From: an uncultured Gemmatimonadota bacterium
GTDB lineage: Bacteria > Gemmatimonadota > Gemmatimonadetes > Gemmatimonadales > Gemmatimonadaceae
Reading direction: 5' to 3'
DNA: 64,000 nucleotides
NCBI GenBank assembly: GCA_903882745.1
Contig: CAIRYG010000005.1
Span: 1 to 64,000, forward strand
Program-made: the position numbers and the translations under genes
The notes under the pieces: generated by a model
What the model was told of the DNA's origin: nothing
Databases searched by the model: none
The model's input: only the letters and a program-made list of their open reading frames with translations
Shown: positions 1 through 64,000 of the stretch, piece after piece
How the letters are laid out: each line of letters opens with the position of its first letter
Numbering within the stretch: position 1 is the stretch's first letter

Positions 1-63
1 ACCTTCGCCTTAAAGGCGGGGGCATGATTCCGGCGTTGACGTTTCGACATCTGGAGCTCCTGG

Positions 64-1248
64 GTGAGAGGCGAACATGTCGCCGTGGAGCCCGCCTGTC
101 CACTCATCCGACCTGTTCAGATAACCGAGACCACTTCTCTAAGTCTCCTTTGGCAGCGGCTTTGCGCAGATGATGTAATCAACTATTTCAAGATCGATGA
201 GCAGGATCTTGATCGTATTGTCGACATCTTTGTCCGAGTCAACAGTGCGGGTGTACAGCTATCAAAGACCGACCTTCTATTCTCGACCATTGTCGCACAT
301 TGGGATGAGGGCAGAGCTAACATCGAAACGACCCTTACGTCCCTTAACGGAAAAGGTAGTCGATTCAAGTTCGACAACGACTTCATGATGCGGAGCTGTC
401 TGGTGTTAACGGATTTGCCGGTTCTCTTCAAGGCAAAATCCTTCCGCAAAGAAAGTATTGAAGAGATCGAGCGGAACTGGGATTCCATTCGGATCGCCCT
501 AGAGAAGACCGTCGACCTCCTTGTCGACTGGGGGTTTTCCGCTGAGACGCTTCCGACACTGAACGCCGTCATCCCAATCGCCTACTTCATCTACAAGGGC
601 GGTGATGTCGCATCGTCGAACGGAGCGCTGCGACAGTACCTGACGCGCGCTCTCATCAAGCAGATCTTTGCCAGCCAGACTGACAGGGTGCTCGCGGCGA
701 TTAGGGAGTATTTGCGTGTAATGCTAAGTGGTGGATCAGAGTACGAACTAAGAACGAAGCAGTTGACCATGAAAGATGTGGTCGAAATGAAACTTCCCGC
801 CGCCCGCAGTCTTGCGATAACAAGCGCCGACATCGACGACATGCTCGACGAGCAGAAGGGGCCCTATACGTTCATGCTTCTCGCGCTGCTATACCCTCAG
901 CTGAAGCTCGGACAGATTGCCTTCCATCAGGATCGTCTGCATCCGTGGAGTCAGTTTGCCAGCAAGAAGTTGGCAAAGCTCGGCCTTTCCGAAACCGAGA
1001 TCCGGAAATGGCAGGAGGATCGGGATCGCCTTCCCAATCTCCAACTACTCGAAGGGACAGAGAACCAGAGCAAGAACGACAGTCCGCTCCTAACCTGGAT
1101 GGGCACGCTCGGCCCCAGTCGAGCCCACTATGAGCAGGGTAACTACATCCCCTCAGGGGTTGGTCTCTCCTTAGACGACTTTCCAAGCTTCTTCATTGCC
1201 CGGAAGGACATACTGCGGGCACGACTTCAGGGTGTGTTCTCGGAATGA
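64..1248 (+). CDS. DUF262/GmrSD-type protein, N-terminally truncated
   Basis: This 394-residue reading frame matches the C-terminal half of DUF262/GmrS-type proteins. It has the family signature RVNSAGVQLSKTDLL near residue 57, where RVNSGG..LS..DLL is usual. Near the end it has HP, LPNLQLL and ENQSK motifs like the HNH-type (DUF1524) tail of these type IV restriction enzymes. The N-terminal DUF262 core with its DGQQR-type motif is absent. Frame 1 upstream is closed by TGA at 25-27 and 37-39, so the GTG at 64 is only the first possible start and the first ~25 residues look non-homologous. The gene is therefore either 5'-truncated or frameshifted. It overlaps pglZ by ATGA. GmrSD-like enzymes (such as BrxU) are known passengers of BREX loci, which fits this position. 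Confidence 0.6.
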   Translation: MRGEHVAVEPACPLIRPVQITETTSLSLLWQRLCADDVINYFKIDEQDLDRIVDIFVRVNSAGVQLSKTDLLFSTIVAHWDEGRANIETTLTSLNGKGSRFKFDNDFMMRSCLVLTDLPVLFKAKSFRKESIEEIERNWDSIRIALEKTVDLLVDWGFSAETLPTLNAVIPIAYFIYKGGDVASSNGALRQYLTRALIKQIFASQTDRVLAAIREYLRVMLSGGSEYELRTKQLTMKDVVEMKLPAARSLAITSADIDDMLDEQKGPYTFMLLALLYPQLKLGQIAFHQDRLHPWSQFASKKLAKLGLSETEIRKWQEDRDRLPNLQLLEGTENQSKNDSPLLTWMGTLGPSRAHYEQGNYIPSGVGLSLDDFPSFFIARKDILRARLQGVFSE

Positions 1249-3734
1249 AACGCATTTACGATGGCTTAGCGCGCGCGTTCGACCGCAACAGGCTCGTCTT
1301 CTGGTATGACGGCGCCGGCGAGTGGAACGACACATTCGACGGCTACGCCGAGGCAGGCGTCATCAAGCTGCGCGTCGCAAATGACGAGTTCGCGACCAAG
1401 GTCCGAGTCGTTCGTCAGCCCGACACCCGCTTTCTACTGTATGTGCCTGGCCCAAAGCCGAACGACGCCGACAACTGGTTGCTCGATCTTCTGCTCCAGG
1501 GCCACGAGTTCCGCGCTGACAAAGCTGCTCTTGGTGCCGAGGAAGCGGGACTTCCGCAGGAGTTCTGGTACCTCGCCGCAGACCACTCGGCGTTCTTCAA
1601 CAGCACCAAACGTATCTCCGCGTTGCGGGAGATTGTTGCCACGGAAGACCAAGCGCACGACGTCCGCCTCAAGATGATGTCCGTGCTCACAGGAACGCAG
1701 CCAGAGCTGGATACGCTTCTGCGTCACTTCCTCGCGCGAGGACTGAACGTCAAGCTAGCTGACCCTGTTTCAGAAGCACTTGCAGCGGCCGCTCTGGATG
1801 AGCCGTTCTGGCATGCTGTGGCTCAGCGTTTCGGGTACGCCGTAGCATCGCCATCCATTCGGGAGTTTGCCGTCACACTGTTCCGCGCCGCGAATCCGCT
1901 GGACAAGAAGGCCACCCTTCTGCCACATGCGACGGTATTCCTTCGAAATTGGAAGGACAGCCTCGCCCACAAAGCCGCGTACGAGCACTGGGCGAACACA
2001 CTGGAAGAAGACCTTCAGATCGCCGTTTCGCTCGGCGCCCTCGACGAAGGTGCGCTACTTGGCGAGAACGATACTTTCGAGCTGTTTGAGCGGTTCACGC
2101 TGCACCGGCTGGTGGGCGCATTCGAACACAACAGTCCCTCCGGAGATCTCCGCGCCGTTATTCAGCAGCGGCGCGGCTCCTTCTGGCGTGATAAGCACGC
2201 CGATGGATACGATGCGCTGGAACACGCTGTTACGCTTCGCGAGCTACTCGACGCGGCTGACTTAGAGTTCGAGTCGATGGAAGCTGGCGCGCGCCGATAC
2301 GCCGCGACGTGGTGGAAGATCGATATGGAGTATCGGTGCTGCTCGTACCATATGCGGCGGTACAGTCAGCCACAGGTCATGGAACCCGTGAGGGAATGGG
2401 TCGAGAAGCATTACGTCAACACTTTCCTGCTTCCCCTTGCTGAGCGTTGGGGTGATCAGGTAAAACGTCTCGATCGCTGGGATTGCAACGGCATTCCCGG
2501 GCAACGGCGATTCTTCGAAACTTTCGTGCAACCTTTCTTGTCGAAAGGGCAGAAGGTGTTCGTCATCATTTCCGACGCGCTCCGCTACGAGGCCGCTGCG
2601 AACTTTGCTCAGCGGTTGGGAGAATCGAACCGGTGGTCCGCCGAGGTGGAGCCCATACTCAGCGCTCTTCCCTCCTTTACGCAACTTGGCATGGCGTCCC
2701 TACTTCCGGGCCGAGAGTGCTCGATCGACGCAGTCACAGGTAGCGCGAGCGTTGATGGACGGAGTGCGACGGGTACGCCGAATCGGAGCGTGATTCTGGC
2801 GCTCGCCTGCGCTGGACGCGGGACCGCCATCCAAGCCGAAGACTTTCTCACCATGAACGCGAGAACGGATGGTCGCGATCTCATGCGTGACAACGACGTC
2901 GTGTACATCTACCACAACAAGATCGATCACATCGGCGACAAGACGACCACCGAGGTCCAGACGACCGACGCTGTCGCCCAAGCGTTCGAGGAACTAGAAA
3001 CGATCATCAAAAAGGTCGCCACTATCAATGGCACGAACATGCTGTTGACCGCGGACCACGGATTTCTCTTCCAGCAAACAGCCGTCGAGGAAGGAGATAT
3101 GACTTATCTTCCACACGCGGCAAAGTGGGGCAGTCAAAGTCGTCGCTACGCGCTTGGCTGGGGGATCGCAGCGGTCGCCGACGTCAAACAGTTCAGCGCC
3201 GCGGCACTTGGTGTAGGCGGCGATTGGACCGGAGCATTTCCCCTGGCCCTCGGTCGCTTTCTCGTTCGCGGTTCAGGCAACCGGTACGTGCATGGCGGAA
3301 TTAGTCTTCAGGAAGTGATCGTCCCGGTGGTGAAGATCCGCAAGACGCGCACCGATGATGTCGTTCAGGTGGGTATCGATATCCTGCGGGTGCCGCCCAA
3401 GATTACGACTGGGCAGCTTGCGCTTTCGGTCTATCAAGAGCAAGCCGTGGCAGACAAAGTGCGGCCGCGCACTCTTCGCATCGGCCTGTTCGCTAAGGAT
3501 GGCGGTCAGTTGTCGGAGTTGAAGACCATCACCTTCGACTCGAAGGAGCCGGAGGCGCGAATGCGCGAGACTCCGGTGCTCCTCGTGCTCTCTGGTGCCG
3601 CCGACGGTCAGAACAATCGCACGGTCGAACTTCGGCTCGAAGAGCCAGTTCAAGGGACGAGCCAGTGGGTCACGTACAAGATGCACGACCTCAAAATTCA
3701 GAAGGCCTTTATGAGCGACTTCGATGACGTCTGA
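1245..3734 (+). CDS. pglZ: BREX type 1 phosphatase-like protein PglZ
   Basis: The 829-residue product matches BREX-1 PglZ in length and architecture, with an alkaline-phosphatase-superfamily core in the second half. Visible metal-site motifs are FVIISDALRYEA with Asp444 and LLTADHGF around residues 600-607. PglZ is an essential BREX component; recent family work points to nuclease or phosphodiesterase activity rather than simple phosphatase activity. It starts at an ATG overlapping the stop of the DUF262-like gene and ends 11 nt inside brxL, so translation is coupled. The order DUF262-like, pglZ, brxL is that of the 3' half of a type 1 BREX operon; brxA, brxB, brxC and pglX must lie upstream of the window if the system is complete. 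Confidence 0.9.
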   Translation: MKRIYDGLARAFDRNRLVFWYDGAGEWNDTFDGYAEAGVIKLRVANDEFATKVRVVRQPDTRFLLYVPGPKPNDADNWLLDLLLQGHEFRADKAALGAEEAGLPQEFWYLAADHSAFFNSTKRISALREIVATEDQAHDVRLKMMSVLTGTQPELDTLLRHFLARGLNVKLADPVSEALAAAALDEPFWHAVAQRFGYAVASPSIREFAVTLFRAANPLDKKATLLPHATVFLRNWKDSLAHKAAYEHWANTLEEDLQIAVSLGALDEGALLGENDTFELFERFTLHRLVGAFEHNSPSGDLRAVIQQRRGSFWRDKHADGYDALEHAVTLRELLDAADLEFESMEAGARRYAATWWKIDMEYRCCSYHMRRYSQPQVMEPVREWVEKHYVNTFLLPLAERWGDQVKRLDRWDCNGIPGQRRFFETFVQPFLSKGQKVFVIISDALRYEAAANFAQRLGESNRWSAEVEPILSALPSFTQLGMASLLPGRECSIDAVTGSASVDGRSATGTPNRSVILALACAGRGTAIQAEDFLTMNARTDGRDLMRDNDVVYIYHNKIDHIGDKTTTEVQTTDAVAQAFEELETIIKKVATINGTNMLLTADHGFLFQQTAVEEGDMTYLPHAAKWGSQSRRYALGWGIAAVADVKQFSAAALGVGGDWTGAFPLALGRFLVRGSGNRYVHGGISLQEVIVPVVKIRKTRTDDVVQVGIDILRVPPKITTGQLALSVYQEQAVADKVRPRTLRIGLFAKDGGQLSELKTITFDSKEPEARMRETPVLLVLSGAADGQNNRTVELRLEEPVQGTSQWVTYKMHDLKIQKAFMSDFDDV

Positions 3735-5865
3735 TCCACTGCCTGCCAATGAGGGCGAGGTAGCAGCGCCAGCGGTGCATGCGCCGACCGCACTCGACCG
3801 AAAGATCCTCGAGAACTTTCCCGGGCTCGTTGTGCGAAAGGACTTGACGCAGGGGCTGAAGCAGAACGCGGTCGTTCCGACGTATGTGCTCGAGTATCTA
3901 CTCGGCCAGCACTGTGCAACTGACGACCCGGCAGTCATCGCCGCAGGCCTGGAGTCCGTCCAGCGCATTCTCGCCAAGCACTACGTGCATCGAAATCAGG
4001 CGGAGCTGGTCAAGTCCACGATCAAGGAGAAGGGTCGGCACAAGGTAATCGACAAGCTGACTGTGGAGCTGAACGATAAGGGCGGATTCTACGAGGCCGA
4101 GTTCACAAATCTCGGGCTCAAAAAAGTGCCTGTCGCCGATGATTTCGTGCGCCGGTATCCGAAGCTGCTGGTTGGCGGGATCCGGTGCATCACGGATGTC
4201 ACCTACGAAGTGATGGAGGATCCGAAGGGAAGTCCATGGCAGATCGAGACGTTGAAGCCCATTCAGGTCGCGAACGCAAACGTCGATGAATACCTTGCCG
4301 CGCGAGCGAAGTTCACAACGGACGAGTGGATGGATGTGCTCATGCAGAGCATGGGCTTCAATCCTGAGTTCTTTGGGCGCCGAGCGAAGCTGCTGACCCT
4401 GATTCGCCTCATCCCGTATTGCGAGCGCAACTACAACCTTCTCGAGCTCGGTCCAAAGGGAACTGGCAAATCTCACATCTACGCCGAGTTTTCCCCGCAC
4501 GGGATGCTCATTTCTGGTTCTGAGGTGACGGCGCCAAAGCTATTCGTCAACAACAGCGCGCGTGGAAAGATTGGTCTCGTTGGTTATTGGGACTGCATCT
4601 GTTTTGATGAATTTGCCGGCAAGGACAAGAAGATTGATAAGTCACTCGTCGACATCATGAAGAACTACATGGCCAACCGAAGCTTCTCGCGCGGCATCGA
4701 GCAGCTCACGGCGGAGGCCTCCATGGTGTTCATGGGCAATACACAGAAGTCTGTTGCATACATGCTCAAGCATTCGCACTTCTTTGAACCGTTGCCGGAC
4801 AAGTACATCGATTCCGCTTTTCTGGATCGCATCCATGCGTACAACCCCGGATGGGAGGTCGCGCCGATTCGGCATGAGCTATTCTCGCATGGGTACGGCT
4901 TCGTGGTGGACTATATCGCCGAGGTACTGAAGCACCTGCGTACGGAAGACTTTTCGGGGGCGTACAAGAAGCACTTCGAAATTGCCGAAGAAGTCTCAAC
5001 GCGTGACCAAACCGGCTTTGAGAAGACGTTCTCGGGGCTGATGAAGATTCTCTATCCAGACGGAAAGTCTACGACGGCAGAGGTCGAGGAGCTCCTGTCG
5101 TTTGCAATGGAGTGTCGCCGCCGCGTACGCGAGCACATCCTGCGAATCGACGCGACCTTCAAGCGAAACGAATTCGCATATCGACCAGTCGGTGGGGGCG
5201 CGACGGTTCGGGTCGTGACGCCGGAAGAACTGCAGTATCCGGCATTTGCAGCTCCACCGACTCGCGAGGCCGAAGACGCGCCCCAGCCGGTTGGCGGCGA
5301 GCCTTCAGGAGCCGCGGCAGTCCCTCGCGACAGCGCTGGGCCGGCTGCCCTTCCAGTCGCTCCGAACGAAGCAGCAAGCAATACTGCTGCAATTCACGTA
5401 GTGGTTCCTGAGAACGCCAAGGGTTGGAGCTATCGACGGCTCTTTGCTGGATACTTAGCGGGCGCGACAAAGATCACGATCCGGGATCCCTATGTCCGCC
5501 AGTTCTTCCAAGTGCGAAACCTCGTAGACCTCTTGCATCTGGTGTACGAAATGGCACCGGAGGGGGATGAGGTTGCGGTACACCTGACAACGTACGCGGA
5601 CTCAGAAACCGCCGAGAGGCAGGAGGAGTTCTTGAATCAGGTCGTCAAGAACTTCGTCGGGTCTAAGGTGGCCTTCACCTGGGACATCGACTCAAGCCCC
5701 AATTTCCATGCGCGGAGTATCGTGACGGATACGGGCTGGAAGATCAGTCTGGATAGAGGACTCGATCTCTTTCAGCGGTTCGAGGGGGGGCCGCTGTCGC
5801 TGGAGCAGGGCAGTCAGGAGGCGCGGTTGACGCGTGGGTCTGAGATCAGCTATCTAAGAACGTAG
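3724..5865 (+). CDS. brxL: BrxL AAA+ protein with MIT_C C-terminal domain
   Basis: This 713-residue protein has the BrxL AAA+ core (TIGR02688-type): Walker A GPKGTGKS at residues 243-250 and a Walker-B-like CFDEF with Asp295-Glu296. A proline/alanine-rich linker covers about 510-555. The C-terminus is unusual. Residues ~560-705 do not look like the Lon protease domain expected in BrxL. They match the phospholipase-D-like MIT_C domain of MITD1: GWSYRRLFAGYL, then ITIRDPYVRQF, then a TDTGWKISLDRGLDLFQRF block. No HKD phospholipase motif is present, and in MITD1 this fold binds membranes. BrxL forms DNA-binding AAA+ rings required for phage exclusion. The gene overlaps pglZ by 11 nt. The MIT_C call comes from motif recognition, and its function here is inference. 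Confidence 0.85.
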   Translation: MTSDPLPANEGEVAAPAVHAPTALDRKILENFPGLVVRKDLTQGLKQNAVVPTYVLEYLLGQHCATDDPAVIAAGLESVQRILAKHYVHRNQAELVKSTIKEKGRHKVIDKLTVELNDKGGFYEAEFTNLGLKKVPVADDFVRRYPKLLVGGIRCITDVTYEVMEDPKGSPWQIETLKPIQVANANVDEYLAARAKFTTDEWMDVLMQSMGFNPEFFGRRAKLLTLIRLIPYCERNYNLLELGPKGTGKSHIYAEFSPHGMLISGSEVTAPKLFVNNSARGKIGLVGYWDCICFDEFAGKDKKIDKSLVDIMKNYMANRSFSRGIEQLTAEASMVFMGNTQKSVAYMLKHSHFFEPLPDKYIDSAFLDRIHAYNPGWEVAPIRHELFSHGYGFVVDYIAEVLKHLRTEDFSGAYKKHFEIAEEVSTRDQTGFEKTFSGLMKILYPDGKSTTAEVEELLSFAMECRRRVREHILRIDATFKRNEFAYRPVGGGATVRVVTPEELQYPAFAAPPTREAEDAPQPVGGEPSGAAAVPRDSAGPAALPVAPNEAASNTAAIHVVVPENAKGWSYRRLFAGYLAGATKITIRDPYVRQFFQVRNLVDLLHLVYEMAPEGDEVAVHLTTYADSETAERQEEFLNQVVKNFVGSKVAFTWDIDSSPNFHARSIVTDTGWKISLDRGLDLFQRFEGGPLSLEQGSQEARLTRGSEISYLRT

Positions 5866-5912
5866 AGGAAGTGCGCTATCATCGAAACGTACCTTGATGA
5901 GGGCAGGTGAGG

Positions 5913-6311
5913 CTAACCTACTCGGAAACGCTTCATTGCATCCGCGGCATTCTCATCGCACGGCTCGATGATTCCTCGTCGAAGCCAGAAGTGGCTTCCA
6001 CAGCCATCTAACCTCCACACGGATGGCGATATCGTAGGTCGTCCTAGAAAGTCGACACGCACCGACCAAGATGGATGCCGACGTTGATCGAGATTGAGGT
6101 GCACGACGTCCGTACAACCACAGGGGCAAGCCAGGACGAGCCACTTCGGGCGTTCAGCGCCGAGTATGATAACGCACTCGCGCGCCTCGAGCGCTTGATT
6201 CGCGGGCTGTGCTGTTTGAGCTCGCACGAAATACACACGCGAGTCAGCGCGAGCTCGAAGTTGACCGGCCAATTCGAACCAAAACCAAAGCGCCCTACGA
6301 AAAAGAGTCAT
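5913..6311 (-). CDS. DUF6527 protein of a Bub operon (BubE-like)
   Basis: A 132-residue protein with the DUF6527 signature: PKWLVLACPCGC (Cys62, Cys64, Cys66), an RRHPSWSV block, ISPSVW, and CGSHFWLRRGII with Cys104 and His107. DUF6527 proteins are fixed partners of bacterial ubiquitination-like (Bub) operons, where they have been proposed to be peptidases acting on the ubiquitin-like protein. A longer reading frame starts at 6380. I chose ATG 6311 because it overlaps the upstream stop as ATGA and because homology begins only downstream. It is the last gene of the minus-strand operon and converges on brxL with a 47-bp gap. Confidence 0.85.
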   Translation of the reverse strand: MTLFRRALWFWFELAGQLRARADSRVYFVRAQTAQPANQALEARECVIILGAERPKWLVLACPCGCTDVVHLNLDQRRHPSWSVRVDFLGRPTISPSVWRLDGCGSHFWLRRGIIEPCDENAADAMKRFRVG

Positions 6312-7723
6312 CCCGTGCGGTCCAGATATGGAACAATATCTCCACGACCCCAATACGACGGATCTTCGCAAACAGAACAATTGGGATTGCGTTCCGCTCC
6401 CGGCCGGCGTTCAGACGACCGATGAGCAAATCGAACGCGGTGGTCTACGTGTCCGACGGGTCCACGAAAACCCTGTATTCGGTGCAGGAACTCCTCCATA
6501 GCAAGAATTGCAACGCCGGTGGTAAATGTAACGACGGCAGGACTTGGATTTCCCTCGCCCTCGACGTACGCCTCCGCCAGGTCGCGCGCATAGCGAAGCG
6601 GATCCATTCGCTCCAGTTGCTCCGCACGCGCGCGCGCCAAATTGACCACGCGGTGACATAGCAGACATCGCGTTCCGGGAGTCAATACCGTGACGCGCGC
6701 CTCAACATTGAGGCGCGCACCCGCATCCGACGTATTGACTGTGCTTCCGAGTCCAAGATCGATCACCGGCTTCAGGTAGAAGTATGCCAGTCGATTCAAT
6801 AGAAGTCTGCCATCATGATCATCGGTACAGCCAAAGACCAAGTCGCACGCAGCGAGCGCCGTTCGCACTGACGGATCATGAAGGTGCGTCGCGAAACGCA
6901 CGACCCTCGTTCCAAGTCCCATTCGCTCCACTTCTCGCGCCATGACGTCGACTTTGAGTTTCTTCTGGTCCGCATCGTCGAGTGTCGCACCGTGAAGCCT
7001 GCCGAGATTGGTGTGATCTACATAGTCGGGGTCAACAACGAGCAATTGTCCGACACCTAGGCGGGCGAGTTGCATGGTTAGTGCGCTTCCCGTTCCCCCC
7101 ACTCCGACCACACCGACCCGCAGTGCGCGCAGGTCGTCCGTAAGTGCTCCACCGAGTGCGAGTGCCTGTCGATTCCACGCTCTCGCCAGTTCCCGAGCGA
7201 CCGGGCGTGCGTCGTGGCGAAGCCGAAACCGATTTCCGACGGTCAGAATACGGTCGCTGCATTCTACTTTCTCTGGCGACGCCCACTTACGGACCAACCA
7301 AGTATCGTCCGGCGCGAGCAAGATGCTCAAGAATGGGTCCGTTGTCCGGTTGCGTCGCTGAAGCAGTGAACAGAGTTCGGACTCGCTGGTATCGTCCTGG
7401 CGAGACCAATTGCTTGGACCGTGGGGGTGTGAATGCACGACACCCAAGAGCCACTTTTCTTGACGCGCACGACGGAGAAGACGCACAAACGTCTCCGTCC
7501 GCCACGTAATCTGAACCGGAGACGCTGTCAGAATATCTGTGTGGGCAATCGGAACGACTTCGTGCAAAAGGAAACGCTCAGTTGGAGCGCCAGTCCACGG
7601 GTCGTGGGGAATTGTTGCGCGGCCGAGTAGCACGTACGCGACTCCTTCGTTCTCGCCGTTCGAGAATACGAGGTCGCGCAACCGCGATTCATCGGCTTCG
7701 GTCATGACGACGGTGAACGTCAT
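6308..7723 (-). CDS. JAB deubiquitinase-like / E1 (ThiF) fusion
   Basis: A 471-residue two-domain protein. Residues 1-~145 are a JAB/JAMM metallopeptidase with every zinc-site residue present: Glu26, His97-x-His99, and Ser107-x-x-Asp110 at canonical HxHx7SxxD spacing. Residues ~195-450 are a ThiF/E1 adenylation domain: nucleotide loop GVGGTGS (207-213), the DPDYVDHTNLGR segment, Cys293 and Cys299 as candidate catalytic cysteines, and one CxxC pair (353/356). The second CxxC expected for a structural zinc is not obvious. It would adenylate and conjugate the ubiquitin-like protein encoded upstream and also remove it. I chose ATG 7723 over a longer frame at 7816 because of the ATGA overlap with the E2 gene. 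It resembles Cap2/Cap3 chemistry in one chain, but the neighbours indicate a Bub operon, not CBASS. Confidence 0.92.
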   Translation of the reverse strand: MTFTVVMTEADESRLRDLVFSNGENEGVAYVLLGRATIPHDPWTGAPTERFLLHEVVPIAHTDILTASPVQITWRTETFVRLLRRARQEKWLLGVVHSHPHGPSNWSRQDDTSESELCSLLQRRNRTTDPFLSILLAPDDTWLVRKWASPEKVECSDRILTVGNRFRLRHDARPVARELARAWNRQALALGGALTDDLRALRVGVVGVGGTGSALTMQLARLGVGQLLVVDPDYVDHTNLGRLHGATLDDADQKKLKVDVMAREVERMGLGTRVVRFATHLHDPSVRTALAACDLVFGCTDDHDGRLLLNRLAYFYLKPVIDLGLGSTVNTSDAGARLNVEARVTVLTPGTRCLLCHRVVNLARARAEQLERMDPLRYARDLAEAYVEGEGNPSPAVVTFTTGVAILAMEEFLHRIQGFRGPVGHVDHRVRFAHRSSERRPGAERNPNCSVCEDPSYWGRGDIVPYLDRTG

Positions 7724-8121
7724 TGCGTGGCCGCTCCCAGCGCCAGCTTCATGCGTGCAATCATTGTCCAAATACCGTCCTTTCCCGGTTGCCATTCCGG
7801 ATTGTGCCTTGACCATCGTTGCCAGTCTCGGTCAATGAAGCGCTGAGTGGTATCAGCGGCACGCGGGCAGGCACCGCTCTGCTTGAGGCGGGCCCAGGGA
7901 TCGAGGTAGAACATGTCGATCGGTACGTCGGGATAGCCGGGGGGTAGCAGAAAGAGGACATCTGTCTTCGCGATGTCGTACTTGTCAGTCGGAAGACAAA
8001 CATCGCGAAGAATCACAGCGGCCTGTCCGCCTTCCCTGATCTCCTCGAATGGTAGCGCCGTGCGTTCGAGATAGGCGCGGTCTCGACTGGGCAATACCAG
8101 CATAGCGGGTGCGTCGATCAT
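7720..8121 (-). CDS. E2-like protein (Prok-E2_E family)
   Basis: A 133-residue protein matching the Prok-E2_E family found next to multi-ubiquitin proteins. Key features are LPPGYPDVPIDMFYLDP (59-75), the E2-like YP loop, followed by WQRWSRHNPEW (100-110) and a C-terminal helix. Two cysteines could accept the ubiquitin-like protein: Cys85 in SGACPRAA, just after the conserved strand, and Cys42. Cys85 sits nearer where E2 catalytic cysteines fall, but I cannot decide between them. The ATG at 8121 overlaps the stop of the multi-ubiquitin gene (TGATG), and its own stop overlaps the next start (ATGA). This tight coupling suggests stoichiometric synthesis of the conjugation enzymes. Confidence 0.88.
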   Translation of the reverse strand: MIDAPAMLVLPSRDRAYLERTALPFEEIREGGQAAVILRDVCLPTDKYDIAKTDVLFLLPPGYPDVPIDMFYLDPWARLKQSGACPRAADTTQRFIDRDWQRWSRHNPEWQPGKDGIWTMIARMKLALGAATQ

Positions 8122-8591
8122 CAGCGCCGCCCCTCGGTGGTCGCCCCTCGGGCGGAGAAGAAACGTTCCGCGTCTTTGCCGTCGAGTGAGGCTGACTTGC
8201 CGGTCGCGATGAGGTGGTCGTCGCCGCCAACGACCTCTTGCCAGACGTCGAAAGTGGCCGGATCTACCCCGGCAAGTTCCTTGAGATCTTCGGCAGAAAT
8301 TGAAACACTGCCCCAGTCAAACTGAACGTCATCGACGAAGAGTCGGAAGGTTCGGTCACTCTTCCAAGTTTGAAAACGTTCGACCTCCATCGAGGAGAGG
8401 TCGACCTCTTGATTCAACCGAAGAAGGGCACGCTGGCGATTCTTGAGTACCTGAGCGATCTGGAACTCTGCCGCTGGCACTCGCTCGGCGGCGATGAGGA
8501 TCTCCTCGGCAGTCACTTTCGACTTTGGCAGGACAACCTTCTGAAGATCGACTACGACGACAACTGGTTCTGTGGTGTGCGTGGTCATCAT
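8121..8591 (-). CDS. Multi-ubiquitin-type ubiquitin-like protein (BubA-like)
   Basis: A 156-residue protein consisting of two related beta-grasp-like units, roughly residues 9-80 and 81-150. Each shows the pattern of a short strand, V/I-S/T-AEDL or AEEI helix, then a strand with D/L. The second unit opens with FRLFVDDVQFDWGSVSISAE. It fits the Multi_ubiq family that heads Bub operons. The C-terminus is ...GATTEGRR, not a free Gly-Gly, so it would need trimming or uses a different acceptor chemistry. It starts at ATG 8591 with GGAG 8-9 nt upstream. As first gene of the operon it follows a good minus-strand promoter at 8658-8686. Confidence 0.85.
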   Translation of the reverse strand: MMTTHTTEPVVVVVDLQKVVLPKSKVTAEEILIAAERVPAAEFQIAQVLKNRQRALLRLNQEVDLSSMEVERFQTWKSDRTFRLFVDDVQFDWGSVSISAEDLKELAGVDPATFDVWQEVVGGDDHLIATGKSASLDGKDAERFFSARGATTEGRR

Positions 8592-8657
8592 GATGATTTC
8601 GTCTCCAATGGCGAAATGGAACAGAGTGGGCGAATCTGGAGTAGCTAGTTATTATGG

Positions 8658-8686
8658 AAATTATGGTTGTTTTGTGTATATGTCAA
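8658..8686 (-). promoter_or_regulatory. Promoter of the Bub operon
   Basis: On the minus strand TTGACA (8686-8681) is followed after 17 nt by TAATTT (8663-8658); a 16-nt register gives ATAATT. The transcript would start near 8651, about 60 nt before the multi-ubiquitin ATG. Its -35 lies only 24 bp from the -35 of the divergent RHH operon, so one regulator bound between them could control both. Confidence 0.6.
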
Positions 8687-8709
8687 GGCCAGTAATAGGC
8701 TAACAAGTA

Positions 8710-8738
8710 TTGACAAATGTTTGGTATTCTGGTATTCT
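8710..8738 (+). promoter_or_regulatory. Promoter of RHH-GNAT-XRE-ImmA operon with tandem operator-like repeats
   Basis: TTGACA (8710-8715), 17-nt spacer, TATTCT (8733-8738). Two perfect head-to-tail copies of GGTATTCT (8723-8730 and 8731-8738) fill the 3' spacer and the -10 box. Short tandem repeats in this position are typical RHH-repressor sites, so autoregulation by the first gene is likely (inference). A strong ribosome-binding site, GGAAGGAGGAG, precedes the ATG at 8767. Confidence 0.65.
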
Positions 8739-8766
8739 TTGAGCATAACGAAGCGGAAGGAGGAGT

Positions 8767-8991
8767 ATGCGGGAGAAGGAAAGGGCAAAAAAGACTATGA
8801 CTCTCAACCTCTCGGATGAGGAAATGAGTGTCGTGGAGTCACTCGCGCGCGAGAAGGACCTCTCGAAGACTGCGCTGATTCGTCAAGCGCTTCGTCTCTA
8901 TCAAGCCGTCGACGTTCGCCGAGCTCGGGGTGACAAGCTCATGGTCGAGAACGACGAGACCAAGGAAAAGTCAGAACTGGTGCTCCTGTGA
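8767..8991 (+). CDS. Ribbon-helix-helix (CopG-like) DNA-binding protein
   Basis: A 74-residue protein with a clear ribbon-helix-helix fold: strand KKTMTLNLS (9-17), helix EEMSVVESLAREK, turn DLSKTALIRQALRLYQ. It is the first gene of a four-gene operon whose other members encode a GNAT acetyltransferase, an XRE protein and an ImmA/IrrE protease. The ATG at 8767 follows an excellent Shine-Dalgarno sequence, and its stop overlaps the next start as GTGA. An RHH protein paired with a GNAT enzyme is the layout of TacAT/AtaRT-type toxin-antitoxin systems, so it may be an antitoxin and autorepressor. It could equally be the regulator of the divergent Bub operon. Confidence 0.85.
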   Translation: MREKERAKKTMTLNLSDEEMSVVESLAREKDLSKTALIRQALRLYQAVDVRRARGDKLMVENDETKEKSELVLL

Positions 8992-9605
8992 CGTCAGTGC
9001 CGCAACCGGTTTGGCTGCGGCACTCAGACGGTTCGCCGGTAGCTGCGAGTCTGGTTCGAGGGCTAAACGAGCAGCACATCGAACTCTGGAGAGCGCACTG
9101 GTACCCCGCGCGCGAAGCGGCTCTCTCGAAGCAGGCAGCTTCTGGCCAGAAGCTGCCTGAGCACGCTCGTTGGGATTGGGAGCGTAAGCTGCGAAAGGTC
9201 ACCGGACTTCTCGGGTTTGCCGGCTATGCGATCGAATGCGATGGCATTCCCCAAGGCCTCATGCTCTTGGATTTGAATCAAACGGCGAAGGTTTCCAAGC
9301 AGAAGGGCAAGCCCCTAGTCTACGTCCAGTACGTGGAGGTCGCCCCGTGGAACTCAGAGTTGCTTGTGAAGCCAATACGGTACCGCGGTGTGGGGTCACT
9401 TCTTATTCGGGCAGCGATTGAACGAAGTATCGATGAAGAATTCCATGGTCGCGTTGGTCTGGTTGCGTTACCACAGGCCGAGGGGTTCTACCGGAATACG
9501 ATTGGAATGACAGACCTCGGGCCGCAGCTGGAGGCTCAGGGATTGCGATATTTCGAGCTGACTGAAGCGCAGGCCAAAGCATTCGTAGCGAAGACTGGAG
9601 GATAA
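8988..9605 (+). CDS. GNAT-family acetyltransferase
   Basis: A 205-residue protein with the acetyl-CoA-binding motif A of GNAT enzymes, YRGVGSLLIRAAI at about residues 132-144, preceded by the YVQYVEVAPWNS strand and followed by VGLVALPQAEGFYRN (the Y/F after the A-B strands is typical). It is longer than classical GNAT toxins (about 160-175 residues) because of an N-terminal ~60-residue extension rich in Trp and charged residues. The GTG start overlaps the RHH stop. The substrate is unknown: it could be a tRNA-acetylating toxin held by the RHH partner, or an enzyme that modifies a component of the neighbouring conjugation system. The first option follows gene-order precedent; the second is speculation. 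Confidence 0.75.
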   Translation: MTSVPQPVWLRHSDGSPVAASLVRGLNEQHIELWRAHWYPAREAALSKQAASGQKLPEHARWDWERKLRKVTGLLGFAGYAIECDGIPQGLMLLDLNQTAKVSKQKGKPLVYVQYVEVAPWNSELLVKPIRYRGVGSLLIRAAIERSIDEEFHGRVGLVALPQAEGFYRNTIGMTDLGPQLEAQGLRYFELTEAQAKAFVAKTGG

Positions 9606-9606
9606 G

Positions 9607-10080
9607 ATGCCGCTCAAGTGGACGCCGCAGATCTGCGATATGTTGGCCACGATGGAGGACGGGCAGGAGGTCACCGCGGGCGTGAGTCTCCCCGAAGAAC
9701 GCGAGACCGACCACGAGACGCCAGGAAAGGCTGGAGCTCTCGCACTAGGCAGATTCGTCAAACTTGCCCGTCGCAAGGCGGGCCTAACGGAGCAGCAGCT
9801 TGCCGGTGTATCGGGACTAGAGGTCGAGGAGGTCCAGGGAGTGGAAGCGTCAATCGCCGACGCCTGCGAACCCCGGGTCGTCATTCGTCTGTCGAAAGCT
9901 CTGAAACGGCCCCAAAAGGAGCTGTTGTACTTGGCCGGACTAATGAATCCCCGCGAAGTCGGAGTGGGCTATGAGGGTATAAAATTTGCTGCGCACTCAG
10001 ATCCGTCGACGGCCCTGACGCACGAGGAAGAAGTCGAGTTGAGTGCCTTCATACAATTTCTCTCGACTCGCTTGAAGTGA
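9607..10080 (+). CDS. XRE-family helix-turn-helix regulator
   Basis: A 157-residue protein with an HTH_XRE domain at residues ~46-110: LGRFVKLARRKAGLTEQQLA, recognition helix GLEVEEVQGVEAS, then LSKALKRPQKELLYLAGL. The N-terminal 45 residues and the acidic C-terminal 35 residues (THEEEVELSAFIQFLS) flank it. The start ATG lies 1 nt after the GNAT stop with GGAGGATAAG upstream. It overlaps the ImmA/IrrE-like gene by GTGA. The pair is equivalent to ImmR/ImmA of mobile elements, in which the protease destroys the repressor on a stress signal. It is therefore a candidate sensor-repressor for the island. Confidence 0.85.
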   Translation: MPLKWTPQICDMLATMEDGQEVTAGVSLPEERETDHETPGKAGALALGRFVKLARRKAGLTEQQLAGVSGLEVEEVQGVEASIADACEPRVVIRLSKALKRPQKELLYLAGLMNPREVGVGYEGIKFAAHSDPSTALTHEEEVELSAFIQFLSTRLK

Positions 10081-11021
10081 CCTCATCGTCTCCTCGCACT
10101 AGACCCTTCGCACGCGAAATTCGCGTAAGTGACGGTTCGAAGCGCGAAATTGACCAGCATGTCGAGAAGGTCTTGCGCGGCCTAGGCAACCCGCCACCGC
10201 CACTGGACCTTCGTGAAGTCCGCGAGCTTCTACGGCTCGACATGGGCTATTACTCGTCGGGGGACGATAGCGCGCTCCGCGAGAAGCTGAGTAAACTGAG
10301 GGTGGCTGGGAAACAGGTGCTCGCTAGACCAGGCCTACTTGTTGACGCCGTGCGCAAGCACAATCTTCGGGCGCTATATCTTCCAGACCGGAAGCGCATT
10401 CTCCTCGACGAGGACATGCCGAAGAAGAAGCACCGATGGAGCGAGGCACATGAGGTTGGACACAGCCTTCTCGATTGGCATCATGAAACCATGCTTGGTG
10501 ACACTGAGTCAACACTGACACCGCTCTGTCGAGCTCACATCGAAGCCGAAGCAAACTTCGCCGCAGGACGGTTGTTGTTTCTTGGTGCGCGATTCGATGA
10601 CGAGATTGTCGCACACCCTCCGACAATTGCATCCGTTCAGGCTCTCGCGGCGACGTACGGCAATTCCATTACCTCGACGCTGTGGCGAATGGTCGAGCAA
10701 TATCCGGAGCCCGTTCAACTGGTTGGCTTGGTCAGCGATCATCCGCGATATTCTGCGTCGAATACTGTTGTGGGCGAATCTCCTGTTCGACACACTTTCT
10801 TCAGCCGTACTTTTCTGCGATCGGTGGGCCCGGTCGCGAATGAAATACTATGGGCGCACGTTCAAAGCTACAGCTCTTACGTGAAGCGCGGTCCTTTAGG
10901 TCAGGCAGAGGTGTTTCTCGCTAGCAAGTCCGGCGAGTTGGTCCCATTTGTTTTTGAGACTTTCTACAATGGATATGATGCACTAACGCTCGGCGTGAAT
11001 TCGCTTCGCAAGTCAGGCTAG
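10077..11021 (+). CDS. ImmA/IrrE-family metallopeptidase
   Basis: A 314-residue protein with the zinc metallopeptidase signature HEVGH at 125-129 and downstream HIEAEANFAAGRLL (154-167), the second metal-ligand helix of the ImmA/IrrE family. Family members cleave partner XRE repressors (ImmA, IrrE/PprI). Here the partner is the immediately upstream XRE protein, whose stop overlaps this GTG start. The C-terminal ~110 residues carry no motif I recognise. This is the last gene of the operon, and a ~95-bp non-coding gap follows. If the analogy holds, it would release repression of the operon, and perhaps of the divergent Bub genes, after a phage or DNA-damage signal (inference). Confidence 0.88.
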   Translation: MTSSSPRTRPFAREIRVSDGSKREIDQHVEKVLRGLGNPPPPLDLREVRELLRLDMGYYSSGDDSALREKLSKLRVAGKQVLARPGLLVDAVRKHNLRALYLPDRKRILLDEDMPKKKHRWSEAHEVGHSLLDWHHETMLGDTESTLTPLCRAHIEAEANFAAGRLLFLGARFDDEIVAHPPTIASVQALAATYGNSITSTLWRMVEQYPEPVQLVGLVSDHPRYSASNTVVGESPVRHTFFSRTFLRSVGPVANEILWAHVQSYSSYVKRGPLGQAEVFLASKSGELVPFVFETFYNGYDALTLGVNSLRKSG

Positions 11022-11118
11022 ACCTCAGGCGGTGACGACGAGTGATTCGTGCGGCTGCCTCGCCTGATTGCTTCGCTACGTTCCAAGACGGTGAAAGACA
11101 TCGATCGTACGCCTTCCG

Positions 11119-12225
11119 TTGGCCCGAAGTTCATGGGTCCAACTTGACGCGCAATTGCTCGTTGAACACTCCGGGACCGCCGCGATACGTAGTCCCGAGT
11201 ATGAAGCCGCTTGCGTCTCGAGGGGCCGAGTCCTCCTGCAAGATCGGCAGCAGCCACTCGAACATCTCCCCCAGATCCTCGTCCTCAACTCCAGCGTCGA
11301 CGCCCGCGACGAACTCCATCTCTACCTCACCGACTACCGCTCGCTCTATGTCGCCGAGGTGTTGGCCGTTGAGGCCGACGACAAGAAGACCACCGATCCG
11401 CGCCACACCCCCGAGTACTACCGCCGCGAGAACCTGACCTGCGACGTCTGGTTCAAACTCGGCGACATTCGCGCGCTCGTGCACGACGACACCCTCGCCG
11501 TCCAGGCGGAACTCCGACAGCTCCGCGTCACCAGCTACAACGACCGCCCCGTCTCGCTCTACGGCGGCATGGTCAACCTCCCCCTCCTCGTCACGCGCCC
11601 CGACGGGATGCGCTTCTTCGACGACGACGAGCGCGAGCTCCTCAACGACGCCGACCTCTGGGTCGTGGCCGACGCCGCCCGCGTCGGACTTGGGCTCCTC
11701 ATGGCCGATCTGCGCGACAACCTCTTCGGCGTGCGCGCGTGGTCTGCGCTGAGTCCCACCGCCCGCACATTCGTGGCGACCGCCGAGCGTCTGATGCGGG
11801 ACCATCGGCGCGATGCGTCGTTCGACTTCGCCACCGTCCTCATTGAACTCAGCAAGGCGATCGAGGTGCAGGTCAACGGCATCATCGCCAGTGCGCTCTC
11901 CGGCGCGCCGGTGCCGCTACGCTCAGGGAACGTAGACGGACACTCAATAGACTTCAGCACCGCCCGCACACAATCCGTGGGGCAACTGAGCCGAGTGATC
12001 GCCGGCGACCGGGAGCGGATGGACTACCTGGCCACGCGTCTCACGGAGGGGCGGTGGTTCACGGAGACGCTGCCGCCGGTGCTCGAGGAGCTCGCGCCCT
12101 TCCGGAACGAGTCCGCCCACTCGGCGCGGCGGACGCGGGAGGAGGTGTTGCCGTTCCGGGATCGGATTGTGGGGGTGGGGTGTGAGGGAATCCTATCCGC
12201 GCTCACGAAGGTATCCGGAAAGTAG
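11119..12225 (+). CDS. Hypothetical protein with C-terminal HEPN-type motif
   Basis: A 368-residue protein of unknown family. The first ~180 residues are acidic and alpha/beta in appearance. The last ~140 are helical, and near the end they contain FRNESAH with Arg329 and His334, an Rx4H motif with Asn after Arg, as in HEPN-domain ribonucleases. The TTG at 11119 is the first start after the upstream in-frame stop at 11092-11094, and no good ribosome-binding site is seen, so the start is uncertain. It lies 97 bp downstream of the ImmA/IrrE gene on the same strand and is markedly GC-richer at third codon positions than genes to its left. It may therefore mark the island edge. HEPN assignment rests on one short motif. 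Confidence 0.6.
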   Translation: MARSSWVQLDAQLLVEHSGTAAIRSPEYEAACVSRGRVLLQDRQQPLEHLPQILVLNSSVDARDELHLYLTDYRSLYVAEVLAVEADDKKTTDPRHTPEYYRRENLTCDVWFKLGDIRALVHDDTLAVQAELRQLRVTSYNDRPVSLYGGMVNLPLLVTRPDGMRFFDDDERELLNDADLWVVADAARVGLGLLMADLRDNLFGVRAWSALSPTARTFVATAERLMRDHRRDASFDFATVLIELSKAIEVQVNGIIASALSGAPVPLRSGNVDGHSIDFSTARTQSVGQLSRVIAGDRERMDYLATRLTEGRWFTETLPPVLEELAPFRNESAHSARRTREEVLPFRDRIVGVGCEGILSALTKVSGK

Positions 12226-12314
12226 GTTTGGCGAATCGCGAGTCCGACCGACTGTCAGAGCCCCCCACGACCTTGGAGATGTGCCACGAAAGCTCATCCC
12301 AACGGAGGGTTCCA

Positions 12315-12890
12315 ATGAAGCTCCTCACCACCTGTTTCATCGCCGCGCTGCTCGTGCCGGCCACGACCGTGTACGCGCAGGAAGCCCCGCAGACGCGCCA
12401 CTCAGGTTTCCACGCATCGTTCGGACTCGGCGCCGGTTCCGCCGCCATGACGTGCAGCGGCTGCAACTCCGACCGCGAAACCAGCAGCTCGATGACGCTC
12501 CGCTTCGGCGGCGCTGTGAGTTCCAACGTCGTGCTCAGCGGTGAGATCAGCGGCTGGTCCAAGGACAAGAGCGGCGTCAGCACGAGCCTCAGCTTCCTGA
12601 CGCTCTCGGCGCAGATCTACCCCGAGCCGAATCAGGGCTTCTTCTGGAAGTTTGGGGCGGGACTCGTAGGCGCCCAGATCTCCACATCCGGAATCAAGGT
12701 CGAAGCCCAGGGATACGGGCTGACCGCCGGACTCGGCTACGACATCGCGCTCACGCGCGGCTTCTCACTGACGCCCTATGGGGACCTGGCTTGGATGTCG
12801 AGCGCCGAGGCGAAGCTCAACGGTTCCAACACCGGCTTCAACATCGGCGCGAACCTCGTGCATATCGGCCTAGCGGCGTCGTGGCGCTAG
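12315..12890 (+). CDS. Outer-membrane beta-barrel protein
   Basis: A 191-residue protein with a cleavable signal peptide (MKLLTTCFIAALLVPATTVYA, cleavage before QEAP). It continues with alternating aromatic/glycine strands ending in a terminal aromatic-plus-basic residue (ASWR), the pattern of small outer-membrane barrels. A short CSGCNSD segment follows the first strand. The ATG at 12315 has GGAGGG 6-11 nt upstream; a longer frame from 12228 lacks a signal peptide at its start and is rejected. No specific substrate can be assigned. It separates the defence island from the recombination nuclease genes and is probably ordinary chromosomal content. Confidence 0.75.
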   Translation: MKLLTTCFIAALLVPATTVYAQEAPQTRHSGFHASFGLGAGSAAMTCSGCNSDRETSSSMTLRFGGAVSSNVVLSGEISGWSKDKSGVSTSLSFLTLSAQIYPEPNQGFFWKFGAGLVGAQISTSGIKVEAQGYGLTAGLGYDIALTRGFSLTPYGDLAWMSSAEAKLNGSNTGFNIGANLVHIGLAASWR

Positions 12891-12938
12891 CCGCAGACTT
12901 CACGAGTAGGTAACGGCATCGATCGGACAGCATACACT

Positions 12939-15900
12939 ATGGCCACGGTTACTCTCACCACCATCCTCGACCCGGCCGCTCTCCTGGAGCGGTCGCTCGC
13001 GGGGTTGTTGCCGCTCGCCCCGTCGACAGCGGAGCATCCGTGGCCCACGCTCGCCTCGTGGATCGTGCTCCGGCAGGGCGGGCTCCGAGACGATCTGCAC
13101 CGCATGGCCGCCAACCGCGGTGTTGCAGGCTGGTTTGACCCACCGATCTGTCTGTTTAATGAAGTCGGCGAGCACTGGAGCACTCAATCGTCGCTTCCGG
13201 CGCTTACCGAACCAGAACGGCTGGCCATGCTTTCGGGGATCCTGGACCGCTTCGGCGGCACAATCTTCTCGCGAGCAACAGGGTCCGACGCGTGGGTGCC
13301 GCCCGTCGATCGCCTGATCGGCGAGCTGATCAGCGATGGCATTGACTGCGACGAGTTCACACGAGCGCTCACCACGACGGCTTCCGACACCTTTGCTCGC
13401 GCTCGAGCAGAGGTGCTCGGACGCATCTATCACGAATGGATTGCCGCACTCGCCGCGGCACAGAGGACCGACGGACGCGATGCACGGGTGCGTCTCGCGC
13501 GCGAGATTTCCGCAAATACCGATGCATTCGCCAAGCAACTCGGCGGCCGTCGCGAGGTACGGATCGTTGGTCTCGCCGATCTGCGCGGTGGATGGCGACA
13601 GCTCATTGAGGCGCTCGCCGCAACTCCAGCGCTCGACCGCGTGGAGCTGCTCTGTTCCTCCCGCGTTGAACTTCCTGCCTCGCTCAGTGTCGAGTACGGG
13701 CCAGCTACGCTGATCCCGTCATTCGCTGATGCGCTCTTTACAGAAACACTGATTCCGAAACCGAGCGTGCGGCTCGTGGAGGCTCCGGATGCCGCACGCG
13801 AAGTCGAGCTGATTGCCGTCAGGGTGCGCGCCCTGATCGATGCAGGTGTGTCGCCCTCGCGCATCGCGGTGGTGGCGCGCCAGGCGCGGCCACTCGTGAA
13901 TGACATGTCCGACGCGCTTGCCCGCCTCGGCGTTCCCGCCTCGGCGCGCCGTCGAACAGGACTCGCACATACGGCGCCGGCGCGGGCCCTGCGTGCGATG
14001 CTGTCCGTGATTGTCGACGGGTGGTCGCGACACAGCGTGGTGGAGCTCGCCGAACACCCTCTGCTCGCTACTGGCGTTGATCCCACCGTTGCGAACTTTC
14101 TTGGATACGCACAGCAGATGCGCTCACGAGCCGACTGGCACAATGCCCTCGCGGCACTCGTCACGCGGTGCGAGAAACACGACCGTGGGGAAGATGCCGA
14201 GGACGAGTACCCGAAGCGGTTACCGCCGACAGAAAAGGTCGCCGCGACGCTCGCGGCATGGGACCTGCTCAGTGATCGCCTTGCTGTGCTTGAATCGGTT
14301 CGGCCGCTCGCCGAGTGGTTTGAGTGGGTGCACGAGGTGTTGACCGGCGGTGCGTGGGCAATTTCCGATGCGCTGACCCAGCAGTTGCGCGACGTGGATG
14401 TTTGGCAAGCCGATGTGCGCGCTCGTGACTTGATTGCTCAGCACGCGATGGCCTGGAGCGCGGCTGTCCGGAAGTTCGGCGCCGACTCTGCGCCCGTTGA
14501 TGCTGCTTCCTTTGCGGGGCGACTCGAACTGCTGCTCGAGCAAGACCTGATCACCCCTCCGCTCACGGATTTCGGCGTGGTGGTCGCAGAAGCGCTCGCA
14601 GCGGGATGGCGTGGCTTTGATCACCTGTTCGTGATCGGGTTGTCGGCTGGGATCTTTCCGCAGCGACCCGGCGCCGGCGGTGTACTCGACGACGATGATC
14701 GCCGTGCGCTGATTGCGGCTGGTCTCCCGCTCGACGCCCCCGATGCCTGGCGCACGCGTGAAAGCGAACTGTTCCGTGTGCTGTGCGCTGCGCCGACACG
14801 CGGCTTGACCATAAGCTGGCCGGTGCTCGATTCCGGTGGGCGCGACACCGTACGCTCGACGTTCGTGGATGAAGCGGCGGCGGTTCTTGCACGCGCGCAT
14901 GGTGTGGAGGCCAGCGATGAGGAGCTCGAGCGCACGGGGGTACTTGAACGCATCCCCACCTTCGAGGAACTGGTTCCCGGGTTTCCGGTCGTGCGCGACG
15001 CGGAATCCGTCGCGCATGCACAGGTTGCAGCGGCGCGCGAAATTGGGCGCACAAAAGCGCCGAGTGCTTGGAACGGGTTGATTGAGGATCCCGCGCAACG
15101 GGACTGGATTGCGAAGAAGTACGACGAATCATTTGTATGGTCTGCCACGCAGCTGGAGCAAGCCGCGAAGTGCCGATGGCACTGGTTTGCGCAGCGTCTC
15201 CTGCGGCTTGATCCCCAGGCGGAGGCAGACGACCAAATGGAGCCGACCGTTCGCGGTACGTTGTTGCACGACGCGCTTGATCGCTTTTTCAAGGCGGCGC
15301 GCGCGCAACAAGCTGGGGTGGTGGCGTATCTTCGCGCGCCCGACGCGGACTGGGCACGACCGCTTATGGTGAAGGCACTCGACGAGGCGTGGGCAGCCGC
15401 AGCCGCGAGCAAGACGTGGCTCGGTCCGGAGGCGTTACGGAGCACAGCACGCGCCGAGCTGCAGGCTGATTTGCTCCGCTATCTCGATTTTGAGATCGAG
15501 TACAATGACAAGTCGTTCAATCCGAGAACGAACGCGTCGAAGCAGATCCGCACTGGAGCTTTTGAGGGTGAGTTCCGGTTCGATAGGGTCGAACTCCACG
15601 GTGACGGCGTGACTTTTCTGCTTGGCGGTTCTGTCGATCGTGTTGATCTAGGGCAGGACGATCGAATCGAGGGCGCCGAACAGTATATGGCGGCAATCGA
15701 CTATAAGTCGTCGAAGTACTCCGTACCTGCGGCGGGAAATAAAGAGGCCTGGGGCGACCGCGTCGTACTGCAGGTTCCGCTCTACGCAGCGGCAATGCAG
15801 AAAGAGCGGCCTGACCTGAAGTTCGCGCGCATGGAGTATCGGTCCATTCGCCCGCCTGAAGTACTGCACGTGCTGTCGTTGGCACCGGTGAAGGCCAATG

Positions 15901-16085
15901 CCGTGCAGGATGCTCCAGACGCTCAGATCAAGCTGCAGGATGCGCTCGATGGGGCTGGAGCGCGTATTTCACAAATTCGTGCTGGGGATTTACCCACCAG
16001 CCCGACCAAGTCGTGCGCCTGTTCCCCATACTGTCCTGCACGCGACATTTGCCGAATTCCTGGCGGACCGGAGGAGACGCGGTGA
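12939..16085 (+). CDS. AddB-like helicase-nuclease subunit
   Basis: A 1048-residue protein with the layout of AddB-type subunits: a degenerate helicase-like body and a C-terminal PD-(D/E)XK nuclease. Visible elements are SATQLEQAAKCRWHWF (~residue 730-745, first iron-sulphur Cys), RGTLLHDALDRFF, and a catalytic AAIDYKSSKY around residue 920. A final cysteine cluster CACSPYCPARDIC completes the 4Fe-4S site typical of AddB. With the next gene it would form an ATP-dependent exonuclease/helicase that processes double-strand ends for recombination and degrades linear foreign DNA. Its stop overlaps the addA-like start (TGATG). The ATG at 12939 has no strong ribosome-binding site. Confidence 0.85.
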   Translation: MATVTLTTILDPAALLERSLAGLLPLAPSTAEHPWPTLASWIVLRQGGLRDDLHRMAANRGVAGWFDPPICLFNEVGEHWSTQSSLPALTEPERLAMLSGILDRFGGTIFSRATGSDAWVPPVDRLIGELISDGIDCDEFTRALTTTASDTFARARAEVLGRIYHEWIAALAAAQRTDGRDARVRLAREISANTDAFAKQLGGRREVRIVGLADLRGGWRQLIEALAATPALDRVELLCSSRVELPASLSVEYGPATLIPSFADALFTETLIPKPSVRLVEAPDAAREVELIAVRVRALIDAGVSPSRIAVVARQARPLVNDMSDALARLGVPASARRRTGLAHTAPARALRAMLSVIVDGWSRHSVVELAEHPLLATGVDPTVANFLGYAQQMRSRADWHNALAALVTRCEKHDRGEDAEDEYPKRLPPTEKVAATLAAWDLLSDRLAVLESVRPLAEWFEWVHEVLTGGAWAISDALTQQLRDVDVWQADVRARDLIAQHAMAWSAAVRKFGADSAPVDAASFAGRLELLLEQDLITPPLTDFGVVVAEALAAGWRGFDHLFVIGLSAGIFPQRPGAGGVLDDDDRRALIAAGLPLDAPDAWRTRESELFRVLCAAPTRGLTISWPVLDSGGRDTVRSTFVDEAAAVLARAHGVEASDEELERTGVLERIPTFEELVPGFPVVRDAESVAHAQVAAAREIGRTKAPSAWNGLIEDPAQRDWIAKKYDESFVWSATQLEQAAKCRWHWFAQRLLRLDPQAEADDQMEPTVRGTLLHDALDRFFKAARAQQAGVVAYLRAPDADWARPLMVKALDEAWAAAAASKTWLGPEALRSTARAELQADLLRYLDFEIEYNDKSFNPRTNASKQIRTGAFEGEFRFDRVELHGDGVTFLLGGSVDRVDLGQDDRIEGAEQYMAAIDYKSSKYSVPAAGNKEAWGDRVVLQVPLYAAAMQKERPDLKFARMEYRSIRPPEVLHVLSLAPVKANAVQDAPDAQIKLQDALDGAGARISQIRAGDLPTSPTKSCACSPYCPARDICRIPGGPEETR

Positions 16086-19000
16086 TGCCGACCCTGACCA
16101 ATTCGCAGTTGCAGGTCATCACGAGCACCGCGAGCCGATTGCTGGTGGATGCGGGCGCCGGCTCGGGAAAGACCACGACAGTTGTACAGGCAATCTGCCA
16201 TCAACTCGGCGTGACCGTTCCTCAGGAGCCGCCGATTGCTCCTGTCGCCAGCCCGCTCACGTTCGAGCAGATTGCGGCAATCACGTTCACGAACCAGTCG
16301 GCGGCCGATCTCAAGCGTAAAATGCGTGCGGCATTGCGCGCTGGAGGGCGGCGCGACTTGGCGGCCGACGTCGATTCGTCCCGCATTGGGACAATCCACA
16401 GTTTCTGCGGAGACGTGCTGCGCGACTTTGCGTTGCGCGCGGGAGTTCGTCCGGGGCGGCGCGTGCTCGATGAGGGCGAGGGCGCATCGATCGCGCGTGA
16501 ATGCGCACGTGAAGCATTGCATGCGGCGATCGAAGGTGGCGGCGTTACTGGGCTTCAGGAACTCCTCATGGGGAGGCGCCTCAAGGACGTCACCCCGTGG
16601 ATCGAGATGATTGCCTCCGACGCTGACCGGCTCGCGCATTGGGACGCGCACCGTGACACGCTGCGGCCGCACGAGGTTGCGGTGCTAGAGATTGCCACGC
16701 GCGCGAAGGCGCTGCGGAACGAGTGGCTTGATCGTGAGGGACTCCTCGATTTCGACCGTATGATTGTTGAGACCCGCGACCTGCTGCAGCACGAAGAGGT
16801 GCGCCACGCCGTGCAACAGCGCATCAGACTATTGGTGCTGGACGAGTTCCAGGACGTGGACCCCGCGCAGCGCGCCATCGCCTTTCTGCTCGGCGGGCTT
16901 TTACACGACGATCCATCCCCGACACGTATCGTCCTTGTGGGCGATCCAAAACAGAGCATTTACCGCTTCCGCCGCGCCGATGTGACGCTCTGGAACGCGG
17001 TAGCCGCGCGGTTTCGGGATGGGGCTGGCGTGGTGCTTCCACTCAGCGACAATTTCCGCAGTAAGGCGGCGATCCTCGGCATGGTGGACCATGCGGTCGG
17101 GCGCACGTTGGGGAATGCCCTTAGCGGGGAGCGGCGTGAGTTCGAAGTCGACTACCAGTCGTTGGTACCGCGGGCGGAGCAGGCCGAGGGTGATCGTGCG
17201 GTGGAGTTCCTGCTCGTGCCGCAGGATAAGGAAGGAGAGAAGGCACCGAACGCCAGCGCCGTGCGCTCGCTTGAGGCCACGGCTGTGGCGCGGCGCATCA
17301 CAGAGATGGCGACCAACGGAACGCCATACGGTGATATCGCGATTTTGCTCGCCGGCTGGGGAGATGTAGAGCGCTATGTAGAGGCACTCGAAAAGGTTGG
17401 AGTGCCGACATACCTGCTGCGGTCGGAAGGGTTCTGGGAAGATCGCGCCGTGCTTGACTGTATCCTTGCGCTGCGTGCGATTCGCGACCCGGCCGACGAC
17501 GTCGCGATGGTTGGCTTTTTGAAGAGTCCGTTCGTGGGTGTGCGTGACGATACACTGCTCGCCCTCGCACGCCGAGCGAACGGGGGGCCCATTGGTGAGG
17601 CACTCGCCGATGTCGCCGTTGAACGCGCGCTTCTTGACCGCGCGTCGGCGATTCTCCAGCGACTTCGGGAACTGCGCGATCGGGTGAGCGTACACGAGCT
17701 CATTTCACGACTCGTGTGGGACTCAGGGTTCTTCGGTGTGCTTGGGCTCAACGTCCGGGATGGTCAACAGGCCGTGGCGAATGTCCGGAAGCTCATTCGG
17801 ATGGCCTCGACAACACCCGGGCAATCGCTTGGGGAGTTTCTGCGTACCGTGGGAGATCAGCGTGAGCGCAAAGACCGCGTCGCGCCGGAGCGCCTGCACC
17901 GCGAGCGGTCGAACGTGGTGACTATCACGTCCATCCATAGCGCGAAAGGGCTCGAGTGGCCGATCGTCTTTTGGTGCGACCTAGTGCGCGGGGTGGCGCC
18001 AGAGAAGGAGAAGTGCATTACCGGGCGTGATGCCTTCCGTGTGAAACAGACGGCAGGAGACGAGGATGAGGATCCGGTGTTCGCTGCCATGGTGGAGGAG
18101 CGTGCGCTCGAGGAACGTGCAGAAAATGCTCGTCTGTGGTACGTGGCGTCCACGCGCGCAAAGACTCGCTTGGTGTTGAGTGGGGTTCCGCTCGGAACGA
18201 TGCGGGCGGCTGGATCGCCGGCAGAAATGTTTCGCGAGGTGTTCCCGTCACTCGGTGTAGCGAGTGAGATTGAGTATACGAGCACCGATGGCACGACGTA
18301 CCATGCGACGACGTCATTGTGTGACGGTGTGGCGGCTCCGAATGTGCCGGCAGTTGCAGGCGTTGGTGACCTATCGCTGCCGCCCGAAGGCGTACGGGTA
18401 CCCGCTGGTAGGACGCGCCTCTCGGCGACGCAACTCATGCAGTTCGCCCACGATCCGGAAAGCTGGTGGAATCGCTCCGTGCGGCGATTCGCTGCCAGCG
18501 GTGGTGGAAGTAGCGCGGGCGGAAGTAGCGCGGGTGGAGTGAGCCGCGCGGATGCCGGAGCGATTGCGACCGGCGTGATTGTACATGCCGTGTTGGAACG
18601 GCTCGAGCGTGATGGCACCGACCTCGACGATTTGATTGAGAGCGTGAGCGCCGGCGGCGACGGCAGCGCCGGCAGCGACGGTGACCAACCGGCGTTGGAT
18701 AGCCCACTCCGACTCGCGTGGCGGGCGTATATTCGCGAGCGAGTTGAGGCGGCGGCCAACTCACCCGTCTGGCGGGAGGTCGCGGAGCAAACGTCGGCGC
18801 GCCGCGAGTTGAGCTTCACTCGAGTTCTTGCCGATGGCACGACCATCAATGGCGCGCTCGACTTGGCCTCGATGGACGACCGTTCGGCCCGAATCGTCGA
18901 TGTCAAAAGCAGCAGCGCCGGCGCCGGTGCGCTCGCCGAACGCTACTCGATCCAGGCGGCGATCTACGCGGACGCCGCGCGGGCGATCGGCGGCGCGAGC

Positions 19001-19114
19001 GACGTGCGGTTCACGCTGGTCAGCGTCCCGTCGGGAGCCACCACGGATGTCGTTCCGACCGACGATGTTCCTGCGCTGGTTATGGCTGTTCGGGCCTGGG
19101 CGGGTGGTGGGTGA
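16085..19114 (+). CDS. AddA-like UvrD/RecB-family helicase-nuclease
   Basis: A 1009-residue SF1A helicase: Walker A DAGAGSGKTT (residues 22-31), motif II LLVLDEFQDVDPAQ, motif III-IV GDPKQSIYRFRRAD, motif V ITSIHSAKGLEWPIVF and motif VI LWYVASTRAKTRL. The C-terminal ~150 residues are a RecB-type nuclease with VDVKSSS and YSIQAAIYADAA (QxxxY motif). A Gly/Ser-rich linker precedes the nuclease domain. The ATG at 16085 overlaps the AddB stop by one base; an upstream in-frame start at 16013 lies inside addB and adds only non-homologous residues. Together the two genes form an AddAB-like complex for end resection. No Chi-recognition residues can be judged by eye. Confidence 0.88.
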   Translation: MPTLTNSQLQVITSTASRLLVDAGAGSGKTTTVVQAICHQLGVTVPQEPPIAPVASPLTFEQIAAITFTNQSAADLKRKMRAALRAGGRRDLAADVDSSRIGTIHSFCGDVLRDFALRAGVRPGRRVLDEGEGASIARECAREALHAAIEGGGVTGLQELLMGRRLKDVTPWIEMIASDADRLAHWDAHRDTLRPHEVAVLEIATRAKALRNEWLDREGLLDFDRMIVETRDLLQHEEVRHAVQQRIRLLVLDEFQDVDPAQRAIAFLLGGLLHDDPSPTRIVLVGDPKQSIYRFRRADVTLWNAVAARFRDGAGVVLPLSDNFRSKAAILGMVDHAVGRTLGNALSGERREFEVDYQSLVPRAEQAEGDRAVEFLLVPQDKEGEKAPNASAVRSLEATAVARRITEMATNGTPYGDIAILLAGWGDVERYVEALEKVGVPTYLLRSEGFWEDRAVLDCILALRAIRDPADDVAMVGFLKSPFVGVRDDTLLALARRANGGPIGEALADVAVERALLDRASAILQRLRELRDRVSVHELISRLVWDSGFFGVLGLNVRDGQQAVANVRKLIRMASTTPGQSLGEFLRTVGDQRERKDRVAPERLHRERSNVVTITSIHSAKGLEWPIVFWCDLVRGVAPEKEKCITGRDAFRVKQTAGDEDEDPVFAAMVEERALEERAENARLWYVASTRAKTRLVLSGVPLGTMRAAGSPAEMFREVFPSLGVASEIEYTSTDGTTYHATTSLCDGVAAPNVPAVAGVGDLSLPPEGVRVPAGRTRLSATQLMQFAHDPESWWNRSVRRFAASGGGSSAGGSSAGGVSRADAGAIATGVIVHAVLERLERDGTDLDDLIESVSAGGDGSAGSDGDQPALDSPLRLAWRAYIRERVEAAANSPVWREVAEQTSARRELSFTRVLADGTTINGALDLASMDDRSARIVDVKSSSAGAGALAERYSIQAAIYADAARAIGGASDVRFTLVSVPSGATTDVVPTDDVPALVMAVRAWAGGG

Positions 19115-19209
19115 GGGCACCTCCCGACCGTTTCTCACCCAAGCCCGAGTAGAAGCTCCTGCCTATCGAGCGCTGACGCTGGGAATGGGTCTGGAATCAC
19201 GAGAGGAGC

Positions 19210-19659
19210 TCATCTGATCAACAGATCGGCCGGTATTCCGAGCTCGCGGTGGAGCGCTCGCACCTGCCCAATCGAGAGCGGGCGCTTTCCCGAGAAAAAC
19301 TCCGAGACACGTGCCTTGCCCCCCATCGCCTGGTGCAGGTCGACGCGGCTCAGCCCCCGCTGCTCGAGCATGAAGGCGACCGCGCGCTGGGGGGTTCCGG
19401 CGCTGTCGTCGAATGGGTCATGCGCATCTTCGTACGCTTCGATGAGCACCGACAGGAACTCCAGCCGGTCGTACGCAATGCTCCCACGACGTGGCTCGGC
19501 ATCGACCAACTGATCGACTTCGGTCACTGCCGCGCGATACTCACGCGCGTTGCGTAGCACGTGCGGAGTGGAGAAATCGAGGCGTGGTGCTGCGTGCTGC
19601 GCGGAGCGCTGCGAGGAGCGAGGGACAGCGCGTGGGGTGGTGAGTTGTGCGGAGGCCAT
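19210..19659 (-). CDS. higA: HigA-type antitoxin (XRE, COG5499-like)
   Basis: A 149-residue protein of the long HigA class. The N-terminal half has the RLEFLSVLIEAYEDAHDPFDD block that such antitoxins use to bind toxin. The C-terminal XRE domain carries MLEQRGLSRVDLHQAMGGKARVSEFFSGKRPLS. It is encoded 21 bp downstream of its HigB-type toxin on the minus strand, the toxin-first order of higBA loci. A basic, Ala/Arg-rich ~30-residue N-terminal tail is extra compared with typical members. It should repress its own promoter, and a perfect palindrome overlaps that promoter at 20001-20029. The gene converges on the addA-like gene. Confidence 0.87.
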   Translation of the reverse strand: MASAQLTTPRAVPRSSQRSAQHAAPRLDFSTPHVLRNAREYRAAVTEVDQLVDAEPRRGSIAYDRLEFLSVLIEAYEDAHDPFDDSAGTPQRAVAFMLEQRGLSRVDLHQAMGGKARVSEFFSGKRPLSIGQVRALHRELGIPADLLIR

Positions 19660-19680
19660 CGTCGGGGGCTACAGGGTCAG

Positions 19681-19977
19681 TTACAAGAGATTGCGAGCGA
19701 TTAACCGATCGTACTCGGCGTGCGTCACCACATGCCGAATGTAGATCCTGCCCAGGTCGAAGCGCATGTCGACGACCAGGCGGTAGCGATTGTGGCAGAT
19801 GTTGAAGACCGCACGAAAACGGCCAATAAAGTCAACGGAAGGGAAGTCCACGAGCACCTCGCGCGGCGATCCGTAGCGTTTGCGGCGCATGATCCGCGTC
19901 CACTCGAGTAGCGGTGGCGCGGCGTCGACGTGCGCGTGGCCGAACTGGGTCAGGCGCATTCGCGTAATGATGTGCAT
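19681..19977 (-). CDS. higB: HigB-type toxin (mRNA interferase family)
   Basis: A 98-residue protein starting MHIITRMRLTQF, the standard opening of the HigB_toxin family. It has PLLEWTRIMRRKRYGSPREV in the middle and the conserved FNICHNRYRLVVDM and YIRHVVTHAEYDRL at the end. The His/Glu/Tyr near the C-terminus are characteristic of this RelE-like fold. Members cleave mRNA at the ribosome. I chose ATG 19977; a TTG nine codons upstream falls inside the operator palindrome. With the downstream HigA gene this is a complete type II toxin-antitoxin module, one of two HigBA modules flanking the MoxR/vWA/MAT operon. Confidence 0.88.
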   Translation of the reverse strand: MHIITRMRLTQFGHAHVDAAPPLLEWTRIMRRKRYGSPREVLVDFPSVDFIGRFRAVFNICHNRYRLVVDMRFDLGRIYIRHVVTHAEYDRLIARNLL

Positions 19978-20000
19978 CGCATGTGGGCCTCGTGTCGGGA

Positions 20001-20041
20001 GCAATAGTTCCCAATTTGGGAACTATTGCCCGTGGTGTCAA
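20001..20041 (-). promoter_or_regulatory. higBA promoter with palindromic operator
   Basis: A perfect inverted repeat with 13-bp arms GCAATAGTTCCCA (20001-20013) and its complement (20017-20029), separated by ATT. On the minus strand TTGACA (20041-20036) is followed after 17 nt by CAAATT, so the palindrome covers the spacer and the -10 box. This placement is what autorepression by HigA requires. The first toxin codon is 24 bp downstream of the palindrome. Confidence 0.75.
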
Positions 20042-20140
20042 GTCGGACGCGGCGTGGGTGTGCGACCGACGCTGTTATCGATAACCCCGCCCGCCCCAAC
20101 CATGGTCATCATTGCACCGCTGTGCACATCATTCGAACGC

Positions 20141-21250
20141 CTACCGCACCGCCTCCCACGCCCGACCCTCGCCCCCCAAGTGCCCCCAGCGCGCCAGCTC
20201 CACCAAGTCGCGTGAACCGGCATACCGCTCGCCACTGTACGTCAGGCTGAGATCCAAGAACCGCGCCACGCGAGCGGCCCGGTCGGAACTCACCCCCTCA
20301 GCAAGCACATCGAGAACTCGCGCCTCACGATCCCCAGGGAACCAGCCCAAAGTGACCTGTGCCTCAGGGGCCAGCCCGAGTTCCACAAGGAGCCGCGCAA
20401 AGCGACGCGCGTGCAAACCGCCGGCGCGGTCCGGAGACCAGAAATCCTTGCCCGACCACGCGCCACCACCGATCGGGACGCGCGGACCATACGCGTCAAT
20501 CACGAGCTTCTTCCCCGTAAGCCCGTTGTCTCCCTCGGGGCCGCCAATCTCAAACGCACCACCACCATTCACAATGACACGCTCAGGAAGTTGCGCACTG
20601 AAACCGCGCAACGCCGACGCCGCGTCGGTCAACTCCGCCGACAGCGCCTGCCGCACCCCCCGGTGCAACGACAAGGCGTCGGCCCCAATCAGCTGCTGCA
20701 ACGAACAACAAAACTCTTCGAGTTCCCAGCGATCGCCATAGTCGCGCAACAGCACCACCACCTTTCCATCGGGACCGAGCTGCAACTCCGGATACACCTC
20801 CCGCAACCCGTACAGACGACGCGCAATTCGCCGCACCAGCCACTGCTCGACCGGCAGATATTCCGTCTCCGGACGATCCACGGCGTAGCCAATGCAAATG
20901 GACTGGTCGTCCGACAGCTCACGCAACTCGGACTCGCCCTCAACGAGAACATCCATGCACGCCGCATTGTGCACCGTGAGCACCTCCGGCGCCGGCCGCC
21001 ATCCGTTACCGTAGCCGGCGGTACGATACACATCGCGCACAATGGCATCGACATCGATCGACGCGGAATCCGTGCACGCAATGCGCCCTGTGACAAACAC
21101 GTCATTCACATGCACCGCGACCTCGGCCGCAACCAACGCGCGCGCCTCACGCGCCATGCCCGCCGCAACGATCGCGTCGGCAATGGCATCGCACAACTTG
21201 TCCGGGTGACCCGGGAACACATACTCAGCGGTTCGAATGCGGGATGTCAT
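20141..21250 (-). CDS. Methionine adenosyltransferase (S-adenosylmethionine synthetase)
   Basis: A 369-residue MAT with the family landmarks: PGHPDKLCDAIADAIV (GHPDK at 14-18, ATP/Mg site), IGGPEGDNGLTGKKLVIDAYG (methionine/phosphate loop) and IGGGAWSGKDFWSPDRAG (P-loop-like GGGAFSGKD). It is diverged from the usual MetK: slightly short, with VAAEVAVHVNDVFVTG in place of the common VACETLVTTG. It is translationally coupled (ATGA) to the vWA/metallopeptidase gene, an unusual partner. It is the fourth gene of an operon whose leader contains tandem RNA elements. It may be the house MetK or a dedicated second enzyme; that cannot be decided from one window. Confidence 0.85.
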   Translation of the reverse strand: MTSRIRTAEYVFPGHPDKLCDAIADAIVAAGMAREARALVAAEVAVHVNDVFVTGRIACTDSASIDVDAIVRDVYRTAGYGNGWRPAPEVLTVHNAACMDVLVEGESELRELSDDQSICIGYAVDRPETEYLPVEQWLVRRIARRLYGLREVYPELQLGPDGKVVVLLRDYGDRWELEEFCCSLQQLIGADALSLHRGVRQALSAELTDAASALRGFSAQLPERVIVNGGGAFEIGGPEGDNGLTGKKLVIDAYGPRVPIGGGAWSGKDFWSPDRAGGLHARRFARLLVELGLAPEAQVTLGWFPGDREARVLDVLAEGVSSDRAARVARFLDLSLTYSGERYAGSRDLVELARWGHLGGEGRAWEAVR

Positions 21251-22605
21251 GCGGAGACTCCAATGGGGAGGGTTGCAGAAAAGTTCGTGAAGGGCGCGAG
21301 ATCGTATGTGGAAAACGATGGGGTATAGGCCACCGCAATCACGGTTCGTGCGAGCGTCTCGCAAAGCGTCCGCGATGGCGTGCCGACGTACCCGTCTGTA
21401 ATGATCAGTGCACGTTTGACCCGATGGCGTTGGATATGCTCCGCAATGCATCGGACATCAGTTCCGCCAGTGGATCGACAGACACCGCGCGACAGTTCTG
21501 CCAGCGAGACATCGGCGATGGCATCCGAGAACAGATGAATTGTGGGATGCACATCAGCGCGGCAGTCCAGCACCGCTCCGTACAGCATACCCTTGATACC
21601 TGCAATACTTCCGGACACATCGAGGTACACATGCACACGCTCCCCCGCGGGGAGTACGCGACGCATAGGAAGCTGCGCGCGGTACAAGAGTGGCGCGTAT
21701 CCGAGCGCGCGTTGCACGAGGGCGCGGCGGTCAAGTTGTGGAATCGGTTGCTGCACGACTTCGTCCTGTGCCGTCACGATTCGCGCACCACGCCCTGAGC
21801 CCTCGACCGCAAGCTTCCGAATCAACCGACGAAGCACGACCCGCGCGCTCGGCTGCGGCTGATGGCGGATGAGCTCCTCATCAAGGAGTTCGCCGAGCGC
21901 TCGGCCGCGAATCGGGTCCGGGGTCTTCGGCCATTCCTCCACAATCTTGCGCACGACGTCCGTCAGCACCGACGACCCCTCGGCAAATACTGCGGGGGAA
22001 CCTTCCTCCCCAGAGTGATCGCCGAGCAGGGGAATGCCATCGAGCCCGAAATCAACCAGCAGGCGTGGGAGAACGTCGATCACTTCTTGATAGGTGGCGC
22101 CAGTGGGTGAGTACAACGCTTGGTGCACGTTGATGGCGGCAGTTTGCCAAGCAAGCGGTTGGTTGAGCACGCAGAGTCCAGCGGGTGGAGTGTATTTGCC
22201 CGGCCAATGCGCCGGTGGGCGCAATAGGCAGTACGGAAACTCCTCCGAGTAGTAATCGCGAAAGAATGCGGTGAACTCCGGCTGCGGAAACATCCGGCAC
22301 AGCAAACCGTTGATCACGGCATCGAACACAAAGTTGTCGAGCGCTGTGATGCGCTTGAACAGGGTCGTGTGTCCAAGGAGAATGTGATGCAGTTCGTGCA
22401 TCACGAGCATCATCAACTTCTCTGGTGTTTCCGCGTGCGCCTGCACGAATGCCGGATTGATGAGCATGCGAGGCTGCACGCGGCACTCGACGGCCGCTGT
22501 CTCGACCGCCGAACTCTCCTCGATCTCCATGAGGCGAAGCAATGCGGAGATGGCGTAGGAGCCACTTGGGAAGCAGTCGAGAATCTGTTCGCTGATTGTG
22601 CTCAT
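21247..22605 (-). CDS. vWA / HExxH metallopeptidase-like protein (DUF2201-type)
   Basis: A 452-residue protein with two modules. The N-terminal half has a zincin-type motif MHELHHILLGH (His70, Glu71, His74, then His79) and a following FDAVINGLLC segment, as in DUF2201/COG3864 proteins. The C-terminal ~125 residues are a von Willebrand A domain with an intact MIDAS: DVSGS from Asp329, STGGTD, and ALIITDG. Such proteins are partnered with MoxR-type AAA ATPases, and the pair is often described as a chaperone-like metal-insertion or conflict system. Start and stop both overlap neighbours (ATGA at each end), so it is tightly coupled to the unknown protein upstream and the MAT downstream. Confidence 0.85.
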   Translation of the reverse strand: MSTISEQILDCFPSGSYAISALLRLMEIEESSAVETAAVECRVQPRMLINPAFVQAHAETPEKLMMLVMHELHHILLGHTTLFKRITALDNFVFDAVINGLLCRMFPQPEFTAFFRDYYSEEFPYCLLRPPAHWPGKYTPPAGLCVLNQPLAWQTAAINVHQALYSPTGATYQEVIDVLPRLLVDFGLDGIPLLGDHSGEEGSPAVFAEGSSVLTDVVRKIVEEWPKTPDPIRGRALGELLDEELIRHQPQPSARVVLRRLIRKLAVEGSGRGARIVTAQDEVVQQPIPQLDRRALVQRALGYAPLLYRAQLPMRRVLPAGERVHVYLDVSGSIAGIKGMLYGAVLDCRADVHPTIHLFSDAIADVSLAELSRGVCRSTGGTDVRCIAEHIQRHRVKRALIITDGYVGTPSRTLCETLARTVIAVAYTPSFSTYDLAPFTNFSATLPIGVSA

Positions 22606-23132
22606 ACGGAAAACGCTCGGAGCGGTTCGTGGTAGGCCATCGGGATGACGAGCGTTGCGTCGCGCAGCGTGAGTGCGCGACCGACTGAGGGGTATTTCGT
22701 GCGGAGCCAGACGTGTGCTGAGACCTTGGCAAGCACACTGAGGACGAGGAGGAGTTCGCTCCGCGTTTCCGCGTCTGCTAGCACCTGCGCACTGGGCGTA
22801 ACGACCTTCACCTGCGTCTTTGGGAGCAGAATACAGGCACCCGGAATCGGAATCGTGCGTGCGATGTCGTTGATTCGAGCCATGAGTGTTTGCGCAGCAC
22901 GAGCGTCGTCCCGGATATTCAGCGCCGCGTACAGGTCGTGCTCGGTCTTGAGTCGTGGAAAGAGTGTGAACCGACAGAGCGAGAACGCTGCGAGAGACGG
23001 CGTGCTGGTGTTGTCGGCGGGAGCGCCTGGCGTGCGCTTCGTCTTCAACGGCGCAAGCCCGGTGTACGAGATGCTCATATGGGGGTTATACCCGGAGTTA
23101 TGCAGCAGCGACGGCGAACGGTCGGCGGGCAT
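22602..23132 (-). CDS. Hypothetical protein of MoxR-vWA operon
   Basis: A 176-residue protein I do not recognise. It has a short polar N-terminus, then AFSLCRFTLFPRLK, a helical central part (DDARAAQTLMARINDIARTI), a hydrophobic strand CILLPKTQVKVV, and a long C-terminal helix SELLLVLSVLAKVSAHVWLR. Its position between moxR (TGATG overlap) and the vWA gene (ATGA overlap) makes it a likely obligate component of the same complex. The start may be Met1 at 23132 or the internal Met19; the coupled overlap favours 23132. It could be the third partner seen in MoxR-vWA ternary systems, but no sequence feature proves this. Confidence 0.65.
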   Translation of the reverse strand: MPADRSPSLLHNSGYNPHMSISYTGLAPLKTKRTPGAPADNTSTPSLAAFSLCRFTLFPRLKTEHDLYAALNIRDDARAAQTLMARINDIARTIPIPGACILLPKTQVKVVTPSAQVLADAETRSELLLVLSVLAKVSAHVWLRTKYPSVGRALTLRDATLVIPMAYHEPLRAFSV

Positions 23133-24613
23133 CAGGCGGCTCTCGCAAAGCGGCGCAGGACGCGCCCGAAGTCGGAGAAGAAGCGTTCGGAGTCTTCACG
23201 TGAGTGCAACTCATTGGCGGCGAAGGCTCGCACCGCCGCGTTCGCCCGAATCTGATCTCGTGCGGCATTCGGGTTCAATGTCGCGAGCAATTCCTGAAGA
23301 CGCACCCACGCGGCGCGGCGCGGATTGCCCGTATGCAGCACTTCGGCGTAGTGTTGCGTGACAATCATGGCTTGGTAGGACGCCGCGATTTGGTCCGCAA
23401 TTGCGGCGTTCAGTCGTCCACAGTTCTCGGATTCGAACAGATGGACGGTGGCCGCAGCGCGCGCGCCGGGCGTGAGCTGCGCGAGCGAGTCGGCGACCAC
23501 GGTGGAGAAGTCGGAGCCGCTCAGCGCAGTGGTGTCACACGCGAGCCGGATCCGCTCACACGGATCCGGCGTCAAAATGATGGCACGGAGCGGATTGAGC
23601 GGATCGATGGCAAATAGGCGCCACGCTTCGCGGTGGGCCGCGATGACCTTAGTGGTGTCGATCTTGATGCCCTGCGCACGCTGTGGGATTCCTGTTGTCA
23701 GGGCGAGCAGTGCGGCGTCAGCGGGAGTGAGCGTGGCATCGATCACGGTCGCGGCCGCCTGCACGGCGAGTATGGCACGATGCAGCATGCCTTGGCGTCG
23801 TGGACTGAGTGTCAGCCCCGCTTGCGCGAGCAGTAGTGCCACCGTGCGCACGTAGCCCGCCACGCGGCTCACCGACTCTGCATCGATGGTCGCGCGAACC
23901 GTGCGCGTATGCGCGATGGCGTTCTGCAGCGCGGCCGCCACATGCTCGGGCACCGGCGCATCGGTCGCGGTGATGACGGCGAGTTGCTGCGTTTCGGTGA
24001 GCGAATTCCATTCTGGCACCGCGACCACGTATGCGAACCGATCGGCCAATGCGGCGTCGAGCGGCTCTGACCCCACGTAGCCATTGTCGACGTCATCGGT
24101 GGCGGGCGGGTTCATAGCCGACCAGCGGTAGCGCAGGTTGAACAGAGGGAGCCCTTGTACTTTCCGCTCGTGGATGATGGGAAAGAGTTTGTTCTGGATG
24201 TCGGGGCGGCAGCGGGAGATCTCGTCGAAGATCACCGCGCCCGCGCCCCAGATGGCGGCGGGGGTCTTGATGTACTCGAGTGTGCCGTCCTTGCCCGGGA
24301 GCGGGAAGCCGACGAGATCGTCGAAGTTGAGGAGGCTCGCGTTGTAGTGGCGCGCGCTCAGGCCCAGTGCGTCGGCAATTCGGGTGAGCAGTAATGTTTT
24401 GGCCGTACCGTGGGGGCCGATCAGGAGTAGCGGCTCCTCGGTGGCGAGCGCGGCGAGCAGCACGGGCGCCAGCGGACCGAGTCCGTGGAGTCCGAGCTGG
24501 GTGAAGAGATCGGTGGGGAGTGCGACTGGTGCCGACGGTTGCGTTGGACGCGTGGCGCCTGATGTGGTCGCGGTGGCCTTGGACGATTTTTTGGTGCTGG
24601 GGACGTTGGGCAT
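23132..24613 (-). CDS. MoxR/RavA-type AAA ATPase
   Basis: A 493-residue AAA+ ATPase with Walker A GPHGTAKTLL, NFDDLVGFPLPG, a Walker B VIFDEISRCRPDIQN and sensor segment RWSAMNPPATDD. This is the MoxR-branch arrangement in which the pore loop and a GxP step precede Walker B. A ~35-residue Lys/Ser/Thr-rich N-terminal tail precedes the domain, and the C-terminal ~200 residues are helical. The chosen ATG at 24613 has AGGAG 7-11 nt upstream; longer frames run into the structured leader and are rejected. It heads a four-gene operon with the unknown protein, the vWA/HExxH protein and the MAT, and probably remodels the vWA partner or its target. Confidence 0.87.
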   Translation of the reverse strand: MPNVPSTKKSSKATATTSGATRPTQPSAPVALPTDLFTQLGLHGLGPLAPVLLAALATEEPLLLIGPHGTAKTLLLTRIADALGLSARHYNASLLNFDDLVGFPLPGKDGTLEYIKTPAAIWGAGAVIFDEISRCRPDIQNKLFPIIHERKVQGLPLFNLRYRWSAMNPPATDDVDNGYVGSEPLDAALADRFAYVVAVPEWNSLTETQQLAVITATDAPVPEHVAAALQNAIAHTRTVRATIDAESVSRVAGYVRTVALLLAQAGLTLSPRRQGMLHRAILAVQAAATVIDATLTPADAALLALTTGIPQRAQGIKIDTTKVIAAHREAWRLFAIDPLNPLRAIILTPDPCERIRLACDTTALSGSDFSTVVADSLAQLTPGARAAATVHLFESENCGRLNAAIADQIAASYQAMIVTQHYAEVLHTGNPRRAAWVRLQELLATLNPNAARDQIRANAAVRAFAANELHSREDSERFFSDFGRVLRRFARAA

Positions 24614-24696
24614 GGAGATCTCCTGGGAGTGGTGCGAGGAGAGGTAGACGCTTCCATGCCGAGGCCCGCTCGTTTGCTCCCGTGAGGAATCGGGGA

Positions 24697-24764
24697 GCCG
24701 CATGCCACCGAATCGGTGGAACCACCTTGCCCGGGTCGGGCAGGTTGGCGGAGGCGTCAGCCTC
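24697..24764 (-). ncRNA. Structured leader RNA element, proximal copy (candidate riboswitch aptamer)
   Basis: Second of two related leader elements, nearer the moxR start. In order it has a 5-bp hairpin GAGGC-UGAC-GCCUC; then CCGCCAACCUG, hairpin GCCCG-ACC-CGGGC, AAGGUGG; a 6-bp hairpin CCACCG-AUU-CGGUGG; and AUGCGGC, whose GCGG can pair back to CCGC. The sequence outside the hairpins matches the distal copy. Its 3' end GGCUCCC can alternatively pair with GGGAGC at 24676-24681 to make a downstream hairpin (24676-24698), a possible on/off switch. The GCCAACC...AAGGUG core resembles part of the SAM-I core, but the full SAM-I consensus is not present. Confidence 0.6.
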
Positions 24765-24837
24765 GCTCGCAATGCTTGGGTGTTGCTGGGGTGAACTGGT
24801 GGATCGTGTCGGTCGCGGGTCGCGACCGTGGCGGAAA

Positions 24838-24872
24838 TAGAAAACCCTCCATCTGACATGCAGAGGAGGGTT
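24838..24872 (-). terminator. Intrinsic terminator in the leader (attenuator)
   Basis: On the minus strand AACCCTCC (24872-24865) pairs with GGAGGGTT (24850-24843). The stem is extended by TCTG/CAGA around a CATGT loop and is followed by TTCTATTT. This is a 12-bp, one-bulge terminator sitting 30 nt downstream of the distal RNA element and some 230 nt before the moxR start, a classic expression-platform position. Confidence 0.7.
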
Positions 24873-24901
24873 GAACTCGCGCAGCCCGTTGGATTGCCAG
24901 A

Positions 24902-24967
24902 GGCCGCATCCCCTTTCGGGATCCACCTTACCCGGGTTGGGCAGGTTGGCGAGGGTCACCCCTCATC
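24902..24967 (-). ncRNA. Structured leader RNA element, distal copy (candidate riboswitch aptamer)
   Basis: First of two related elements in the moxR leader. It has hairpin GAGGG-GUGA-CCCUC; then CGCCAACCUG, hairpin GCCC-AACCC-GGGU, AAGGUGG; hairpin AUCCC-GAAAG-GGGAU; and AUGCGGC with GCG able to pair to CGC upstream. Compared with the proximal copy, the first stem swaps its last pair (G-C for C-G) and the second stem changes G-C to G-U. The third stem differs wholly in sequence but stays paired. Loops and junctions are nearly identical. This is covariation within the window and supports a real RNA structure. Confidence 0.6.
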
Positions 24968-24980
24968 TTGATGGTTTTGA

Positions 24981-25009
24981 ATAGTACGAAGGTCTTGGGT
25001 GGGGCGCAA
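24981..25009 (-). promoter_or_regulatory. Promoter of the MoxR-vWA-MAT operon leader
   Basis: On the minus strand TTGCGC (25009-25004), a 17-nt spacer and TACTAT (24986-24981). Transcription would begin near 24975, just upstream of the distal RNA element. The leader to the moxR ATG at 24613 would then be about 360 nt and contain both elements and the terminator. The interval 25010-25131 up to the divergent higB-like gene shows no gene. Confidence 0.5.
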
Positions 25010-25131
25010 GGGGGTGGCACGAGGTGGCGTGAAACAGATTCACCGCGCAATACACCGATGCGACCCCCGGTCAGGTGATTCGCTAGTCTAGAGACGCGTC
25101 GTTGGCACACGCGCTTCCTCACTAATCACGC

Positions 25132-25443
25132 TTGCCGTTAATAACGGGTCGCGTTAATATTCTCGTAATTCATTCGTTCCGTGATAAGTCCACCGCGGCG
25201 CTGGCGGCCGGCCTGCCGGTCGCTCGGTTTGCAAACATCGTGACCGTAGCACGACGCAAGTTGCGTCAGCTTCAGATCGCTGGGCGACTTGAGGATCTGC
25301 GGGTCCCACCAGGGAACCAACTGCACGCGCTGCGTGGTGACCGGATGGGGCAGCACAGCATACGCATCAACGACCAATATCGTCTCTGTTTCCACTGGAC
25401 TTCGACAGGCGCCCATGACGTTGAAATCGTCGACTACCACTAA
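25132..25443 (+). CDS. higB: HigB/RelE-type toxin lacking an obvious start codon
   Basis: The encoded protein is a clear RelE/HigB-family toxin: IHSFRDKST, VARRKLRQLQIAGRLEDLRVPPGNQLHALRGDR and GQHSIRINDQYRLCFHW...DVEIVDYH, all hallmarks of the family. The usual start is the Met just before I-x-S-F, but here that codon is GTA at 25165. The only upstream start-like codon (TTG 25132) overlaps a -35 box: TTGCCG (25132-25137), 17 nt, TAATAT (25155-25160). Translation may begin at a rare codon such as ATT 25168, or the toxin may be silenced. The antitoxin gene overlaps its 3' end. The coordinates follow the open frame, not a proven start. Confidence 0.7.
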   Translation: MPLITGRVNILVIHSFRDKSTAALAAGLPVARFANIVTVARRKLRQLQIAGRLEDLRVPPGNQLHALRGDRMGQHSIRINDQYRLCFHWTSTGAHDVEIVDYH

Positions 25444-25753
25444 TCGCAGACGGAGCAAACGACTATCGCCCGTCACCCCGGGCGAACTCTTGCTCCACGA
25501 GTTCATGATTCCGATGGGACTCACCAAGTACCGAGTCGCAAAAGAGATCGGTGTGCCCGCACAGCGCATTGGAGAAATCGTCGCCGGACGTCGATCAATC
25601 ACGGCAGATTCCGATCTCCGGCTCTGTCGATTCTTTGGACTCTCCAATGGGTACTGGCTGCGAGCGCAGATTGCGCACGACACGGAGATCGCCGAGAAAC
25701 AACTCGCAGTTCAACTGCGGCGTATTAAGCCGTGGGTAGGATCAGCTGCCTAA
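25415..25753 (+). CDS. higA: HigA-type antitoxin (XRE)
   Basis: A 112-residue HigA with the family sequence TPGELLLHEFMIPMGLTKYR, VAKEIGVPAQRIGEIVAGRRSITADSDLRLCRFFGLSNGYWL. The XRE helix-turn-helix and the ITAD/FGLS motifs are intact. The ATG at 25415 overlaps the last 29 nt of the toxin frame, so translation is coupled. Residues before the family start (TTTNRRRSKR) are basic and probably disordered. It completes the second HigBA module, on the opposite strand and the other side of the MoxR operon from the first. Confidence 0.87.
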   Translation: MTLKSSTTTNRRRSKRLSPVTPGELLLHEFMIPMGLTKYRVAKEIGVPAQRIGEIVAGRRSITADSDLRLCRFFGLSNGYWLRAQIAHDTEIAEKQLAVQLRRIKPWVGSAA

Positions 25754-25808
25754 GGCATGCGCACGACGCTCTCGCTCAGCCATCGGCTAGACATCTACCA
25801 TAGAGCGC

Positions 25809-27110
25809 TTACGCCAACACCGCCAACAGTCGCTCGATATCACCCATGTCGTTGTACACCGACGGCGAAATCCGCATCCAATGCGGCGCGAGGCGCACAT
25901 TGATTTTCGCTTCCTCGAGCCGCCGCGGGATGTTCGACTTGCCCAGGTCAGTCTTCGCGAAAGTCACCAGACTCGCCGTCCCATTCTTCGGCGTCACCGG
26001 GGTGAACCCCAGCCGCGGCATCTCCTCGTTCAACTTCTTCAACAGCGGCAACCGGTGCGCGCGGATGTTCGCTGGGCCGAGCTTCATCACATAGCCGAGC
26101 GAGTTCGCGAGCAGCGCGAGGCCGACTTCGACCTCACCCTTGAGCGACCCTGTCTCGAACATCCCCGTCGCCGTTGTGTTGAGCGTGTAGCTCACCGGCT
26201 CATACGCGCCGAGCGGGAGATGCGGCGGGTAGTTGGGCTCGATGTCAGCGCACTGGTAGTAGCCATGCATGGGGCGCTCGATCTTGCCGAGTGCGGCGGT
26301 GCTGGCGTAGAGGAACCCGAGCCCGAAGTCGCCCATCAGCCATTTGAAGCTCGAGCAGCTCGCGAAGTCGATCCCGCTCGCGCGAACATCGAAGGGTTCG
26401 GCGCCCACGCTGTGGATGATGTCGACGTACACGAGGGCGCCATGCGCGTGCGCGAGGTCGGCGACGGCCTTGAGATCGTGCTGGAAGCCGTTGTACATCG
26501 CGGCGGAGGAGATCTCGATCAGGCGGGTCTTCTTGTCCACCAATCGCTCGAGATCCCGAAAGTCGATGCGCGCGTCCGCGGTCGGCTTGGCCACGCGCAC
26601 ATCGAGCCCGCGCTTCTTGAGCTCCAGCAGGTGCATCAGCGAACCTTCGAAGTGGAGCCCATCGGTGACGACGTTGCCGTCGAAGCGATGATCGAGCCCG
26701 AGCGAGCGGGTAACAAGATTCTCTCCTTCGCTCGTGCTGCTCACATAGGCGATCTCGCTTTCACTCGCGTTGATCAGCTGCGCGAAGAGTTGCTTGGGGC
26801 TCATCGCGGTAGCGACGGCCGCTTCATTGGCCATGCGATGGGGCGCGCGCAGTTCGGTGCGGCGCTGTGCGGCGAGCCGTGCGGCTTCGAACGACCCCTT
26901 GGGAATCGGATGCGTGTATGCCGCATTCAGAAAGGTGTAGCCTGGCTCAATCACGAAATCGTTCTTGCGCGGGAACCCTGGCACGAATCGAATCGGCTCG
27001 GGCGATGTTGCGCCGGGAAGATTGGGAATCGTGAACGGATCCACGCCAATCCCAAAGGCACGCGCGGTGGCGAGTGTGCCAAACCCTGCGAGCAGGTCGC
27101 GTCGATTCAT
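25809..27110 (-). CDS. Class V aminotransferase, probable Tat-exported
   Basis: A 433-residue PLP-dependent class V aminotransferase-fold protein. The pyridoxal lysine lies in SSFKWLMGDFGLGFLY, and upstream are FLNAAYTHPIP, ISSAAMYNGFQHDL and VYVDIIHSVGAEPFD (the D-x-x-H PLP-stacking segment). The N-terminus MNRRDLLAGFGTLATARAFG has a twin-arginine motif and hydrophobic stretch, suggesting Tat export, which is common for family members of this type. Related enzymes include cysteine desulphurases, kynureninases and isopenicillin N epimerase-like proteins; the substrate here is unknown. The start at 27110 leaves a 1-nt gap to the upstream peptidase gene. It converges on the higBA module. Confidence 0.82.
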   Translation of the reverse strand: MNRRDLLAGFGTLATARAFGIGVDPFTIPNLPGATSPEPIRFVPGFPRKNDFVIEPGYTFLNAAYTHPIPKGSFEAARLAAQRRTELRAPHRMANEAAVATAMSPKQLFAQLINASESEIAYVSSTSEGENLVTRSLGLDHRFDGNVVTDGLHFEGSLMHLLELKKRGLDVRVAKPTADARIDFRDLERLVDKKTRLIEISSAAMYNGFQHDLKAVADLAHAHGALVYVDIIHSVGAEPFDVRASGIDFASCSSFKWLMGDFGLGFLYASTAALGKIERPMHGYYQCADIEPNYPPHLPLGAYEPVSYTLNTTATGMFETGSLKGEVEVGLALLANSLGYVMKLGPANIRAHRLPLLKKLNEEMPRLGFTPVTPKNGTASLVTFAKTDLGKSNIPRRLEEAKINVRLAPHWMRISPSVYNDMGDIERLLAVLA

Positions 27111-27111
27111 C

Positions 27112-28692
27112 TCAGTTTCCCTTGCGACAGGTGGAATCGGGCACGGATGGAATCCGCACCCATTCGTACGATGCGCGCTGCGCTCCGCCGCTGATCGTCG
27201 TCGCGGGGACCTCGCGCCGTTCGAAGCAGGGGCCAAATGCGTTCGACGACGGCAGAAGGGTGCGATCACCCAGCAAGATGACGTGTTCAAAATCATCCTT
27301 CGCACTCGGTCCCGCGTCGCGCACTACCGCGGCAATCCATCGGTCGTGCGTAATCGACGTCCCCGCTGCTCGCGCGATAAACAACTCCCGCAGCATGGTG
27401 TCAAGTGTTCGACGTCCACGCGAATACGCGCGAATCTTGGTATCGAGGTCCGCGAAGTACAGGCTTCCGCGGACATATGGCATATGACGAATCGTGTTGT
27501 CGTTGAACCCAACCTTCACAATCGAATCGGCCGACAGATTCCGCGACGGTGAGTTCCAGTACTCCGTGAAATCCTTGTTGATCTCGCGGCCGTATGCCTC
27601 GACCGTCGTGAATCCCCCGCGCATGGGGAGGAGCCGCGTGTAATACGTATTCAGCCCTTCGGAGAACCAGCTCGAAATGCCGTCCGGCGCGTCGACAGCT
27701 CCCACGAACAGATGCCCCATCTCGTGCGTGTAGCTCTGCCGAGGGGACTCTCCCGTGGCGGCGGCGCCAGGCGCACGCGGGGCGGCACCGCCGAGGAATG
27801 ATGAGGCGAGGGCTGTTCCCCCGCGGAAGGTGCCGACCTGCACAAAGACGCGATACGGTGGGAGCGGGTTGAGATATCCATACGATTTCCCAAGAAACGC
27901 ATACATCTCGGCGGCCCACGTCATCTCTGGTTCAACTTCCCAGGCAGGGGTGCCGAGCCATGTTGCCATGAAGGGCGCATCGCCGGTGGCTGGATATCGC
28001 CCTATCGGGCCGGCCATAATCCATGACTGTTGCAGGTCGGCGGCGGGGCCCAGGTGTGTGAGGTCGCCGTCACCCAAGCTCATCGCTGCGCGCGATCCAG
28101 GGGCGAGGTCGGTAAGGTCCCAATGCACCGTGGAGGTTGTTGGTGCGCTGATCTCTGGCAGTACGAGGAACCCGGCCCCAGCACCACTCACGCCGCCATA
28201 GGCCGCGAGTAGTCCGAACGGGGGGCCTCGGAACGATGTGCGTGGCGCCTTGGCGCGGTAGCTGTAGGTGAGCGGGAACTGCACCGCGCGCTCGGCGCGA
28301 TAGTGGCGATAATAGGGGAATCCGCCAGGGTTCGGCGCGTCGTCTGTAATGGTGAGCGCAATCTCACCGCGCGCATCACGCACCGAGAGCTGCTCGGTGT
28401 GCAGGGCGATGTCTGGCACCCCCGCATACATGATTGGCACGGTGAGCGAAAAGCGCGCACTCGACGGGAATCCTGAGAGCGTGGTACGTACCGCGATTGC
28501 GACGACGTTGGAGTCGCCCTCACGGACCGGCTTCCACTCGTGAGCCACACGGCCGACGGGCGCCGGCTGCTGCGCAGTAACGGTCGGCGCGGCCAGCGCA
28601 CACAGCGAACAGAGCGCACTGAGAAGACACAGCGTACGCCACGTACGCCAGCGCGGGCGTCGTCGCGACGCAGAGTCCATGGGGCGGGGCAT
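27112..28692 (-). CDS. Secreted M61-like (HExxH) peptidase
   Basis: A 526-residue protein with a long Arg-rich signal peptide ending at APTVTAQQ. The catalytic motif YTHEMGHLFVG is followed 18 residues later by SSWFSEGLNTYYT, supplying the third ligand Glu: the HExxH-(18)-E gluzincin layout of M1/M61 aminopeptidases. The N-terminal ~250 residues are beta-rich, as in M61 glycyl aminopeptidases. It should act in the periplasm or outside the cell. A second ATG (Met5) could be the true start. It is followed by the Tat-exported aminotransferase with a 1-nt gap. Confidence 0.8.
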   Translation of the reverse strand: MPRPMDSASRRRPRWRTWRTLCLLSALCSLCALAAPTVTAQQPAPVGRVAHEWKPVREGDSNVVAIAVRTTLSGFPSSARFSLTVPIMYAGVPDIALHTEQLSVRDARGEIALTITDDAPNPGGFPYYRHYRAERAVQFPLTYSYRAKAPRTSFRGPPFGLLAAYGGVSGAGAGFLVLPEISAPTTSTVHWDLTDLAPGSRAAMSLGDGDLTHLGPAADLQQSWIMAGPIGRYPATGDAPFMATWLGTPAWEVEPEMTWAAEMYAFLGKSYGYLNPLPPYRVFVQVGTFRGGTALASSFLGGAAPRAPGAAATGESPRQSYTHEMGHLFVGAVDAPDGISSWFSEGLNTYYTRLLPMRGGFTTVEAYGREINKDFTEYWNSPSRNLSADSIVKVGFNDNTIRHMPYVRGSLYFADLDTKIRAYSRGRRTLDTMLRELFIARAAGTSITHDRWIAAVVRDAGPSAKDDFEHVILLGDRTLLPSSNAFGPCFERREVPATTISGGAQRASYEWVRIPSVPDSTCRKGN

Positions 28693-28728
28693 TGGGAGAA
28701 TATACGGGCTGAGCAGCCCGCTGATACC

Positions 28729-29841
28729 CTACGGAACCGGCCCCTTTCCCGGCTCCCCCTGCAACCACTCGAACCGCATCATGCGCTGATCTTCCTCGAT
28801 CGCGGCCACCGCCCACGAGCCCCAGCCATGCTTGATCTCGTTGGTGCCGATCACGCGATCAAACACAATGATATTCGGCGCGAGCTCCCGGAAAATCGTG
28901 CGCACCTTCACCGCCGTGATTTCACGCACCTCGGCGACCAGCTTCGACAGCTCGAGGTCGGCCAGTCGGATTTGGTACGTCTTGGGGTCCAAGTAAATCG
29001 TGCCGTTCACATCGGGCGTACGAATCTGATCGTCGGCGCGGAAGTCGATGCGCAACAACATGCCTTCCTTCGTGGAATCAAGCCCCGCGTACTGGAAGCA
29101 ATGGTTGTTGAGGAACGCAATCCCGGCAAAGTCGCGCAGCGTGGGTAAGTGCATCACGTAGTGCCCGTTCCGCTCGCGCTCTACCACATCGCCCATCTTA
29201 TACTCCCACCCGTGCGCGTCGCTCCGCATATGGAGCGTGTCGTACACGGACGGGCCACGCGCGTCGTCGGCATGCACCTCGCGCCGCGCACGCTGCACAC
29301 TGTAGGCGAACGGAAACGAATCCGACACGACCTGAAACTGCTCCGCATTGAACCGCACCTGCTGCACCACCTCAAACAGATCGTGGTTGAGCGCCGGGTC
29401 GGGACGCCCGGGATTGGAACAGGTCGGCTTGCCAGAGATTTTCACTGCAGCGAGTCGTACGGACACTCGCGCGAGCTCCACGCGCACTCGAGGCGCCGCG
29501 CCGGTGGCGGGCATCACGAAGTCCACGAGCGTCGGGGTGAAGCCGAGGTGCACGACGCGCAGGTGATAGGTGCCTGGGGCGAGCTGGGTAAAGGCGAACA
29601 CGCCGCGATCGTTCGTGAAGGTCTGCCGCCCGCCGCCAACCAAGCTGACCATCGCGTGGTCGAGCGGTGTGCCCGTGCCCAGCATAACCACATCCCCGAT
29701 GAGCGTACCGGCAGCACCGGCCGTGCTCGATGATCCAGCGACACCAGCGCCCTGCGCTGCGCCTCCCTGTGCGACTCCCAACTGCGGGAATACCAGGAGT
29801 AGAAGAGCCAACAGCCACGCGGGGCGCAACAGGTGAGTCAT
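28729..29841 (-). CDS. Secreted carboxypeptidase-regulatory-like domain protein
   Basis: A 370-residue protein with a signal peptide (LLALLLLVFPQLGVAQ) and then a CarboxypepD_reg-like domain: GDVVMLGTGTPLDHAMVSLVG, TNDRGVFAFTQLAPGTYHLRVVHLGFTP. This is followed by ~220 residues without a recognised domain and no TonB plug or barrel. This domain-plus-unknown-tail format is common in outer-envelope proteins of Gemmatimonadota and Bacteroidota. The ATG overlaps the stop of the upstream esterase gene as ATGA. Its role is probably envelope-associated; nothing more specific is visible. Confidence 0.7.
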   Translation of the reverse strand: MTHLLRPAWLLALLLLVFPQLGVAQGGAAQGAGVAGSSSTAGAAGTLIGDVVMLGTGTPLDHAMVSLVGGGRQTFTNDRGVFAFTQLAPGTYHLRVVHLGFTPTLVDFVMPATGAAPRVRVELARVSVRLAAVKISGKPTCSNPGRPDPALNHDLFEVVQQVRFNAEQFQVVSDSFPFAYSVQRARREVHADDARGPSVYDTLHMRSDAHGWEYKMGDVVERERNGHYVMHLPTLRDFAGIAFLNNHCFQYAGLDSTKEGMLLRIDFRADDQIRTPDVNGTIYLDPKTYQIRLADLELSKLVAEVREITAVKVRTIFRELAPNIIVFDRVIGTNEIKHGWGSWAVAAIEEDQRMMRFEWLQGEPGKGPVP

Positions 29842-31010
29842 TCGGGGCGTAAGAGGTTTCGCAAGAATCGCTCGGTGTAATACAGCGCCAACTGGTTGCT
29901 GGGTCCCTGAAAGACCTCGTCAAAGCCGTGATCAGCCCAGGGGATCTCCAGATATACCGTCTTCACACCAGCTGCGTTGAGTCCATCGCGAATCAGATGT
30001 CCCGCCGCGGGTTGCACGATATGGTCCCGCCGCCCGTAGATGAGCAGCGTTGGGACCGTCGCCTTGGTCACATGGGTGATCGGCGAGGCATCTGCGAAGG
30101 CTGCGGGGAACTGGTCTAACGTGCCGCCAATGAGCGCTTCGTCGGTTTCGCGCACTTTGATCGGATCCGGGACCGGCGGATGCTTGTACGACTCCGTCAG
30201 GTTCACCGGTCCGTAGTAGCTCACAATCGCCTTAGGCGGGAGCGGCGGCGGAACGTCGCTCCAGGCGGCAATCGTCGCCAGGTGGGCGCCGGCCGAACGT
30301 CCCATGTACGCGACGCGCGCGGTGTCTCCGTCATAGTCGAGGGCGTGATCGCGAATCCAGGCGAGCATGAGTCGCGTGTCGTCGAGTTGCGCCGGCCAGT
30401 GTGCGGCGGGGGCGTGACGGTAATCGATCGCGAAGACCACAAAGCCACGCGACGCCAACCACTGCGCAAAGTTCTTGAATGAATCCGGGGTGCCGCGCAT
30501 CCAGGCGCCCCCATAGATCTGTACAAGAATCGGATAATGTCCGCGTGCAACGGGCTGGTAGACGTTCATCGTGAGCGGCACACCATCAGGTGCAGCAATC
30601 GGAATGCCGCGCGTGATCTTTGCCTCGCCCAACGGCACGCCTAACAGCAGCGTGCGGAGCGAGAGGGTTGCATGTGCGGTGCTGTCCCCCAGCGTGCTCG
30701 CGAAGGTGTGATCAAAATCGCGAACCGCGCCTGGCACACGAGCATACGGTGTGAGCGCAATCACGAACGCGAGCGTGGCGGCGCCCGCGCCAACACGCGA
30801 GAGGCGGTGGGTCCGGAACGTTGGCAGTGCAATCGCAATGATGAACACCGCCGCCATCATATAGAACAGGCTGATCTCCGGCCCGCCCACGCTGAAGGTC
30901 AGCATGAAGTAGGTCGGGCCCGGAATCAGAATCCAGATGGCGAGCGCAAGCAGCGCGACGCCCAGCACGGCCGCGATCAGCGGACGAATGCGCATTGGTG
31001 CGTGCGTCAC
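29838..31010 (-). CDS. Alpha/beta hydrolase (BD-FAE/carboxylesterase-like) with N-terminal membrane segments
   Basis: A 390-residue protein. Residues 1-~110 contain three hydrophobic segments ([35 protein letters not shown], and [10 protein letters not shown]). The remainder is an alpha/beta hydrolase: [14 protein letters not shown] (oxyanion HGGG-like), FAIDYRHAP, nucleophile elbow GRSAGAHLA, late Asp in [11 protein letters not shown] and His in [12 protein letters not shown]. It matches the BD-FAE/esterase class that deacylates small or carbohydrate esters. The catalytic domain is anchored to the inner membrane. It sits between the PQQ dehydrogenase and the regulatory-domain protein, coupled by ATGA overlaps on both sides. 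Confidence 0.82.
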
Positions 31011-33124
31011 TTGGTCGGGGCGCTCGGCAGCGCGAACGCCACATAGGTTCCGCCGCTCTTGGCCCCGTTCTTTCCACCACCACAGGCGATCACGAGATAT
31101 TGCTTGCCGTCGATCATATAGGTGGATGGCTGCGCGTTGCCGGCCGCGGGGAGTGCTGCGGTCCAGAGCAGTTTGCCATTCGATTTGTCGAAGGCGCGGA
31201 TTTTGTTGTCGTAGGTGGTGGCCGCAATAATCAGCAGGCCGTTCTGCGTGACGATAGCGCCGCCGTAGTTATCGGAGCCGGTGTTCTTCAGCCCCTGCTT
31301 CACAAGCTTCGGGTACTCACCAAATGGAATCTTCCAGGCAATCGTCCCCTTGTTGAGATCGATCGCGTTGAGCGTGCCCCAGGGTGGCTTGATCGCGGGA
31401 AAGGAATCGTTGTCGAAGAAAATATCAAAGCCAACACTGCGGTACTTGAGATAGTTCGGATTCACGCCCGAGGTTGCGGCGATGTCTTTGCCAGTCGTGA
31501 GGTAGGCCACCATGTCGTTGATGGTGGCGCCGTCGAGCATGCCACCAAAGGCGGACATCCGCCCCGTGCCTTCACGAATGATCTGCGCGATCTCGGCGTT
31601 GGTTTTCTTCTTGCCGATATCAATGAGCGGCGGGCCCGCAGCGGTGCCTTGGCGTTTGTCGCCGTGGCAGTTGGCGCAGGTGGCGCCATAGAGCGAGGCA
31701 TCGCTGCGCGGCACCATCTTGAGGAGCCAGGCCATCTCGTTGCTGTTCACATAGAGCAGACCGCTTTCTGGGTCGAAGGCTGGGCCGCCCCACTCGCCAC
31801 CACCGTCCACCCCAGGAAAGAGAATCGTTCCCTTCGTGTTTGGCGGATCCCACGCGTTGGTGGTCTTGTACTCGCGGAAAATCTTGAGCGCAGTTTCGTG
31901 CGCTTTCTTGGTGCGCGTTGTGAGATCCTTCTCGGTGAGCTCCTGTCGCGCGAAAGGCGGCGGAAGGATCGGGAAGGGCTGCGTCTTGGAGGGCTGTTCG
32001 CCATCGAGCCCCGGCGTGGTGGGCATCGCGCGCTCTTCGATGGGGAAGAGCGGCGTTCCCTTCTCGCGCTCAAAGAGGTACACATGCCCCGTCTTCGTGA
32101 TCTGCGCCACGGCATCGACTTTCTTTCCGTCGCGCGTCACCGTGACCAATGATGGCGCCGCGGGAAAGTCACGATCCCAGAGATCATGGTGCAGTCCCTG
32201 GAAATGCCAGATGCGCTTTCCTGTGCGCGCGTCGAGTGCGAGCACGGTGTTGGCGAAGAGATCGTTGCCGACACGATTGGCACCGTAGAAATCGAACGAC
32301 GCGGAGCCCGTGGCCGCAAAGACCATCGCGCGCTTCGGGTCGAGCGTGACGCCACTCCAAGCGTTGGCGCCGCCGGCGATCTTCCAGGCATCGGCTGGCC
32401 AGGTGTCGTAGCCAAACTCGCCGGGATGCGGAATCGTGTGAAAGCTCCAGCGGAGCGCGCCGGTGTTGACGTCGTAGGCGCGGATGTCGCCCGGTGCGCT
32501 CGGGAGCGCTTCGGGCACCGTGCTCCCAATGATGTAGAGATCTTCAAAGACCACACCCGGAGTGCTCGCACTCACCGAGAGTCCTTCAATCGGGCGATCG
32601 AGTCCGGCGCGCAGATCAATCCATCCGCTGTCGCCGAACGTTTTGACAGGCGTGCCGAGTTTGCGATCGATCGCGTAGAGACGATTGCGATAGGTGTAGA
32701 GCACACGATCGCCGGTCACCACAACGCCGCGATGCCGGAAGCGCTGCGGTGCGGGTTTGCCAGGATTCGGATCGAACTTCCAGAGTTCCTTGCCCGTGGC
32801 CGCGTTGAGCGCAAAGAGCTGCAGTTTTGGCGTGGTGCCATAGAGAATCCCATCGAGCACAATAGGATTGTTCTGCATCTCTGAGCCTTGCCACTCGTCG
32901 TGCGTCGCGTAGGTCCACGCGACTTTCAGTTGTTTGACGTTCGCCGGTGAGATTTGGCTCAGCGTGGTGTAGTGCGTGTGGTCGGTGTTGCCACCGTACA
33001 CGGGCCAGTCCGCGTTTTGCGCGTGAGCGAGGGGCGCTGCGAGGGACGCTGCGAGGGCGGACGTGAGGAGCAGGAACGCGAACGCGGAGGTCGTCGGGAG
33101 AGGGCGCATGGCGAGCATCAGCAC
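31007..33124 (-). CDS. PQQ-dependent dehydrogenase with cytochrome c domain
   Basis: A 705-residue periplasmic quinoprotein with signal peptide (cleavage near AHAQ). Eight-bladed propeller signatures recur: [43 protein letters not shown] and [17 protein letters not shown] c-type haem site CANCHGDK at about residue 485 with a downstream [12 protein letters not shown] axial-Met segment lies inside the propeller order, before the last blades. This is the inserted-cytochrome layout of membrane-type glucose/alcohol dehydrogenase relatives. It oxidises a sugar or alcohol and passes electrons via haem to the respiratory chain; the substrate is not evident. Met1 or Met6 could be the start. Confidence 0.85.
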
Positions 33125-33134
33125 GAGGTGAGAG

Positions 33135-33440
33135 TCAGGGAGAAACGTAGGTTCGCGCTGCTGGTGAGGCAGGTGGTGAGGCAGGTGGTGAGGCAGGTGG
33201 TGAGGCAGGTAGCGAGGCAGGTGGCGAGGCAGGTAGCGAGGCAGGTGGCCCGGCAGGTGGCGAGGGTCTCGATCCGGTGGCAGCGGCGGGCGACATCACG
33301 CCCTGAACGCGTCGATTCGCGACATACTCGGCCAATGCTTCGCGCACGACCCAGCTCCGCGAGCGTTTTTGGCGCTTCGCTTCCGCCTCGAGGGCGTCGC
33401 GGGTCTCGTGGGACAGGGAGACTGATACAATCTTAGTCAT
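33135..33440 (-). CDS. RHH (CopG-like) protein with PPAS-repeat tail
   Basis: A 101-residue protein. [20 protein letters not shown] and [16 protein letters not shown] form a ribbon-helix-helix DNA-binding domain (residues 1-45). From about residue 58 the chain is a proline/alanine tail of PPAS or LPAS tetrads, encoded by the eight-unit 12-bp tandem repeat at 33166-33261. The ATG at 33440 follows an AT-rich stretch (TTATATA) with no Shine-Dalgarno sequence; a longer frame adds residues without RHH homology. It ends 11 bp before the PQQ dehydrogenase start. A solitary RHH of this kind is usually an antitoxin or a regulator, but no toxin gene is adjacent. Confidence 0.7.
33166..33261. repeat. 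12-bp tandem repeat, 8 units
   Basis: Units of GAGGCAGGTGGT or GAGGCAGGTAGC/GGC, seven good copies and one degenerate (33250-33261). It lies in frame in the 3' end of the RHH gene, where each unit encodes four residues. Its copy number is likely variable. Confidence 0.95.
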
Positions 33441-33581
33441 TATATAACAACAACTTAATAACAATTCATCGCTCGTCAATCGTGAGCGATCGGCTCTCAC
33501 CCACCGTCACCCCCTAGCTAACACTCTGGGCGGATAGCACGTTCTATAACAGACAATCCCACCACTTTTCCCCGCCTGCCG

Positions 33582-34391
33582 ATGAACTTCCGTCGCCCTC
33601 TGATGCTGGCCAGCGTCTTCGTCGCTGCCCTCCCCGCCGTGCTCGCTGCCCAGGGTCGCGGTGGCCCGCAGGAACCCCCGAAGAATCTCCAGGTCCTCCC
33701 CAAGGACATGCCCCGTCAGCAGGTCACGGCGATCATGAACAACTTCACCGCCGCCCTCGGCGTGAACTGCGCGTATTGCCACGCGGCAGCAGCAGCGCCT
33801 GCGGGTGCAGCGCCTGCGGCGCCGGCTGGTGGTGGACGCGGCGGCCCGCCGCTCGACTACTCGCTCGACGACAAGGCCCAGAAAAAAATTGCCCGTGAAA
33901 TGATGAAGATGGTCACCGACGTCAACGGCAAGTATCTGGCCGGCGCCGGACTCACCATGGACGCGCGCAACAGCGTGACCTGCGAAACCTGCCACCACGG
34001 GCTCGCCAAGCCGAAGACGCTTCGCAACGCACTCGGCGGCGCCATTGACGCCAAGGGCGCCGATTCGGCCGTCGCGCTCTATCGTGAACTCCGCACCCGT
34101 TACTACGGGGCTGCGGCCTACGACTTCAGCGAGAACTCGCTGGTGGCCGCGGCAACGGATGCGAGCCGCGCCAACAAGAGCCCGGCTGCGCTCGCGCTGC
34201 TCAAGCTCAACTTAGAGTTCTACGACAAGTCGGCCGCCACCTATTCGGCGATCGCGAACACCAGCCTTGCCAGCAACGACACCGCGTCGGCGATTGCCGC
34301 GCTCAAGAAGGCGATTGAACTGCAGCCCAATAACCAGCAAGCCCAGGGCTTGTTGACGCGCCTGACGGCAAAGCCGCCCCAGACCAAGTAG
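33582..34391 (+). CDS. Reaction-centre-type c cytochrome with TPR tail
   Basis: A 269-residue secreted protein (signal peptide to VLAAQ). It has two haem-binding motifs: VNCAYCHAA at ~62-70 and VTCETCHHGLAKP at ~132-145. The context LPKDMPRQQVTAIMNNFTAALGVNC is the hallmark of the photosynthetic reaction-centre cytochrome c subunit family (CytoC_RC). The C-terminal third is TPR-like (ALALLKLNLEFYDKSAATY...AIAALKKAIELQPNNQQAQGLL). Such proteins are widespread in non-phototrophic Acidobacteriota and Gemmatimonadota, so it does not imply photosynthesis. An Ala/Pro/Gly-rich insert separates the haem sites. It is probably a periplasmic electron carrier. Confidence 0.82.
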   Translation: MNFRRPLMLASVFVAALPAVLAAQGRGGPQEPPKNLQVLPKDMPRQQVTAIMNNFTAALGVNCAYCHAAAAAPAGAAPAAPAGGGRGGPPLDYSLDDKAQKKIAREMMKMVTDVNGKYLAGAGLTMDARNSVTCETCHHGLAKPKTLRNALGGAIDAKGADSAVALYRELRTRYYGAAAYDFSENSLVAAATDASRANKSPAALALLKLNLEFYDKSAATYSAIANTSLASNDTASAIAALKKAIELQPNNQQAQGLLTRLTAKPPQTK

Positions 34392-34411
34392 TCGGGCGCT
34401 AGATTCCTCGC

Positions 34412-35053
34412 ATGCGCTCTCTCGTCTGTCGTGCTCTGCTGTTTCTTGCGGCTCCCGGTGTTGTGGCGGCGCAGTCGCCGTCGTCGTCGCCACAGCCATC
34501 ACCGCTTCCGTCGTCTGTCTATGCAATTTCCGGCGCCGTTGGCGGAGTCCAGCGCTGGGCGTCGGGAAAGCAAGACAATGGAAGTCGCTTGATGGCTGGC
34601 CTCGCGCTCCTGCATCCGAACGCGAAGGTTGGCGCGATTGGCCTGCAAGAACTCAGCATGGCCTTCGCCCAAATGAACACGTCCGCGGGCACCTACTCGG
34701 TGCGTGAGAACTCGCTCGAGATTGGGGCGATTGCCGACGTGGTTGCCATGCGGCAATCGTACTGGCATCTCGACGCGGGGCTCGGGCTGGTGCTGAGCCA
34801 GAGCCTTGGCTGCGCGACCGATGGATCGGATACCAAGTCGTCGGGCGTCTCGGTCGCGTGCGTCAATACGTTTGCGAACAGCGGCACGTCGCTGCTCGGC
34901 TATCGCGCGCGCGTCGTGAGCAACTGGGGCGGCGCGTACACGAGCGCCATGTTGGGCATCGATCTCTCTGCGCACACGGTTGCTGCTGGCAAGAGCGTTG
35001 TGCCGAGTGTCTTTGTTGGCGCGCGCTACATCATGGGATCGCTCGGGCACTGA
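34412..35053 (+). CDS. Secreted hypothetical protein, outer-membrane-barrel-like
   Basis: A 213-residue protein with a signal peptide (SLVCRALLFLAAPGVVAAQ), a Pro/Ser-rich spacer and a beta-rich body. The body resembles a small barrel: AISGAVGGVQRWASG, GLGLVLSQSLG, YRARVVSNWGGAYTSAMLGIDLS, FVGARYIMGSLGH. A CATDG...VACVN cysteine pair may form a disulphide. It starts 20 bp after the cytochrome gene and converges on argH. An inverted repeat (AGCGCCCG, 35061-35068; complement 35077-35084) just past its stop may terminate it. Confidence 0.6.
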   Translation: MRSLVCRALLFLAAPGVVAAQSPSSSPQPSPLPSSVYAISGAVGGVQRWASGKQDNGSRLMAGLALLHPNAKVGAIGLQELSMAFAQMNTSAGTYSVRENSLEIGAIADVVAMRQSYWHLDAGLGLVLSQSLGCATDGSDTKSSGVSVACVNTFANSGTSLLGYRARVVSNWGGAYTSAMLGIDLSAHTVAAGKSVVPSVFVGARYIMGSLGH

Positions 35054-35083
35054 GCGGTGTAGCGCCCGAGCGGTTCCGGGCGC

Positions 35084-36517
35084 TTATCCGACGGCGGCTT
35101 TCGCCTGCTGGAGCTGTGCGGCAACCGCGTTCGTTCCGGTGCCGCCGGCAATATCGCGATGCGAGAGCGATGTGCGTGCCAGCAGTTCGTGCATGACATC
35201 CGACGCGAACGCTTGGTGCGCTTTTGCGAAACTCTCGCTCGGGAGCTCCGTCATCTCGATTCCCTTTTCCTCCGCTTCGCGCACGAGCGCGCCCACGGCG
35301 CCGTGGGCTTCTCGGAAGCTCACCTGTTTGCGCACGAGATAATCGGCGAGGTCGGTGGCCATCATCGACGACGTGCAGGCCGCGGCCATCTTGTCGCGGT
35401 TGAAGGTGAGCGTCTCGAGCGAACCGGCCACGGCGGGGAGCAGGAGGAGCATGCCGTCAACAGCATCAAAGAGGGAGCGCTTATCCTCTTGGAGATCTTT
35501 GTTGTAGCCGCTCGGCAGCCCCTTGATGGTGGCGAGCAAGCCAACCAGATCGCCGAGCATGCGCGCGCCGGAGCCGCGGGCGAGTTCGAGTGCGTCGGGG
35601 TTTCGTTTCTGTGGCATCATGCTCGAGCCCGTGCTAAAGCTGTCGCCGTAGCGCACAAAACCGAACTCACTGGAGCCATACAAAATCAGATCCTCCGCGA
35701 TGCGCGAGAGATGCATGCCGAGCATCGTGATGGCGTAGAGGGTGTCGGCAATGAAATCGCGATCCCCAACGGCGTCGATCGAGTTAGGGGAGATGCGTTC
35801 GAAGCCGAGTTCGGTGCAGAGCAGGTCGCGATCGATCGGGAATGCGGAGCCGGCGATGGCGCCGGAGCCCAGCGGCATTACGCCCGCGGCACGCGAGGCG
35901 GCGGCGAGGCGCTCACGATCGCGCACGAGCGGCCAGAGGTGATTGAGCATCCAGTGCGCGCCGCTGACGGGTTGTGCGCGCTGCATGTGGGTGTACGCTG
36001 GCATGATGGCGTCTTGCAGCTGTTCGGCCTGCGCGACGATCACGAGCTGGAGTGCTTTGACCTGTTCGTCGACGCGCGCGATCGCGTCGCGCGTCCAGAG
36101 ACGTGTGGCGGTTGCGACTTGATCATTGCGGCTGCGTCCCGTGTGCAGGCGCGAGGCCGGATCGCCGGCGGCTTCGTGCAGGAGGCGGTCAATGATCGTG
36201 TGGACGTCTTCGTCGGACGCGATCGGCTGCTCCCCACCCGCTAAGCGAGCGGCTACGATGTCGAGTCCAGCGCGCACGGTGTCGCATTCGGCGCTGGAAA
36301 AGACGCCCGCTTTGGCGAGCGCGAGCGCCCAGCCCTTGGACAATTGGATATCGAAGGGCCAGAGGCGGAAGTCGATCGTGATGGAGCGGTTGACCGCTTC
36401 GAGGGCCGGATGGGGACCGCCGGCAAAGCGGCCGCCCCAGAGTTTATGGGTGCCGCCGTGGGTTCCGCCGTGGGTGCCGCCGTGGGTGCCGCTGGCTTCA
36501 GCCGTCTTGGACGTCAT
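35084..36517 (-). CDS. argH: Argininosuccinate lyase
   Basis: A 477-residue fumarase/aspartase-superfamily enzyme that splits argininosuccinate into arginine and fumarate, the last step of arginine synthesis. Landmarks are KLWGGRFAGGPHPALEAVNRSI, HTGRSRNDQVATATRLW, AYTHMQRAQPVSGAHWML and the superfamily signature GSSMMPQKRNPDALEL. The N-terminus has an unusual GTHG tetrad tract from a 12-bp tandem repeat before the conserved KLWGGRF. The ATG has AAGGA six bases upstream. It lies 75 bp downstream of argR on the same strand; an ARG-box-like palindrome at 36534-36556 lies between them, so it probably has its own arginine-controlled promoter. Confidence 0.97.
   Translation of the reverse strand: MTSKTAEASGTHGGTHGGTHGGTHKLWGGRFAGGPHPALEAVNRSITIDFRLWPFDIQLSKGWALALAKAGVFSSAECDTVRAGLDIVAARLAGGEQPIASDEDVHTIIDRLLHEAAGDPASRLHTGRSRNDQVATATRLWTRDAIARVDEQVKALQLVIVAQAEQLQDAIMPAYTHMQRAQPVSGAHWMLNHLWPLVRDRERLAAASRAAGVMPLGSGAIAGSAFPIDRDLLCTELGFERISPNSIDAVGDRDFIADTLYAITMLGMHLSRIAEDLILYGSSEFGFVRYGDSFSTGSSMMPQKRNPDALELARGSGARMLGDLVGLLATIKGLPSGYNKDLQEDKRSLFDAVDGMLLLLPAVAGSLETLTFNRDKMAAACTSSMMATDLADYLVRKQVSFREAHGAVGALVREAEEKGIEMTELPSESFAKAHQAFASDVMHELLARTSLSHRDIAGGTGTNAVAAQLQQAKAAVG
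36446..36493. repeat. 12-bp tandem repeat, 4 units, in argH 5' end
   Basis: Four copies of GTGGGTGCCGCC (one with ATGGG, one with GTTCC, the last ending GCT). On the minus strand this encodes the G-T-H-G tetrads at residues ~10-24 of ArgH, upstream of the conserved fold. Confidence 0.9.
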
Positions 36518-36533
36518 CGTATTCCTTGAGATT

Positions 36534-36556
36534 GCATATTTCTAACATAAATATGC
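36534..36556 (-). promoter_or_regulatory. ARG-box-like palindrome upstream of argH
   Basis: Inverted repeat GCATATTT (36534-36541) and AAATATGC (36549-36556) with a 7-nt centre, in an AT-rich gap 17 bp before the argH ATG. It resembles ArgR half-sites. A GC hairpin at 36567-36586 (CCGGA/TCCGG) just upstream could terminate argR. Confidence 0.55.
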
Positions 36557-36592
36557 GAATATGTAGCCGGAGCATGCATGTTCCGGACGAGA

Positions 36593-37054
36593 TTAGCCCT
36601 TCTGAGCGAGGGAGAGCAGGCGTTTGGCGACCCGTTCCCGCGCCGAGTCGGAGCGACAGATGATGAGGATGGTATTTTCGCCGGCGATGGTGCCGAGGAC
36701 GTCCGGGTTGCCTTCGTTGTCGATGGCTTCGGCGATCGGCTGCGCGCCGGCGACGACGGTACGGACGACGATGAGGTTGCCGGTGAAGTCGAGGCGGGCG
36801 AAGAGCTGCGGGAAGATGGACGCGAGGGTCGCGCGTCCTTCCTCTGAGGAGGAGGCGGCTTCGGGGACCGTGTAGCGGATGCCCGTGGGGGTGGGAATCC
36901 GGGCGATGCGCAGGTCGCGCATGTCGCGCGAGAGGGTGGACTGGGTGACGTCCCACCCGCGTTCGGCCAGGAGCTGACGGAGCTCTTCCTGACTACCAAC
37001 CGGGCGAGTCGCGATAATCTCTCGGATCACCGTCTGGCGTTCGCGCTTGGTCAT
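36593..37054 (-). CDS. argR: Arginine repressor ArgR
   Basis: A 153-residue ArgR/AhrC-type regulator. The N-terminal winged helix is MTKRERQTVIREIIATRPVG, SQEELRQLLAERGWDVTQSTLSRDM, where SQxxLxxxL and the TQSTLSRDM recognition helix are diagnostic. The C-terminal hexamerisation and arginine-binding domain contains LIVVRTVVAGAQPIAEAID and DVLGTIAGENTILIICRS, with the GT.AG.DT-like effector motif (Asp replaced by Asn in ENT). It is divergent from argCBD with a 98-bp gap and upstream of argH, ideally placed to control both operons through the palindromes seen at 37140-37159 and 36534-36556. Confidence 0.95.
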   Translation of the reverse strand: MTKRERQTVIREIIATRPVGSQEELRQLLAERGWDVTQSTLSRDMRDLRIARIPTPTGIRYTVPEAASSSEEGRATLASIFPQLFARLDFTGNLIVVRTVVAGAQPIAEAIDNEGNPDVLGTIAGENTILIICRSDSARERVAKRLLSLAQKG

Positions 37055-37116
37055 GGATGGCGGGAGTTGAGGTGCAGTCGTAGGGTAGCGTACCGAGCGG
37101 CATCGCGTAAGAAGGG

Positions 37117-37159
37117 TTGACAGTCGCCGCTTGCTTACTTATGCATTATATAATGCATA
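37117..37159 (+). promoter_or_regulatory. argCBD promoter/operator with perfect 20-bp palindrome
   Basis: TTGACA (37117-37122), 17-nt spacer, then TATGCA as a weak -10 (37140-37145). The -10 is the left part of a perfect palindrome TATGCATTATATAATGCATA (37140-37159), which also contains the argC start ATG at 37153. The sequence resembles an ARG box with two extra central bases, so ArgR binding would block both transcription and initiation. Confidence 0.6.
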
Positions 37160-38115
37160 GAATACCAATTGGCGTCCTCGGCGCAAGTGGGTACGCCGGA
37201 CGAGAGCTCTGCGCCCTCGTTCGGAAACACCCCGATCTCCGCTTGGCCTTTGCCACTGCCAATGAACAGGCAGGGCGCACGGTCGAGCTTCCTGGCGGCG
37301 GCGAGGTCACCTTCGTCGCAACCGAACAGGCGCCGCTGGCGGATGCGCAGCTGATCTTCAGCTCGCTGCCGCATGGCGCGTCGAAGGCGTGGGTCGAGAA
37401 ATCGCGCGCCGCGGGTGCCAAGGTGGTCGACCTCTCGCACGACCTGCGCATCGGCAACGGTGTGGATGGGGTCGTCTACGGCTTGACCGAGCTCTACCGC
37501 GATCAGATCCGCGGCGCCGACATCGTCGCGAATCCGGGGTGCTATCCGACCTCCATTTCCCTCGCGCTGCTCCCGCTGATTGAGCAGGGACTGATCGCGC
37601 ACCACGCGACCATCATTGCCAACTCCGCCAGTGGTGTCACCGGGGCGGGCTTCACGGCGCGCACCGATCTGCTCTTTGGCGAAATCACCGAGAACTATCG
37701 CGCCTACGGCACCGGCAACACGCATCGCCATCTCAACGAGATGCGCGCGCTCCTCGGCACATTGCAGTCTGACGCGGAATTGGTGTTCACGCCGCATTTG
37801 TTGCCCATTGCACGCGGGATTCTCTCGAGCATCACGGTACCGCTGCGCGGCACGCTCGACGACGCGATGGCGCCCTTTCGTTCGCGCTATGGCACCGAGC
37901 CGTTCATTGAACTCGCGAGCGCGCCACCAGAGCTGCGGCATGTCACCGGGCGCAACACGGTGCGGATTTTCGCGCAGCCGTTGGCGCATCTCAAGCAGCC
38001 GACGCTCTTGATCCTCTCGGCGATCGACAACCTGATGAAGGGGGCCGCCGGACAAGCCGTGCAGAACGCCAACCTGATGCTCGGCCTCGAAGAAACGGCG
38101 GGACTCCCGGTATGA
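37153..38115 (+). CDS. argC: N-acetyl-gamma-glutamyl-phosphate reductase
   Basis: A 320-residue NADPH-dependent reductase of the third step in arginine synthesis. It starts MHRIPIGVLGASGYAGREL (Rossmann GASGYAG), with catalytic Cys in NPGCYPTS, then GVTGAGFTARTDLLFGEI and NTHRHLNEM. I chose ATG 37153; ATG 37141 or the TTG at 37117 add residues before the conserved start and fall in the promoter. No ribosome-binding site precedes it, and the predicted transcript start is at or next to the ATG, suggesting leaderless translation. The stop overlaps argB by ATGA. Confidence 0.95.
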   Translation: MHRIPIGVLGASGYAGRELCALVRKHPDLRLAFATANEQAGRTVELPGGGEVTFVATEQAPLADAQLIFSSLPHGASKAWVEKSRAAGAKVVDLSHDLRIGNGVDGVVYGLTELYRDQIRGADIVANPGCYPTSISLALLPLIEQGLIAHHATIIANSASGVTGAGFTARTDLLFGEITENYRAYGTGNTHRHLNEMRALLGTLQSDAELVFTPHLLPIARGILSSITVPLRGTLDDAMAPFRSRYGTEPFIELASAPPELRHVTGRNTVRIFAQPLAHLKQPTLLILSAIDNLMKGAAGQAVQNANLMLGLEETAGLPV

Positions 38116-38891
38116 AGCGGGTGGTAAAGATTGGTGGGCGTGCGCAGGGCGACTCGCGTCTCCCCGCGGCACTTGCTGCGGCTGCTGCGACGGCGACGGC
38201 TAGGGCGACGGCCGGTGGGTTTCTGTGCGTCGTGCACGGTGGTGGCGACGAAGTCACGAACTTGCAGAAACGGCTCGGGCTGCAGTCCGCGTTCATTGGT
38301 GGGCGTCGCGTCACGAGCGTCGACGATTTGGAAATCGTGCGGATGGTGTTGTCGGGCGCCACCAACAAACGGATTGTCGCGCAGTTGATCTCGCAGGGCG
38401 TGAACGCCGTGGGTATCTCGGGTGAAGATGCGTCGTTATTTACGGCGCAGATCACCGATCCCGCGATGGGGCGAGTGGGAGGGCACGTGACCGCGAATGT
38501 CGCGTTGATCCAGCACTTGGTGCACGGCGGGTTCGTGCCGGTGATCTCTCCGCTCGCGCGTGACGCGGACGATCGCGCGGGTGCCGGACTCAATGTGAAT
38601 GGTGACGATGCCGCCGCCGCGCTCGCGGCCGCGCTCACGGCCGATGAGTTGGTGCTCGTGGCTGATGTACCGGGCGTGCTCGACGCGGGCGCGGTCATCC
38701 CAACGATTGACGAAGCGATGGCGCATCGCTTGATCAGCAGTGGTGTGGCCGCCGGCGGGATGGCCGCCAAGCTCGACGCGGCACTCACCGCATTACGTGG
38801 CGGTGCACAGATGGTGCGTATTGCAGGACTCGACGGCATTAGTGACAGCAGCGCGGGGACGCGCATCGTGCTTTCCTCCCCTCAGGCGTAA
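38112..38891 (+). CDS. argB: Acetylglutamate kinase
   Basis: A 259-residue amino-acid kinase phosphorylating N-acetylglutamate, the second step of arginine synthesis. It has KRVVKIGGRA, CVVHGGGDEVTNL, GVNAVGISGEDAS, GFVPVISPLA, NVNGDDAAAALAAALTADELVLVADVPGVL and the SGVAAGGMAAKLDAAL motif, all characteristic. Between residues 15 and 33 there is an Ala/Thr-rich low-complexity stretch (AALAAAAATATARATAG) not seen in typical ArgB, apparently a small codon-repeat expansion. It is coupled to argC by ATGA overlap; argD follows after 9 bp. Confidence 0.95.
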   Translation: MKRVVKIGGRAQGDSRLPAALAAAAATATARATAGGFLCVVHGGGDEVTNLQKRLGLQSAFIGGRRVTSVDDLEIVRMVLSGATNKRIVAQLISQGVNAVGISGEDASLFTAQITDPAMGRVGGHVTANVALIQHLVHGGFVPVISPLARDADDRAGAGLNVNGDDAAAALAAALTADELVLVADVPGVLDAGAVIPTIDEAMAHRLISSGVAAGGMAAKLDAALTALRGGAQMVRIAGLDGISDSSAGTRIVLSSPQA

Positions 38892-38900
38892 GAGACATTT

Positions 38901-40088
38901 ATGGCGACGCACACGACTTCCACTCCCCAGACCGACGCCCTGCTCGGCGTCTACAAGAAGCCGCCGATGGAGTTCGTGCGCGGCGCGGGCGTGCACCTAT
39001 ATGATGCCGACGGCAAGAGCTATCTCGATTTCGTCGCGGGCATCGCGGTGAACGCGCTGGGCTACGGTGATGCTGGTGTGGATGCCGCGATGCGCGAGGC
39101 GATGGCCACGGGGATTCTGCACACGTCGAACTTGTATCGCACGTCGCCGGGTGAGCAGTTGGCCGACAAGCTGGTGGCGCGCACCTTCGCCGATCGCGTG
39201 TTCTATTCGAACTCGGGCGCCGAGGCGAATGAAGGGGCGTTTAAGATTGCCCGTCGCTGGGGACGTTCGATGGGTGGAACGGCCAAGCATGAGATTGTGT
39301 CGTTGCGCGGCGCGTTCCATGGTCGCTTGATGGGTACGCTTGCCGCCACCGATCGTCCGTCGTATCGCGCGCCTTTCCGGCCGCTCGCTGGTGGCATCTC
39401 CATCATGGAACGCGATCTCGACGAGCTCGCCGTCAAGCTGAGTTCAGAGACGGTCGCCGCCGTGATCGCCGAGCCGATTCAGGGCGAGGGCGGTGTGCGC
39501 GTACTCGACACGGCATTCTTGCAGGGACTCCGTGCGCTCACGCAGGAGCGGAATATTGCGCTGATCCTCGACGAGATTCAGTGCGGTTACGGCCGCACCG
39601 GCACGTTCATGGCGCATGAGCATTGGGGAATCACGCCGGACATTCTCACGGTCGCAAAACCCATGGCTGCTGGATTGCCGATGGGGGCGGTGCTCACCAC
39701 CAAGGCAATCGCCGAGCCCATGCAGCCCGGCGATCACGGCACTACGTTCGGTGGCGGGCCATTTGTGGCGGCGGTCGGCAACCATGTGTTTGATCGCTTG
39801 TCCGACCCGGCGCTGCTCGCGCACGTGACGGAGCAGGGGAAGTTCATCAGCGCCAGGCTGCATGGCATCGCCGAGCAGTCGTCGAAGGTCCGTGCGGTGC
39901 GTGGCATGGGATTCATGTGGGGCGTCGATGTTGTGGACCCCGCCAAGGACATCATTGGGCGCTGCATGGAAGCCGGGATGCTGGTGTGTTCTGCTGGCGA
40001 ACACACGCTCCGCTTGCTTCCCCCGCTGGTAATGACGCGTGACGAGCTCGAGCGCGGACTGCAGATTTTGGAGTTGGCGATCGGCTAA
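38901..40088 (+). CDS. argD: Acetylornithine aminotransferase
   Basis: A 395-residue class III PLP aminotransferase for the fourth step of arginine synthesis. It has YLDFVAGIAVNALGYGD, RTFADRVFYSNSGAEANEGAFK, LRGAFHGRLMGTLAATD, AVIAEPIQGEGGVRV, LILDEIQCGYGRTGTFMAHE, and the pyridoxal lysine in PDILTVAKPMAAGLPMGAV. It is the third gene of argCBD. argJ/argE, argF and argG are not in the window. A strong GC-rich hairpin at 40161-40193 ends the operon. Confidence 0.96.
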   Translation: MATHTTSTPQTDALLGVYKKPPMEFVRGAGVHLYDADGKSYLDFVAGIAVNALGYGDAGVDAAMREAMATGILHTSNLYRTSPGEQLADKLVARTFADRVFYSNSGAEANEGAFKIARRWGRSMGGTAKHEIVSLRGAFHGRLMGTLAATDRPSYRAPFRPLAGGISIMERDLDELAVKLSSETVAAVIAEPIQGEGGVRVLDTAFLQGLRALTQERNIALILDEIQCGYGRTGTFMAHEHWGITPDILTVAKPMAAGLPMGAVLTTKAIAEPMQPGDHGTTFGGGPFVAAVGNHVFDRLSDPALLAHVTEQGKFISARLHGIAEQSSKVRAVRGMGFMWGVDVVDPAKDIIGRCMEAGMLVCSAGEHTLRLLPPLVMTRDELERGLQILELAIG

Positions 40089-40160
40089 CCGATATCGCAG
40101 CGGGTGCTAGCGCATGCTAGCGCATGCTAGCACACGCTCGCGCGTGGTGCGGATGTGATG

Positions 40161-40193
40161 AGGGGGAGCGCCGACGGTGTCGGCGCTCCCCCT
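40161..40193. terminator. Bidirectional GC-rich hairpin between argD and the 40.3-kb gene
   Basis: A perfect 15-bp stem AGGGGGAGCGCCGAC (40161-40175) and its complement (40179-40193) around a GGT loop. It sits between convergent genes. The downstream T-tract is poor (CGTCCTTCC), so termination strength is uncertain. Confidence 0.65.
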
Positions 40194-40211
40194 CGTCCTT
40201 CCGTGCTTATT

Positions 40212-40271
40212 AGCTGCCTAGCTAGCTGCCTAGCTAGCTGCCTAGCTAGCTGCCTAGCTAGCTGCCTAGCT
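40212..40271. repeat. 12-bp tandem repeat, 5 perfect units
   Basis: Five identical copies of AGCTGCCTAGCT followed by a degenerate one. The stop codon of the minus-strand gene (TAG, 40272-40270) lies at the repeat edge, so the array is its immediate 3' flank. CTAG and AGCT palindromes recur in every unit. Confidence 0.97.
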
Positions 40272-41316
40272 AGTTGCCCGGCTTCTGGCAGCCGTAGCGG
40301 AACTCCTTCTCGGCGGCTTTCGGGTTCGCGGCGATCTTCCAGAATTCCGCGTTCCACTTGAGCATCGACTTGCTCTTGTCGGGGGCGAGCGAGGGGACCT
40401 TGGAGAGCCAGCCGTCAATGACGTCTTTCTTGGCGAGGAAGGCATCGAGGGTTGGCTTGAGCTGCGCGGCGGTGAGGCAGGGGCCGCGGTAGAGTCGATC
40501 GGTGACGCTGCGAATCTTCAGGCGCGAGTCGGGAGCCGAGTAGCGCGTGTTGACGGCGCCGGACCAGTCGAAGTCGTACGCGACGGGGTCGAGCTTGGCC
40601 GTCGCCGTATCGCGGAGAATCACGATGTTGTGCAGCGCTGACAGCGACCAGTCGGTGTTGCCGACGAAGTACTCCCACACGCTGACGCGGGCGAGTGCCT
40701 CGGGATCGACGTCGTCAAACAGCGCGCCCTGCGTGGTGTCCGGCTTCAGCTTGAGGTGCTGGCCCACATCGCTGATGTCTTCGATGAAGAAGGCCCAGCT
40801 CGTGATGGGCTTTTCTTTGCCAAGGGAGTCCTTGTAGGTGATGCGGGCGAGGCGGACGCGGAAGCTTTCCTTGGAGATTTCGTTGTACATCTTGTAGAGC
40901 GCGTACTCCTGCAGGATGTACTGCTCGTACTCGCTGTTGCCGGGGCGGCAGTTGGTGGTGACTTTTACCTTCGCGAGCCCGTTGAAGATCGAGGCTTTGG
41001 CATCGCTGCTCTTCCAGTTGAGCCAGAGCGGGGGGAAGTCGCAGTTGCGCGCCTGACGGCGGAAATGTCCGCGCGCGCGGAGGGTGACGGGGAAGCTGAC
41101 CTGCTTGCCCCCTTCGCCCGCATAGCTGAGCATGCCGTTGTGCTTGTTGAGCGCTAAGCTGTCGCGCTGGCGCACCAGCGCTTGCAGCTGGGTGGTGATC
41201 GTGATGTTCACCACAGAATCACCCTTAAAGAGCTTCTCCTGGGCATCCGCGCGCGTAGCGACAGAGAGGAGAGCGAGCAGAGCGAGCCGAGCGTACAAGC
41301 GGAGGGGTCGAATCAT
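40270..41316 (-). CDS. Secreted hypothetical protein, CotH-kinase-like
   Basis: A 348-residue protein with a signal peptide (LYARLALLALLSVATRADAQ). The centre shows VKVTTNCRPGNSEYEQYILQEYALYKMYNEISKESFRVRLAR split by a segment DSLGKEKPITSWAFFIEDI, then VWEYFVGNTDWSL, HNIVILRD and LDPVAYDFDWSG. The order (E-Y-x-x-Y-K-M-Y, a nucleotide-lid-like acidic FFIED, N-T-D-W catalytic-loop-like, and YDFDWSG resembling a DFD metal motif) looks like an atypical protein-kinase fold related to CotH. It is likely periplasmic or surface-located. The assignment is tentative. Confidence 0.55.
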   Translation of the reverse strand: MIRPLRLYARLALLALLSVATRADAQEKLFKGDSVVNITITTQLQALVRQRDSLALNKHNGMLSYAGEGGKQVSFPVTLRARGHFRRQARNCDFPPLWLNWKSSDAKASIFNGLAKVKVTTNCRPGNSEYEQYILQEYALYKMYNEISKESFRVRLARITYKDSLGKEKPITSWAFFIEDISDVGQHLKLKPDTTQGALFDDVDPEALARVSVWEYFVGNTDWSLSALHNIVILRDTATAKLDPVAYDFDWSGAVNTRYSAPDSRLKIRSVTDRLYRGPCLTAAQLKPTLDAFLAKKDVIDGWLSKVPSLAPDKSKSMLKWNAEFWKIAANPKAAEKEFRYGCQKPGN

Positions 41317-41591
41317 TTCAGCTCCAAGCGTGCAAAGTGTAGGCCGGTGACATTGGGGGGCGACTCAGTCGCCTCGACGATTTTTCGTGCTGCGCGAGCC
41401 TGTCGCAAAGTTGTACATCGGGAAGGCCGCCGGCAACTGGCAGGGAGCCCCACGCGGACCACTGGCGGACCCCGGAACCGGGGGGCATCCTACTAGCGAG
41501 TATCCAGCTAGTATCCTAGTGGCTAACAAATGAACGATCTGCCACCCTCGTCCGCGAGGGCGGCGCCCTCGTACTGTCTCGGGATCGGTCC

Positions 41592-43235
41592 ATGCTTCGT
41601 CGTGCATTCGCGGTCGCTGGTCTGTTGGCTGTCTTGGTCTCCCCAACTGCCGCCCAAAAGGCGGCCCAACAGGCGGCCCAACAGGCAGCCCAACAGGCAG
41701 CCCCACAGGCGGCCGCGCCCAAGGGTGCGGGGCGCCCCACGTTGGTCGTGTTTATCACGATCGACCAGATGCGGGCCGACTACTTTGAGCGATTCAAAAC
41801 CCAGCTGACCGGTGGGCTCAAGCGCCTGCACGACGAAGGGGCGTTCTTCACGCAGGGCTATCAGGACCACGCGATCACAGAAACCGCGCCTGGCCATGCC
41901 TCGACGATGTCAGGACGATTCCCGGTGCACACGGGCATCATGATGAACTCGCAAGGCGTGAACACCGCGACCGCGCCGTTGATCAATGCCCCAGAGCAAG
42001 GAGCGTCTCCGTTCCGCTTTCAAGGCACGACGCTTACCGACTGGTTGCGTGCAACCAACGCGGGTACCCGTTTCCTCTCGGTCTCGCGCAAGGATCGCGG
42101 CGCGATTCTGCCCATTGGCCGAAGCAAGGGTGATGTGTATTGGTGGTCGGGCAATGGAACCTTCACCACGAGCACCTACTACGGGGATTCGCTGCCGACC
42201 TGGGTGCAGGCGTTTAACGCGCGCAAAATGGCGCAGTCGTATGCCGGCAAAACGTGGGACCTCCTGCGTCCCGCGAGCGACTATCCAGAACCCGACAGCG
42301 TGAGCATTGAGAGCCTCGGCATTGATTATGTCTTTCCGCACGAGATGCTCAACGATGCGAACTATGCGGCCAAGAACATCGCCGGGTTCCCGTGGATGGA
42401 CGATCTGACGCTGGCGTTCGCGCTCGACGGACTTGCCAAAAAAGAACTCGGCGCGTCGCCGAATCGCACCGATGTGCTCGCAATCTCGCTGTCAACCACC
42501 GATGCGATTGGTCACCGGTTCGGCCCCGATTCGCGCGAGCTGCATGATCACATCCTTCGCCTCGACCGCGCGCTCGGCGTCTTTCTCGACTCCTTGTTCA
42601 CGCTGCGCAATGAAAAGAATGTGATTATCGCGCTGACGGGCGACCACGGCATGAGTCCATTCCCGATGCTGCGCTCGACGATTTATCCCAATCAGGAGGC
42701 GAAGCGTGTGTCGGTTGATCAGGCGTTGCTGGCCTTGCGCTCGCGGTTAGCCGATGCTGCGGTTGATACCTTGGCCGTGCAGTTCGACGACGGGGTGATT
42801 TCCGTCACGAAGCCCGACGCGTTCACCAAAGCGGGGGTGAACGCTGATTCCGTGCTGCGCGATTTCGCGCGCGATATTGGTCGGACGCAAGGGGTGTTGC
42901 GCGCCGATCTGGTGAGCGCGCTCGCAACGGCCGACACCGTCAAGGATTCGATTGCGCGACGCTGGCTCCACATGTTCTCCCCCAGCGGCCCCACGCGCCT
43001 CGTGATTACCCTCACGCCGTACAGCTATTGGTACTCGGTCGCGTACGCCACGCACGGATCGCCGCACGACAACGACGCCAACGTGCCGGTGCTGTTCTGG
43101 GGTGCTGGGGTAAAGCCCGGCGTACATCCGGAATTTGTGCGCGTGGTCGATATGGCACCGACCCTCGCCACTCTGCTCAAGGTGACACCGCTCGAGAAAC
43201 TCGACGGGGTCACGCTGCGCCAGGTCATTCGGTAG
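41592..43235 (+). CDS. Alkaline phosphatase-family protein (PafA/PhoK-like)
   Basis: A 547-residue secreted metalloenzyme. After a signal peptide (AFAVAGLLAVLVSPTAAQ) comes a low-complexity AAQQ tract encoded by a 12-bp repeat, then the phosphatase core. Metal and nucleophile residues are in VFITIDQMRADY, the nucleophile Thr in TETAPGHASTMSGRFPVHTGI, DAIGHRFGPDS, ALTGDHGMSPFP and ATHGSPHDNDANVPVLFWG. The Thr nucleophile and DQMR opening place it with PafA/PhoK-type single-residue-nucleophile phosphatases or phosphodiesterases. It probably scavenges phosphate in the periplasm. The 41317-41591 gap upstream holds a CCCCGG..CCGGGG inverted repeat and no gene. Confidence 0.85.
   Translation: MLRRAFAVAGLLAVLVSPTAAQKAAQQAAQQAAQQAAPQAAAPKGAGRPTLVVFITIDQMRADYFERFKTQLTGGLKRLHDEGAFFTQGYQDHAITETAPGHASTMSGRFPVHTGIMMNSQGVNTATAPLINAPEQGASPFRFQGTTLTDWLRATNAGTRFLSVSRKDRGAILPIGRSKGDVYWWSGNGTFTTSTYYGDSLPTWVQAFNARKMAQSYAGKTWDLLRPASDYPEPDSVSIESLGIDYVFPHEMLNDANYAAKNIAGFPWMDDLTLAFALDGLAKKELGASPNRTDVLAISLSTTDAIGHRFGPDSRELHDHILRLDRALGVFLDSLFTLRNEKNVIIALTGDHGMSPFPMLRSTIYPNQEAKRVSVDQALLALRSRLADAAVDTLAVQFDDGVISVTKPDAFTKAGVNADSVLRDFARDIGRTQGVLRADLVSALATADTVKDSIARRWLHMFSPSGPTRLVITLTPYSYWYSVAYATHGSPHDNDANVPVLFWGAGVKPGVHPEFVRVVDMAPTLATLLKVTPLEKLDGVTLRQVIR
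41661..41708. repeat. 12-bp tandem repeat, 4 units, in phosphatase 5' end
   Basis: Copies of GCGGCCCAACAG (two exact; then GCAGCCCAACAG and GCAGCCCCACAG), encoding A-A-Q-Q tetrads directly after the signal peptide. Confidence 0.92.
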
Positions 43236-43238
43236 CCG

Positions 43239-43865
43239 GTGAAGCGCACCCCGCCGGCGGTAGCCGCTGTCTCCCCGCTCACTCACGCGTTCGACGAGAT
43301 GCGCTTTGGTGCAGCACGCACGCTGGATCTGCGCACCTCGATGCCAACGGCGGAGCAGGCGGTGCAGCGCCTCGATCCGTGGATGCGGCAGAAACAGGTC
43401 GAGAAAGCTGGGGATGTGCTGGTGATTACGGGGCGTGGCAACGGAAGTCCTGGTGGCGTGGCCGTCGTGCGCGTTGCGGTGCGCAAAGCGCTCACACAAC
43501 TCAAACGCAAGCGCGTGGTCGCCGAGGTGCAAGAGCACACACCCGGATCGTACGTCGTGACGCTGGAACGCACGGCCGCACTGTTTGAAGCCGGCAAGCG
43601 GACCCGCGATACGGAACCAGCACCACGCGTCGCGATGGCCGAAGTCAGTGGACTAGATCTGCACACCGTCCGGATGCTTCGCGCGCTCGCAGCACGAGCG
43701 CTCGACGCACTCGGCGCTCCACGATCGGAGCGCTTTATGGCGGATGAGTTCCGCCGTCAGTTCTCTGTTCTGTCGGCGGCAATCCCTGCGGATGCGCCCG
43801 ACCGTGAAGCTCGACTCCGCGAGATTGTCGCGGCCGCACTGGAAGCCTACGACGACGCGGAGTGA
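43239..43865 (+). CDS. Smr-domain protein
   Basis: A 208-residue protein whose N-terminal ~110 residues match the Smr (small MutS-related) domain: TLDLRTSMPTAEQAVQRLDPWM, VLVITGRGNGSPGGVAVVRVAVRKALTQL, VVAEVQEHTPGSYVVTLE. The usual DLHG and GxG/H-GxGxG positions are modified (DLRT, TGRGNGSPGG). Smr domains bind or nick nucleic acids and can act on stalled ribosomes or branched DNA. The C-terminal half (SGLDLHTVRMLRALAARALDALG...) is helical and unassigned. GTG start at 43239, 3 bp after the phosphatase stop. It overlaps the next gene by GTGA. Confidence 0.72.
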   Translation: MKRTPPAVAAVSPLTHAFDEMRFGAARTLDLRTSMPTAEQAVQRLDPWMRQKQVEKAGDVLVITGRGNGSPGGVAVVRVAVRKALTQLKRKRVVAEVQEHTPGSYVVTLERTAALFEAGKRTRDTEPAPRVAMAEVSGLDLHTVRMLRALAARALDALGAPRSERFMADEFRRQFSVLSAAIPADAPDREARLREIVAAALEAYDDAE

Positions 43866-44839
43866 CTGCTCGACCAACCTTGGTGGCGCGCACTGAGGTT
43901 GCCCCCCCTGAATACTCGACGCCAGTGACGAAAGCGACCCCAGAGATAATGGAGCAGCGCCGACTCGGACGATCGGTGAGAACCGCGTCGATTGTGACCC
44001 TTGGGACATCGCGCCTCGCGACCCTTGGGCAGCAGGAGGCGATCAGTATGATCCGGGAGTCTATCGATCACGGGGTGAATGTGATCGAGACCGGATGGGC
44101 CTATGGCGACGGAAAGGTGGAGCGCTGGCTCGGGCTCGCGCTCAAGGACGGGTATCGGGAGAAGGTGATGCTGGTGTGGCAGTGCGCGGCGCACCGACGC
44201 GACTACAAAACCGCCATGCAGCAGTTTGATGAATCGTTGCTGCGCGTGGGAACGGACCGATTCGATATCTGGTCCTTTGCGGAAATGATTTACGACAATG
44301 ACCCCGACTGGCTGGACGATCATGGCGGGCTCGACGCCGCGCAGGAAGCGCGCGATCAGCGACGCGTCGCCGGCATCGGGTTCAGCGGGCATAAGTCGCC
44401 GCACATCCATCTGAAGTTGTTGCAACGCGGTTTTGCGTGGGACCTGGTGCAGATGCCGCTGAATCCGCTCGATGCCACGTATCGCTCATTTGAGAAGCAG
44501 GTGCTCCCCGAGGTGGTGAAGCGCGGGATTGCGGTGATCTCGACCAAGCCGATTGCAGGCGGCGCGATTGCGCACGCCAAGGTGGTAAAGCCCGACGAAG
44601 CGCTCCGGTATTGTTTCTCGCTTCCGGTGAGCTCCGTGCAGTGCGCTGCCGACGACCGTGCAATTCTCAAGAAAACGCTGAAGCTGGCGGCCACGTATAA
44701 GCCGTATCGCGCCGGCGAGATGGACCTGTTGCGCCAGACGTGTCGGGCCGTCGCCGGTGACGGGCGATTTGAGCGCTACAAGAGCACACAAGAGTTCGAC
44801 AGTCTGCTTGGGCAGGCAGCGCACGGATTTCTCAAGTGA
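43862..44839 (+). CDS. Aldo/keto reductase-like protein with altered catalytic residues
   Basis: A 325-residue TIM-barrel of aldo/keto reductase type: LGRSVRTASIVTLGTSRLA, VNVIETGWAYGDGKVERWLGLAL, RRDYKTAMQQFDESLLRVGTDRFDIW, RVAGIGFSGHKSPH, GIAVISTKPIAGG. The tetrad Tyr is present (WAYGDG), but the D-T-A Asp is Glu. The Lys strand reads MLVWQCA with no Lys, and the usual LLH His position reads SFAE. Either a non-reductase role or a re-sited active centre is likely. The start is GTG 43862 (overlapping the Smr stop) or ATG 43949 just before the conserved MEQRRLGRS. Confidence 0.72.
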   Translation: MTARPTLVARTEVAPPEYSTPVTKATPEIMEQRRLGRSVRTASIVTLGTSRLATLGQQEAISMIRESIDHGVNVIETGWAYGDGKVERWLGLALKDGYREKVMLVWQCAAHRRDYKTAMQQFDESLLRVGTDRFDIWSFAEMIYDNDPDWLDDHGGLDAAQEARDQRRVAGIGFSGHKSPHIHLKLLQRGFAWDLVQMPLNPLDATYRSFEKQVLPEVVKRGIAVISTKPIAGGAIAHAKVVKPDEALRYCFSLPVSSVQCAADDRAILKKTLKLAATYKPYRAGEMDLLRQTCRAVAGDGRFERYKSTQEFDSLLGQAAHGFLK

Positions 44840-46374
44840 CACAGGCCGCGCTGCGGCCAGTGGATGTCCGGTGGTGGCTGCTGGCGTTCGCAGCGGGAAC
44901 GGCTGTTGTCGTTGGGTTTTGGTGGATGGCACACCGGACGATCTATCCAATATTGCCCGACAGCACCGCGTATCTCGAGATGGCGCGCTCGGTCCAGCAT
45001 ACCGGGCGTTTTGAGGTTGTGCCGTACGCGCTCACCGAATCCAGCGCGATCACACAGCCGACGCCGCTCTGGCCTCCCCTCTTTCCCGTGATCATTGCCG
45101 CGGTGTCGCGACTCGGCATTGCCGATGTGACGGCTGCTCCGCTGATCAATCGGGTGTGTTTCGCGCTTCTGCCGGCCCTGCTCGTGTGGGCGCTGGCGGG
45201 TTACGCGTCGGCGCGCCGTGTGTGTGTTGCTGGGATGCTGGCGCTGACGGCTCCGGGCGTCCTTGCCACACAATACTTTGGACTCAGCGAGGGGCTCGCG
45301 GCACTCTGCTTGATCGTGTCGGTCGGGTGTGCGCTGCGCACTGATCGACGGGCGATGCTCGTACTCTCCGGCGTATGCGGTGGTGCGGCCTGCGTGACGC
45401 GCAATCCCGCGCTGGCAATATGTGCGGCAATCCCCTGCTGGCTCGTGCTCGAGAGCATGCGGGAAGCCCCCGCACGAGTCCTTGCCTGGGGAATCGGCGC
45501 CCTCCTCGTGATTGCGCCGCTCTGGGGCTACAACCTCGCGGTCTTTGGTCGGGTGCAGCCGTACGCGGCGGCGGCCTCGACCACGGGAATTATGCCAAAT
45601 ATCCACGCGTTGACCGTCAGTATTGCCGGAGAGATTCTCGGTGCGCGCGGTGTCGACCGGCGGATCACGGACTCGGGGATATCGCGTGTGATCGCCGTCG
45701 TGCTGTTGGGAGCCGCGCTCTGGACGTGGCGCGCCTCGCGGTCGCGTGCACACGACGGGCGCGCGGTGCGTCTGCTGCTCCTCGTGGCAGCGGCGATGTG
45801 CGCACTCCTTGTCGCGGCGGCGACTCGATACCAGTTCCAAGGATTGCACGAGCATCGGTTTGTGGTGCCCTTCCTCTGGACCCTGTTCGGCGTTGGCGCG
45901 ATCACCTTTCCGAGCGCACCGTCGGCCGTCCGGCGCCTGGCCATCGGAAGCGTCGTACTGCTCGCCGGAGCACGGGGTTATGATTCGTGGCAACGTGCCG
46001 CGCAGCAGGCACAGACGCGTGACGGTGCCCTTGCCGTGGCGCACGACGGGGCGCTGCAGCGGTATCTCGTGGGGCAGCACGAACCGCAACTATTTGTGGC
46101 GTCCAATGCCGCCTGGGTGTTGCGCGCGGAAACCGGCACCGCCACGCGACAACTGTTGTTCTGTCCCGAGTACGCTGACCAGATTACACAGTTGACCACA
46201 CTCGTCGTGTCGGGGCGACCGGTGCAAGTGATTATCACATCAGGCGTCACCAGCGATCACTGCGAGACTGCGTGGATCCTCGCCCTCCAGCAGCGCGGAT
46301 TCGTTCGGGTCTTCACCTCGCCGCAGTCGGTGGTCTATCGCAAGGCGCTCTCGCTGCCGATCCGTCAATCCTGA
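44836..46374 (+). CDS. GT-C-type membrane glycosyltransferase (ArnT/PMT-like)
   Basis: A 512-residue polytopic inner-membrane protein. The first loop after the initial transmembrane helix reads ILPDSTAYLEMARSVQHTG, with the D-x-x-x-Y pattern of GT39/GT83-like lipid-linked sugar transferases, followed by QPTPLWPPLFPVIIA. About ten hydrophobic helices follow, then a ~130-residue C-terminal soluble part with paired Cys. It would transfer a sugar from a polyprenyl carrier to a protein or lipid outside the membrane. The start overlaps the aldo/keto reductase-like stop (ATGA). Acceptor and donor are unknown. Confidence 0.72.
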   Translation: MTQAALRPVDVRWWLLAFAAGTAVVVGFWWMAHRTIYPILPDSTAYLEMARSVQHTGRFEVVPYALTESSAITQPTPLWPPLFPVIIAAVSRLGIADVTAAPLINRVCFALLPALLVWALAGYASARRVCVAGMLALTAPGVLATQYFGLSEGLAALCLIVSVGCALRTDRRAMLVLSGVCGGAACVTRNPALAICAAIPCWLVLESMREAPARVLAWGIGALLVIAPLWGYNLAVFGRVQPYAAAASTTGIMPNIHALTVSIAGEILGARGVDRRITDSGISRVIAVVLLGAALWTWRASRSRAHDGRAVRLLLLVAAAMCALLVAAATRYQFQGLHEHRFVVPFLWTLFGVGAITFPSAPSAVRRLAIGSVVLLAGARGYDSWQRAAQQAQTRDGALAVAHDGALQRYLVGQHEPQLFVASNAAWVLRAETGTATRQLLFCPEYADQITQLTTLVVSGRPVQVIITSGVTSDHCETAWILALQQRGFVRVFTSPQSVVYRKALSLPIRQS

Positions 46375-46393
46375 ATCTCTCTCTCACCGTCGG

Positions 46394-48520
46394 ATGATTA
46401 TGATGCGTCGCTCCGCACTGATTCTCGCCTTATTTGGCGCCCCGCTCAGCACGGCGCTCAGCACGCCGCTCATCGCACAGAGTGTGGTCGGGTACACGCC
46501 CGCCAACGCTGACCGGCAGAAGGCGGCCGAACAGGCCGCCATTGCTCGGCCGGATCCGGCGCGCGCCTCGGTGATGTCCAAGGCACTCTCCGATGGCCCG
46601 CATGTTGCCGGCACGGATGGTCAGGCCCGCACCCGCGACTACGTGATCGCGCAAATGAAGGCGATGGGTATTGAAACCGATGTCAAGCAGTATGACATCT
46701 GGATGCCGCACCCAACGTCCGTGCAAGTGTGGCGCATGGGCAAAACGCCCAAGGCGTTAAATCTCAAGGAAGGGCCGGTGGCGTCGGATCCAACGTCGAG
46801 CAAATATCCGGAGACGCTCCCCATCAACGGGTACAGTGGCTCCGGTGATGTGACGGCTGAAGTCATCTATGTGAACTACGGCCTCATTGAGGACTACGCG
46901 ACGCTCGACTCCCTCGGCATCAGCGTCAAGGGAAAGATTGTCATGGCTCGCTATGGTCGCAGCTTCCGCGGCATCAAAGCGCGTGAGGCGGAGAAGCATG
47001 GGGCCAAGGCGCTGCTGATCTACTCCGACCCACAGGACGACGGCTACGTGGTTGGCGATGTGTACCCCGAGGGGGCGTACCGCCCGTCGCAGGGGATCCA
47101 GCGCGGCAGCGTGATGAATGGCGACGGCGATCCGAGCACCCCGGGCTACGCGAGTGTGAAGGGCGCACCGCGTCTGGCGCTCGACAAAATGGATGTGCCG
47201 CATATCCCCGTCGTTCCGATTTCGTATGGCAATGCGGGAGAACTCCTGCGTGACGTGCGCGGTGGTGTGCTTCCGCGCGGCTGGCAGGGTGGCCTTCCGT
47301 TCCGCTATCACGTGGGCCCCGGCCCGGTGATGGCCCGTGTGAAGGTTGTGACCGATACCGCGACCAAAGCCATCAAGCCGATCTGGGACACCTTTGGGAC
47401 GATTCGCGGCACCGAACTGCCCGACGAGCTTGTGATCGTTGGCGGGCATCGCGATGCGTGGGGGCCTGGTGCCGCAGACAACGTCAGTGGCACGGTCAGC
47501 ATCCTCGAGGCGGCGCGCGCTGTTGCCGAACAGGTGAAGGCGGGGTGGAAGCCGAAGCGCACGTTGGTGTTTGCGACGTGGGACGCCGAGGAATGGGGAC
47601 TCATTGGTTCCACGGAATACGTGGAGGACGACACGCTGCGGCTGAGCAAGGGCGCCGTGGCCTATTTCAATCAGGACGTATCGGCGCAGGGTGGATCGTT
47701 CGGCGGTGGCGGGTCGCCGTCGTTGCGCCCGCTACTCCGCGATGTGGCGCGCACGGTGCCGTATCCCGGCAAGCCTGGCACCAGCGTCTACGCGATGTGG
47801 CGCACGATGTCGCGCACGCCGGACGGTCAGGAGCCCACGATGGGCGATCCGGGCGGCGGATCTGACTTCGCGCCCTTCTACAACCACCTGGGGATTCCGA
47901 TCGCCGAGTGGGGATTCGGCGGCGGTGGTGGTGTGTACCACTCCCTGTACGATTCGTACGCTTGGATGTCGACGTTCGGCGACCCGGGTTTCAACTTCCA
48001 CGCCACATCAGCGCGCATGGCAGCAGCGATGATGATGCGGATGGCGAATGCCGACGTGCTCCCGTACGACTACGTGGAGTTCGCGCGCACGATGCAGAAG
48101 TACGTGCCCGCTGTTCAGTCTGCCCTTGGGACCGCTGGCTGGAAGACGCTGAGCGCGTCGCCGATTGCCGACGCGGTGTCGCGAATGGAGCAGGCCGCTC
48201 TGGCCTACAATACCGCCCGCGACAACGCACTCGCGGCGGGGCTGAGTGCCGCCGTGGCAAAAAACACCAACGATGCCTTGCTCAAGGTGGAGCGCGCGTT
48301 GACGCGTCCTGAAGGACTCAAGACGCGCCCCTGGTTCCGCAACCTGATCTACGTGGCCGATGAGAATAACGGGTACGCGAACATGGTGTTCCCCTCGGTA
48401 AACGAAGCCATTCGCTCTGGCGATCAAGCGCTCACGCAGCGCGAGATTCTTGATCTCGCCAAACGTTTCGATGCCGCGACCGCCGCGGTTGAGGCGGCCC
48501 GCGCCGCGCTCAAGCCGTAG
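46394..48520 (+). CDS. M28-family peptidase (glutamate carboxypeptidase II-like)
   Basis: A 708-residue secreted metallopeptidase with the full PSMA/transferrin-receptor architecture. It has a signal peptide, a PA domain (MARYGRSFRGIKAREAEKHGAKALLIYSDP), a di-zinc M28 domain and a C-terminal helical dimerisation domain. Zinc and catalytic residues are in VGGHRDAWGPGAADNVSG, TWDAEEWGLIGSTEY, GGGSDFAPFYNHLGIP and VYHSLYDSY. It should release C-terminal residues (such as glutamate) from peptides outside the cell. ATG 46394, Met3 or Met4 are possible starts. It is followed by the MoeB-like gene after 13 bp. Confidence 0.93.
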   Translation: MIMMRRSALILALFGAPLSTALSTPLIAQSVVGYTPANADRQKAAEQAAIARPDPARASVMSKALSDGPHVAGTDGQARTRDYVIAQMKAMGIETDVKQYDIWMPHPTSVQVWRMGKTPKALNLKEGPVASDPTSSKYPETLPINGYSGSGDVTAEVIYVNYGLIEDYATLDSLGISVKGKIVMARYGRSFRGIKAREAEKHGAKALLIYSDPQDDGYVVGDVYPEGAYRPSQGIQRGSVMNGDGDPSTPGYASVKGAPRLALDKMDVPHIPVVPISYGNAGELLRDVRGGVLPRGWQGGLPFRYHVGPGPVMARVKVVTDTATKAIKPIWDTFGTIRGTELPDELVIVGGHRDAWGPGAADNVSGTVSILEAARAVAEQVKAGWKPKRTLVFATWDAEEWGLIGSTEYVEDDTLRLSKGAVAYFNQDVSAQGGSFGGGGSPSLRPLLRDVARTVPYPGKPGTSVYAMWRTMSRTPDGQEPTMGDPGGGSDFAPFYNHLGIPIAEWGFGGGGGVYHSLYDSYAWMSTFGDPGFNFHATSARMAAAMMMRMANADVLPYDYVEFARTMQKYVPAVQSALGTAGWKTLSASPIADAVSRMEQAALAYNTARDNALAAGLSAAVAKNTNDALLKVERALTRPEGLKTRPWFRNLIYVADENNGYANMVFPSVNEAIRSGDQALTQREILDLAKRFDAATAAVEAARAALKP

Positions 48521-48533
48521 TGCGGTCAACGCG

Positions 48534-49697
48534 ATGACGCTGTCGGGCCCTGAGTTACGTCGCTATGCGCGGCAGATTGTTCTGCCCGGGCTCGGTACCG
48601 ACGGGCAGGAACGACTGCGCGCGTCATCGGTGCTCATTGTGGGGCTTGGTGGATTAGGATCACCGGCGGCACTGTATCTCGCCGCCGCCGGCATCGGCCG
48701 CCTCGGACTGGTCGATGCAGATGTTGTAGACGACACGAATCTGCATCGACAGATCTTGCACGGCACCTCACACGTTGGGCTCGCCAAAACCGATTCCGCG
48801 CGCGCTCGGCTCGCCGAGCTAAACCCGCATGTCACGCTTGAGGTGCACCAGGAGCAGTTCACGGCGGCCAACGCGGTGCGCCTCGTGCGCCAGTACGATG
48901 TGATTCTCGATGCCACGGACAATTTCGGCACGCGGTACACCGTCAACGATGCGTGCGTTCTTTCGGCGAGGCCGAATGTGTATGCGAGCGTGCATCGCAT
49001 GGAGGGGCAGCTGTCGGTGTTCGCCACGCTTGGTGGCCCCTGCTATCGCTGCCTGTATCCCGAGCCGCCCGCAGACGGTACCGTGCCAAACTGCGCGGAG
49101 GGCGGCGTGCTCGGCGTAGTGCCTGGGATTCTTGGCGCGGCGCAAGCAGCCGAAGCGATCAAGTTGATCACGGGGATTGGCGAGCCTCTGGTTGGGCGCC
49201 TCTTTCTACTCAACGTTGGATCCATGCAGAGCCGTACTGTTAAGCTGACGCGGAACCCTGGATGCCCGGCATGCGGCAGCAAGCCGCGCATCCGTGCCGC
49301 AGGCGATGGAATTGTCGCCGACGGGAATATTGCCGCACATTATATGGCAGGATGCACACCACCGGAGCCCATGGAACTTGAGTTTGAGATTTTGCCGGCT
49401 GAACTCGCCGCACGTCGATCGGCGGGCGAACCGCTGACGGTGATCGATGTCCGCGAGGACTGGGAGTTTGCGATCGCCCACCTTGAGGGGGCGACACTCG
49501 TTCCATTGAGTACGCTCGTGAACGCGGAGCGTGGCATTGCCCGCGAGGGTGAGCTGATTGTGTACTGTCATCACGGTGTACGAAGCGCCCGCGCTGCGGA
49601 ATATTTGCGGTCGTGCGGAATTACGGGCGCGCGGAGTCTTGCGGGCGGGATCGATCGATGGAGTCTTGAGATTGATCCCACCGTGCCGAGGTATTGA
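48534..49697 (+). CDS. MoeB/ThiF-type adenylyltransferase with rhodanese domain
   Basis: A 387-residue fusion. Residues 1-~250 are an E1-like adenylating domain: RYARQIVLPGLGTDGQERL, VLIVGLGGLGSPAALYLAAAG, DTNLHRQILH, ILDATDNFGTRYTVND and zinc cysteines in CYRCLYPEP and CPACG. Residues ~285-385 are a rhodanese domain with active Cys in IVYCHHGVRSARAA. Such fusions activate a ThiS/MoaD-like carrier and supply persulphide sulphur for molybdopterin, thiamine or tRNA thiolation. The ATG at 48534 gives the conserved N-terminus; a longer frame at 48450 overlaps the M28 gene and is rejected. It is distinct from the defence-type JAB-E1 at 6.3-7.7 kb. Confidence 0.92.
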   Translation: MTLSGPELRRYARQIVLPGLGTDGQERLRASSVLIVGLGGLGSPAALYLAAAGIGRLGLVDADVVDDTNLHRQILHGTSHVGLAKTDSARARLAELNPHVTLEVHQEQFTAANAVRLVRQYDVILDATDNFGTRYTVNDACVLSARPNVYASVHRMEGQLSVFATLGGPCYRCLYPEPPADGTVPNCAEGGVLGVVPGILGAAQAAEAIKLITGIGEPLVGRLFLLNVGSMQSRTVKLTRNPGCPACGSKPRIRAAGDGIVADGNIAAHYMAGCTPPEPMELEFEILPAELAARRSAGEPLTVIDVREDWEFAIAHLEGATLVPLSTLVNAERGIAREGELIVYCHHGVRSARAAEYLRSCGITGARSLAGGIDRWSLEIDPTVPRY

Positions 49698-50581
49698 TGG
49701 CGGCGTGGTGGGGCATTGCCCTTCTTGGAATCGCGTTGGCCGTATGGTGGCCGATTCGCGGACGGATTGCTGCCCGTAAGGAACAGCAATTTATGGAGGC
49801 GAATCCGCGCGGTGCGGACGGCTTCATTGTTGGCGCGGCGCCCTACACGTTGTCTGGCACCCGCTCCGGAGCGGTGCTGCTGTTGCACGGCTACAATGAT
49901 TCGCCGCAGTCCCTCCTGTCGATGGCGCGGATTATCCATGCGCGAGGCTGGACCGTGCATGTGCCGGCGCTGCCGGGACACGGGAGAACACTGCAGGCGT
50001 TTGCAGCATCGGGTGCGGATCAATGGATTACCGCCGCACGCGCGGAACTTCGCACGTTGCAGCACACGCATGTCGACATTGCGGTTGGCGGCTTGTCGAT
50101 GGGAGGCGCGATTGCCTTGATGTTGGCCGCCGAAACCCCCTCGGTGCGAGCGGTGGTTGCATTCGCCCCCTATGTGCATGCCTCGGCGCCGTTGCATCTC
50201 TTTGCGGCCGTTGCGCCTCTCGCCGCGCTGCGCGCGCGCTGGGTGTCGGGTGGCGGTGGGCGCTCGGTGCGTGATCCCGTGGCGGCCGCGGCGATGATTG
50301 CCTATCGCCAGTCCACCCCGCGGCTCTTGGTGCAACTGGCGCATGTGGTCCATCGGGCGCGTGCCATCCTCAGTGCGGTGCGTCAGCCCGTGCTGGTGCT
50401 GCAGTCGCGTGAGGACAATCGGATTCCGATGGCGTCAGCACACGAAGCGTTCGCACGGATTGGATCCGCGGATAAGACGCTCCAATGGAGCAGCGGGAGC
50501 GCGCACGTGATCACGGTGGACTACGGCTACGAAAATGTCGGGGTGGCAGCGGCCGACTGGCTCGAGACGCGGCTTCCCTAG
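49697..50581 (+). CDS. Membrane-anchored alpha/beta hydrolase
   Basis: A 294-residue protein with an N-terminal hydrophobic anchor (WWGIALLGIALAVWW) and an alpha/beta hydrolase domain. Oxyanion motif VLLLHGYNDSPQS, lid start ALPGHGRTL, nucleophile elbow GGLSMGGAI, Asp in LVLQSREDNRIP and His in SGSAHVITVD. It resembles monoacylglycerol lipase/carboxylesterase (EstA/YvaK-like) enzymes. The start at 49697 overlaps the MoeB-rhodanese stop by one base (TGATG). Probably it is a membrane-proximal esterase; the substrate is unknown. Confidence 0.8.
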   Translation: MAAWWGIALLGIALAVWWPIRGRIAARKEQQFMEANPRGADGFIVGAAPYTLSGTRSGAVLLLHGYNDSPQSLLSMARIIHARGWTVHVPALPGHGRTLQAFAASGADQWITAARAELRTLQHTHVDIAVGGLSMGGAIALMLAAETPSVRAVVAFAPYVHASAPLHLFAAVAPLAALRARWVSGGGGRSVRDPVAAAAMIAYRQSTPRLLVQLAHVVHRARAILSAVRQPVLVLQSREDNRIPMASAHEAFARIGSADKTLQWSSGSAHVITVDYGYENVGVAAADWLETRLP

Positions 50582-50612
50582 CTCGGCGTGCAAAGACCGC
50601 GCACGCCGCTGC

Positions 50613-51611
50613 TCAGCGATCGAGCGTGCGCGTCTCGCCGGGCTGCATGATCCAGAGGTTTTGCTCTGGGAATTCAGTGCCGTTCCATGCGGCGCGCGTG
50701 CGCGTTGGGGGTTCATCTACCGGTTCGTCGGTGAGCACAAAGGTGCCCCAGTGCATCCCGACCATGACCGGCGGCACCGACTGGTGGGCGGCGATGGCGG
50801 CGAGGGCCGCCACGGCTTCTTCCGGGTTCACATGCACCGGCGCCATGAACCAGCGGGGGTCGTAGGCGCCGATTGGCATAAGCACGGCGTCAAAGGGGCC
50901 GTGGTCATGCGCGATGTTACCGAAGTCCGGATGATCGCCGGTGTCGCCCACAAAGTAGATGCGGTGATGGGCGGTGGCGAGCACCCAGCCGCACCAGAGC
51001 GTGGCGTTGCGTCCGGTGATGGTGCGCCCTGCGAAGTGGCGCGCGGGAATGCAATGCACCTGCGCATCACTGGCAGCGGCAGACTGATGCCAGTCGAGTT
51101 CCACCACCTGGTGTACGCCGCGCGCGCGGAGCTGCGGGCCCACGCCGAGTGGGCAGCACCAGGTGGCGGTGGGGGAGTGGATTGCGATGGCGCGCACGGT
51201 GGCGTCGCAGAGATGATCATAGTGATCGTGTGACTGCAACACGATGTCGATCGGGGGTAGTGCGTCGAGAGCGATGCCTGGGGGAACCAGTCGCTTGGGT
51301 CCCACGAAGGAGAGTGGCGAGGCGCGATCGCCAAAGACCGGATCGGTGAGCACGTTGAGCCCGTCGATCTGGAGCAGGAAGGACGAGTGTCCAATCCAGG
51401 TGATGCGGCAGGAGTCCGGCGCGCTTCGTGGGGAGACGATCGCCGCCGTTGCCATGGTCGGAGGGGTGCCGCGCGGTCCGGCAAAGAGCCGTCCGTGGCG
51501 TGCTCGGTCCCAGATCCACCGCCACAGGCCCGCCGCCCGTTGCTCTGGTGATCCCGGCCACGGGTTCCGAAAGCCCCGATTCGTGGTGTGGTGTGCTGGG
51601 CGCGGAGGCAT
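50613..51611 (-). CDS. MBL-fold hydrolase (UlaG / NAPE-PLD-like)
   Basis: A 332-residue metallo-beta-lactamase-fold protein. Its metal ligands are GHSSFLLQIDGLNVLTDPVF, SHDHYDHL (HxHxDH), ARHFAGRT, FVGDTGDHPDF and GMHWGTFVLTDEP. This order matches the UlaG/NAPE-PLD branch, which hydrolyses phosphodiester or lactone substrates including N-acyl-phosphatidylethanolamine. I chose ATG 51611 (MPPRPAHHTTNRGFRNPWPGS, common opening in this branch) over 51665, which overlaps the YggX-like gene. It converges on the alpha/beta hydrolase gene and is divergent from the YggX-like gene. Confidence 0.86.
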   Translation of the reverse strand: MPPRPAHHTTNRGFRNPWPGSPEQRAAGLWRWIWDRARHGRLFAGPRGTPPTMATAAIVSPRSAPDSCRITWIGHSSFLLQIDGLNVLTDPVFGDRASPLSFVGPKRLVPPGIALDALPPIDIVLQSHDHYDHLCDATVRAIAIHSPTATWCCPLGVGPQLRARGVHQVVELDWHQSAAASDAQVHCIPARHFAGRTITGRNATLWCGWVLATAHHRIYFVGDTGDHPDFGNIAHDHGPFDAVLMPIGAYDPRWFMAPVHVNPEEAVAALAAIAAHQSVPPVMVGMHWGTFVLTDEPVDEPPTRTRAAWNGTEFPEQNLWIMQPGETRTLDR

Positions 51612-51655
51612 ACCGGACAATACCTGACGGGAGAACCTGCGGCTAGATTTCCGGT

Positions 51656-51934
51656 ATGGCGACAATCACCTGTGCCCGCTGCGGCAAAGAGAAGGACGCA
51701 TTCGACAAGGCTCCGTTCCCGGGCGCGATTGGCGCGCGTGTGCTTGAGGGCACCTGCCGCGACTGCTGGGGCGACTGGCTCAAGCAGCAGACCATGCTGA
51801 TCAACCACTACGGGCTGAACGTGATGGATCCGCAAGCGCGGCAGTTCCTGACGCGTAACATGGATGCGTTCCTGTTCAAGACCGGCTCGGGCGACGACGT
51901 CGACACCAGCAAGCAGGGGACGATCGCGCACTAA
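51656..51934 (+). CDS. YggX-type Fe(II)-trafficking protein with N-terminal CxxC
   Basis: A 92-residue protein aligned with YggX over FPGAIGARVLEGTCRDCWGDWLKQQTMLINHYGLNVMDPQARQFLTRNM (blocks PG.IG.R, W..W...QTMLINxxxLN, and R.FL...M..FLF). YggX protects iron-sulphur clusters against oxidants. Unlike enterobacterial YggX, it opens with a CARCGKEK zinc- or iron-binding CxxC and has a second CRDC pair, suggesting a four-Cys knuckle. It starts 44 bp from the divergent MBL hydrolase. An 8-bp GCGCGTCG triplicate (51936-51959) follows its stop. Confidence 0.82.
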   Translation: MATITCARCGKEKDAFDKAPFPGAIGARVLEGTCRDCWGDWLKQQTMLINHYGLNVMDPQARQFLTRNMDAFLFKTGSGDDVDTSKQGTIAH

Positions 51935-51935
51935 G

Positions 51936-51959
51936 GCGCGTCGGCGCGTCGGCGCGTCG
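51936..51959. repeat. 8-bp tandem repeat, 3 units
   Basis: Three exact copies of GCGCGTCG directly after the YggX-like stop codon, continuing as degenerate GCACGCCG and TCGCGTCG copies. Confidence 0.85.
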
Positions 51960-51997
51960 GCACGCCGTCGCGTCGTGGCGCCACCCGTCCGCCGCGC

Positions 51998-52026
51998 TTG
52001 ACATTATTCGCGTTATGTGAATAATT
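51998..52026 (+). promoter_or_regulatory. Promoter/operator of the NrtR-like gene
   Basis: TTGACA (51998-52003), 17-nt spacer, ATAATT (52021-52026). An inverted repeat ATTATTC (52003-52009) and GAATAAT (52019-52025) occupies the spacer. The -10 ends 6 bp before the ATG at 52033, so the mRNA is expected to be leaderless and autorepression is likely. Confidence 0.65.
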
Positions 52027-52032
52027 GGCACG

Positions 52033-52737
52033 ATGTCTGCACGCGTCACTCCGTCGTCCCAGGCGCGCCTCGCGTCTGGCCCCGCCACCAACGCACTCGA
52101 CCTCGTCCTTTGCACCGCGCACGGCCGCGCTTTAGCCGTGTTGCTCGTGCGGGGAACTGGGCGCGAGGGGTGGACCTTGCCGTGGGTCGGGATCACGGCC
52201 GGGGAGTCGCTGGAGTCGACGGCCGCACACATCGCCGCATCGGCCTCGGGCGCGCCCGCCGCCTGGCTCGTGCAGTGCGGAACCATCACTGACACACGAC
52301 GCCATCCGGGTGGTGCCGCGCTGTCAGTCGGGTTCGTCGGGGTCGCGCCCTCGCGCGCGGTCCCGCCGCCGGCGCCGGGGCAGTGGTTCCCGGTGACCGA
52401 GCTTCCGGTACTGGCCCCGCGCCAGAGGGCGATGCTTGATCTGGGCCTCGCGGCCCTGCGCGACCGCATGGATGTGGCGCCCGTTGCCTTCCATCTGCTG
52501 CCGCGCACCTTCACGCTCTCCGACCTGCAGGAGGTCTATGAAATCCTCCTGGGCCGCCGCCTGCACAAGGCGAGCTTCCGGCGCGCGCTCCAAGCGGCGT
52601 ATCTGGTGGAGCCCACCGACGAGTGGCGCAGCGAAGGGCGCGGGCGACCGGCCCAGCTGTTCAAGTTCGCGCCGCGCAAACGCCGCGCGCAGCAGGGATC
52701 ACGCCGCGCCGTACGCTTCGACCTCCTCGGCGGGTAA
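52033..52737 (+). CDS. NrtR-like regulator with degenerate Nudix domain
   Basis: A 234-residue protein with an N-terminal Nudix fold (ALDLVLCTAHGRALAVLLVRG...WTLPWVGITAGESLESTAAH) and a C-terminal winged helix. The latter contains FHLLPRTFTLSDLQEVYEILLGRRLHKASFRRALQ, the LP..FTLxxLQxxYEx(I/L)LG..(L/H)...FRR motif diagnostic of NrtR regulators of NAD or sugar metabolism. The Nudix box is broken: HIAASASG stands where REUxEExG is needed, so it should sense but not hydrolyse a nucleotide. No target gene is adjacent. Predicted leaderless translation from ATG 52033 fits the promoter position. Confidence 0.83.
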   Translation: MSARVTPSSQARLASGPATNALDLVLCTAHGRALAVLLVRGTGREGWTLPWVGITAGESLESTAAHIAASASGAPAAWLVQCGTITDTRRHPGGAALSVGFVGVAPSRAVPPPAPGQWFPVTELPVLAPRQRAMLDLGLAALRDRMDVAPVAFHLLPRTFTLSDLQEVYEILLGRRLHKASFRRALQAAYLVEPTDEWRSEGRGRPAQLFKFAPRKRRAQQGSRRAVRFDLLGG

Positions 52738-52823
52738 CCGCTACGTCACAAGCGATCGGCGCCCTTGACGCACGCCCGAATTAGTTGCAATGTGTATATA
52801 ACGCCATAAGGAGCAGCGGTCGG

Positions 52824-53261
52824 ATGCTCGCCTATCTCGATGCCTTGATTGCCGCAATCGCTGCCTGCGACGCGGATGCCATGACCCGGTTGCTCGACGA
52901 CCCCATGGCGCGCATGTTGACCCGCGCCGCGCGGCACGAGGTCGGCGCGCGATTAGTGGCATCCATCAATGGGACCGAGAGCGGAAACCGCCCGCTCGCC
53001 GCGCCGCTCGGCGCCCCACTCCGCCTCCTGCAGCTCCACCACCAGACCGCGCAGCTCCTCGTTGGGCGCGCTGATGGTGACGTGCTGAGTGAATATCGCC
53101 CGCAGCCGCCGGCGCTACGCGCGCCCGGACGTTCCCAGCAATCGCGCCGTCAGCGAGTTTCCGGGCGTGCCACGAATCGTTCCGCGACAGGCCGCCGCGC
53201 CACAGCGACAGGGGAACGTAGCGGCCTCCTCGTTGAGCAACTCAGCGAAATCGATCGTTAG
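52824..53261 (+). CDS. Small hypothetical protein
   Basis: A possible 145-residue protein starting MLAYLDALIAAIAACDADAM with AAGGAG 11 bp upstream of the ATG. The first ~100 residues are helical with plausible coding character (DDPMARMLTRAARHEVGARLV, LRLLQLHHQTAQLLVG). The last ~45 residues are Arg/Ser-rich and overlap antisense to the ATP-grasp/SET gene, so the 3' part may be fortuitous or the true gene shorter. No family was recognised. An AT-rich TATATAA box at 52795-52801 may be its -10. Confidence 0.4.
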   Translation: MLAYLDALIAAIAACDADAMTRLLDDPMARMLTRAARHEVGARLVASINGTESGNRPLAAPLGAPLRLLQLHHQTAQLLVGRADGDVLSEYRPQPPALRAPGRSQQSRRQRVSGRATNRSATGRRATATGERSGLLVEQLSEIDR

Positions 53262-54545
53262 CTCGGTGTCGGCGGCAATGTCGTGGAGGGCGACGACATC
53301 AAGACCGCGGAACCCCGTGTTCGGAGCGCAGCAATGGTTTTGCGGCGCCCAGTCCGCCGGGTCATCGCTCCAGAGCACATAGACCTCGTCGCTCAGCGGA
53401 TACGCATAATGCATGAAGAGCTCTCGCTGTGCGTCCGTCCAATGCGCACGCACATACGGGCGCGTGATAATCCGCTGACTGCGCCCTTCGCCCCGGAAAA
53501 TCGTCGCACCGGCCGCAATCGCTCGTCGCGCATAGATCCCATAGCCACTGATGGCGCTGCCGCGCATCTCGTAACATTTCTGCCGGCGTGCATGTCGCGC
53601 GATCCCTTCTGCAATAATCCGCAACGCGAAACCGCGCTGCCCAATCCCGTCGTGCTTCACGATGTAATCCGCCGAGCCTTCGTAACCGTCGGCGTAGAAC
53701 AGGGAGCAGGCGAAGTTCACTTCGAGGAAAAACAGGTCGCCCGCTGCGTTCATGCGGAAATCCATCCGCGCGTACCCGACGGCATTAAACCCCGTAAACA
53801 CGGCGCACGCCGCGCCCTTCAACCGGTCGGCGAGCGCGTCGTCGGTGACGGCAACGTTGGCCTCGGGATGGAGCTCCGACGTCTTGTGCGCGTAGGTCTT
53901 GAAGTGCGTCTCCGACGGAAAGCGATACTCCACCGGCCGGAAGGCCAAACAGCCGCCGTCGGGCTCCGCCACCACCAGCACGGTGAACTCACGGCCGTCG
54001 ATGTACTCCTCCACCAGCAGTTCGGGATATTCCGGCAGGAGCTTGCTCACCTGCGCACGGAGCGCGGCCGCATCGGCGACCATCGCCTGCGCATCAATCC
54101 CTAGGCTGTCTCCCGCTTCCGACGGCTTCACGAAGAGCGGAAAGCGCAACGCCGTAATCGCGTGCTCGACATCGCCATCAGCGCGCACGAGCACGTGCGC
54201 CGGCGACGTCACACCGACCGTATGCGCCACGTACTTCATGAGCGGCTTGGTCGGATTGTAGATCGTCGGCGTGGCGCCGGTGTAGGGCAGGTTCAAGAGC
54301 TCAAGCGTGTGGATCACGTCAATCGACGGAATGTCCCACTCGAGATACCCTTCGCAGAGATTCACGAAGATGTCGTACCCCTCGCGTGCGAGCGACTTCA
54401 ACTGCCGATAGGTGCTCAGCTTGTTGAGTGCGACATGGTGCACCTCGTGCTCGGGCAACAGCCGCGCGAGATCGCGCGTGGGGTCGTAGTGCTTGTAATC
54501 GACCTCGGAACGCGAATAGTCGGGCTGGAGAACACAGATCTTCAT
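53115..54545 (-). CDS. ATP-grasp ligase fused to SET methyltransferase domain
   Basis: A 476-residue fusion. Residues 1-~320 are a D-Ala-D-Ala-ligase-like ATP-grasp enzyme: FVNLCEGYLEWDIPSIDVIHTLELLNLPYTGA split over the N-domain, LFVKPSEAGDSLGID, LLVEEYIDGREFTVLV, and the metal-binding FFLEVNF. Residues ~345-470 are a SET domain: SGYGIYARRAIAAGATIF, NHCCAPNTGF (NHxxxPN), DTELTIDFAE and post-SET CRCGAAACRGTI. ATP-grasp enzymes join carboxylates to amines; SET domains methylate lysines. One chain could ligate and methylate the same peptide or protein. The start overlaps the stop of a second ATP-grasp gene (ATGA). Confidence 0.85.
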   Translation of the reverse strand: MKICVLQPDYSRSEVDYKHYDPTRDLARLLPEHEVHHVALNKLSTYRQLKSLAREGYDIFVNLCEGYLEWDIPSIDVIHTLELLNLPYTGATPTIYNPTKPLMKYVAHTVGVTSPAHVLVRADGDVEHAITALRFPLFVKPSEAGDSLGIDAQAMVADAAALRAQVSKLLPEYPELLVEEYIDGREFTVLVVAEPDGGCLAFRPVEYRFPSETHFKTYAHKTSELHPEANVAVTDDALADRLKGAACAVFTGFNAVGYARMDFRMNAAGDLFFLEVNFACSLFYADGYEGSADYIVKHDGIGQRGFALRIIAEGIARHARRQKCYEMRGSAISGYGIYARRAIAAGATIFRGEGRSQRIITRPYVRAHWTDAQRELFMHYAYPLSDEVYVLWSDDPADWAPQNHCCAPNTGFRGLDVVALHDIAADTELTIDFAELLNEEAATFPCRCGAAACRGTIRGTPGNSLTARLLGTSGRA

Positions 54546-55627
54546 GCGACCGTCGCTCCGTCGGTGGGACGCCGCTCAAGGGCTTCTGCAAGAATCTGCC
54601 GCACCGCCGTGCTGAACGGTGTGGCGGCGAACCTGAGAATCGCGCCGATCGAGGTGTGATTCTCGTCCTCCGACAGTCCGCACTGCGCGTTCACTTCGAG
54701 TACCTGGAGCGCACCGGTGGCGCGATCTTGCCGCAAATCCACGCGCCCGTAGCCGCGCCCGCCCAGTGCGGCGTACGCGTCCCAGCTGATGCGCATGATC
54801 TCGTCGGCGAGGGCGCCGCTGACCGGCTTGTAGTTCCAGAGGTATTCGTCGTTTCCGATCGGCGCTTCCTGTTCGTAAATCTCCCAGAGCCGATCGAACG
54901 AGAGGAATTTTTCGTTCTCGGGGAGGTCGTCGTGAAAGAGTCGTTCGACCGGCGCGTAGATCACCCGTCGTTCGGGCGCATCGTGCGAGCCAATAATGAA
55001 GGTCGTGTATTCGGGTCCCTGCACGAACCGCTCGACAAAGATCCCACCATCGGCGAGTTCCCAGCCGCGATACCCGCCCTGCATCGTCGCGAACTGCTCG
55101 CGGAGTGCCGCCTCATCGCTCACCACATTCTTGGTGCCGATCCCCAAACTCCCCGCCGAGATGGCGGGCTTGAGGATGAGGGGCGCGCCGAGTCGGTCAA
55201 AGATGCCTGGAATGTTGCTGCCGTCCGGCGGGATCACTTCCCACGGCGAGGTGGGAACGTTGGCGCGTTCGAACGCGCGCTTCATCACGATCTTCGAGGT
55301 GGTGATGTCGAAGAAGTGTACGTCGGCGCCTGTGTAGTCGAGTCCTAACGCGTTGAGCAGGTGGATCACCGAGAGTCCCGGTGATCCATTGATTTCGTCG
55401 CCGTCGCAGAGATTGAACATGATCGGCGCGCCGGCGTTGCTCGTGCGTGCTGCCTCCCGCGCGGCCTCAAGCGTGGCGCGCGCCCCCGTCATGGTCACGG
55501 GGGTCCACTGCCAGGGTGTGCCAAGCGCCGCGAACGCCCGCGCATACTCGGCTTCTCCCTGCGAGAAGTCGTTGTAGTAGGCGAGATTCGGATCGGTGGT
55601 CTCGACCGTTGGGACGAGAACCCACAC
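54542..55627 (-). CDS. D-Ala-D-Ala-ligase-like ATP-grasp enzyme
   Basis: A 361-residue ATP-grasp ligase with the same fold as its neighbour. N-terminal FNLCDGDEINGSPGLSVIHLLNALGLDYTGAD (in segments), PLILKPAISAGSLGIG, GIFVERFVQGPEYTTFI, and the metal site LQVLEVNAQCGLSEDENH. The C-terminal N-A-Q-C-G loop differs from the N-T-x-P-G-M of true Ddl, so the product is probably not D-Ala-D-Ala for the cell wall. It starts at GTG 55627. It is coupled to the ATP-grasp/SET gene by ATGA, and a VanX-like dipeptidase lies 126 bp upstream on the same strand, suggesting a dipeptide or amide pathway. Confidence 0.82.
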   Translation of the reverse strand: MWVLVPTVETTDPNLAYYNDFSQGEAEYARAFAALGTPWQWTPVTMTGARATLEAAREAARTSNAGAPIMFNLCDGDEINGSPGLSVIHLLNALGLDYTGADVHFFDITTSKIVMKRAFERANVPTSPWEVIPPDGSNIPGIFDRLGAPLILKPAISAGSLGIGTKNVVSDEAALREQFATMQGGYRGWELADGGIFVERFVQGPEYTTFIIGSHDAPERRVIYAPVERLFHDDLPENEKFLSFDRLWEIYEQEAPIGNDEYLWNYKPVSGALADEIMRISWDAYAALGGRGYGRVDLRQDRATGALQVLEVNAQCGLSEDENHTSIGAILRFAATPFSTAVRQILAEALERRPTDGATVA

Positions 55628-55753
55628 AGGGCGCGGTGTGATGCTAGCGCTCCTGGTGGCGGAACGTGCAGGACGGGAAAATCATCCGTTCAAACTGTGG
55701 TACGCGCGCACGAGCGACAAGAGCCGTCCGCGTGGGTGGCAACGACGCGTCCG

Positions 55754-56839
55754 TTACGGACGCCGTCCCACCTGTTCGAACGGGAGGTTCCCGATCGGCC
55801 ACTCGGCCCAGCCGGTGAGGTCAAAGTGCCACCACTCGGAGGGGTTCACCGAAAAGCCCTCGCTCTCCATCACGGCGCGGAGCAGATCGCGGCGCCAGCG
55901 CTCGAGGGAGGTCCCGCCCGGATAGCTGGGGTACGAGCGATGGGCGAACTCGTCGTAGCCGCCGGGCATCCGGACCGGCTTTCCATCGGCCAGCGTATAC
56001 AGCGTAAGATCCACGGCCGCCCCGCGATTGTGTTTCGACCCCGTGGCGGGGTTGGCGACAAACTCATGGTCGGCGCCGGTGGTCGCGTCCCAGAACATCT
56101 TGGTCACGTACCAGGGGCGGTAGGCATCGTGAATCAGGAGCCCAAACCCGAACGCCTTCAATGTACGATTCGCGCGCACCACCGCCTCGGCCGCGGGGCG
56201 CTGCAGAAAGGCGCGCCCCTGCGAATACATGGCCGCGCCCATAAAGTTGTTGTCGGTGGCGTAGCGAATGTCGAGATGGATAGTGGAGTCACGCACGACG
56301 AGCTCCACGAGTTCCGGCGCGCGCTTCCCTGTTTCGGCTGGCGGCTTGGCCGCGAGCGCGGTGCGGCGGAGCTCGGCGATTGGGCGCAGAGGCTTCACCC
56401 GAAAGGTGACCCCCTCCTCAGTGCCAACGGCGAACCGAACCAGCGGCTGTCCGGCGGCCACCAAGAGTTGGAGTGACCCGTTCACGCGGGTGAAGTCGCG
56501 GTCAGGGACAACCGCTCGGTTCCCGTGACCAGAGAATGCCACGAGTGTGCCATTCACCTCGGCCACAATCTGCGTGTCTGCGGCGGTGGCGTAGTTGCCA
56601 GCGTATTCGCCGATGTACGGACGCAGGGCCGGGGCGACCGCCGGAGGGGGCGTCGGTACCGCGCTGAGCGCGAGTGGCGTTGGTGCGACGGCCATCACCG
56701 GCGACGTGCTCGCCTGCGCCTGCAGCGGACTCGCGAGTGCGACCGTGGCAAGCACGACCAGAGCGACGCTCGCGATAAGCGTCGCGATTGACGCACTCGT
56801 CGCGGACGTCGCGGACGTGGTGCGTATGTTGTACGTCAT
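55754..56839 (-). CDS. VanX-type D-alanyl-D-alanine dipeptidase (M15)
   Basis: A 361-residue secreted peptidase. A signal/anchor (IASVALVVLATVALASPLQAQ) is followed by a ~120-residue beta-rich region (GEYAGNYATAADTQIVAEVNGT) and the M15D domain. LDIRYATDNNFMG opens it, RAFGFGLL-type strand, IHDAYRPW, zinc motif SKHNRGAAVDLTLY (SxHxxGxAxD) and EWWHFDLTG (catalytic Glu and His). VanX hydrolyses D-Ala-D-Ala. The N-terminal extension is not in VanX proper. Its proximity to two ATP-grasp ligases of D-Ala-D-Ala-ligase type suggests linked dipeptide turnover. Confidence 0.88.
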   Translation of the reverse strand: MTYNIRTTSATSATSASIATLIASVALVVLATVALASPLQAQASTSPVMAVAPTPLALSAVPTPPPAVAPALRPYIGEYAGNYATAADTQIVAEVNGTLVAFSGHGNRAVVPDRDFTRVNGSLQLLVAAGQPLVRFAVGTEEGVTFRVKPLRPIAELRRTALAAKPPAETGKRAPELVELVVRDSTIHLDIRYATDNNFMGAAMYSQGRAFLQRPAAEAVVRANRTLKAFGFGLLIHDAYRPWYVTKMFWDATTGADHEFVANPATGSKHNRGAAVDLTLYTLADGKPVRMPGGYDEFAHRSYPSYPGGTSLERWRRDLLRAVMESEGFSVNPSEWWHFDLTGWAEWPIGNLPFEQVGRRP

Positions 56840-56873
56840 GACCCCCCGGACCAGTGCACAGGGGGAGGGGAAA

Positions 56874-57083
56874 TCAGGCAGCGCCGGCGATGTAGCGGGC
56901 GAAGCGCCCGCAGTTGGTGCACTTCAGCGTCACTTGGCACCGGGGCGGGGGCGGAACGTCGCCTGGATCCCGCTCGATCGAGCCCGAGCAGCTCGGGCAG
57001 GAGAGGGGCGATCCGTTACGATCGTTGGCGATCAGATTCAGGGCTTGCGCCGGGTTGAACGAGGCCGGACGAGGCTTACGCAT
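56874..57083 (-). CDS. Small zinc-ribbon protein
   Basis: A 69-residue protein with two CxxC knuckles, LSCPSCSGSIERD and LKCTNCGRFARYI, spaced as a zinc ribbon. The basic N-terminus MRKPRPASFNPAQALNLI is conserved-looking. I chose ATG 57083 because a longer frame from 57119 adds unconserved residues. It sits between the VanX-like gene and fumarase. It may be a nucleic-acid-binding or transcription-associated ribbon; nothing more specific can be said. Confidence 0.6.
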   Translation of the reverse strand: MRKPRPASFNPAQALNLIANDRNGSPLSCPSCSGSIERDPGDVPPPPRCQVTLKCTNCGRFARYIAGAA

Positions 57084-57234
57084 GCAGTCTCCACTGGATA
57101 ACCCGGGCCCACACGGCACCGGTCTGGCATGCCTGTAAACTAATCACTCCGAGCCCAGAATCGTAGTGGTGATACCCTCAGATTCGGTGTTTATTCGCCT
57201 AATTGCGACTATAAAGTACCCGACTTAACGGCTT

Positions 57235-58758
57235 TCACCCCGCCAGAACCGGAAGTTCACGAATCTTCTTGGCCCATTCGGCCGGCCCCGACTCGTGCAC
57301 GTTGTGCCCTTCGGCGTCCACCGCGACCGTCACCGGCATGTCGGCGACCTCAAATTCGTAAATCGCCTCCATCCCCAGCTCTTCAAAGGCCACGCATCGT
57401 GAACTGCGAATCGCTTTGGACACGAGGTACGCGGCTCCGCCGATCGCCATCAAGTATGCGGCCTTATGCTTCCGAATGGCTTCGAGCCCAACCGGCCCAC
57501 GTTCGGCCTTTCCGATCATCGCAATCAATCCGGTCTTGGCCAGCATCATCTCGGTGAACTTGTCCATTCGCGTGGCGGTGGTCGGACCCGCGGGTCCTAC
57601 CACTTCATCGCGCACTGGGTCCACGGGACCCACGTAGTAAATCATCCGGTTGGTGAAATCGACGCCCGGCGGCAATCCCTGGCCGCTGGCGTAGAGATCG
57701 GCGATGCGCTTGTGCGCGGCATCGCGTCCGGTGAGCAGCTTGCCGTTGAGCAACAGGCGATCGCCAGCCTTCCAGCTCTGCACCTCGGCCGGCGTCAGCG
57801 TGTCGAGGTTCACATGCTTGGCGTTTCGGTCGGGATGCCAGGTGACGTTCGGCCAGTCGCTGAGCTTTGGCGTGGGGAGCTGTGCGACACCCGAGCCGTC
57901 GAGGGTAAAGTGCGCGTGGCGCGTGGCGGCACAGTTCGGAATCATCGCGACCGGCTTGCTGGCGGCGTGCGTGGGGTAGTCGAGGATTTTGACGTCGAGC
58001 ACGGTCGACAGACCGCCCAAGCCCTGCGCGCCGATGCCGAGTGCGTTGACCTTGTCGAACAGTTCAATGCGGAGCTCTTCAATCTTGTTGTGCGGGCCGC
58101 GCGCCTTGAGCTGCGTCATGTCGATATGGCCCATGAGCGACTCCTTGGCGAGCAGCATCGCTTTTTCCGCCGTTCCACCGATACCGATGCCGAGCATGCC
58201 GGGGGGGCACCAACCGGCGCCCATGGTGGGGACCGTCTTGAGCACCCAGTCCACAATGCTGTCGCTTGGATTGAGCATCACGAACTTGGACTTGTTCTCG
58301 GAGCCGCCCCCCTTGGCCGCGAGTTGGACGTCGACGGTGTCGCCCGGGACGATCTCGTAGTGGACCACGGCCGGCGTGTTGTCGCGGGTGTTTTTGCGCG
58401 TGAAGGCTGGGTCGGACACGATCGACGCGCGCAGCACATTGTCTGCCTGCATGTAGGCGCGGCGCACCCCCTCGTTCACCATGTCGGTCACCGACATCGT
58501 GGCGTCCCACTGCACATTCATCCCCACCTTGAGGAACACCACCACAATGCCGGTGTCCTGGCAAATGGGACGATGCCCCTCGGCGCACATGCGCGAGTTG
58601 GTGAGGATCTGGGCAATCGCATCTTTGGCCGCCGGCGACTGCTCTTTCTCGTAGGCATCACCCAGCGCCGTGATGTAGTCCACGGGGTGGAAATACGAGA
58701 TGTGCTGAAGGGCGTCCTGAATGGACTGGATGAAGTCGGACTGTGCGATGACGGTCAT
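57235..58758 (-). CDS. Class I fumarate hydratase (iron-sulphur)
   Basis: A 507-residue class I (FumA/FumB-type) fumarase joining the N-terminal alpha region and C-terminal beta region in one chain. It has EGHRPICQDTGIVVVF (cluster Cys), RKNTRDNTPAVVHYEIVPGD, GGGSENKSKFVMLNPSD, GWCPPGMLGIGIGGTAEKAM and C-terminal YYVGPVDPVRDEVVGPAGPTTATRMDKFT, all signature blocks. It interconverts fumarate and malate in the TCA cycle using an oxygen-sensitive 4Fe-4S cluster. It is divergent from the FkbM methyltransferase gene, and its promoter must lie in the 49-bp gap or upstream. Confidence 0.96.
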   Translation of the reverse strand: MTVIAQSDFIQSIQDALQHISYFHPVDYITALGDAYEKEQSPAAKDAIAQILTNSRMCAEGHRPICQDTGIVVVFLKVGMNVQWDATMSVTDMVNEGVRRAYMQADNVLRASIVSDPAFTRKNTRDNTPAVVHYEIVPGDTVDVQLAAKGGGSENKSKFVMLNPSDSIVDWVLKTVPTMGAGWCPPGMLGIGIGGTAEKAMLLAKESLMGHIDMTQLKARGPHNKIEELRIELFDKVNALGIGAQGLGGLSTVLDVKILDYPTHAASKPVAMIPNCAATRHAHFTLDGSGVAQLPTPKLSDWPNVTWHPDRNAKHVNLDTLTPAEVQSWKAGDRLLLNGKLLTGRDAAHKRIADLYASGQGLPPGVDFTNRMIYYVGPVDPVRDEVVGPAGPTTATRMDKFTEMMLAKTGLIAMIGKAERGPVGLEAIRKHKAAYLMAIGGAAYLVSKAIRSSRCVAFEELGMEAIYEFEVADMPVTVAVDAEGHNVHESGPAEWAKKIRELPVLAG

Positions 58759-58807
58759 GGTCGTGGCTCAAGGGTCCAATGGTGGAATCTAGCCAGCGTT
58801 CACACGG

Positions 58808-59599
58808 GTGGTACAACGGCGTGCCGACCGTAGATTCCGCCAGGTGACCCGCCTCGTGACCCGCCTCGTAAGCCGCTTACTGGACGCTGTGGAGAAGCGC
58901 CTGAGTGCCCTAAAGCTTGGGGTGCTGTTTGGGCGCACGCAGGGTTTTACGCTGCCGACGCGAATCCGCGTCGGGCGACAGTGGTACCCGACGCAGTTTC
59001 CGAATGAGCATGGGGTTCGGGTGGCGTTCCTCGAGGTGCTCCTTGCCGATTGCTACGGACTTCGCGCGCTGCCGCGCACGCTCGGAACGGTGCTGGACAT
59101 CGGAGCGAACGTTGGCCTCTTTGCTATCGCAGCGCGTCAGCGATTCCCCGACGCAACGATCCACTGCTACGAGCCGAACCCCGCGCTTGCGGGGCCCTTG
59201 AGGACGCACGCGGAGGCAGCGCACGCGGTGGTCTTCATGGAAGCGGTCGGTGACACCGCGGGGCACGTCTCGCTCGCATTCGGGTCCGAAAGTGTATTGA
59301 CGCGCACGGTCGGCGATGCGGCGGGCACGATTCCCTGTGCGGCCTTTGCCGACACGCTCGAGCGCCTAGCGCCTGGCGGCGCGTCTGTTGATTTGGTGAA
59401 GCTCGATTGCGAAGGCGCCGAGTGGGAGTTGTTGCGTGACGCGGCGCCATGGCAGCGCGTGCAACAACTCACGATGGAATACCACCTCGCTGACGGTCAG
59501 ACCCTGGCGCAGATGCGCGCGCTCGTGGAACGCGCAGGCTTTACGGTGCAGGTGGTGATGCCGGCGGACGCGTTCGGGCTGTTGGTGGCGCGGCGGTAA
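58808..59599 (+). CDS. FkbM-family methyltransferase
   Basis: A 263-residue SAM-dependent methyltransferase: VLDIGANVGLFAIAARQRFP (motif I), IHCYEPNPALAG, the FkbM motif VKLDCEGAEWELLRDA and LTMEYHL. FkbM enzymes O-methylate sugars or polyketides, and here it heads the glycan cluster at the window end. The N-terminal ~30 residues repeat R-L-V-T-R-L-V-S-R-L because of a short GTGACCCGCCTC-like direct repeat; the GTG at 58808 is the first start and a later one is possible. It converges on the MFS gene. Confidence 0.83.
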   Translation: MVQRRADRRFRQVTRLVTRLVSRLLDAVEKRLSALKLGVLFGRTQGFTLPTRIRVGRQWYPTQFPNEHGVRVAFLEVLLADCYGLRALPRTLGTVLDIGANVGLFAIAARQRFPDATIHCYEPNPALAGPLRTHAEAAHAVVFMEAVGDTAGHVSLAFGSESVLTRTVGDAAGTIPCAAFADTLERLAPGGASVDLVKLDCEGAEWELLRDAAPWQRVQQLTMEYHLADGQTLAQMRALVERAGFTVQVVMPADAFGLLVARR

Positions 59600-59657
59600 C
59601 AGCTGCTGCTGGCACAAAAGACACGCCCCACGCCACGCCAGACGCGCCTGCGGTGCC

Positions 59658-60869
59658 CTACTGCTGCAGCCGCCGGATCGAGCGCACTCCGAGCACCGGC
59701 CCCACTGCCAACGCGGCAAAGGCCCACGGCCACCCTGCGCCCCGCACGATGGGGGGAATCATCTGGATAGTGATGGTGGTGAGCAGAAAGCCGAGCGATG
59801 TCTGGAGGGTGAGGGCGGTACCCACCGCGTGCGGCTCAACCGACTCGGTCACCAGCACGCTGAACTGCGCGCTGTCGGCAATGATGAAAAACCCCCACAC
59901 GATGGTGAGCGGGGCAAGGATCCAGAGCGAGCGTCCGAAACTCAGTCCGATGAGTGCACAGCAGCTGCCGCTGATGACCAGGGCGCGAATCACAAGCGGT
60001 GCGCGCCCAATGCGGTCGGCCACCCAGCCGCCCCACACGCAGCCAATGCCCCCAACGGCGATGACGGCGAACGACAGCACCGCGATCGCCGGCGATGAGG
60101 GTGCGGTGAGTGCGTGCACATCACCGGCCACACTCGCTGCCAAGAATGCGGGAATCCAGGTCCAGTACGAATACAGCTCCGCCATGTGCCCGAGGTAGCC
60201 ACCCGTGGCGAGCCGCCAGCGGCGCGAGCGGAGCACGTCGGTGGCCAATGACCATGAGAACGGGCGCGGTGGAAATGCGTGTGGACCGTCACGATACAAA
60301 CACAGCACCAACACCGCAGCCAGCAGTGCAGCGCTGCAACAGACCACCGTAACGCCAATCACCGTTGCGTCTGGAATCGCGTGGACGAGATACGGCCCAG
60401 CTTTGCCAATCGTGAGTGCGCCAACAACCGTGCCCACCGCGAGTCCGCGTCGCTCGCGAAACCAGGTGCTCGCCATCTTCATGGCCGGTGGATACACGCC
60501 GGCAAGACAGACGCCGGACAAAAACCGACTCGCAATGATCACCGTGAATGATCCGGCCACAGCCATCGGCGCACTGGCCAACGCGCCCAGTGTCGCCGCC
60601 GATGCAAAGAGCAGTCGCGCGGGGATCACATCTGCAAGGTTGAGCACCGCCGAGAGCGCCGTACCGATCACGAAGCCGAGTTGAACCGCGACAGTGAGCA
60701 TCGCGACCTGTCCCCCTGTCAGGTCGAACCGCGCCTGCAGTTGCGGTGCGACGGCGCTCCCCGCGAACCAGAGCGACATGCCAAGGAGCTCCGCCGTCGC
60801 CAGCAGCGCGAGCATGCGCCAACGGTGCGGCGCGTCGTCGCGCAGAACGGAAGGAATGGGTGCGGTCAT
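59658..60869 (-). CDS. Major facilitator superfamily transporter
   Basis: A 403-residue polytopic protein with about 12 hydrophobic helices. The MFS cytoplasmic motifs are visible: ADVIPARLLF after TM2 in place of the usual GxLaDrxGrr, SGVCLAGVYPPAMKM, WFRERRGLAVGTVVGALTIG, and GWVADRIGRAPLV in the second half. It resembles NNP/cyanate-type or Bcr-like permeases. The substrate is not predictable. It lies 6 bp downstream of the glycosyltransferase gene on the same strand, so it may belong to the glycan operon. Confidence 0.83.
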   Translation of the reverse strand: MTAPIPSVLRDDAPHRWRMLALLATAELLGMSLWFAGSAVAPQLQARFDLTGGQVAMLTVAVQLGFVIGTALSAVLNLADVIPARLLFASAATLGALASAPMAVAGSFTVIIASRFLSGVCLAGVYPPAMKMASTWFRERRGLAVGTVVGALTIGKAGPYLVHAIPDATVIGVTVVCCSAALLAAVLVLCLYRDGPHAFPPRPFSWSLATDVLRSRRWRLATGGYLGHMAELYSYWTWIPAFLAASVAGDVHALTAPSSPAIAVLSFAVIAVGGIGCVWGGWVADRIGRAPLVIRALVISGSCCALIGLSFGRSLWILAPLTIVWGFFIIADSAQFSVLVTESVEPHAVGTALTLQTSLGFLLTTITIQMIPPIVRGAGWPWAFAALAVGPVLGVRSIRRLQQ

Positions 60870-60875
60870 GGCCTG

Positions 60876-62063
60876 TTAGCGACGCGCCGGACCAAGCGAT
60901 CGATAGAACTCGATCGTTGTTCGCGCAATCTGATCCCAGGACGTATCCGTCGCCAGCGCGTGCGCCCCACAGCGGAGCGTATGCAAGCGCGCGCGGTCCC
61001 CATTGAGCGCACTGATTGCCGCAACGAACGCCTCGACACTCGGCGGATCGATAAACACGCCAGCGGCGGCCGTTGCGAGCAACTCACGACTCGCCCCAGA
61101 ATCGGTTGCCAGCGGCGCGAGCCCGCAGGCCATCCCCTCCACCAGCCCGATGCTGAACCCTTCGGCCCAGCTTGGATGCAAGAGCAGGTGACAATCATGC
61201 AGGAGCGAGGAAAGCTCCCTTTGATCGTAGCGTGGCCGTACGCGGATCAGATGATGTGCGCGTGGGGTGATGTCCGCGAGCACGCGATCAGTAGGAAGTC
61301 CGGTGCCTAGCAGGTCGAGCTCGAACGCGATGCCGCGGTCGAGCAACGCCTCAACGACCGCCGCGATGCATGCGATCCCTTTGCGCGGAATCCAGCTGCC
61401 GACGAACGCGAGGCGCAGCGGCCGCGCGTCGGAGGAGGCGCGCGTCGGTGCTGGCAGCGCGCGCAAGACATCAGAGACGGCGTTGTGACTGACCAGCACT
61501 CGCTCAGGCGGCACATGCCATCGCGTGCGCGTGATGTGCGCATCGCGCGCATTGAGCATCACCACGCCGTCAGCGTGTCGCACGGACTGTTCCACCTCCC
61601 ACAGCCGATACCATCCACTGTACAGGCGGTACCCAACAGACAGGGGCGTCCCCTCGAGCGCCATGTGATCCGCGAGCGCTTGGTGCGCGGTGTGTTCGAG
61701 TCCGTGCGCGCGCGTCACGATGCGCGGCCCTTCGGTACGCGGGCCTTCGGATCGGCGCGCAAGCCAGACCCAGGCATCACCGCTGGTGGCATCGACCACA
61801 TCGTACCGATGTCCCTCGCGCTTCAGGAATGCGGCCACGCGCCAGGGAAAGAGCAATCGATGTCCCTTCGGAGGACCGTCAGGGAAGGCATCCTGATAGC
61901 CGTACGTGTGAACCTCATGCCCGAGCGCGCGCATCGCGTCGTGGAGCGAGAGCGTGGCGCCGCCGACGCCAGCATTCCGATCCATGGCGTGATGGACCAC
62001 GAACAACACGCGCAGTGCGTGCGGCGCGCTCACGTACGGCGCGCTCACGTACGGCGCGCTCAC
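60876..62063 (-). CDS. GT4-family glycosyltransferase
   Basis: A 395-residue GT-B glycosyltransferase. N-terminal VLFVVHHAMDRNAGVGGATLSLHDAMRALGHEV with the GG-x-GG donor-side loop, then LNARDAHITRTRWHVPPERVLVSHNAV, LRLAFVGSWIPRKGIACIAAVV, and the EX7E region LHPSWAEGFSIGLVEGMACGLAPLAT. It would transfer a sugar from a nucleotide donor to a lipid-linked glycan. Its N-terminus has a SAPYV pentad repeat from a 15-bp tandem repeat. It overlaps the upstream methyltransferase gene by ATGA. Confidence 0.88.
   Translation of the reverse strand: MSAPYVSAPYVSAPHALRVLFVVHHAMDRNAGVGGATLSLHDAMRALGHEVHTYGYQDAFPDGPPKGHRLLFPWRVAAFLKREGHRYDVVDATSGDAWVWLARRSEGPRTEGPRIVTRAHGLEHTAHQALADHMALEGTPLSVGYRLYSGWYRLWEVEQSVRHADGVVMLNARDAHITRTRWHVPPERVLVSHNAVSDVLRALPAPTRASSDARPLRLAFVGSWIPRKGIACIAAVVEALLDRGIAFELDLLGTGLPTDRVLADITPRAHHLIRVRPRYDQRELSSLLHDCHLLLHPSWAEGFSIGLVEGMACGLAPLATDSGASRELLATAAAGVFIDPPSVEAFVAAISALNGDRARLHTLRCGAHALATDTSWDQIARTTIEFYRSLGPARR
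62021..62063. repeat. 15-bp tandem repeat, ~3 units, in GT4 5' end
   Basis: About three copies of ACGGCGCGCTCACGT (exact at 62036-62050, partial on either side), encoding SAPYV at the GT4 N-terminus. The repeat includes the start codon and the overlap with the preceding gene. Confidence 0.85.
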
Positions 62064-62785
62064 GGGCGGCCCTCTCCGCCCGCTCCGCGGGTAGCGACGG
62101 TCAGCGAGTGAGCGCCGAACCAGCGGGTGATCGCACGCACCTGATCGAGCGCAAACATCCGCTTGGGACGGCGACCCGGTAAGTACAGATAGTGCCCGAA
62201 CCCGTCAATCACGTCGACCCGGCAGCCGAGCGCACGCAGGGCTCGCACGCGTCCGATGAGTGTCACGGGTTGGTTGATAGGCTGCCCCGTTTCGGCATAC
62301 GGGCGCCCGGTGAGGTTCCGGAACGCGCGATACAATCCGAGCAGCCCAATATAGTTCGGCGTTGTGATGATGAGCCGGCCGCCGGGCTTCGTCACGCGCA
62401 CGAGCTCGGCGAGTCCTGCGGATGGCGACGGCACGTGCTCGAGCGTCTCAAAACTGCAGATGAGGTCGAAGGTCGCGTCCGCAAAGGGAAGACGCTCGAT
62501 ATCGCCGGCGAGGAATCCACCCTCGGGTGCCCCTGACGCACCGTCGCGTTTAGCGATCGCGACGGCGGCCGGAGAATAGTCCGCGAAGGCAATACAGCGG
62601 GCGCCGCGGCCCGCGAGCCAGCGGACAAATGCTCCGCGGCCGCAGGCGATCTCGAGTACCACGAGGCCCGTGAGATCGCCCACATAGGGCATCGCGGCCT
62701 TGTGCCATGGCGAGAGTACGTCGTCGGGCCGCTCGACCTCGAGCGCCCGATGCCAGTCGTCATAGGCGCGGCGTGTGTCCGTCAT
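62060..62785 (-). CDS. Class I SAM-dependent methyltransferase (Methyltransf_11 type)
   Basis: A 241-residue methyltransferase: VVLEIACGRGAFVRWLAGRG (motif I, E-x-A-C-G-x-G), CIAFADYSPAAV, LPFADATFDLICSFETLEHVPSP and LVRVTKPGGRLIITTPNY. The ATG at 62785 overlaps the stop of the upstream GT2 gene (ATGA); a longer frame from 62845 is inside that gene. It is part of a compact polysaccharide-type operon. The substrate is unknown. Confidence 0.86.
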   Translation of the reverse strand: MTDTRRAYDDWHRALEVERPDDVLSPWHKAAMPYVGDLTGLVVLEIACGRGAFVRWLAGRGARCIAFADYSPAAVAIAKRDGASGAPEGGFLAGDIERLPFADATFDLICSFETLEHVPSPSAGLAELVRVTKPGGRLIITTPNYIGLLGLYRAFRNLTGRPYAETGQPINQPVTLIGRVRALRALGCRVDVIDGFGHYLYLPGRRPKRMFALDQVRAITRWFGAHSLTVATRGAGGEGRP

Positions 62786-63627
62786 CCGCGCACGACGCGC
62801 TGCGCCTGCCGCTGCCACGCGCGGAAGTGCCAGAGGATGTGCCACGATTCGGCGACAAGCGACGCGAGCGCGCTGCAGCTGTCGACGAGTACTGGACGTT
62901 CACGTATCGCGCGGAGCCGTGTGAGTACCACGCGTCGCAGCAGCACTGTGAGCGACAGGGTTTCGCGGTGAATGGCCGAGTAGAGCACCACGGCATAGTG
63001 CTGCCGCGCGAGCGCTCCGCCCCACGCGAGTCGCCGCGGCGGGTGGTCGACAATGGCCTCCGAGGAGAATCCTTCGACGAGTCCGCCGTCACGTGCACGC
63101 TGCTGCAGATCGAAATCTTCCATGTGCGCGTGCGGAAACCGTTCATCAAATCCGCCAAACTGTTCGAAGGCGCTGCGGCGCATCAGGAAGTTGCAACTCC
63201 AGATCCACGCGCCCGCTTCGTTCACTGGCGAGATCTGCAGGGGCGATGTCCACGGCTGGCGGCAGACGGTGCGCCCCGGGGAGATGTCCCATCCATGCGC
63301 GACCGCGACGAGGAAGCCACTCAGCCAGTTGGGATCCGGAAGGCAGTCGTCGTCAGTAAAGACGAGATACGACGCCCGCGCCAGCCGCGCGCCCGCATTG
63401 CGGTTTGCGGAGGGGCCCCGCCGTGGGCCCGCCGTCCACTGAGCCCACGGGTAGCGGTCCGCCACCATACGGCGCGAGGTCTCGTCGGTACTGTCGTCAG
63501 AAACAATGACTTCGTAACGCGCGGCGTCGAGCGATTGCATGCCAGGTGCGAGTCGATCGAGGCACTGGGCCAGCGTGTCGGGGCGTTGGTACGTGGGAAT
63601 CACCACGCTGATCTGCGGCACGGTCAC
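62782..63627 (-). CDS. GT2-family glycosyltransferase
   Basis: A 281-residue GT-A glycosyltransferase: QISVVIPTYQRPDTLAQCLD, VIVSDDSTDET, GPSANRNAGARLARASYLVFTDDDCLPDP (DxD metal motif DDD) and the later MRRSAFEQFGGFDERFPHAHMEDFDLQQRA (acceptor-side ED). The GTG at 63627 overlaps the stop of the upstream methyltransferase-like gene (GTGA). It transfers a sugar during surface-glycan assembly. Confidence 0.87.
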   Translation of the reverse strand: MTVPQISVVIPTYQRPDTLAQCLDRLAPGMQSLDAARYEVIVSDDSTDETSRRMVADRYPWAQWTAGPRRGPSANRNAGARLARASYLVFTDDDCLPDPNWLSGFLVAVAHGWDISPGRTVCRQPWTSPLQISPVNEAGAWIWSCNFLMRRSAFEQFGGFDERFPHAHMEDFDLQQRARDGGLVEGFSSEAIVDHPPRRLAWGGALARQHYAVVLYSAIHRETLSLTVLLRRVVLTRLRAIRERPVLVDSCSALASLVAESWHILWHFRAWQRQAQRVVRG

Positions 63628-64000
63628 AACGCCGATTCCGCCCGAGCGGCGCGGCGCCACGCCACACCCAGTTGCTGCGGATCCTCACCAGCAATGCGGG
63701 TGAGTCGCCATCCATCAGCCGCGGGTAAGTGATCCATGGCCGCGCGACGAACCTGCGCGTCAACCCAATCGTGAAAGAGAATCACCGCGTTGGCCGGCAT
63801 GCGCGGGGCCACGAGTATGAGCTCATCGCGCACCCCGTCGTAGTCGTGGCGGCTGTCCTGAAAAAACACATCCGGCACTGTGGTCTCGAGCACCGGGGGC
63901 ATCGACGCCACCGAGGGCTGTCCGCGATGCACCACAATCCATGGCCGCAGCGCCTGTGCAATATGCGCCCCGGCCTTGGGGTAGAGATCGAACGTATGGA
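63624..64000 (-). CDS. SAM-dependent methyltransferase, C-terminal part (runs off the window)
   Basis: Partial gene, open to the window end. The visible 125 residues include DVFFQDSRHDYDGVRDELILVAPRMPANAVILFHDW, the C-terminal half of Methyltransf_24-like enzymes in which the D-x-x-H-xY and HDW motifs are conserved. The SAM-binding motif I must lie upstream, beyond 64000. It is coupled by GTGA to the GT2 gene and belongs to the same glycan-modifying operon. Confidence 0.72.
   Translation of the reverse strand, partial: HTFDLYPKAGAHIAQALRPWIVVHRGQPSVASMPPVLETTVPDVFFQDSRHDYDGVRDELILVAPRMPANAVILFHDWVDAQVRRAAMDHLPAADGWRLTRIAGEDPQQLGVAWRRAARAESAL

Follow-up and report, generated by a model that had tools for sequence, protein, structure and literature searches.

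Questions raised by the locus

BrxL assembles on DNA as a ring, in an ATP-dependent manner, with the DNA bound in its pore, and in the ordinary protein a C-terminal Lon-like domain, which lacks the protease dyad, mediates dimerisation between rings (PMC10164562). The DNA analysed here, called hereafter the window, is a stretch of 64,000 nt of contig CAIRYG010000005.1 (assembly GCA_903882745.1) from an uncultured Gemmatimonadota bacterium. It encodes a BrxL without the C-terminal Lon-like domain, a feature that is not universal in BrxL. What is the domain found in its place, and does it act at the membrane, as an earlier note on this DNA had suggested, or on DNA? The analysis below indicates that the domain swap is real and of an already described kind, and that the effector is most likely of nuclease type, not a membrane one. 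The BREX question of what damages phage DNA is thereby tied to one defined domain with a diverged active site.

A BrxL core with a different C-terminal domain

The gene and the parts of its product are the following.

3724..5865 (+): brxL, MIT_C/PLD variant at the C-terminus; ORF of 713 aa
3814..4206 (+): BrxL_N domain, residues 31-161 (Pfam PF20442, E 1e-43)
4237..5175 (+): BrxL AAA+ ATPase domain (BrxL_ATPase), residues 172-484 (Pfam PF13337, E 1e-123)
4450-4473 (+): Walker A, GPKGTGKSH, residues 243-251, intact in the sequence
4606-4611 (+): Walker B acidic pair, DE, residues 295-296, intact in the sequence
5260..5388 (+): Ala/Pro-rich linker, residues 513-555, predicted disordered (pLDDT <50), weakly conserved
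5422..5856 (+): MIT_C (PLD-fold) domain, residues 567-711 (Pfam PF16565; AlphaFold2 model and PDB comparison)
5485..5499 (+): DPYVR motif, residues 588-592; D, P, Y and R invariant in the aligned BrxL-MIT_C proteins
5707..5730 (+): HxR(x)4D motif, HARSIVTD, residues 662-669, at the position of the PLD-family HxK(x)4D
5755..5766 (+): RGLD motif, residues 678-681, invariant, roughly at the GSxN position of classical PLD nucleases

The NCBIfam profile matching the 713-aa ORF is BrxL, and the PADLOC BrxL model PDLC02508 spans residues 23-713, tail included (E 7e-294). The AAA core had been described as intact, and this is borne out by the matches to BrxL_N and BrxL_ATPase and by the preserved Walker motifs. 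When the full-length protein was compared with the PDB (phmmer), the N-terminal domain and AAA+ ring of the solved Acinetobacter BrxL (8emc/8emh) aligned over residues 23-477 only (8emc, E 5e-140). The Lon-like domain lies outside the alignment, and the two proteins differ at the C-terminus, where the Acinetobacter BrxL has a catalytically dead Lon-like fold.

The tail scored 109 bits against the Pfam MIT_C profile (cut-off 25, E 2.4e-31), a sequence match far exceeding chance expectation, whereas no Lon profile of Pfam or NCBIfam matched the region. The earlier note had placed an MIT_C domain, and not Lon, at 5401-5865; this interval encloses the domain, and the three motifs quoted for it were located at residues 567-574, 588-594 and 671-684. 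Searched alone against the PDB (phmmer), the tail matched MITD1 (4a5z, E 6.5e-12), and a profile built from its bacterial relatives did so at E 5e-38. No MIT domain was found by Pfam in the window's BrxL, whose N-terminus is that of BrxL, so that it is unlike MITD1 proteins. The tail had also been said to stand in place of a Lon protease. It does occupy the Lon-like slot; the domain of ordinary BrxL, however, is already catalytically dead (PMC10164562, PMC12839542), and the swap thus removed no protease.

Predicted fold of the tail

An AlphaFold2 model of the tail, made with 36 alignment rows, had a mean pLDDT of 89. In comparisons with the PDB (Foldseek, VIA-align), its top match was MITD1 (Z 22.2, rmsd 2.0 over 154 residues), in agreement with the proposed likeness to the MITD1 C-terminal domain. 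The SauUSI nuclease domain came second (Z 10.8), and further PLD matches were the NgoAVII R protein (Z 9.5), NucT (9.2), Nuc (9.1) and BfiI (8.1). Phosphatidylserine synthase was also among the matches (Z about 8-10), and PLD-fold nucleases and PLD lipid enzymes are equally near the tail in structure. Lon-type chains were absent from the match lists, an absence that alone proves nothing; what the model places in the tail is a PLD fold instead of a Lon fold with a Ser-Lys dyad. As modelled, the tail thus has the PLD fold, not that of Lon. Among PDB proteins, sequence profiles of tail relatives matched MITD1 only and not a single PLD nuclease; the link from the tail to PLD nucleases therefore rests on structure and motif.

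A full-length AlphaFold model (pLDDT 66 overall, poor in its ATPase part) was used for the linker and for the separateness of the tail only. Residues 513-555 are disordered in it, so that the tail is predicted to hang on a flexible linker. The computations show that the N-terminal domain and ring ATPase are kept, and that a single-motif PLD-fold tail replaces the inactive Lon-like domain.

Active-site signature

The motif of the tail, HxR(x)4D, differs from the HxK(x)4D of the PLD/HKD superfamily by an R for the K. H662 and R664 were invariant in every member compared. The D at +7 (D669) was found in 92 of 96 members (98 pattern matches minus two off-target frames), a count biased by one genome-scan pattern that itself contains this D, while loci from the other pattern (e.g. 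L094-L116, HARDITTD) and from the scan for group B, a second lineage described below, are free of this bias. All 15 group-B members from viral contigs have the D; N or S is present at +7 in some BrxL members. MITD1 keeps the H and the R and has N at +7. RGLD is invariant, and is shared with MITD1 and with a dynamin fusion; the GSxN element is missing from the tail and RGLD stands at its place, where a functional equivalent is still conceivable.

Judged by sequence, then, the tail departs from active PLD nucleases at two positions, with R in place of K and RGLD in place of GSxN. AgaP, a PLD protein, requires its H, K and GSxN residues, whereas its E112A mutant is still toxic (PMC11442185); the GSxN difference is therefore the stronger caution against catalysis. 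We read the signature as that of a phosphate or phosphodiester site in use, at which catalysis may take place.

Nuclease, dead enzyme or membrane effector

The reading that we favour, with a probability of roughly 0.57, places this BrxL in the known 'HKD' variety of BREX type 1, with a tail that serves as a DNA-cutting effector paired across rings. In a recent survey, the same Lon replacement, with an HRD motif, is published as an endoDNase (PMC12839542), and cleavage of DNA by the window's tail is favoured because its HxRx4D motif fits the HRD motif of this 'HKD-endoDNase'. PLD nucleases with one motif per chain have one active site per dimer; in SauUSI, the nuclease domains hold the dimer together and form the active site, with an HxKx4E motif (PMC7913695).

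By analogy with such enzymes, pairing, cleavage and a defence role of the tail may be envisaged as follows. Where the BREX complex has marked foreign DNA, the ring ATPase would assemble on that DNA or move along it. PLD domains from adjacent or opposed rings would pair, as in SauUSI, BfiI and Nuc, and the two HxR motifs of the paired tails would form one active site, which would cut the DNA held in the complex via a covalent phospho-histidine, metal-free. The tail would then be a second DNA-damaging effector beside PglZ, and its pairing would also replace the ring-to-ring dimerisation that the Lon-like domain gives in ordinary BrxL.

Against a nuclease, the changes of K to R and of GSxN to RGLD are unusual for an active enzyme of the PLD family, as judged from sequence comparison; some BrxL members have N or S at +7, and MITD1, with its H and R but N at +7, is a known membrane binder (PMC6015221). 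The sequence departures of the tail would also suit a PLD fold that no longer catalyses; it would bind a partner protein or the phosphates of DNA and hold BrxL rings together as dimers, the cutting being left to PglZ. The Lon-like domain that was replaced likewise has an enzyme fold that is dead and serves dimerisation (PMC10164562), and PglZ is reported as a nuclease (PMC12839542). We nevertheless consider a dead enzyme rather unlikely: H, R and RGLD do not vary even between very distant members, which is stricter than mere binding would seem to require, and SLFN_AlbA_2, another enzyme-type domain, fills the same slot in one BrxL, which suggests an effector slot.

The earlier note had proposed a tail that acts at the membrane or binds lipids or nucleic acid. 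A BrxL working at the membrane, whose tail binds or cleaves phospholipid, could draw on the membrane binding of the MITD1 domain (PMC6015221), on the existence of a Dynamin_N + MIT_C protein in a bacterium, and on the 43-50% identity of group-B BrxL tails to MITD1. However, BrxL binds DNA in its pore (PMC10164562), a lipid role is less likely for a fusion to a DNA-ring protein, the window's domain is in the group that is less like MITD1 (29% identity), and PLD-fold nucleases are structurally as near to it as PLD lipid enzymes. The HxR(x4)D...RGLD signature, the PLD nuclease relatives and the fusion to a DNA-ring ATPase within a DNA-targeting system all point away from the membrane, a role that we hold to be improbable for this protein; of the two ligands proposed, nucleic acid is the better bet, and the membrane side found no support. 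A membrane role is possible for some MIT_C members, given the bacterial Dynamin_N + MIT_C protein. As for an ordinary Lon-like domain overlooked through divergence, databases do annotate BrxL as 'Lon protease-like', but with a PLD fold in the predicted structure and the similarity to 8emc ending at residue 477, hardly any likelihood is left to it. DNA cleavage thus appears likelier for the tail than the membrane reading, from its sequence and modelled fold, and the tail probably cuts or grips DNA.

Distribution and nearest known systems

Relatives of the tail are encoded at 292 stretches of the genome collection, and among the best 80 of these, which were examined, nearly all with a complete reading frame are BrxL. 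The tail is carried by 25 plasmids, most of them with the gene annotated brxL, and in the plasmid loci inspected pglZ, and often pglX too, lies directly upstream of brxL. The survey for the swap proposed earlier thus found MIT_C tails on BrxL in other bacterial phyla: the fusion recurs beside pglZ/pglX in Pseudomonadota, Actinomycetota and Bacteroidota, and is also present in a Bacillota MAG. Within the window's phylum, MIT_C matched above the cut-off in this genome only (1/395), with three others below it; BrxL was above the cut-off in 22 of the 395 genomes, mostly with Lon-like tails. In the class of the Paracoccus locus (L051), BrxL was found in 10 of 385 sampled genomes, and five of these ten have MIT_C tails, one internally deleted and one belonging to the genome that set the sample. 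The tail had no match in the phage genomes searched.

A BrxL with a PLD-fold tail is a known and common architecture, and the domain swap is not new. According to the 2026 survey (gkag035, PMC12839542), an HKD-endoDNase whose motif is HRD takes the place of the Lon domain in 1030 of 2913 type-1 BrxL taxa, pglZ is retained in nearly all BrxL-HKD loci, and the first report of BrxL-HKD is credited to Li et al. 2025 (gkaf357). We take the window's tail to be the same domain, from its position, motif and frequency; with the core kept and the K an R, no difference in kind from BrxL-HKD of BREX type 1 is apparent in the main text of the survey. A defence database of 2023 already contained this architecture at full length, since the PADLOC model PDLC02508 covers the tail.

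Among other systems, SauUSI (7clg), an ATP-dependent restriction endonuclease, resembles BrxL-MIT_C in joining a PLD-fold nuclease domain to an ATPase motor, but its nuclease is N-terminal, its motor is SF2 helicase-like, its motif is HxKx4E, and it has an SRA recognition domain. The C-terminal domain of MITD1 (4a5z, 2ymb) has the same fold as the tail, with the DPYxR, HxR and RGLD motifs in common; unlike the window's BrxL, MITD1 has an N-terminal ESCRT-III-binding MIT domain and N at +7, and binds membranes in cytokinesis.

The domain in BrxL's C-terminal slot can be exchanged: it is Lon-like, MIT_C or, in one genome, SLFN_AlbA_2. This third tail type (Pfam E 2e-17) occupies the Lon/MIT_C slot of a BrxL from the window's class (L013:1018-3057), and as a BrxL fusion it goes unmentioned in the part of the 2026 BREX survey drawn on here. 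MIT_C also occurs on other proteins. On a Thiodictyon plasmid (L042:5631-8474), a Dynamin_N GTPase, a membrane-type context, has a C-terminal MIT_C that keeps HxR(x4)D and RGLD, and on a Paenarthrobacter plasmid (L050:4413-5462) IF2_N is fused to MIT_C, without BrxL. Two brxL genes are damaged: a 610-aa BrxL (L161, genome G862) has an internal deletion in its MIT_C tail that removes the HxR and RGLD region, and on a plasmid of Hymenobacter BRD67 (L043) a decayed group-B brxL is split by the annotation into several successive pieces, MIT_C being an ORF by itself.

Two lineages and kinship to MITD1

When BrxL cores are placed in a tree with the tail left off, the MIT_C-BrxLs fall in two separate groups; the supported branches force 2 changes, against a shuffled mean of 17, in a tree where some long branches meet and the exact joins are unsure. 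The window's BrxL belongs to group A, and the tails in group B are of HDREIRxDN type. Six group-B members share 43-50% identity with human MITD1 (50% over 148 residues for the tail of L144), versus 29% for the window's tail. MITD1 joined group B with 100/100 support once the longest branches were left out, and again with more group-B rows added, in a tree that holds one eukaryotic sequence, is unrooted and gives no direction of transfer. This closeness suggests a common ancestor. We put forward, tentatively and as the less probable case, that the lipid-binding domain of MITD1 and the group-B tail come from one bacterial anti-phage module, swapped into BrxL at least twice; MITD1 would then carry a defence nuclease domain put to new use, the D of HxR(x4)D having been lost. 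If the kinship holds with wider eukaryotic sampling, the origin of a domain in a human ESCRT-III partner would lie in an anti-phage module.

No study joining MITD1 or MIT_C with BREX was found in the open-access literature searched, and the main text of PMC12839542 does not mention MIT domains. The MITD1 kinship of the BrxL tail appears little noticed; the two MIT_C-BrxL lineages and the kinship of MITD1 to group B are new as far as found.

State of the BREX locus

Upstream of brxL, the window contains the following.

1..138 (strand not assigned): insertion-sequence right end, which recurs where contigs C2 and C6 start
64..1248 (+): what is left, at the 3' side, of a DUF262/GmrSD_N-type gene (PADLOC HEC-05), with the insertion-sequence end in place of the 5' part
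1245..3734 (+): pglZ (BREX-1 PglZ type A), in the same operon as brxL (NCBIfam TIGR02687, E 3e-193)

The start of brxL and the end of pglZ share 11 nt. The end of contig C3 carries brxA, brxB and a brxC reduced to its first ~745 residues, truncated there by an insertion-sequence left end (L163). The left end is also found in C4 (L162), and the C2 and C6 starts with the right end are L166 and L164; the two ends are imperfect inverted repeats starting AGAAGTGG. No pglX was found in this assembly, from which a short contig may have been lost. A complete BREX type 1 set, with brxA, brxB, brxC, pglX, pglZ and brxL intact, was therefore not found, brxC being cut and pglX missing from the assembly. 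Two histories would account for this: IS-mediated loss of the remainder of brxC, of pglX and of the beginning of the DUF262-type gene, or the absence from the assembly of a short contig that lay between two IS copies. Under both, brxC is interrupted, so that, judging from the sequence, the locus is probably broken and BREX no longer functional in this genome. The brxL and pglZ reading frames are still open.

A bacterial ubiquitin-like conjugation cluster, made up of Multiubiquitin, Prok-E2 family E and JAB-ThiF (E1) genes, lies immediately downstream of brxL and on the other strand (6308-8591, -).

What the first reader, a model, noticed from the sequence alone, without database searches (positions are those of the whole stretch)
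5913..8591. Complete ubiquitination-like (Bub) operon beside a BREX tail
Four overlapping minus-strand genes encode a two-unit ubiquitin-like protein, a Prok-E2_E protein, a JAB-E1 fusion with an intact JAMM site (Glu26, His97, His99, Ser107, Asp110), and a DUF6527 protein with its cysteine/histidine set. The order and coupling (TGATG, ATGA, ATGA) match Bub operons. Bub biology is far less understood than CBASS type II or Bil systems, and the immediate BREX neighbour suggests an anti-phage role. Sequence supports the gene calls; the defence role is inference.
Basis: partly seen in the sequence, partly recalled or inferred. Interest (0 to 1): 0.85.

Follow-up and report, generated by a model that had tools for sequence, protein, structure and literature searches.

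The report
Ubiquitin-like operon with a four-gene switch
The four genes are a real bacterial ubiquitin-like (Bub) operon of a kind first noted in 2006, but next to it, facing the other way, lies a four-gene regulatory cassette that recurs with a shared DNA docking pattern in front of several different bacterial immune systems, which suggests a mobile on-switch that can be tested.

Summary
The operon is a Bub operon (class "6e" of Iyer 2006), so it is a new member of a known kind. Its E2 has no conserved cysteine and an invariant Ser.

The BREX argument is weak. BREX (split over two contigs) is next to none of 54 other Bub-type loci.

The divergent genes at 8767-11021 (ribbon-helix-helix, GNAT acetyltransferase, HTH, M78 metallopeptidase) form a conserved cassette. 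Searched by its GNAT, it lies divergent to Bub in 9, HORMA-type CBASS in 4 and Bil-like operons in 4 of 20 loci. The shared promoter region carries TAGCTA-like boxes at exactly 11-bp spacing: 51 pairs in 31 loci against 0.07 expected. They are absent from 30 Bub-type loci without the cassette. Two degenerate boxes remain in the window.

Best reading: a Bub operon repressed through tandem operator boxes and switched on by a mobile, probably DNA-damage-sensing, protease-based controller. Controller function is inferred, not shown. I found no description of the four-gene form, but key papers could not be read.

The parts
8121..8591 (-). Ubl gene (bubA-like), two Multi_ubiq units; ends TTEG-RR, relatives end TTEG
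   Evidence: Pfam Multi_ubiq 2e-23, two stretches; tail comparison
7720..8121 (-). E2-like gene (bubB-like), Prok-E2_E; no conserved Cys, Ser104 in WQRWSRH invariant
   Evidence: Pfam 2.7e-42; Citrobacter BubB 1e-8; 50-sequence alignment
6308..7723 (-). JAB (JAMM)-E1 fusion gene (bubCD-like); its conserved Cys are C299 in the adenylation motif and two CxxC pairs
   Evidence: Pfam ThiF and Prok-JAB; Citrobacter BubCD 5e-29; conservation
5913..6311 (-). DUF6527 gene; Ser97, His107, Cys62, Pro63 invariant in 52 sequences
   Evidence: Pfam 3.3e-21
8686..8702 (.). Two operator-like boxes, AGGCCA-N5-AGGCTA, 11 bp apart, remnant of the TAGCTA array of relatives
   Evidence: Only RGGCYA-N5-RGGCYA site in 64 kb, 0.09 expected; box pair in the intergenic region in 4 of 5000 shuffles; array in relatives
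8710..8738 (+). Promoter-like site of the controller operon, TTGACA-17-TATTCT; AGGAGG at 8758
8651..8680 (-). Weak promoter-like site of the Bub operon, TATACA-18-CATAAT
   Evidence: 9 of 12 matches, weak
8767..8991 (+). Ribbon-helix-helix (CopG/RHH_1) protein of the controller cassette
   Evidence: Pfam RHH_1 2.3e-05, over cut-off; conserved in 18 loci of the first set
8988..9605 (+). GNAT acetyltransferase of the controller cassette
   Evidence: Pfam Acetyltransf_10 4.7e-05, over cut-off; AlphaFold pLDDT 88.6 with GNAT fold matches
9607..10080 (+). XRE-type HTH protein (CapH-like position)
   Evidence: Pfam HTH_31 1.9e-05, just under cut-off; conserved in 17 loci of the first set
10077..11021 (+). 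M78 (ImmA/IrrE/CapP-type) metallopeptidase, HEVGH at residues 125-129 and E156/E158 invariant
   Evidence: Pfam 7.6e-07; PADLOC capP 3.4e-16; alignment; motif

Best explanation
The four genes are a Bub (class 6e, multi-Ubl) conjugation operon. The two-unit Ubl is probably trimmed by the JAMM domain (its RR after TTEG removed), adenylated by the E1 domain and passed to an E2 that lacks a conserved cysteine and probably uses the invariant Ser104, giving an ester intermediate; JAMM (and perhaps DUF6527) removes or matures conjugates. The operon is probably not constitutive: it shares a divergent promoter region with a four-gene controller cassette, RHH-GNAT-HTH-M78. Tandem palindromic boxes at 11-bp spacing, most likely bound by RHH dimers side by side (alone or with GNAT), keep both promoters repressed. 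The HTH-M78 pair works like CapH-CapP or DdrO-IrrE: DNA damage or phage-made single-stranded DNA activates the peptidase, a DNA-binding repressor is cleaved, and the immune operon is expressed. Shown here: gene content, conserved catalytic residues, the recurrence of the cassette in front of three kinds of immune operon, and the phased boxes. Inferred: who binds the boxes, that the cassette controls transcription, what triggers it, and any anti-phage effect.
For: Pfam and PDB matches of the operon proteins. E2: S104 50/50, Cys 2/50; E1: no conserved Cys other than C299 and the CxxC pairs. The cassette is divergent to bub in 13 of 30 GTDB loci with over 4 kb of upstream DNA, from Pseudomonas to a planctomycete. 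Searched through its GNAT, the divergent partner is Bub 9, CBASS 4, Bil-like 4, none 3 of 20 loci. Partner switching on the cassette tree, and the cassette on several Bub branches. Boxes: 51 pairs at 11 bp, 26 at 22, 10 at 33, none at 10 or 12, shuffles about 0.07; leave-one-out motif score over 20 in 28 of 33 cassette loci, shuffled maximum 10.9, none in 30 Bub-type loci without the cassette. An M78 peptidase lies near bub in 29 of 30 loci, in three architectures. CapH+CapP and CapW already known beside 219 of 544 Bub operons (PMC13373217).
Against: The window's own boxes are degenerate: leave-one-out score 6.7, below the best shuffle (10.9) though above the shuffles' 95th percentile (1.2). 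The M78 subfamily is only weakly like solved CapP (7T5T, E 0.015; IrrE 7e-5) and the HTH was not matched to CapH. Many box-bearing loci are related Rhizobiales, so pairs are not independent. No expression, binding or phage data exist here. GNAT fold matches do not distinguish a toxin from other acetyltransferases. In 3 of 20 loci the cassette stands without a divergent immune operon.
Confidence: 0.7

Rival explanations
1. The RHH-GNAT genes are an ordinary GNAT-RHH toxin-antitoxin (TacAT/KacAT kind) that stabilises a mobile defence cassette; only HTH-M78 (CapH-CapP) regulates Bub, and the boxes are just the TA's own autoregulatory operator.
For: Order RHH then GNAT with overlapping ends is the classical TA layout; RHH C-termini are conserved, as in antitoxins; one GNAT fold match is a bacterial toxin, 7BYY; 16 plasmid records carry the cassette.
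Against: The four genes travel together in the same order across phyla and past changes of partner, and the array is kept in front of Bub, CBASS and Bil-like operons alike. A plain addiction module would not need that. No DUF1778 match was seen.
Confidence: 0.3
2. HTH-M78 is simply a divergent CapH+CapP pair and the HTH, not RHH, binds the TAGCTA boxes; the cassette is already counted among the CapH+CapP-linked Bub operons of Ye 2026.
For: PADLOC capP 3.4e-16; CapW or CapH+CapP flank 219 of 544 Bub operons; HTH-M78 pairs without RHH-GNAT precede other Bub operons.
Against: Loci with the plain HTH-M78 pair lack the boxes (scores -4 or lower), so the boxes go with the RHH-GNAT form. Exact 11-bp tandem repeats of a 6-bp palindrome suit RHH arrays better than XRE operators (established knowledge of RHH repressors, not tested).
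Confidence: 0.35
3. The Bub operon is a defence gene mainly because it belongs to a BREX island; the neighbourhood with BREX is functional.
For: Only about 47 bp separate the convergent brxL and DUF6527 ends.
Against: No PglZ/BrxL near 54 other Bub-type loci; convergent, not co-transcribed; the BREX locus has its own further genes (brxABC on C3).
Confidence: 0.05
4. The E2-like protein is catalytically dead (an RWD-like Ubl binder, as proposed in 2006) and E1 passes the Ubl straight to targets or makes a thiocarboxylate.
For: No conserved Cys in E2; Iyer 2006 called it inactive (PMC1779556).
Against: Ser104, Arg102, Arg105 and His106 are nearly invariant in the WQRWSRH motif. By recollection of the abstract of Ye 2026 (not readable here), Bub E1/E2 work through oxyester intermediates.
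Confidence: 0.12

Closest known systems
Bub operon / class 6e polyUbl operon (Iyer 2006; Gong 2025; Ye 2026), e.g. Citrobacter BubCD/BubB (9EA4, 9EAE)
   Same: All four gene families, gene order, JAB-E1 fusion, E2 without conserved Cys
   Different: Two Ubl units; E1 carries two CxxC pairs, the first of which is not aligned with Cys in Citrobacter BubCD; DUF6527 present; divergent cassette
CapH+CapP controllers of CBASS/Bub
   Same: XRE-type HTH next to an M78 peptidase with intact HExxH; PADLOC capP match
   Different: Two extra genes (RHH, GNAT), a distinct M78 subfamily (CapP 7T5T only E 0.015) and the 11-bp box array absent from HTH-M78 loci
CapK+CapS controllers (EMBO J 2026, PMC13373217)
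   Same: Modular, in front of Bub, CBASS and Bil operons
   Different: Unrelated proteins (kinase and STAS-wHTH); half-site TTAA rather than TAGCTA boxes
GNAT-RHH toxin-antitoxins (TacAT, KacAT)
   Same: RHH gene followed by an overlapping GNAT gene
   Different: RHH_1 rather than DUF1778 match; GNAT of 205 aa; followed by HTH-M78 in all cassette loci listed

Membership tests
Bub (class 6e multi-Ubl) operon | Ubl with two or three Multi_ubiq units | tested here: met
   two stretches, 82.8 bits against 24.5
Bub (class 6e multi-Ubl) operon | Prok-E2_E protein without the classical Cys | tested here: met
   143.8 bits; Cys 2/50, Ser104 50/50
Bub (class 6e multi-Ubl) operon | JAB-E1 fusion with intact JAMM | tested here: met
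Bub (class 6e multi-Ubl) operon | DUF6527 / metal-binding 'Y' protein | tested here: met
   75.4 bits; description in PMC1779556
Bub (class 6e multi-Ubl) operon | conjugation through ester intermediates | not testable with these tools
   needs biochemistry; only consistent residues seen
CapH+CapP controller | HTH gene next to M78 peptidase with HExxH | tested here: met
CapH+CapP controller | sequence kinship to CapP/CapH | tested here: inconclusive
   capP profile 3.4e-16, PDB CapP 0.015; HTH_31 just under cut-off
CapH+CapP controller | ssDNA-activated cleavage of the repressor | not testable with these tools
   needs biochemistry
GNAT-RHH toxin-antitoxin | RHH antitoxin gene before overlapping GNAT gene | tested here: met
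GNAT-RHH toxin-antitoxin | GNAT toxic when expressed alone | not testable with these tools
   fold matches are generic GNAT
GNAT-RHH toxin-antitoxin | DUF1778 antitoxin (usual partner of the large TA family) | tested here: not met
   RHH_1 matched, no DUF1778 up to E 0.01
BREX-associated module | recurrent linkage of Bub with BREX | tested here: not met
   no PglZ/BrxL in 54 other loci

The most novel reading that the evidence does not exclude
RHH-GNAT-HTH-M78 is an undescribed mobile controller in which a toxin-antitoxin-like pair is itself the gatekeeper of immune operons: RHH (with GNAT) occupies 11-bp-phased TAGCTA boxes in front of Bub, CBASS or Bil operons, and the M78 peptidase releases both the enzyme GNAT and the immune operon when infection or DNA damage is sensed.
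Probability: 0.3. Interest if true: 0.8.

Novelty: new variant of a known kind. Interest (0 to 1): 0.62.

Why it matters
How costly bacterial immune operons are kept off and then switched on is an open question, and Bub pathways had, by a 2026 paper, no demonstrated anti-phage activity, possibly because they are silent under test conditions. A cassette with its own conserved operator, shared by Bub, CBASS and Bil-like operons, gives a direct experiment: remove the repressor or induce damage, then ask whether Bub is expressed and protects. [quoted passage not shown]

Tried and rejected
BREX as functional partner: no other Bub-type locus has it. DUF6527 fold: model pLDDT 79.5, no PDB match better than E 0.6, so its role stays open. 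GNAT profile against PDB sequences: no match; fold search only generic GNATs. GNAT in phages: no match; in viral contigs: pattern hits but no relative. Triple-box pattern in viral contigs: 50 contigs, which I judged close to the chance expectation for that much DNA and did not follow. Triple-box pattern in 395 genomes of the phylum: 5 genomes, of which two are cassette loci and three look like short tandem repeats; the reversed control also matches in a number of genomes, so the pattern alone is not specific. Papers on Bub itself (Ye 2026, Gong 2025), the Bil paper by Chambers 2024 and the paper by Lau 2022 are not held. Wider defence-gene tabulation in flanks was not done for lack of a control.

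Full report
What was checked. The four minus-strand ORFs exist at the given coordinates with the stated one- and four-base overlaps; the true starts of JAB-E1 and DUF6527 are at 7723 and 6311. All four pass Pfam's curated cut-offs, and the nearest solved proteins are Citrobacter BubCD and BubB and multi-ubiquitin proteins.

What it is. The same operon layout (polyUbl, E2-like fold without cysteine, JAB fused to E1, metal-binding protein) was class 6e of Iyer and colleagues in 2006 (PMC1779556) and is now called Bub (PMC13373217). In alignments of 50-52 loci the JAMM residues are conserved (E26 41/45; H97, H99, S107, D110 47/50). The E2 has no conserved Cys but an invariant Ser104 in WQRWSRH, and E1's conserved cysteines are C299 and two CxxC pairs. 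In DUF6527, Cys62, Pro63, Ser97 and His107 are invariant while Cys66 and Cys104 are kept in 42 of 52; a Ser-His enzyme is possible as well as a zinc protein. The Ubl of most relatives ends in TTEG or is fused in frame to E2 just after it; the window's ends TTEG-RR, so trimming by JAMM is likely (inference). From memory of its abstract only, Ye 2026 reports oxyester intermediates in Bub; I could not read it.

BREX. GmrSD-type, pglZ and brxL lie at 64-5865; brxA, brxB and a cut brxC lie at the end of contig C3 and no full pglX was found, so one BREX locus is probably split by an assembly gap. PglZ/BrxL were in none of the other 54 Bub-type loci. The association is incidental as far as tested.

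The overlooked part. A plus-strand operon at 8767-11021 encodes RHH, GNAT, HTH and an M78 peptidase. Homologues of all four, same order, face the Bub operon in 13 of 30 GTDB loci with over 4 kb upstream, including Pseudomonas, Mesorhizobium, Devosia, Sphingomonas and a planctomycete. The 30 split as 13 cassette, 6 HTH-M78 pair, 2 M78 without a clustered HTH, 7 M78-UvrD fusion and 2 unassigned; an M78 HMM finds a peptidase in 29 of 30.

Independent census. Searching plasmids and 395 genomes of the same phylum with the GNAT, not with Bub, and reading the neighbourhoods, gave 20 loci with the complete cassette after dropping one near-duplicate. The divergent partner is Bub in 9, a CBASS operon (cyclase, HORMA, AAA, SAVED effector) in 4, a Bil-like operon (JAB and E1 matching BilC and BilD, or related Ubl-CEHH-JAB-E1) in 4, and none in 3. 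One of the Bub partners (pCAR3) is a partial operon, and L102 of the Bil-like group is the least certain. On a tree of GNAT, M78 and HTH together the CBASS-linked cassettes form one clade among Bub-linked ones and Bil-like partners occur in several places; on the E1 tree the cassette appears on several separate branches. This is the pattern of an exchangeable module. Short GNAT relatives on cyanobacterial plasmids lack the other genes in the records read.

The operator. The region upstream of RHH carries TAGCTA-like palindromic boxes. Over 31 loci there are 51 pairs exactly 11 bp apart, 26 at 22 and 10 at 33, none at 10 or 12, against about 0.07 per distance in shuffles. A 32-bp motif scores over 20 in 28 of 33 cassette loci when each is left out of its own model, while the best of 198 shuffles is 10.9, and none of 30 Bub-type loci without the cassette scores above zero (L031, listed among the controls, has the RHH gene at its cut end and belongs to the cassette group). 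Caveats: the regular expression for boxes was written after seeing the alignments, and many loci are related Rhizobiales; but gamma-, beta- and alphaproteobacteria, a planctomycete and the window's phylum all show it. The window itself keeps two degenerate boxes, AGGCCA and AGGCTA, at 8686-8702, the only such pair in 64 kb (4 of 5000 shuffles of the intergenic region), just before the TTGACA of the plus-strand promoter.

How it most likely works. One-turn spacing of 6-bp palindromes is how RHH dimers can line up on DNA (established for MetJ/CopG-type repressors), so RHH is the best candidate for the boxes; HTH-M78 resembles CapH-CapP and DdrO-IrrE, where single-stranded DNA activates the peptidase (for CapP, PMC13373217). 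Hence the model of repression at a shared divergent promoter, relieved by a protease. None of these steps is shown here.

Novelty. The Bub operon is a new member of a known kind. The four-gene controller with phased boxes looks like a new variant of the controller kind; I found no mention of GNAT with CapH/CapP or Bub in the papers searched, but the primary Bub papers could not be read, so this is not proof.

Noticed in passing
window 64-5865 and L110 5396-8990 (contig C3 end): A BREX locus split by an assembly gap: brxA-brxB-brxC (cut) at the end of C3, GmrSD-type/HEC-05-pglZ-brxL at the start of the window's contig; no full pglX found. The GmrSD-type gene lacks its N-terminal half.
   Followed up: partly
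L033, L036, L043, L044, L046, L053, L056 upstream of bub: A gene fusing an M78 peptidase to a UvrD helicase (PD-(D/E)XK nuclease domain in the two of these that were scanned) sits upstream of, and on the same strand as, the Bub operon; perhaps another controller or sensor type.
   Followed up: partly
L029-L054 (Rhizobiales) and plasmids L081, L083, L101: In many alphaproteobacteria the Ubl and E2 are one ORF, joined directly after TTEG, which implies cleavage by the JAMM domain to free the Ubl.
   Followed up: partly
L081, L083, L101 downstream of DUF6527: Two unknown genes and a dCTP deaminase (dcd) gene follow the Bub operon on three Rhizobiaceae plasmids.
   Followed up: no
L092, L104-L106: Cyanobacterial plasmids carry shorter relatives of the GNAT without the rest of the cassette, one next to DISARM drmD and a DNA methyltransferase.
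   Followed up: no
L070 (G300:C234) 5952-19500: One genome of the phylum carries a Bub-type operon with an upstream gene that reads like a WYL (CapW-type) regulator, and within a few kb a CBASS operon with the RHH-GNAT-HTH-M78 cassette.
   Followed up: partly
L102 2382-5643: A multi-Ubl gene with an unmatched middle gene, a JAB gene and a ThiF gene behind the cassette: looks intermediate between Bub and Bil types.
   Followed up: no
window 12939-19114: AddB-like and UvrD/AddA-like genes follow the cassette on the plus strand; PADLOC GajB matches there are probably generic helicase similarity.
   Followed up: no
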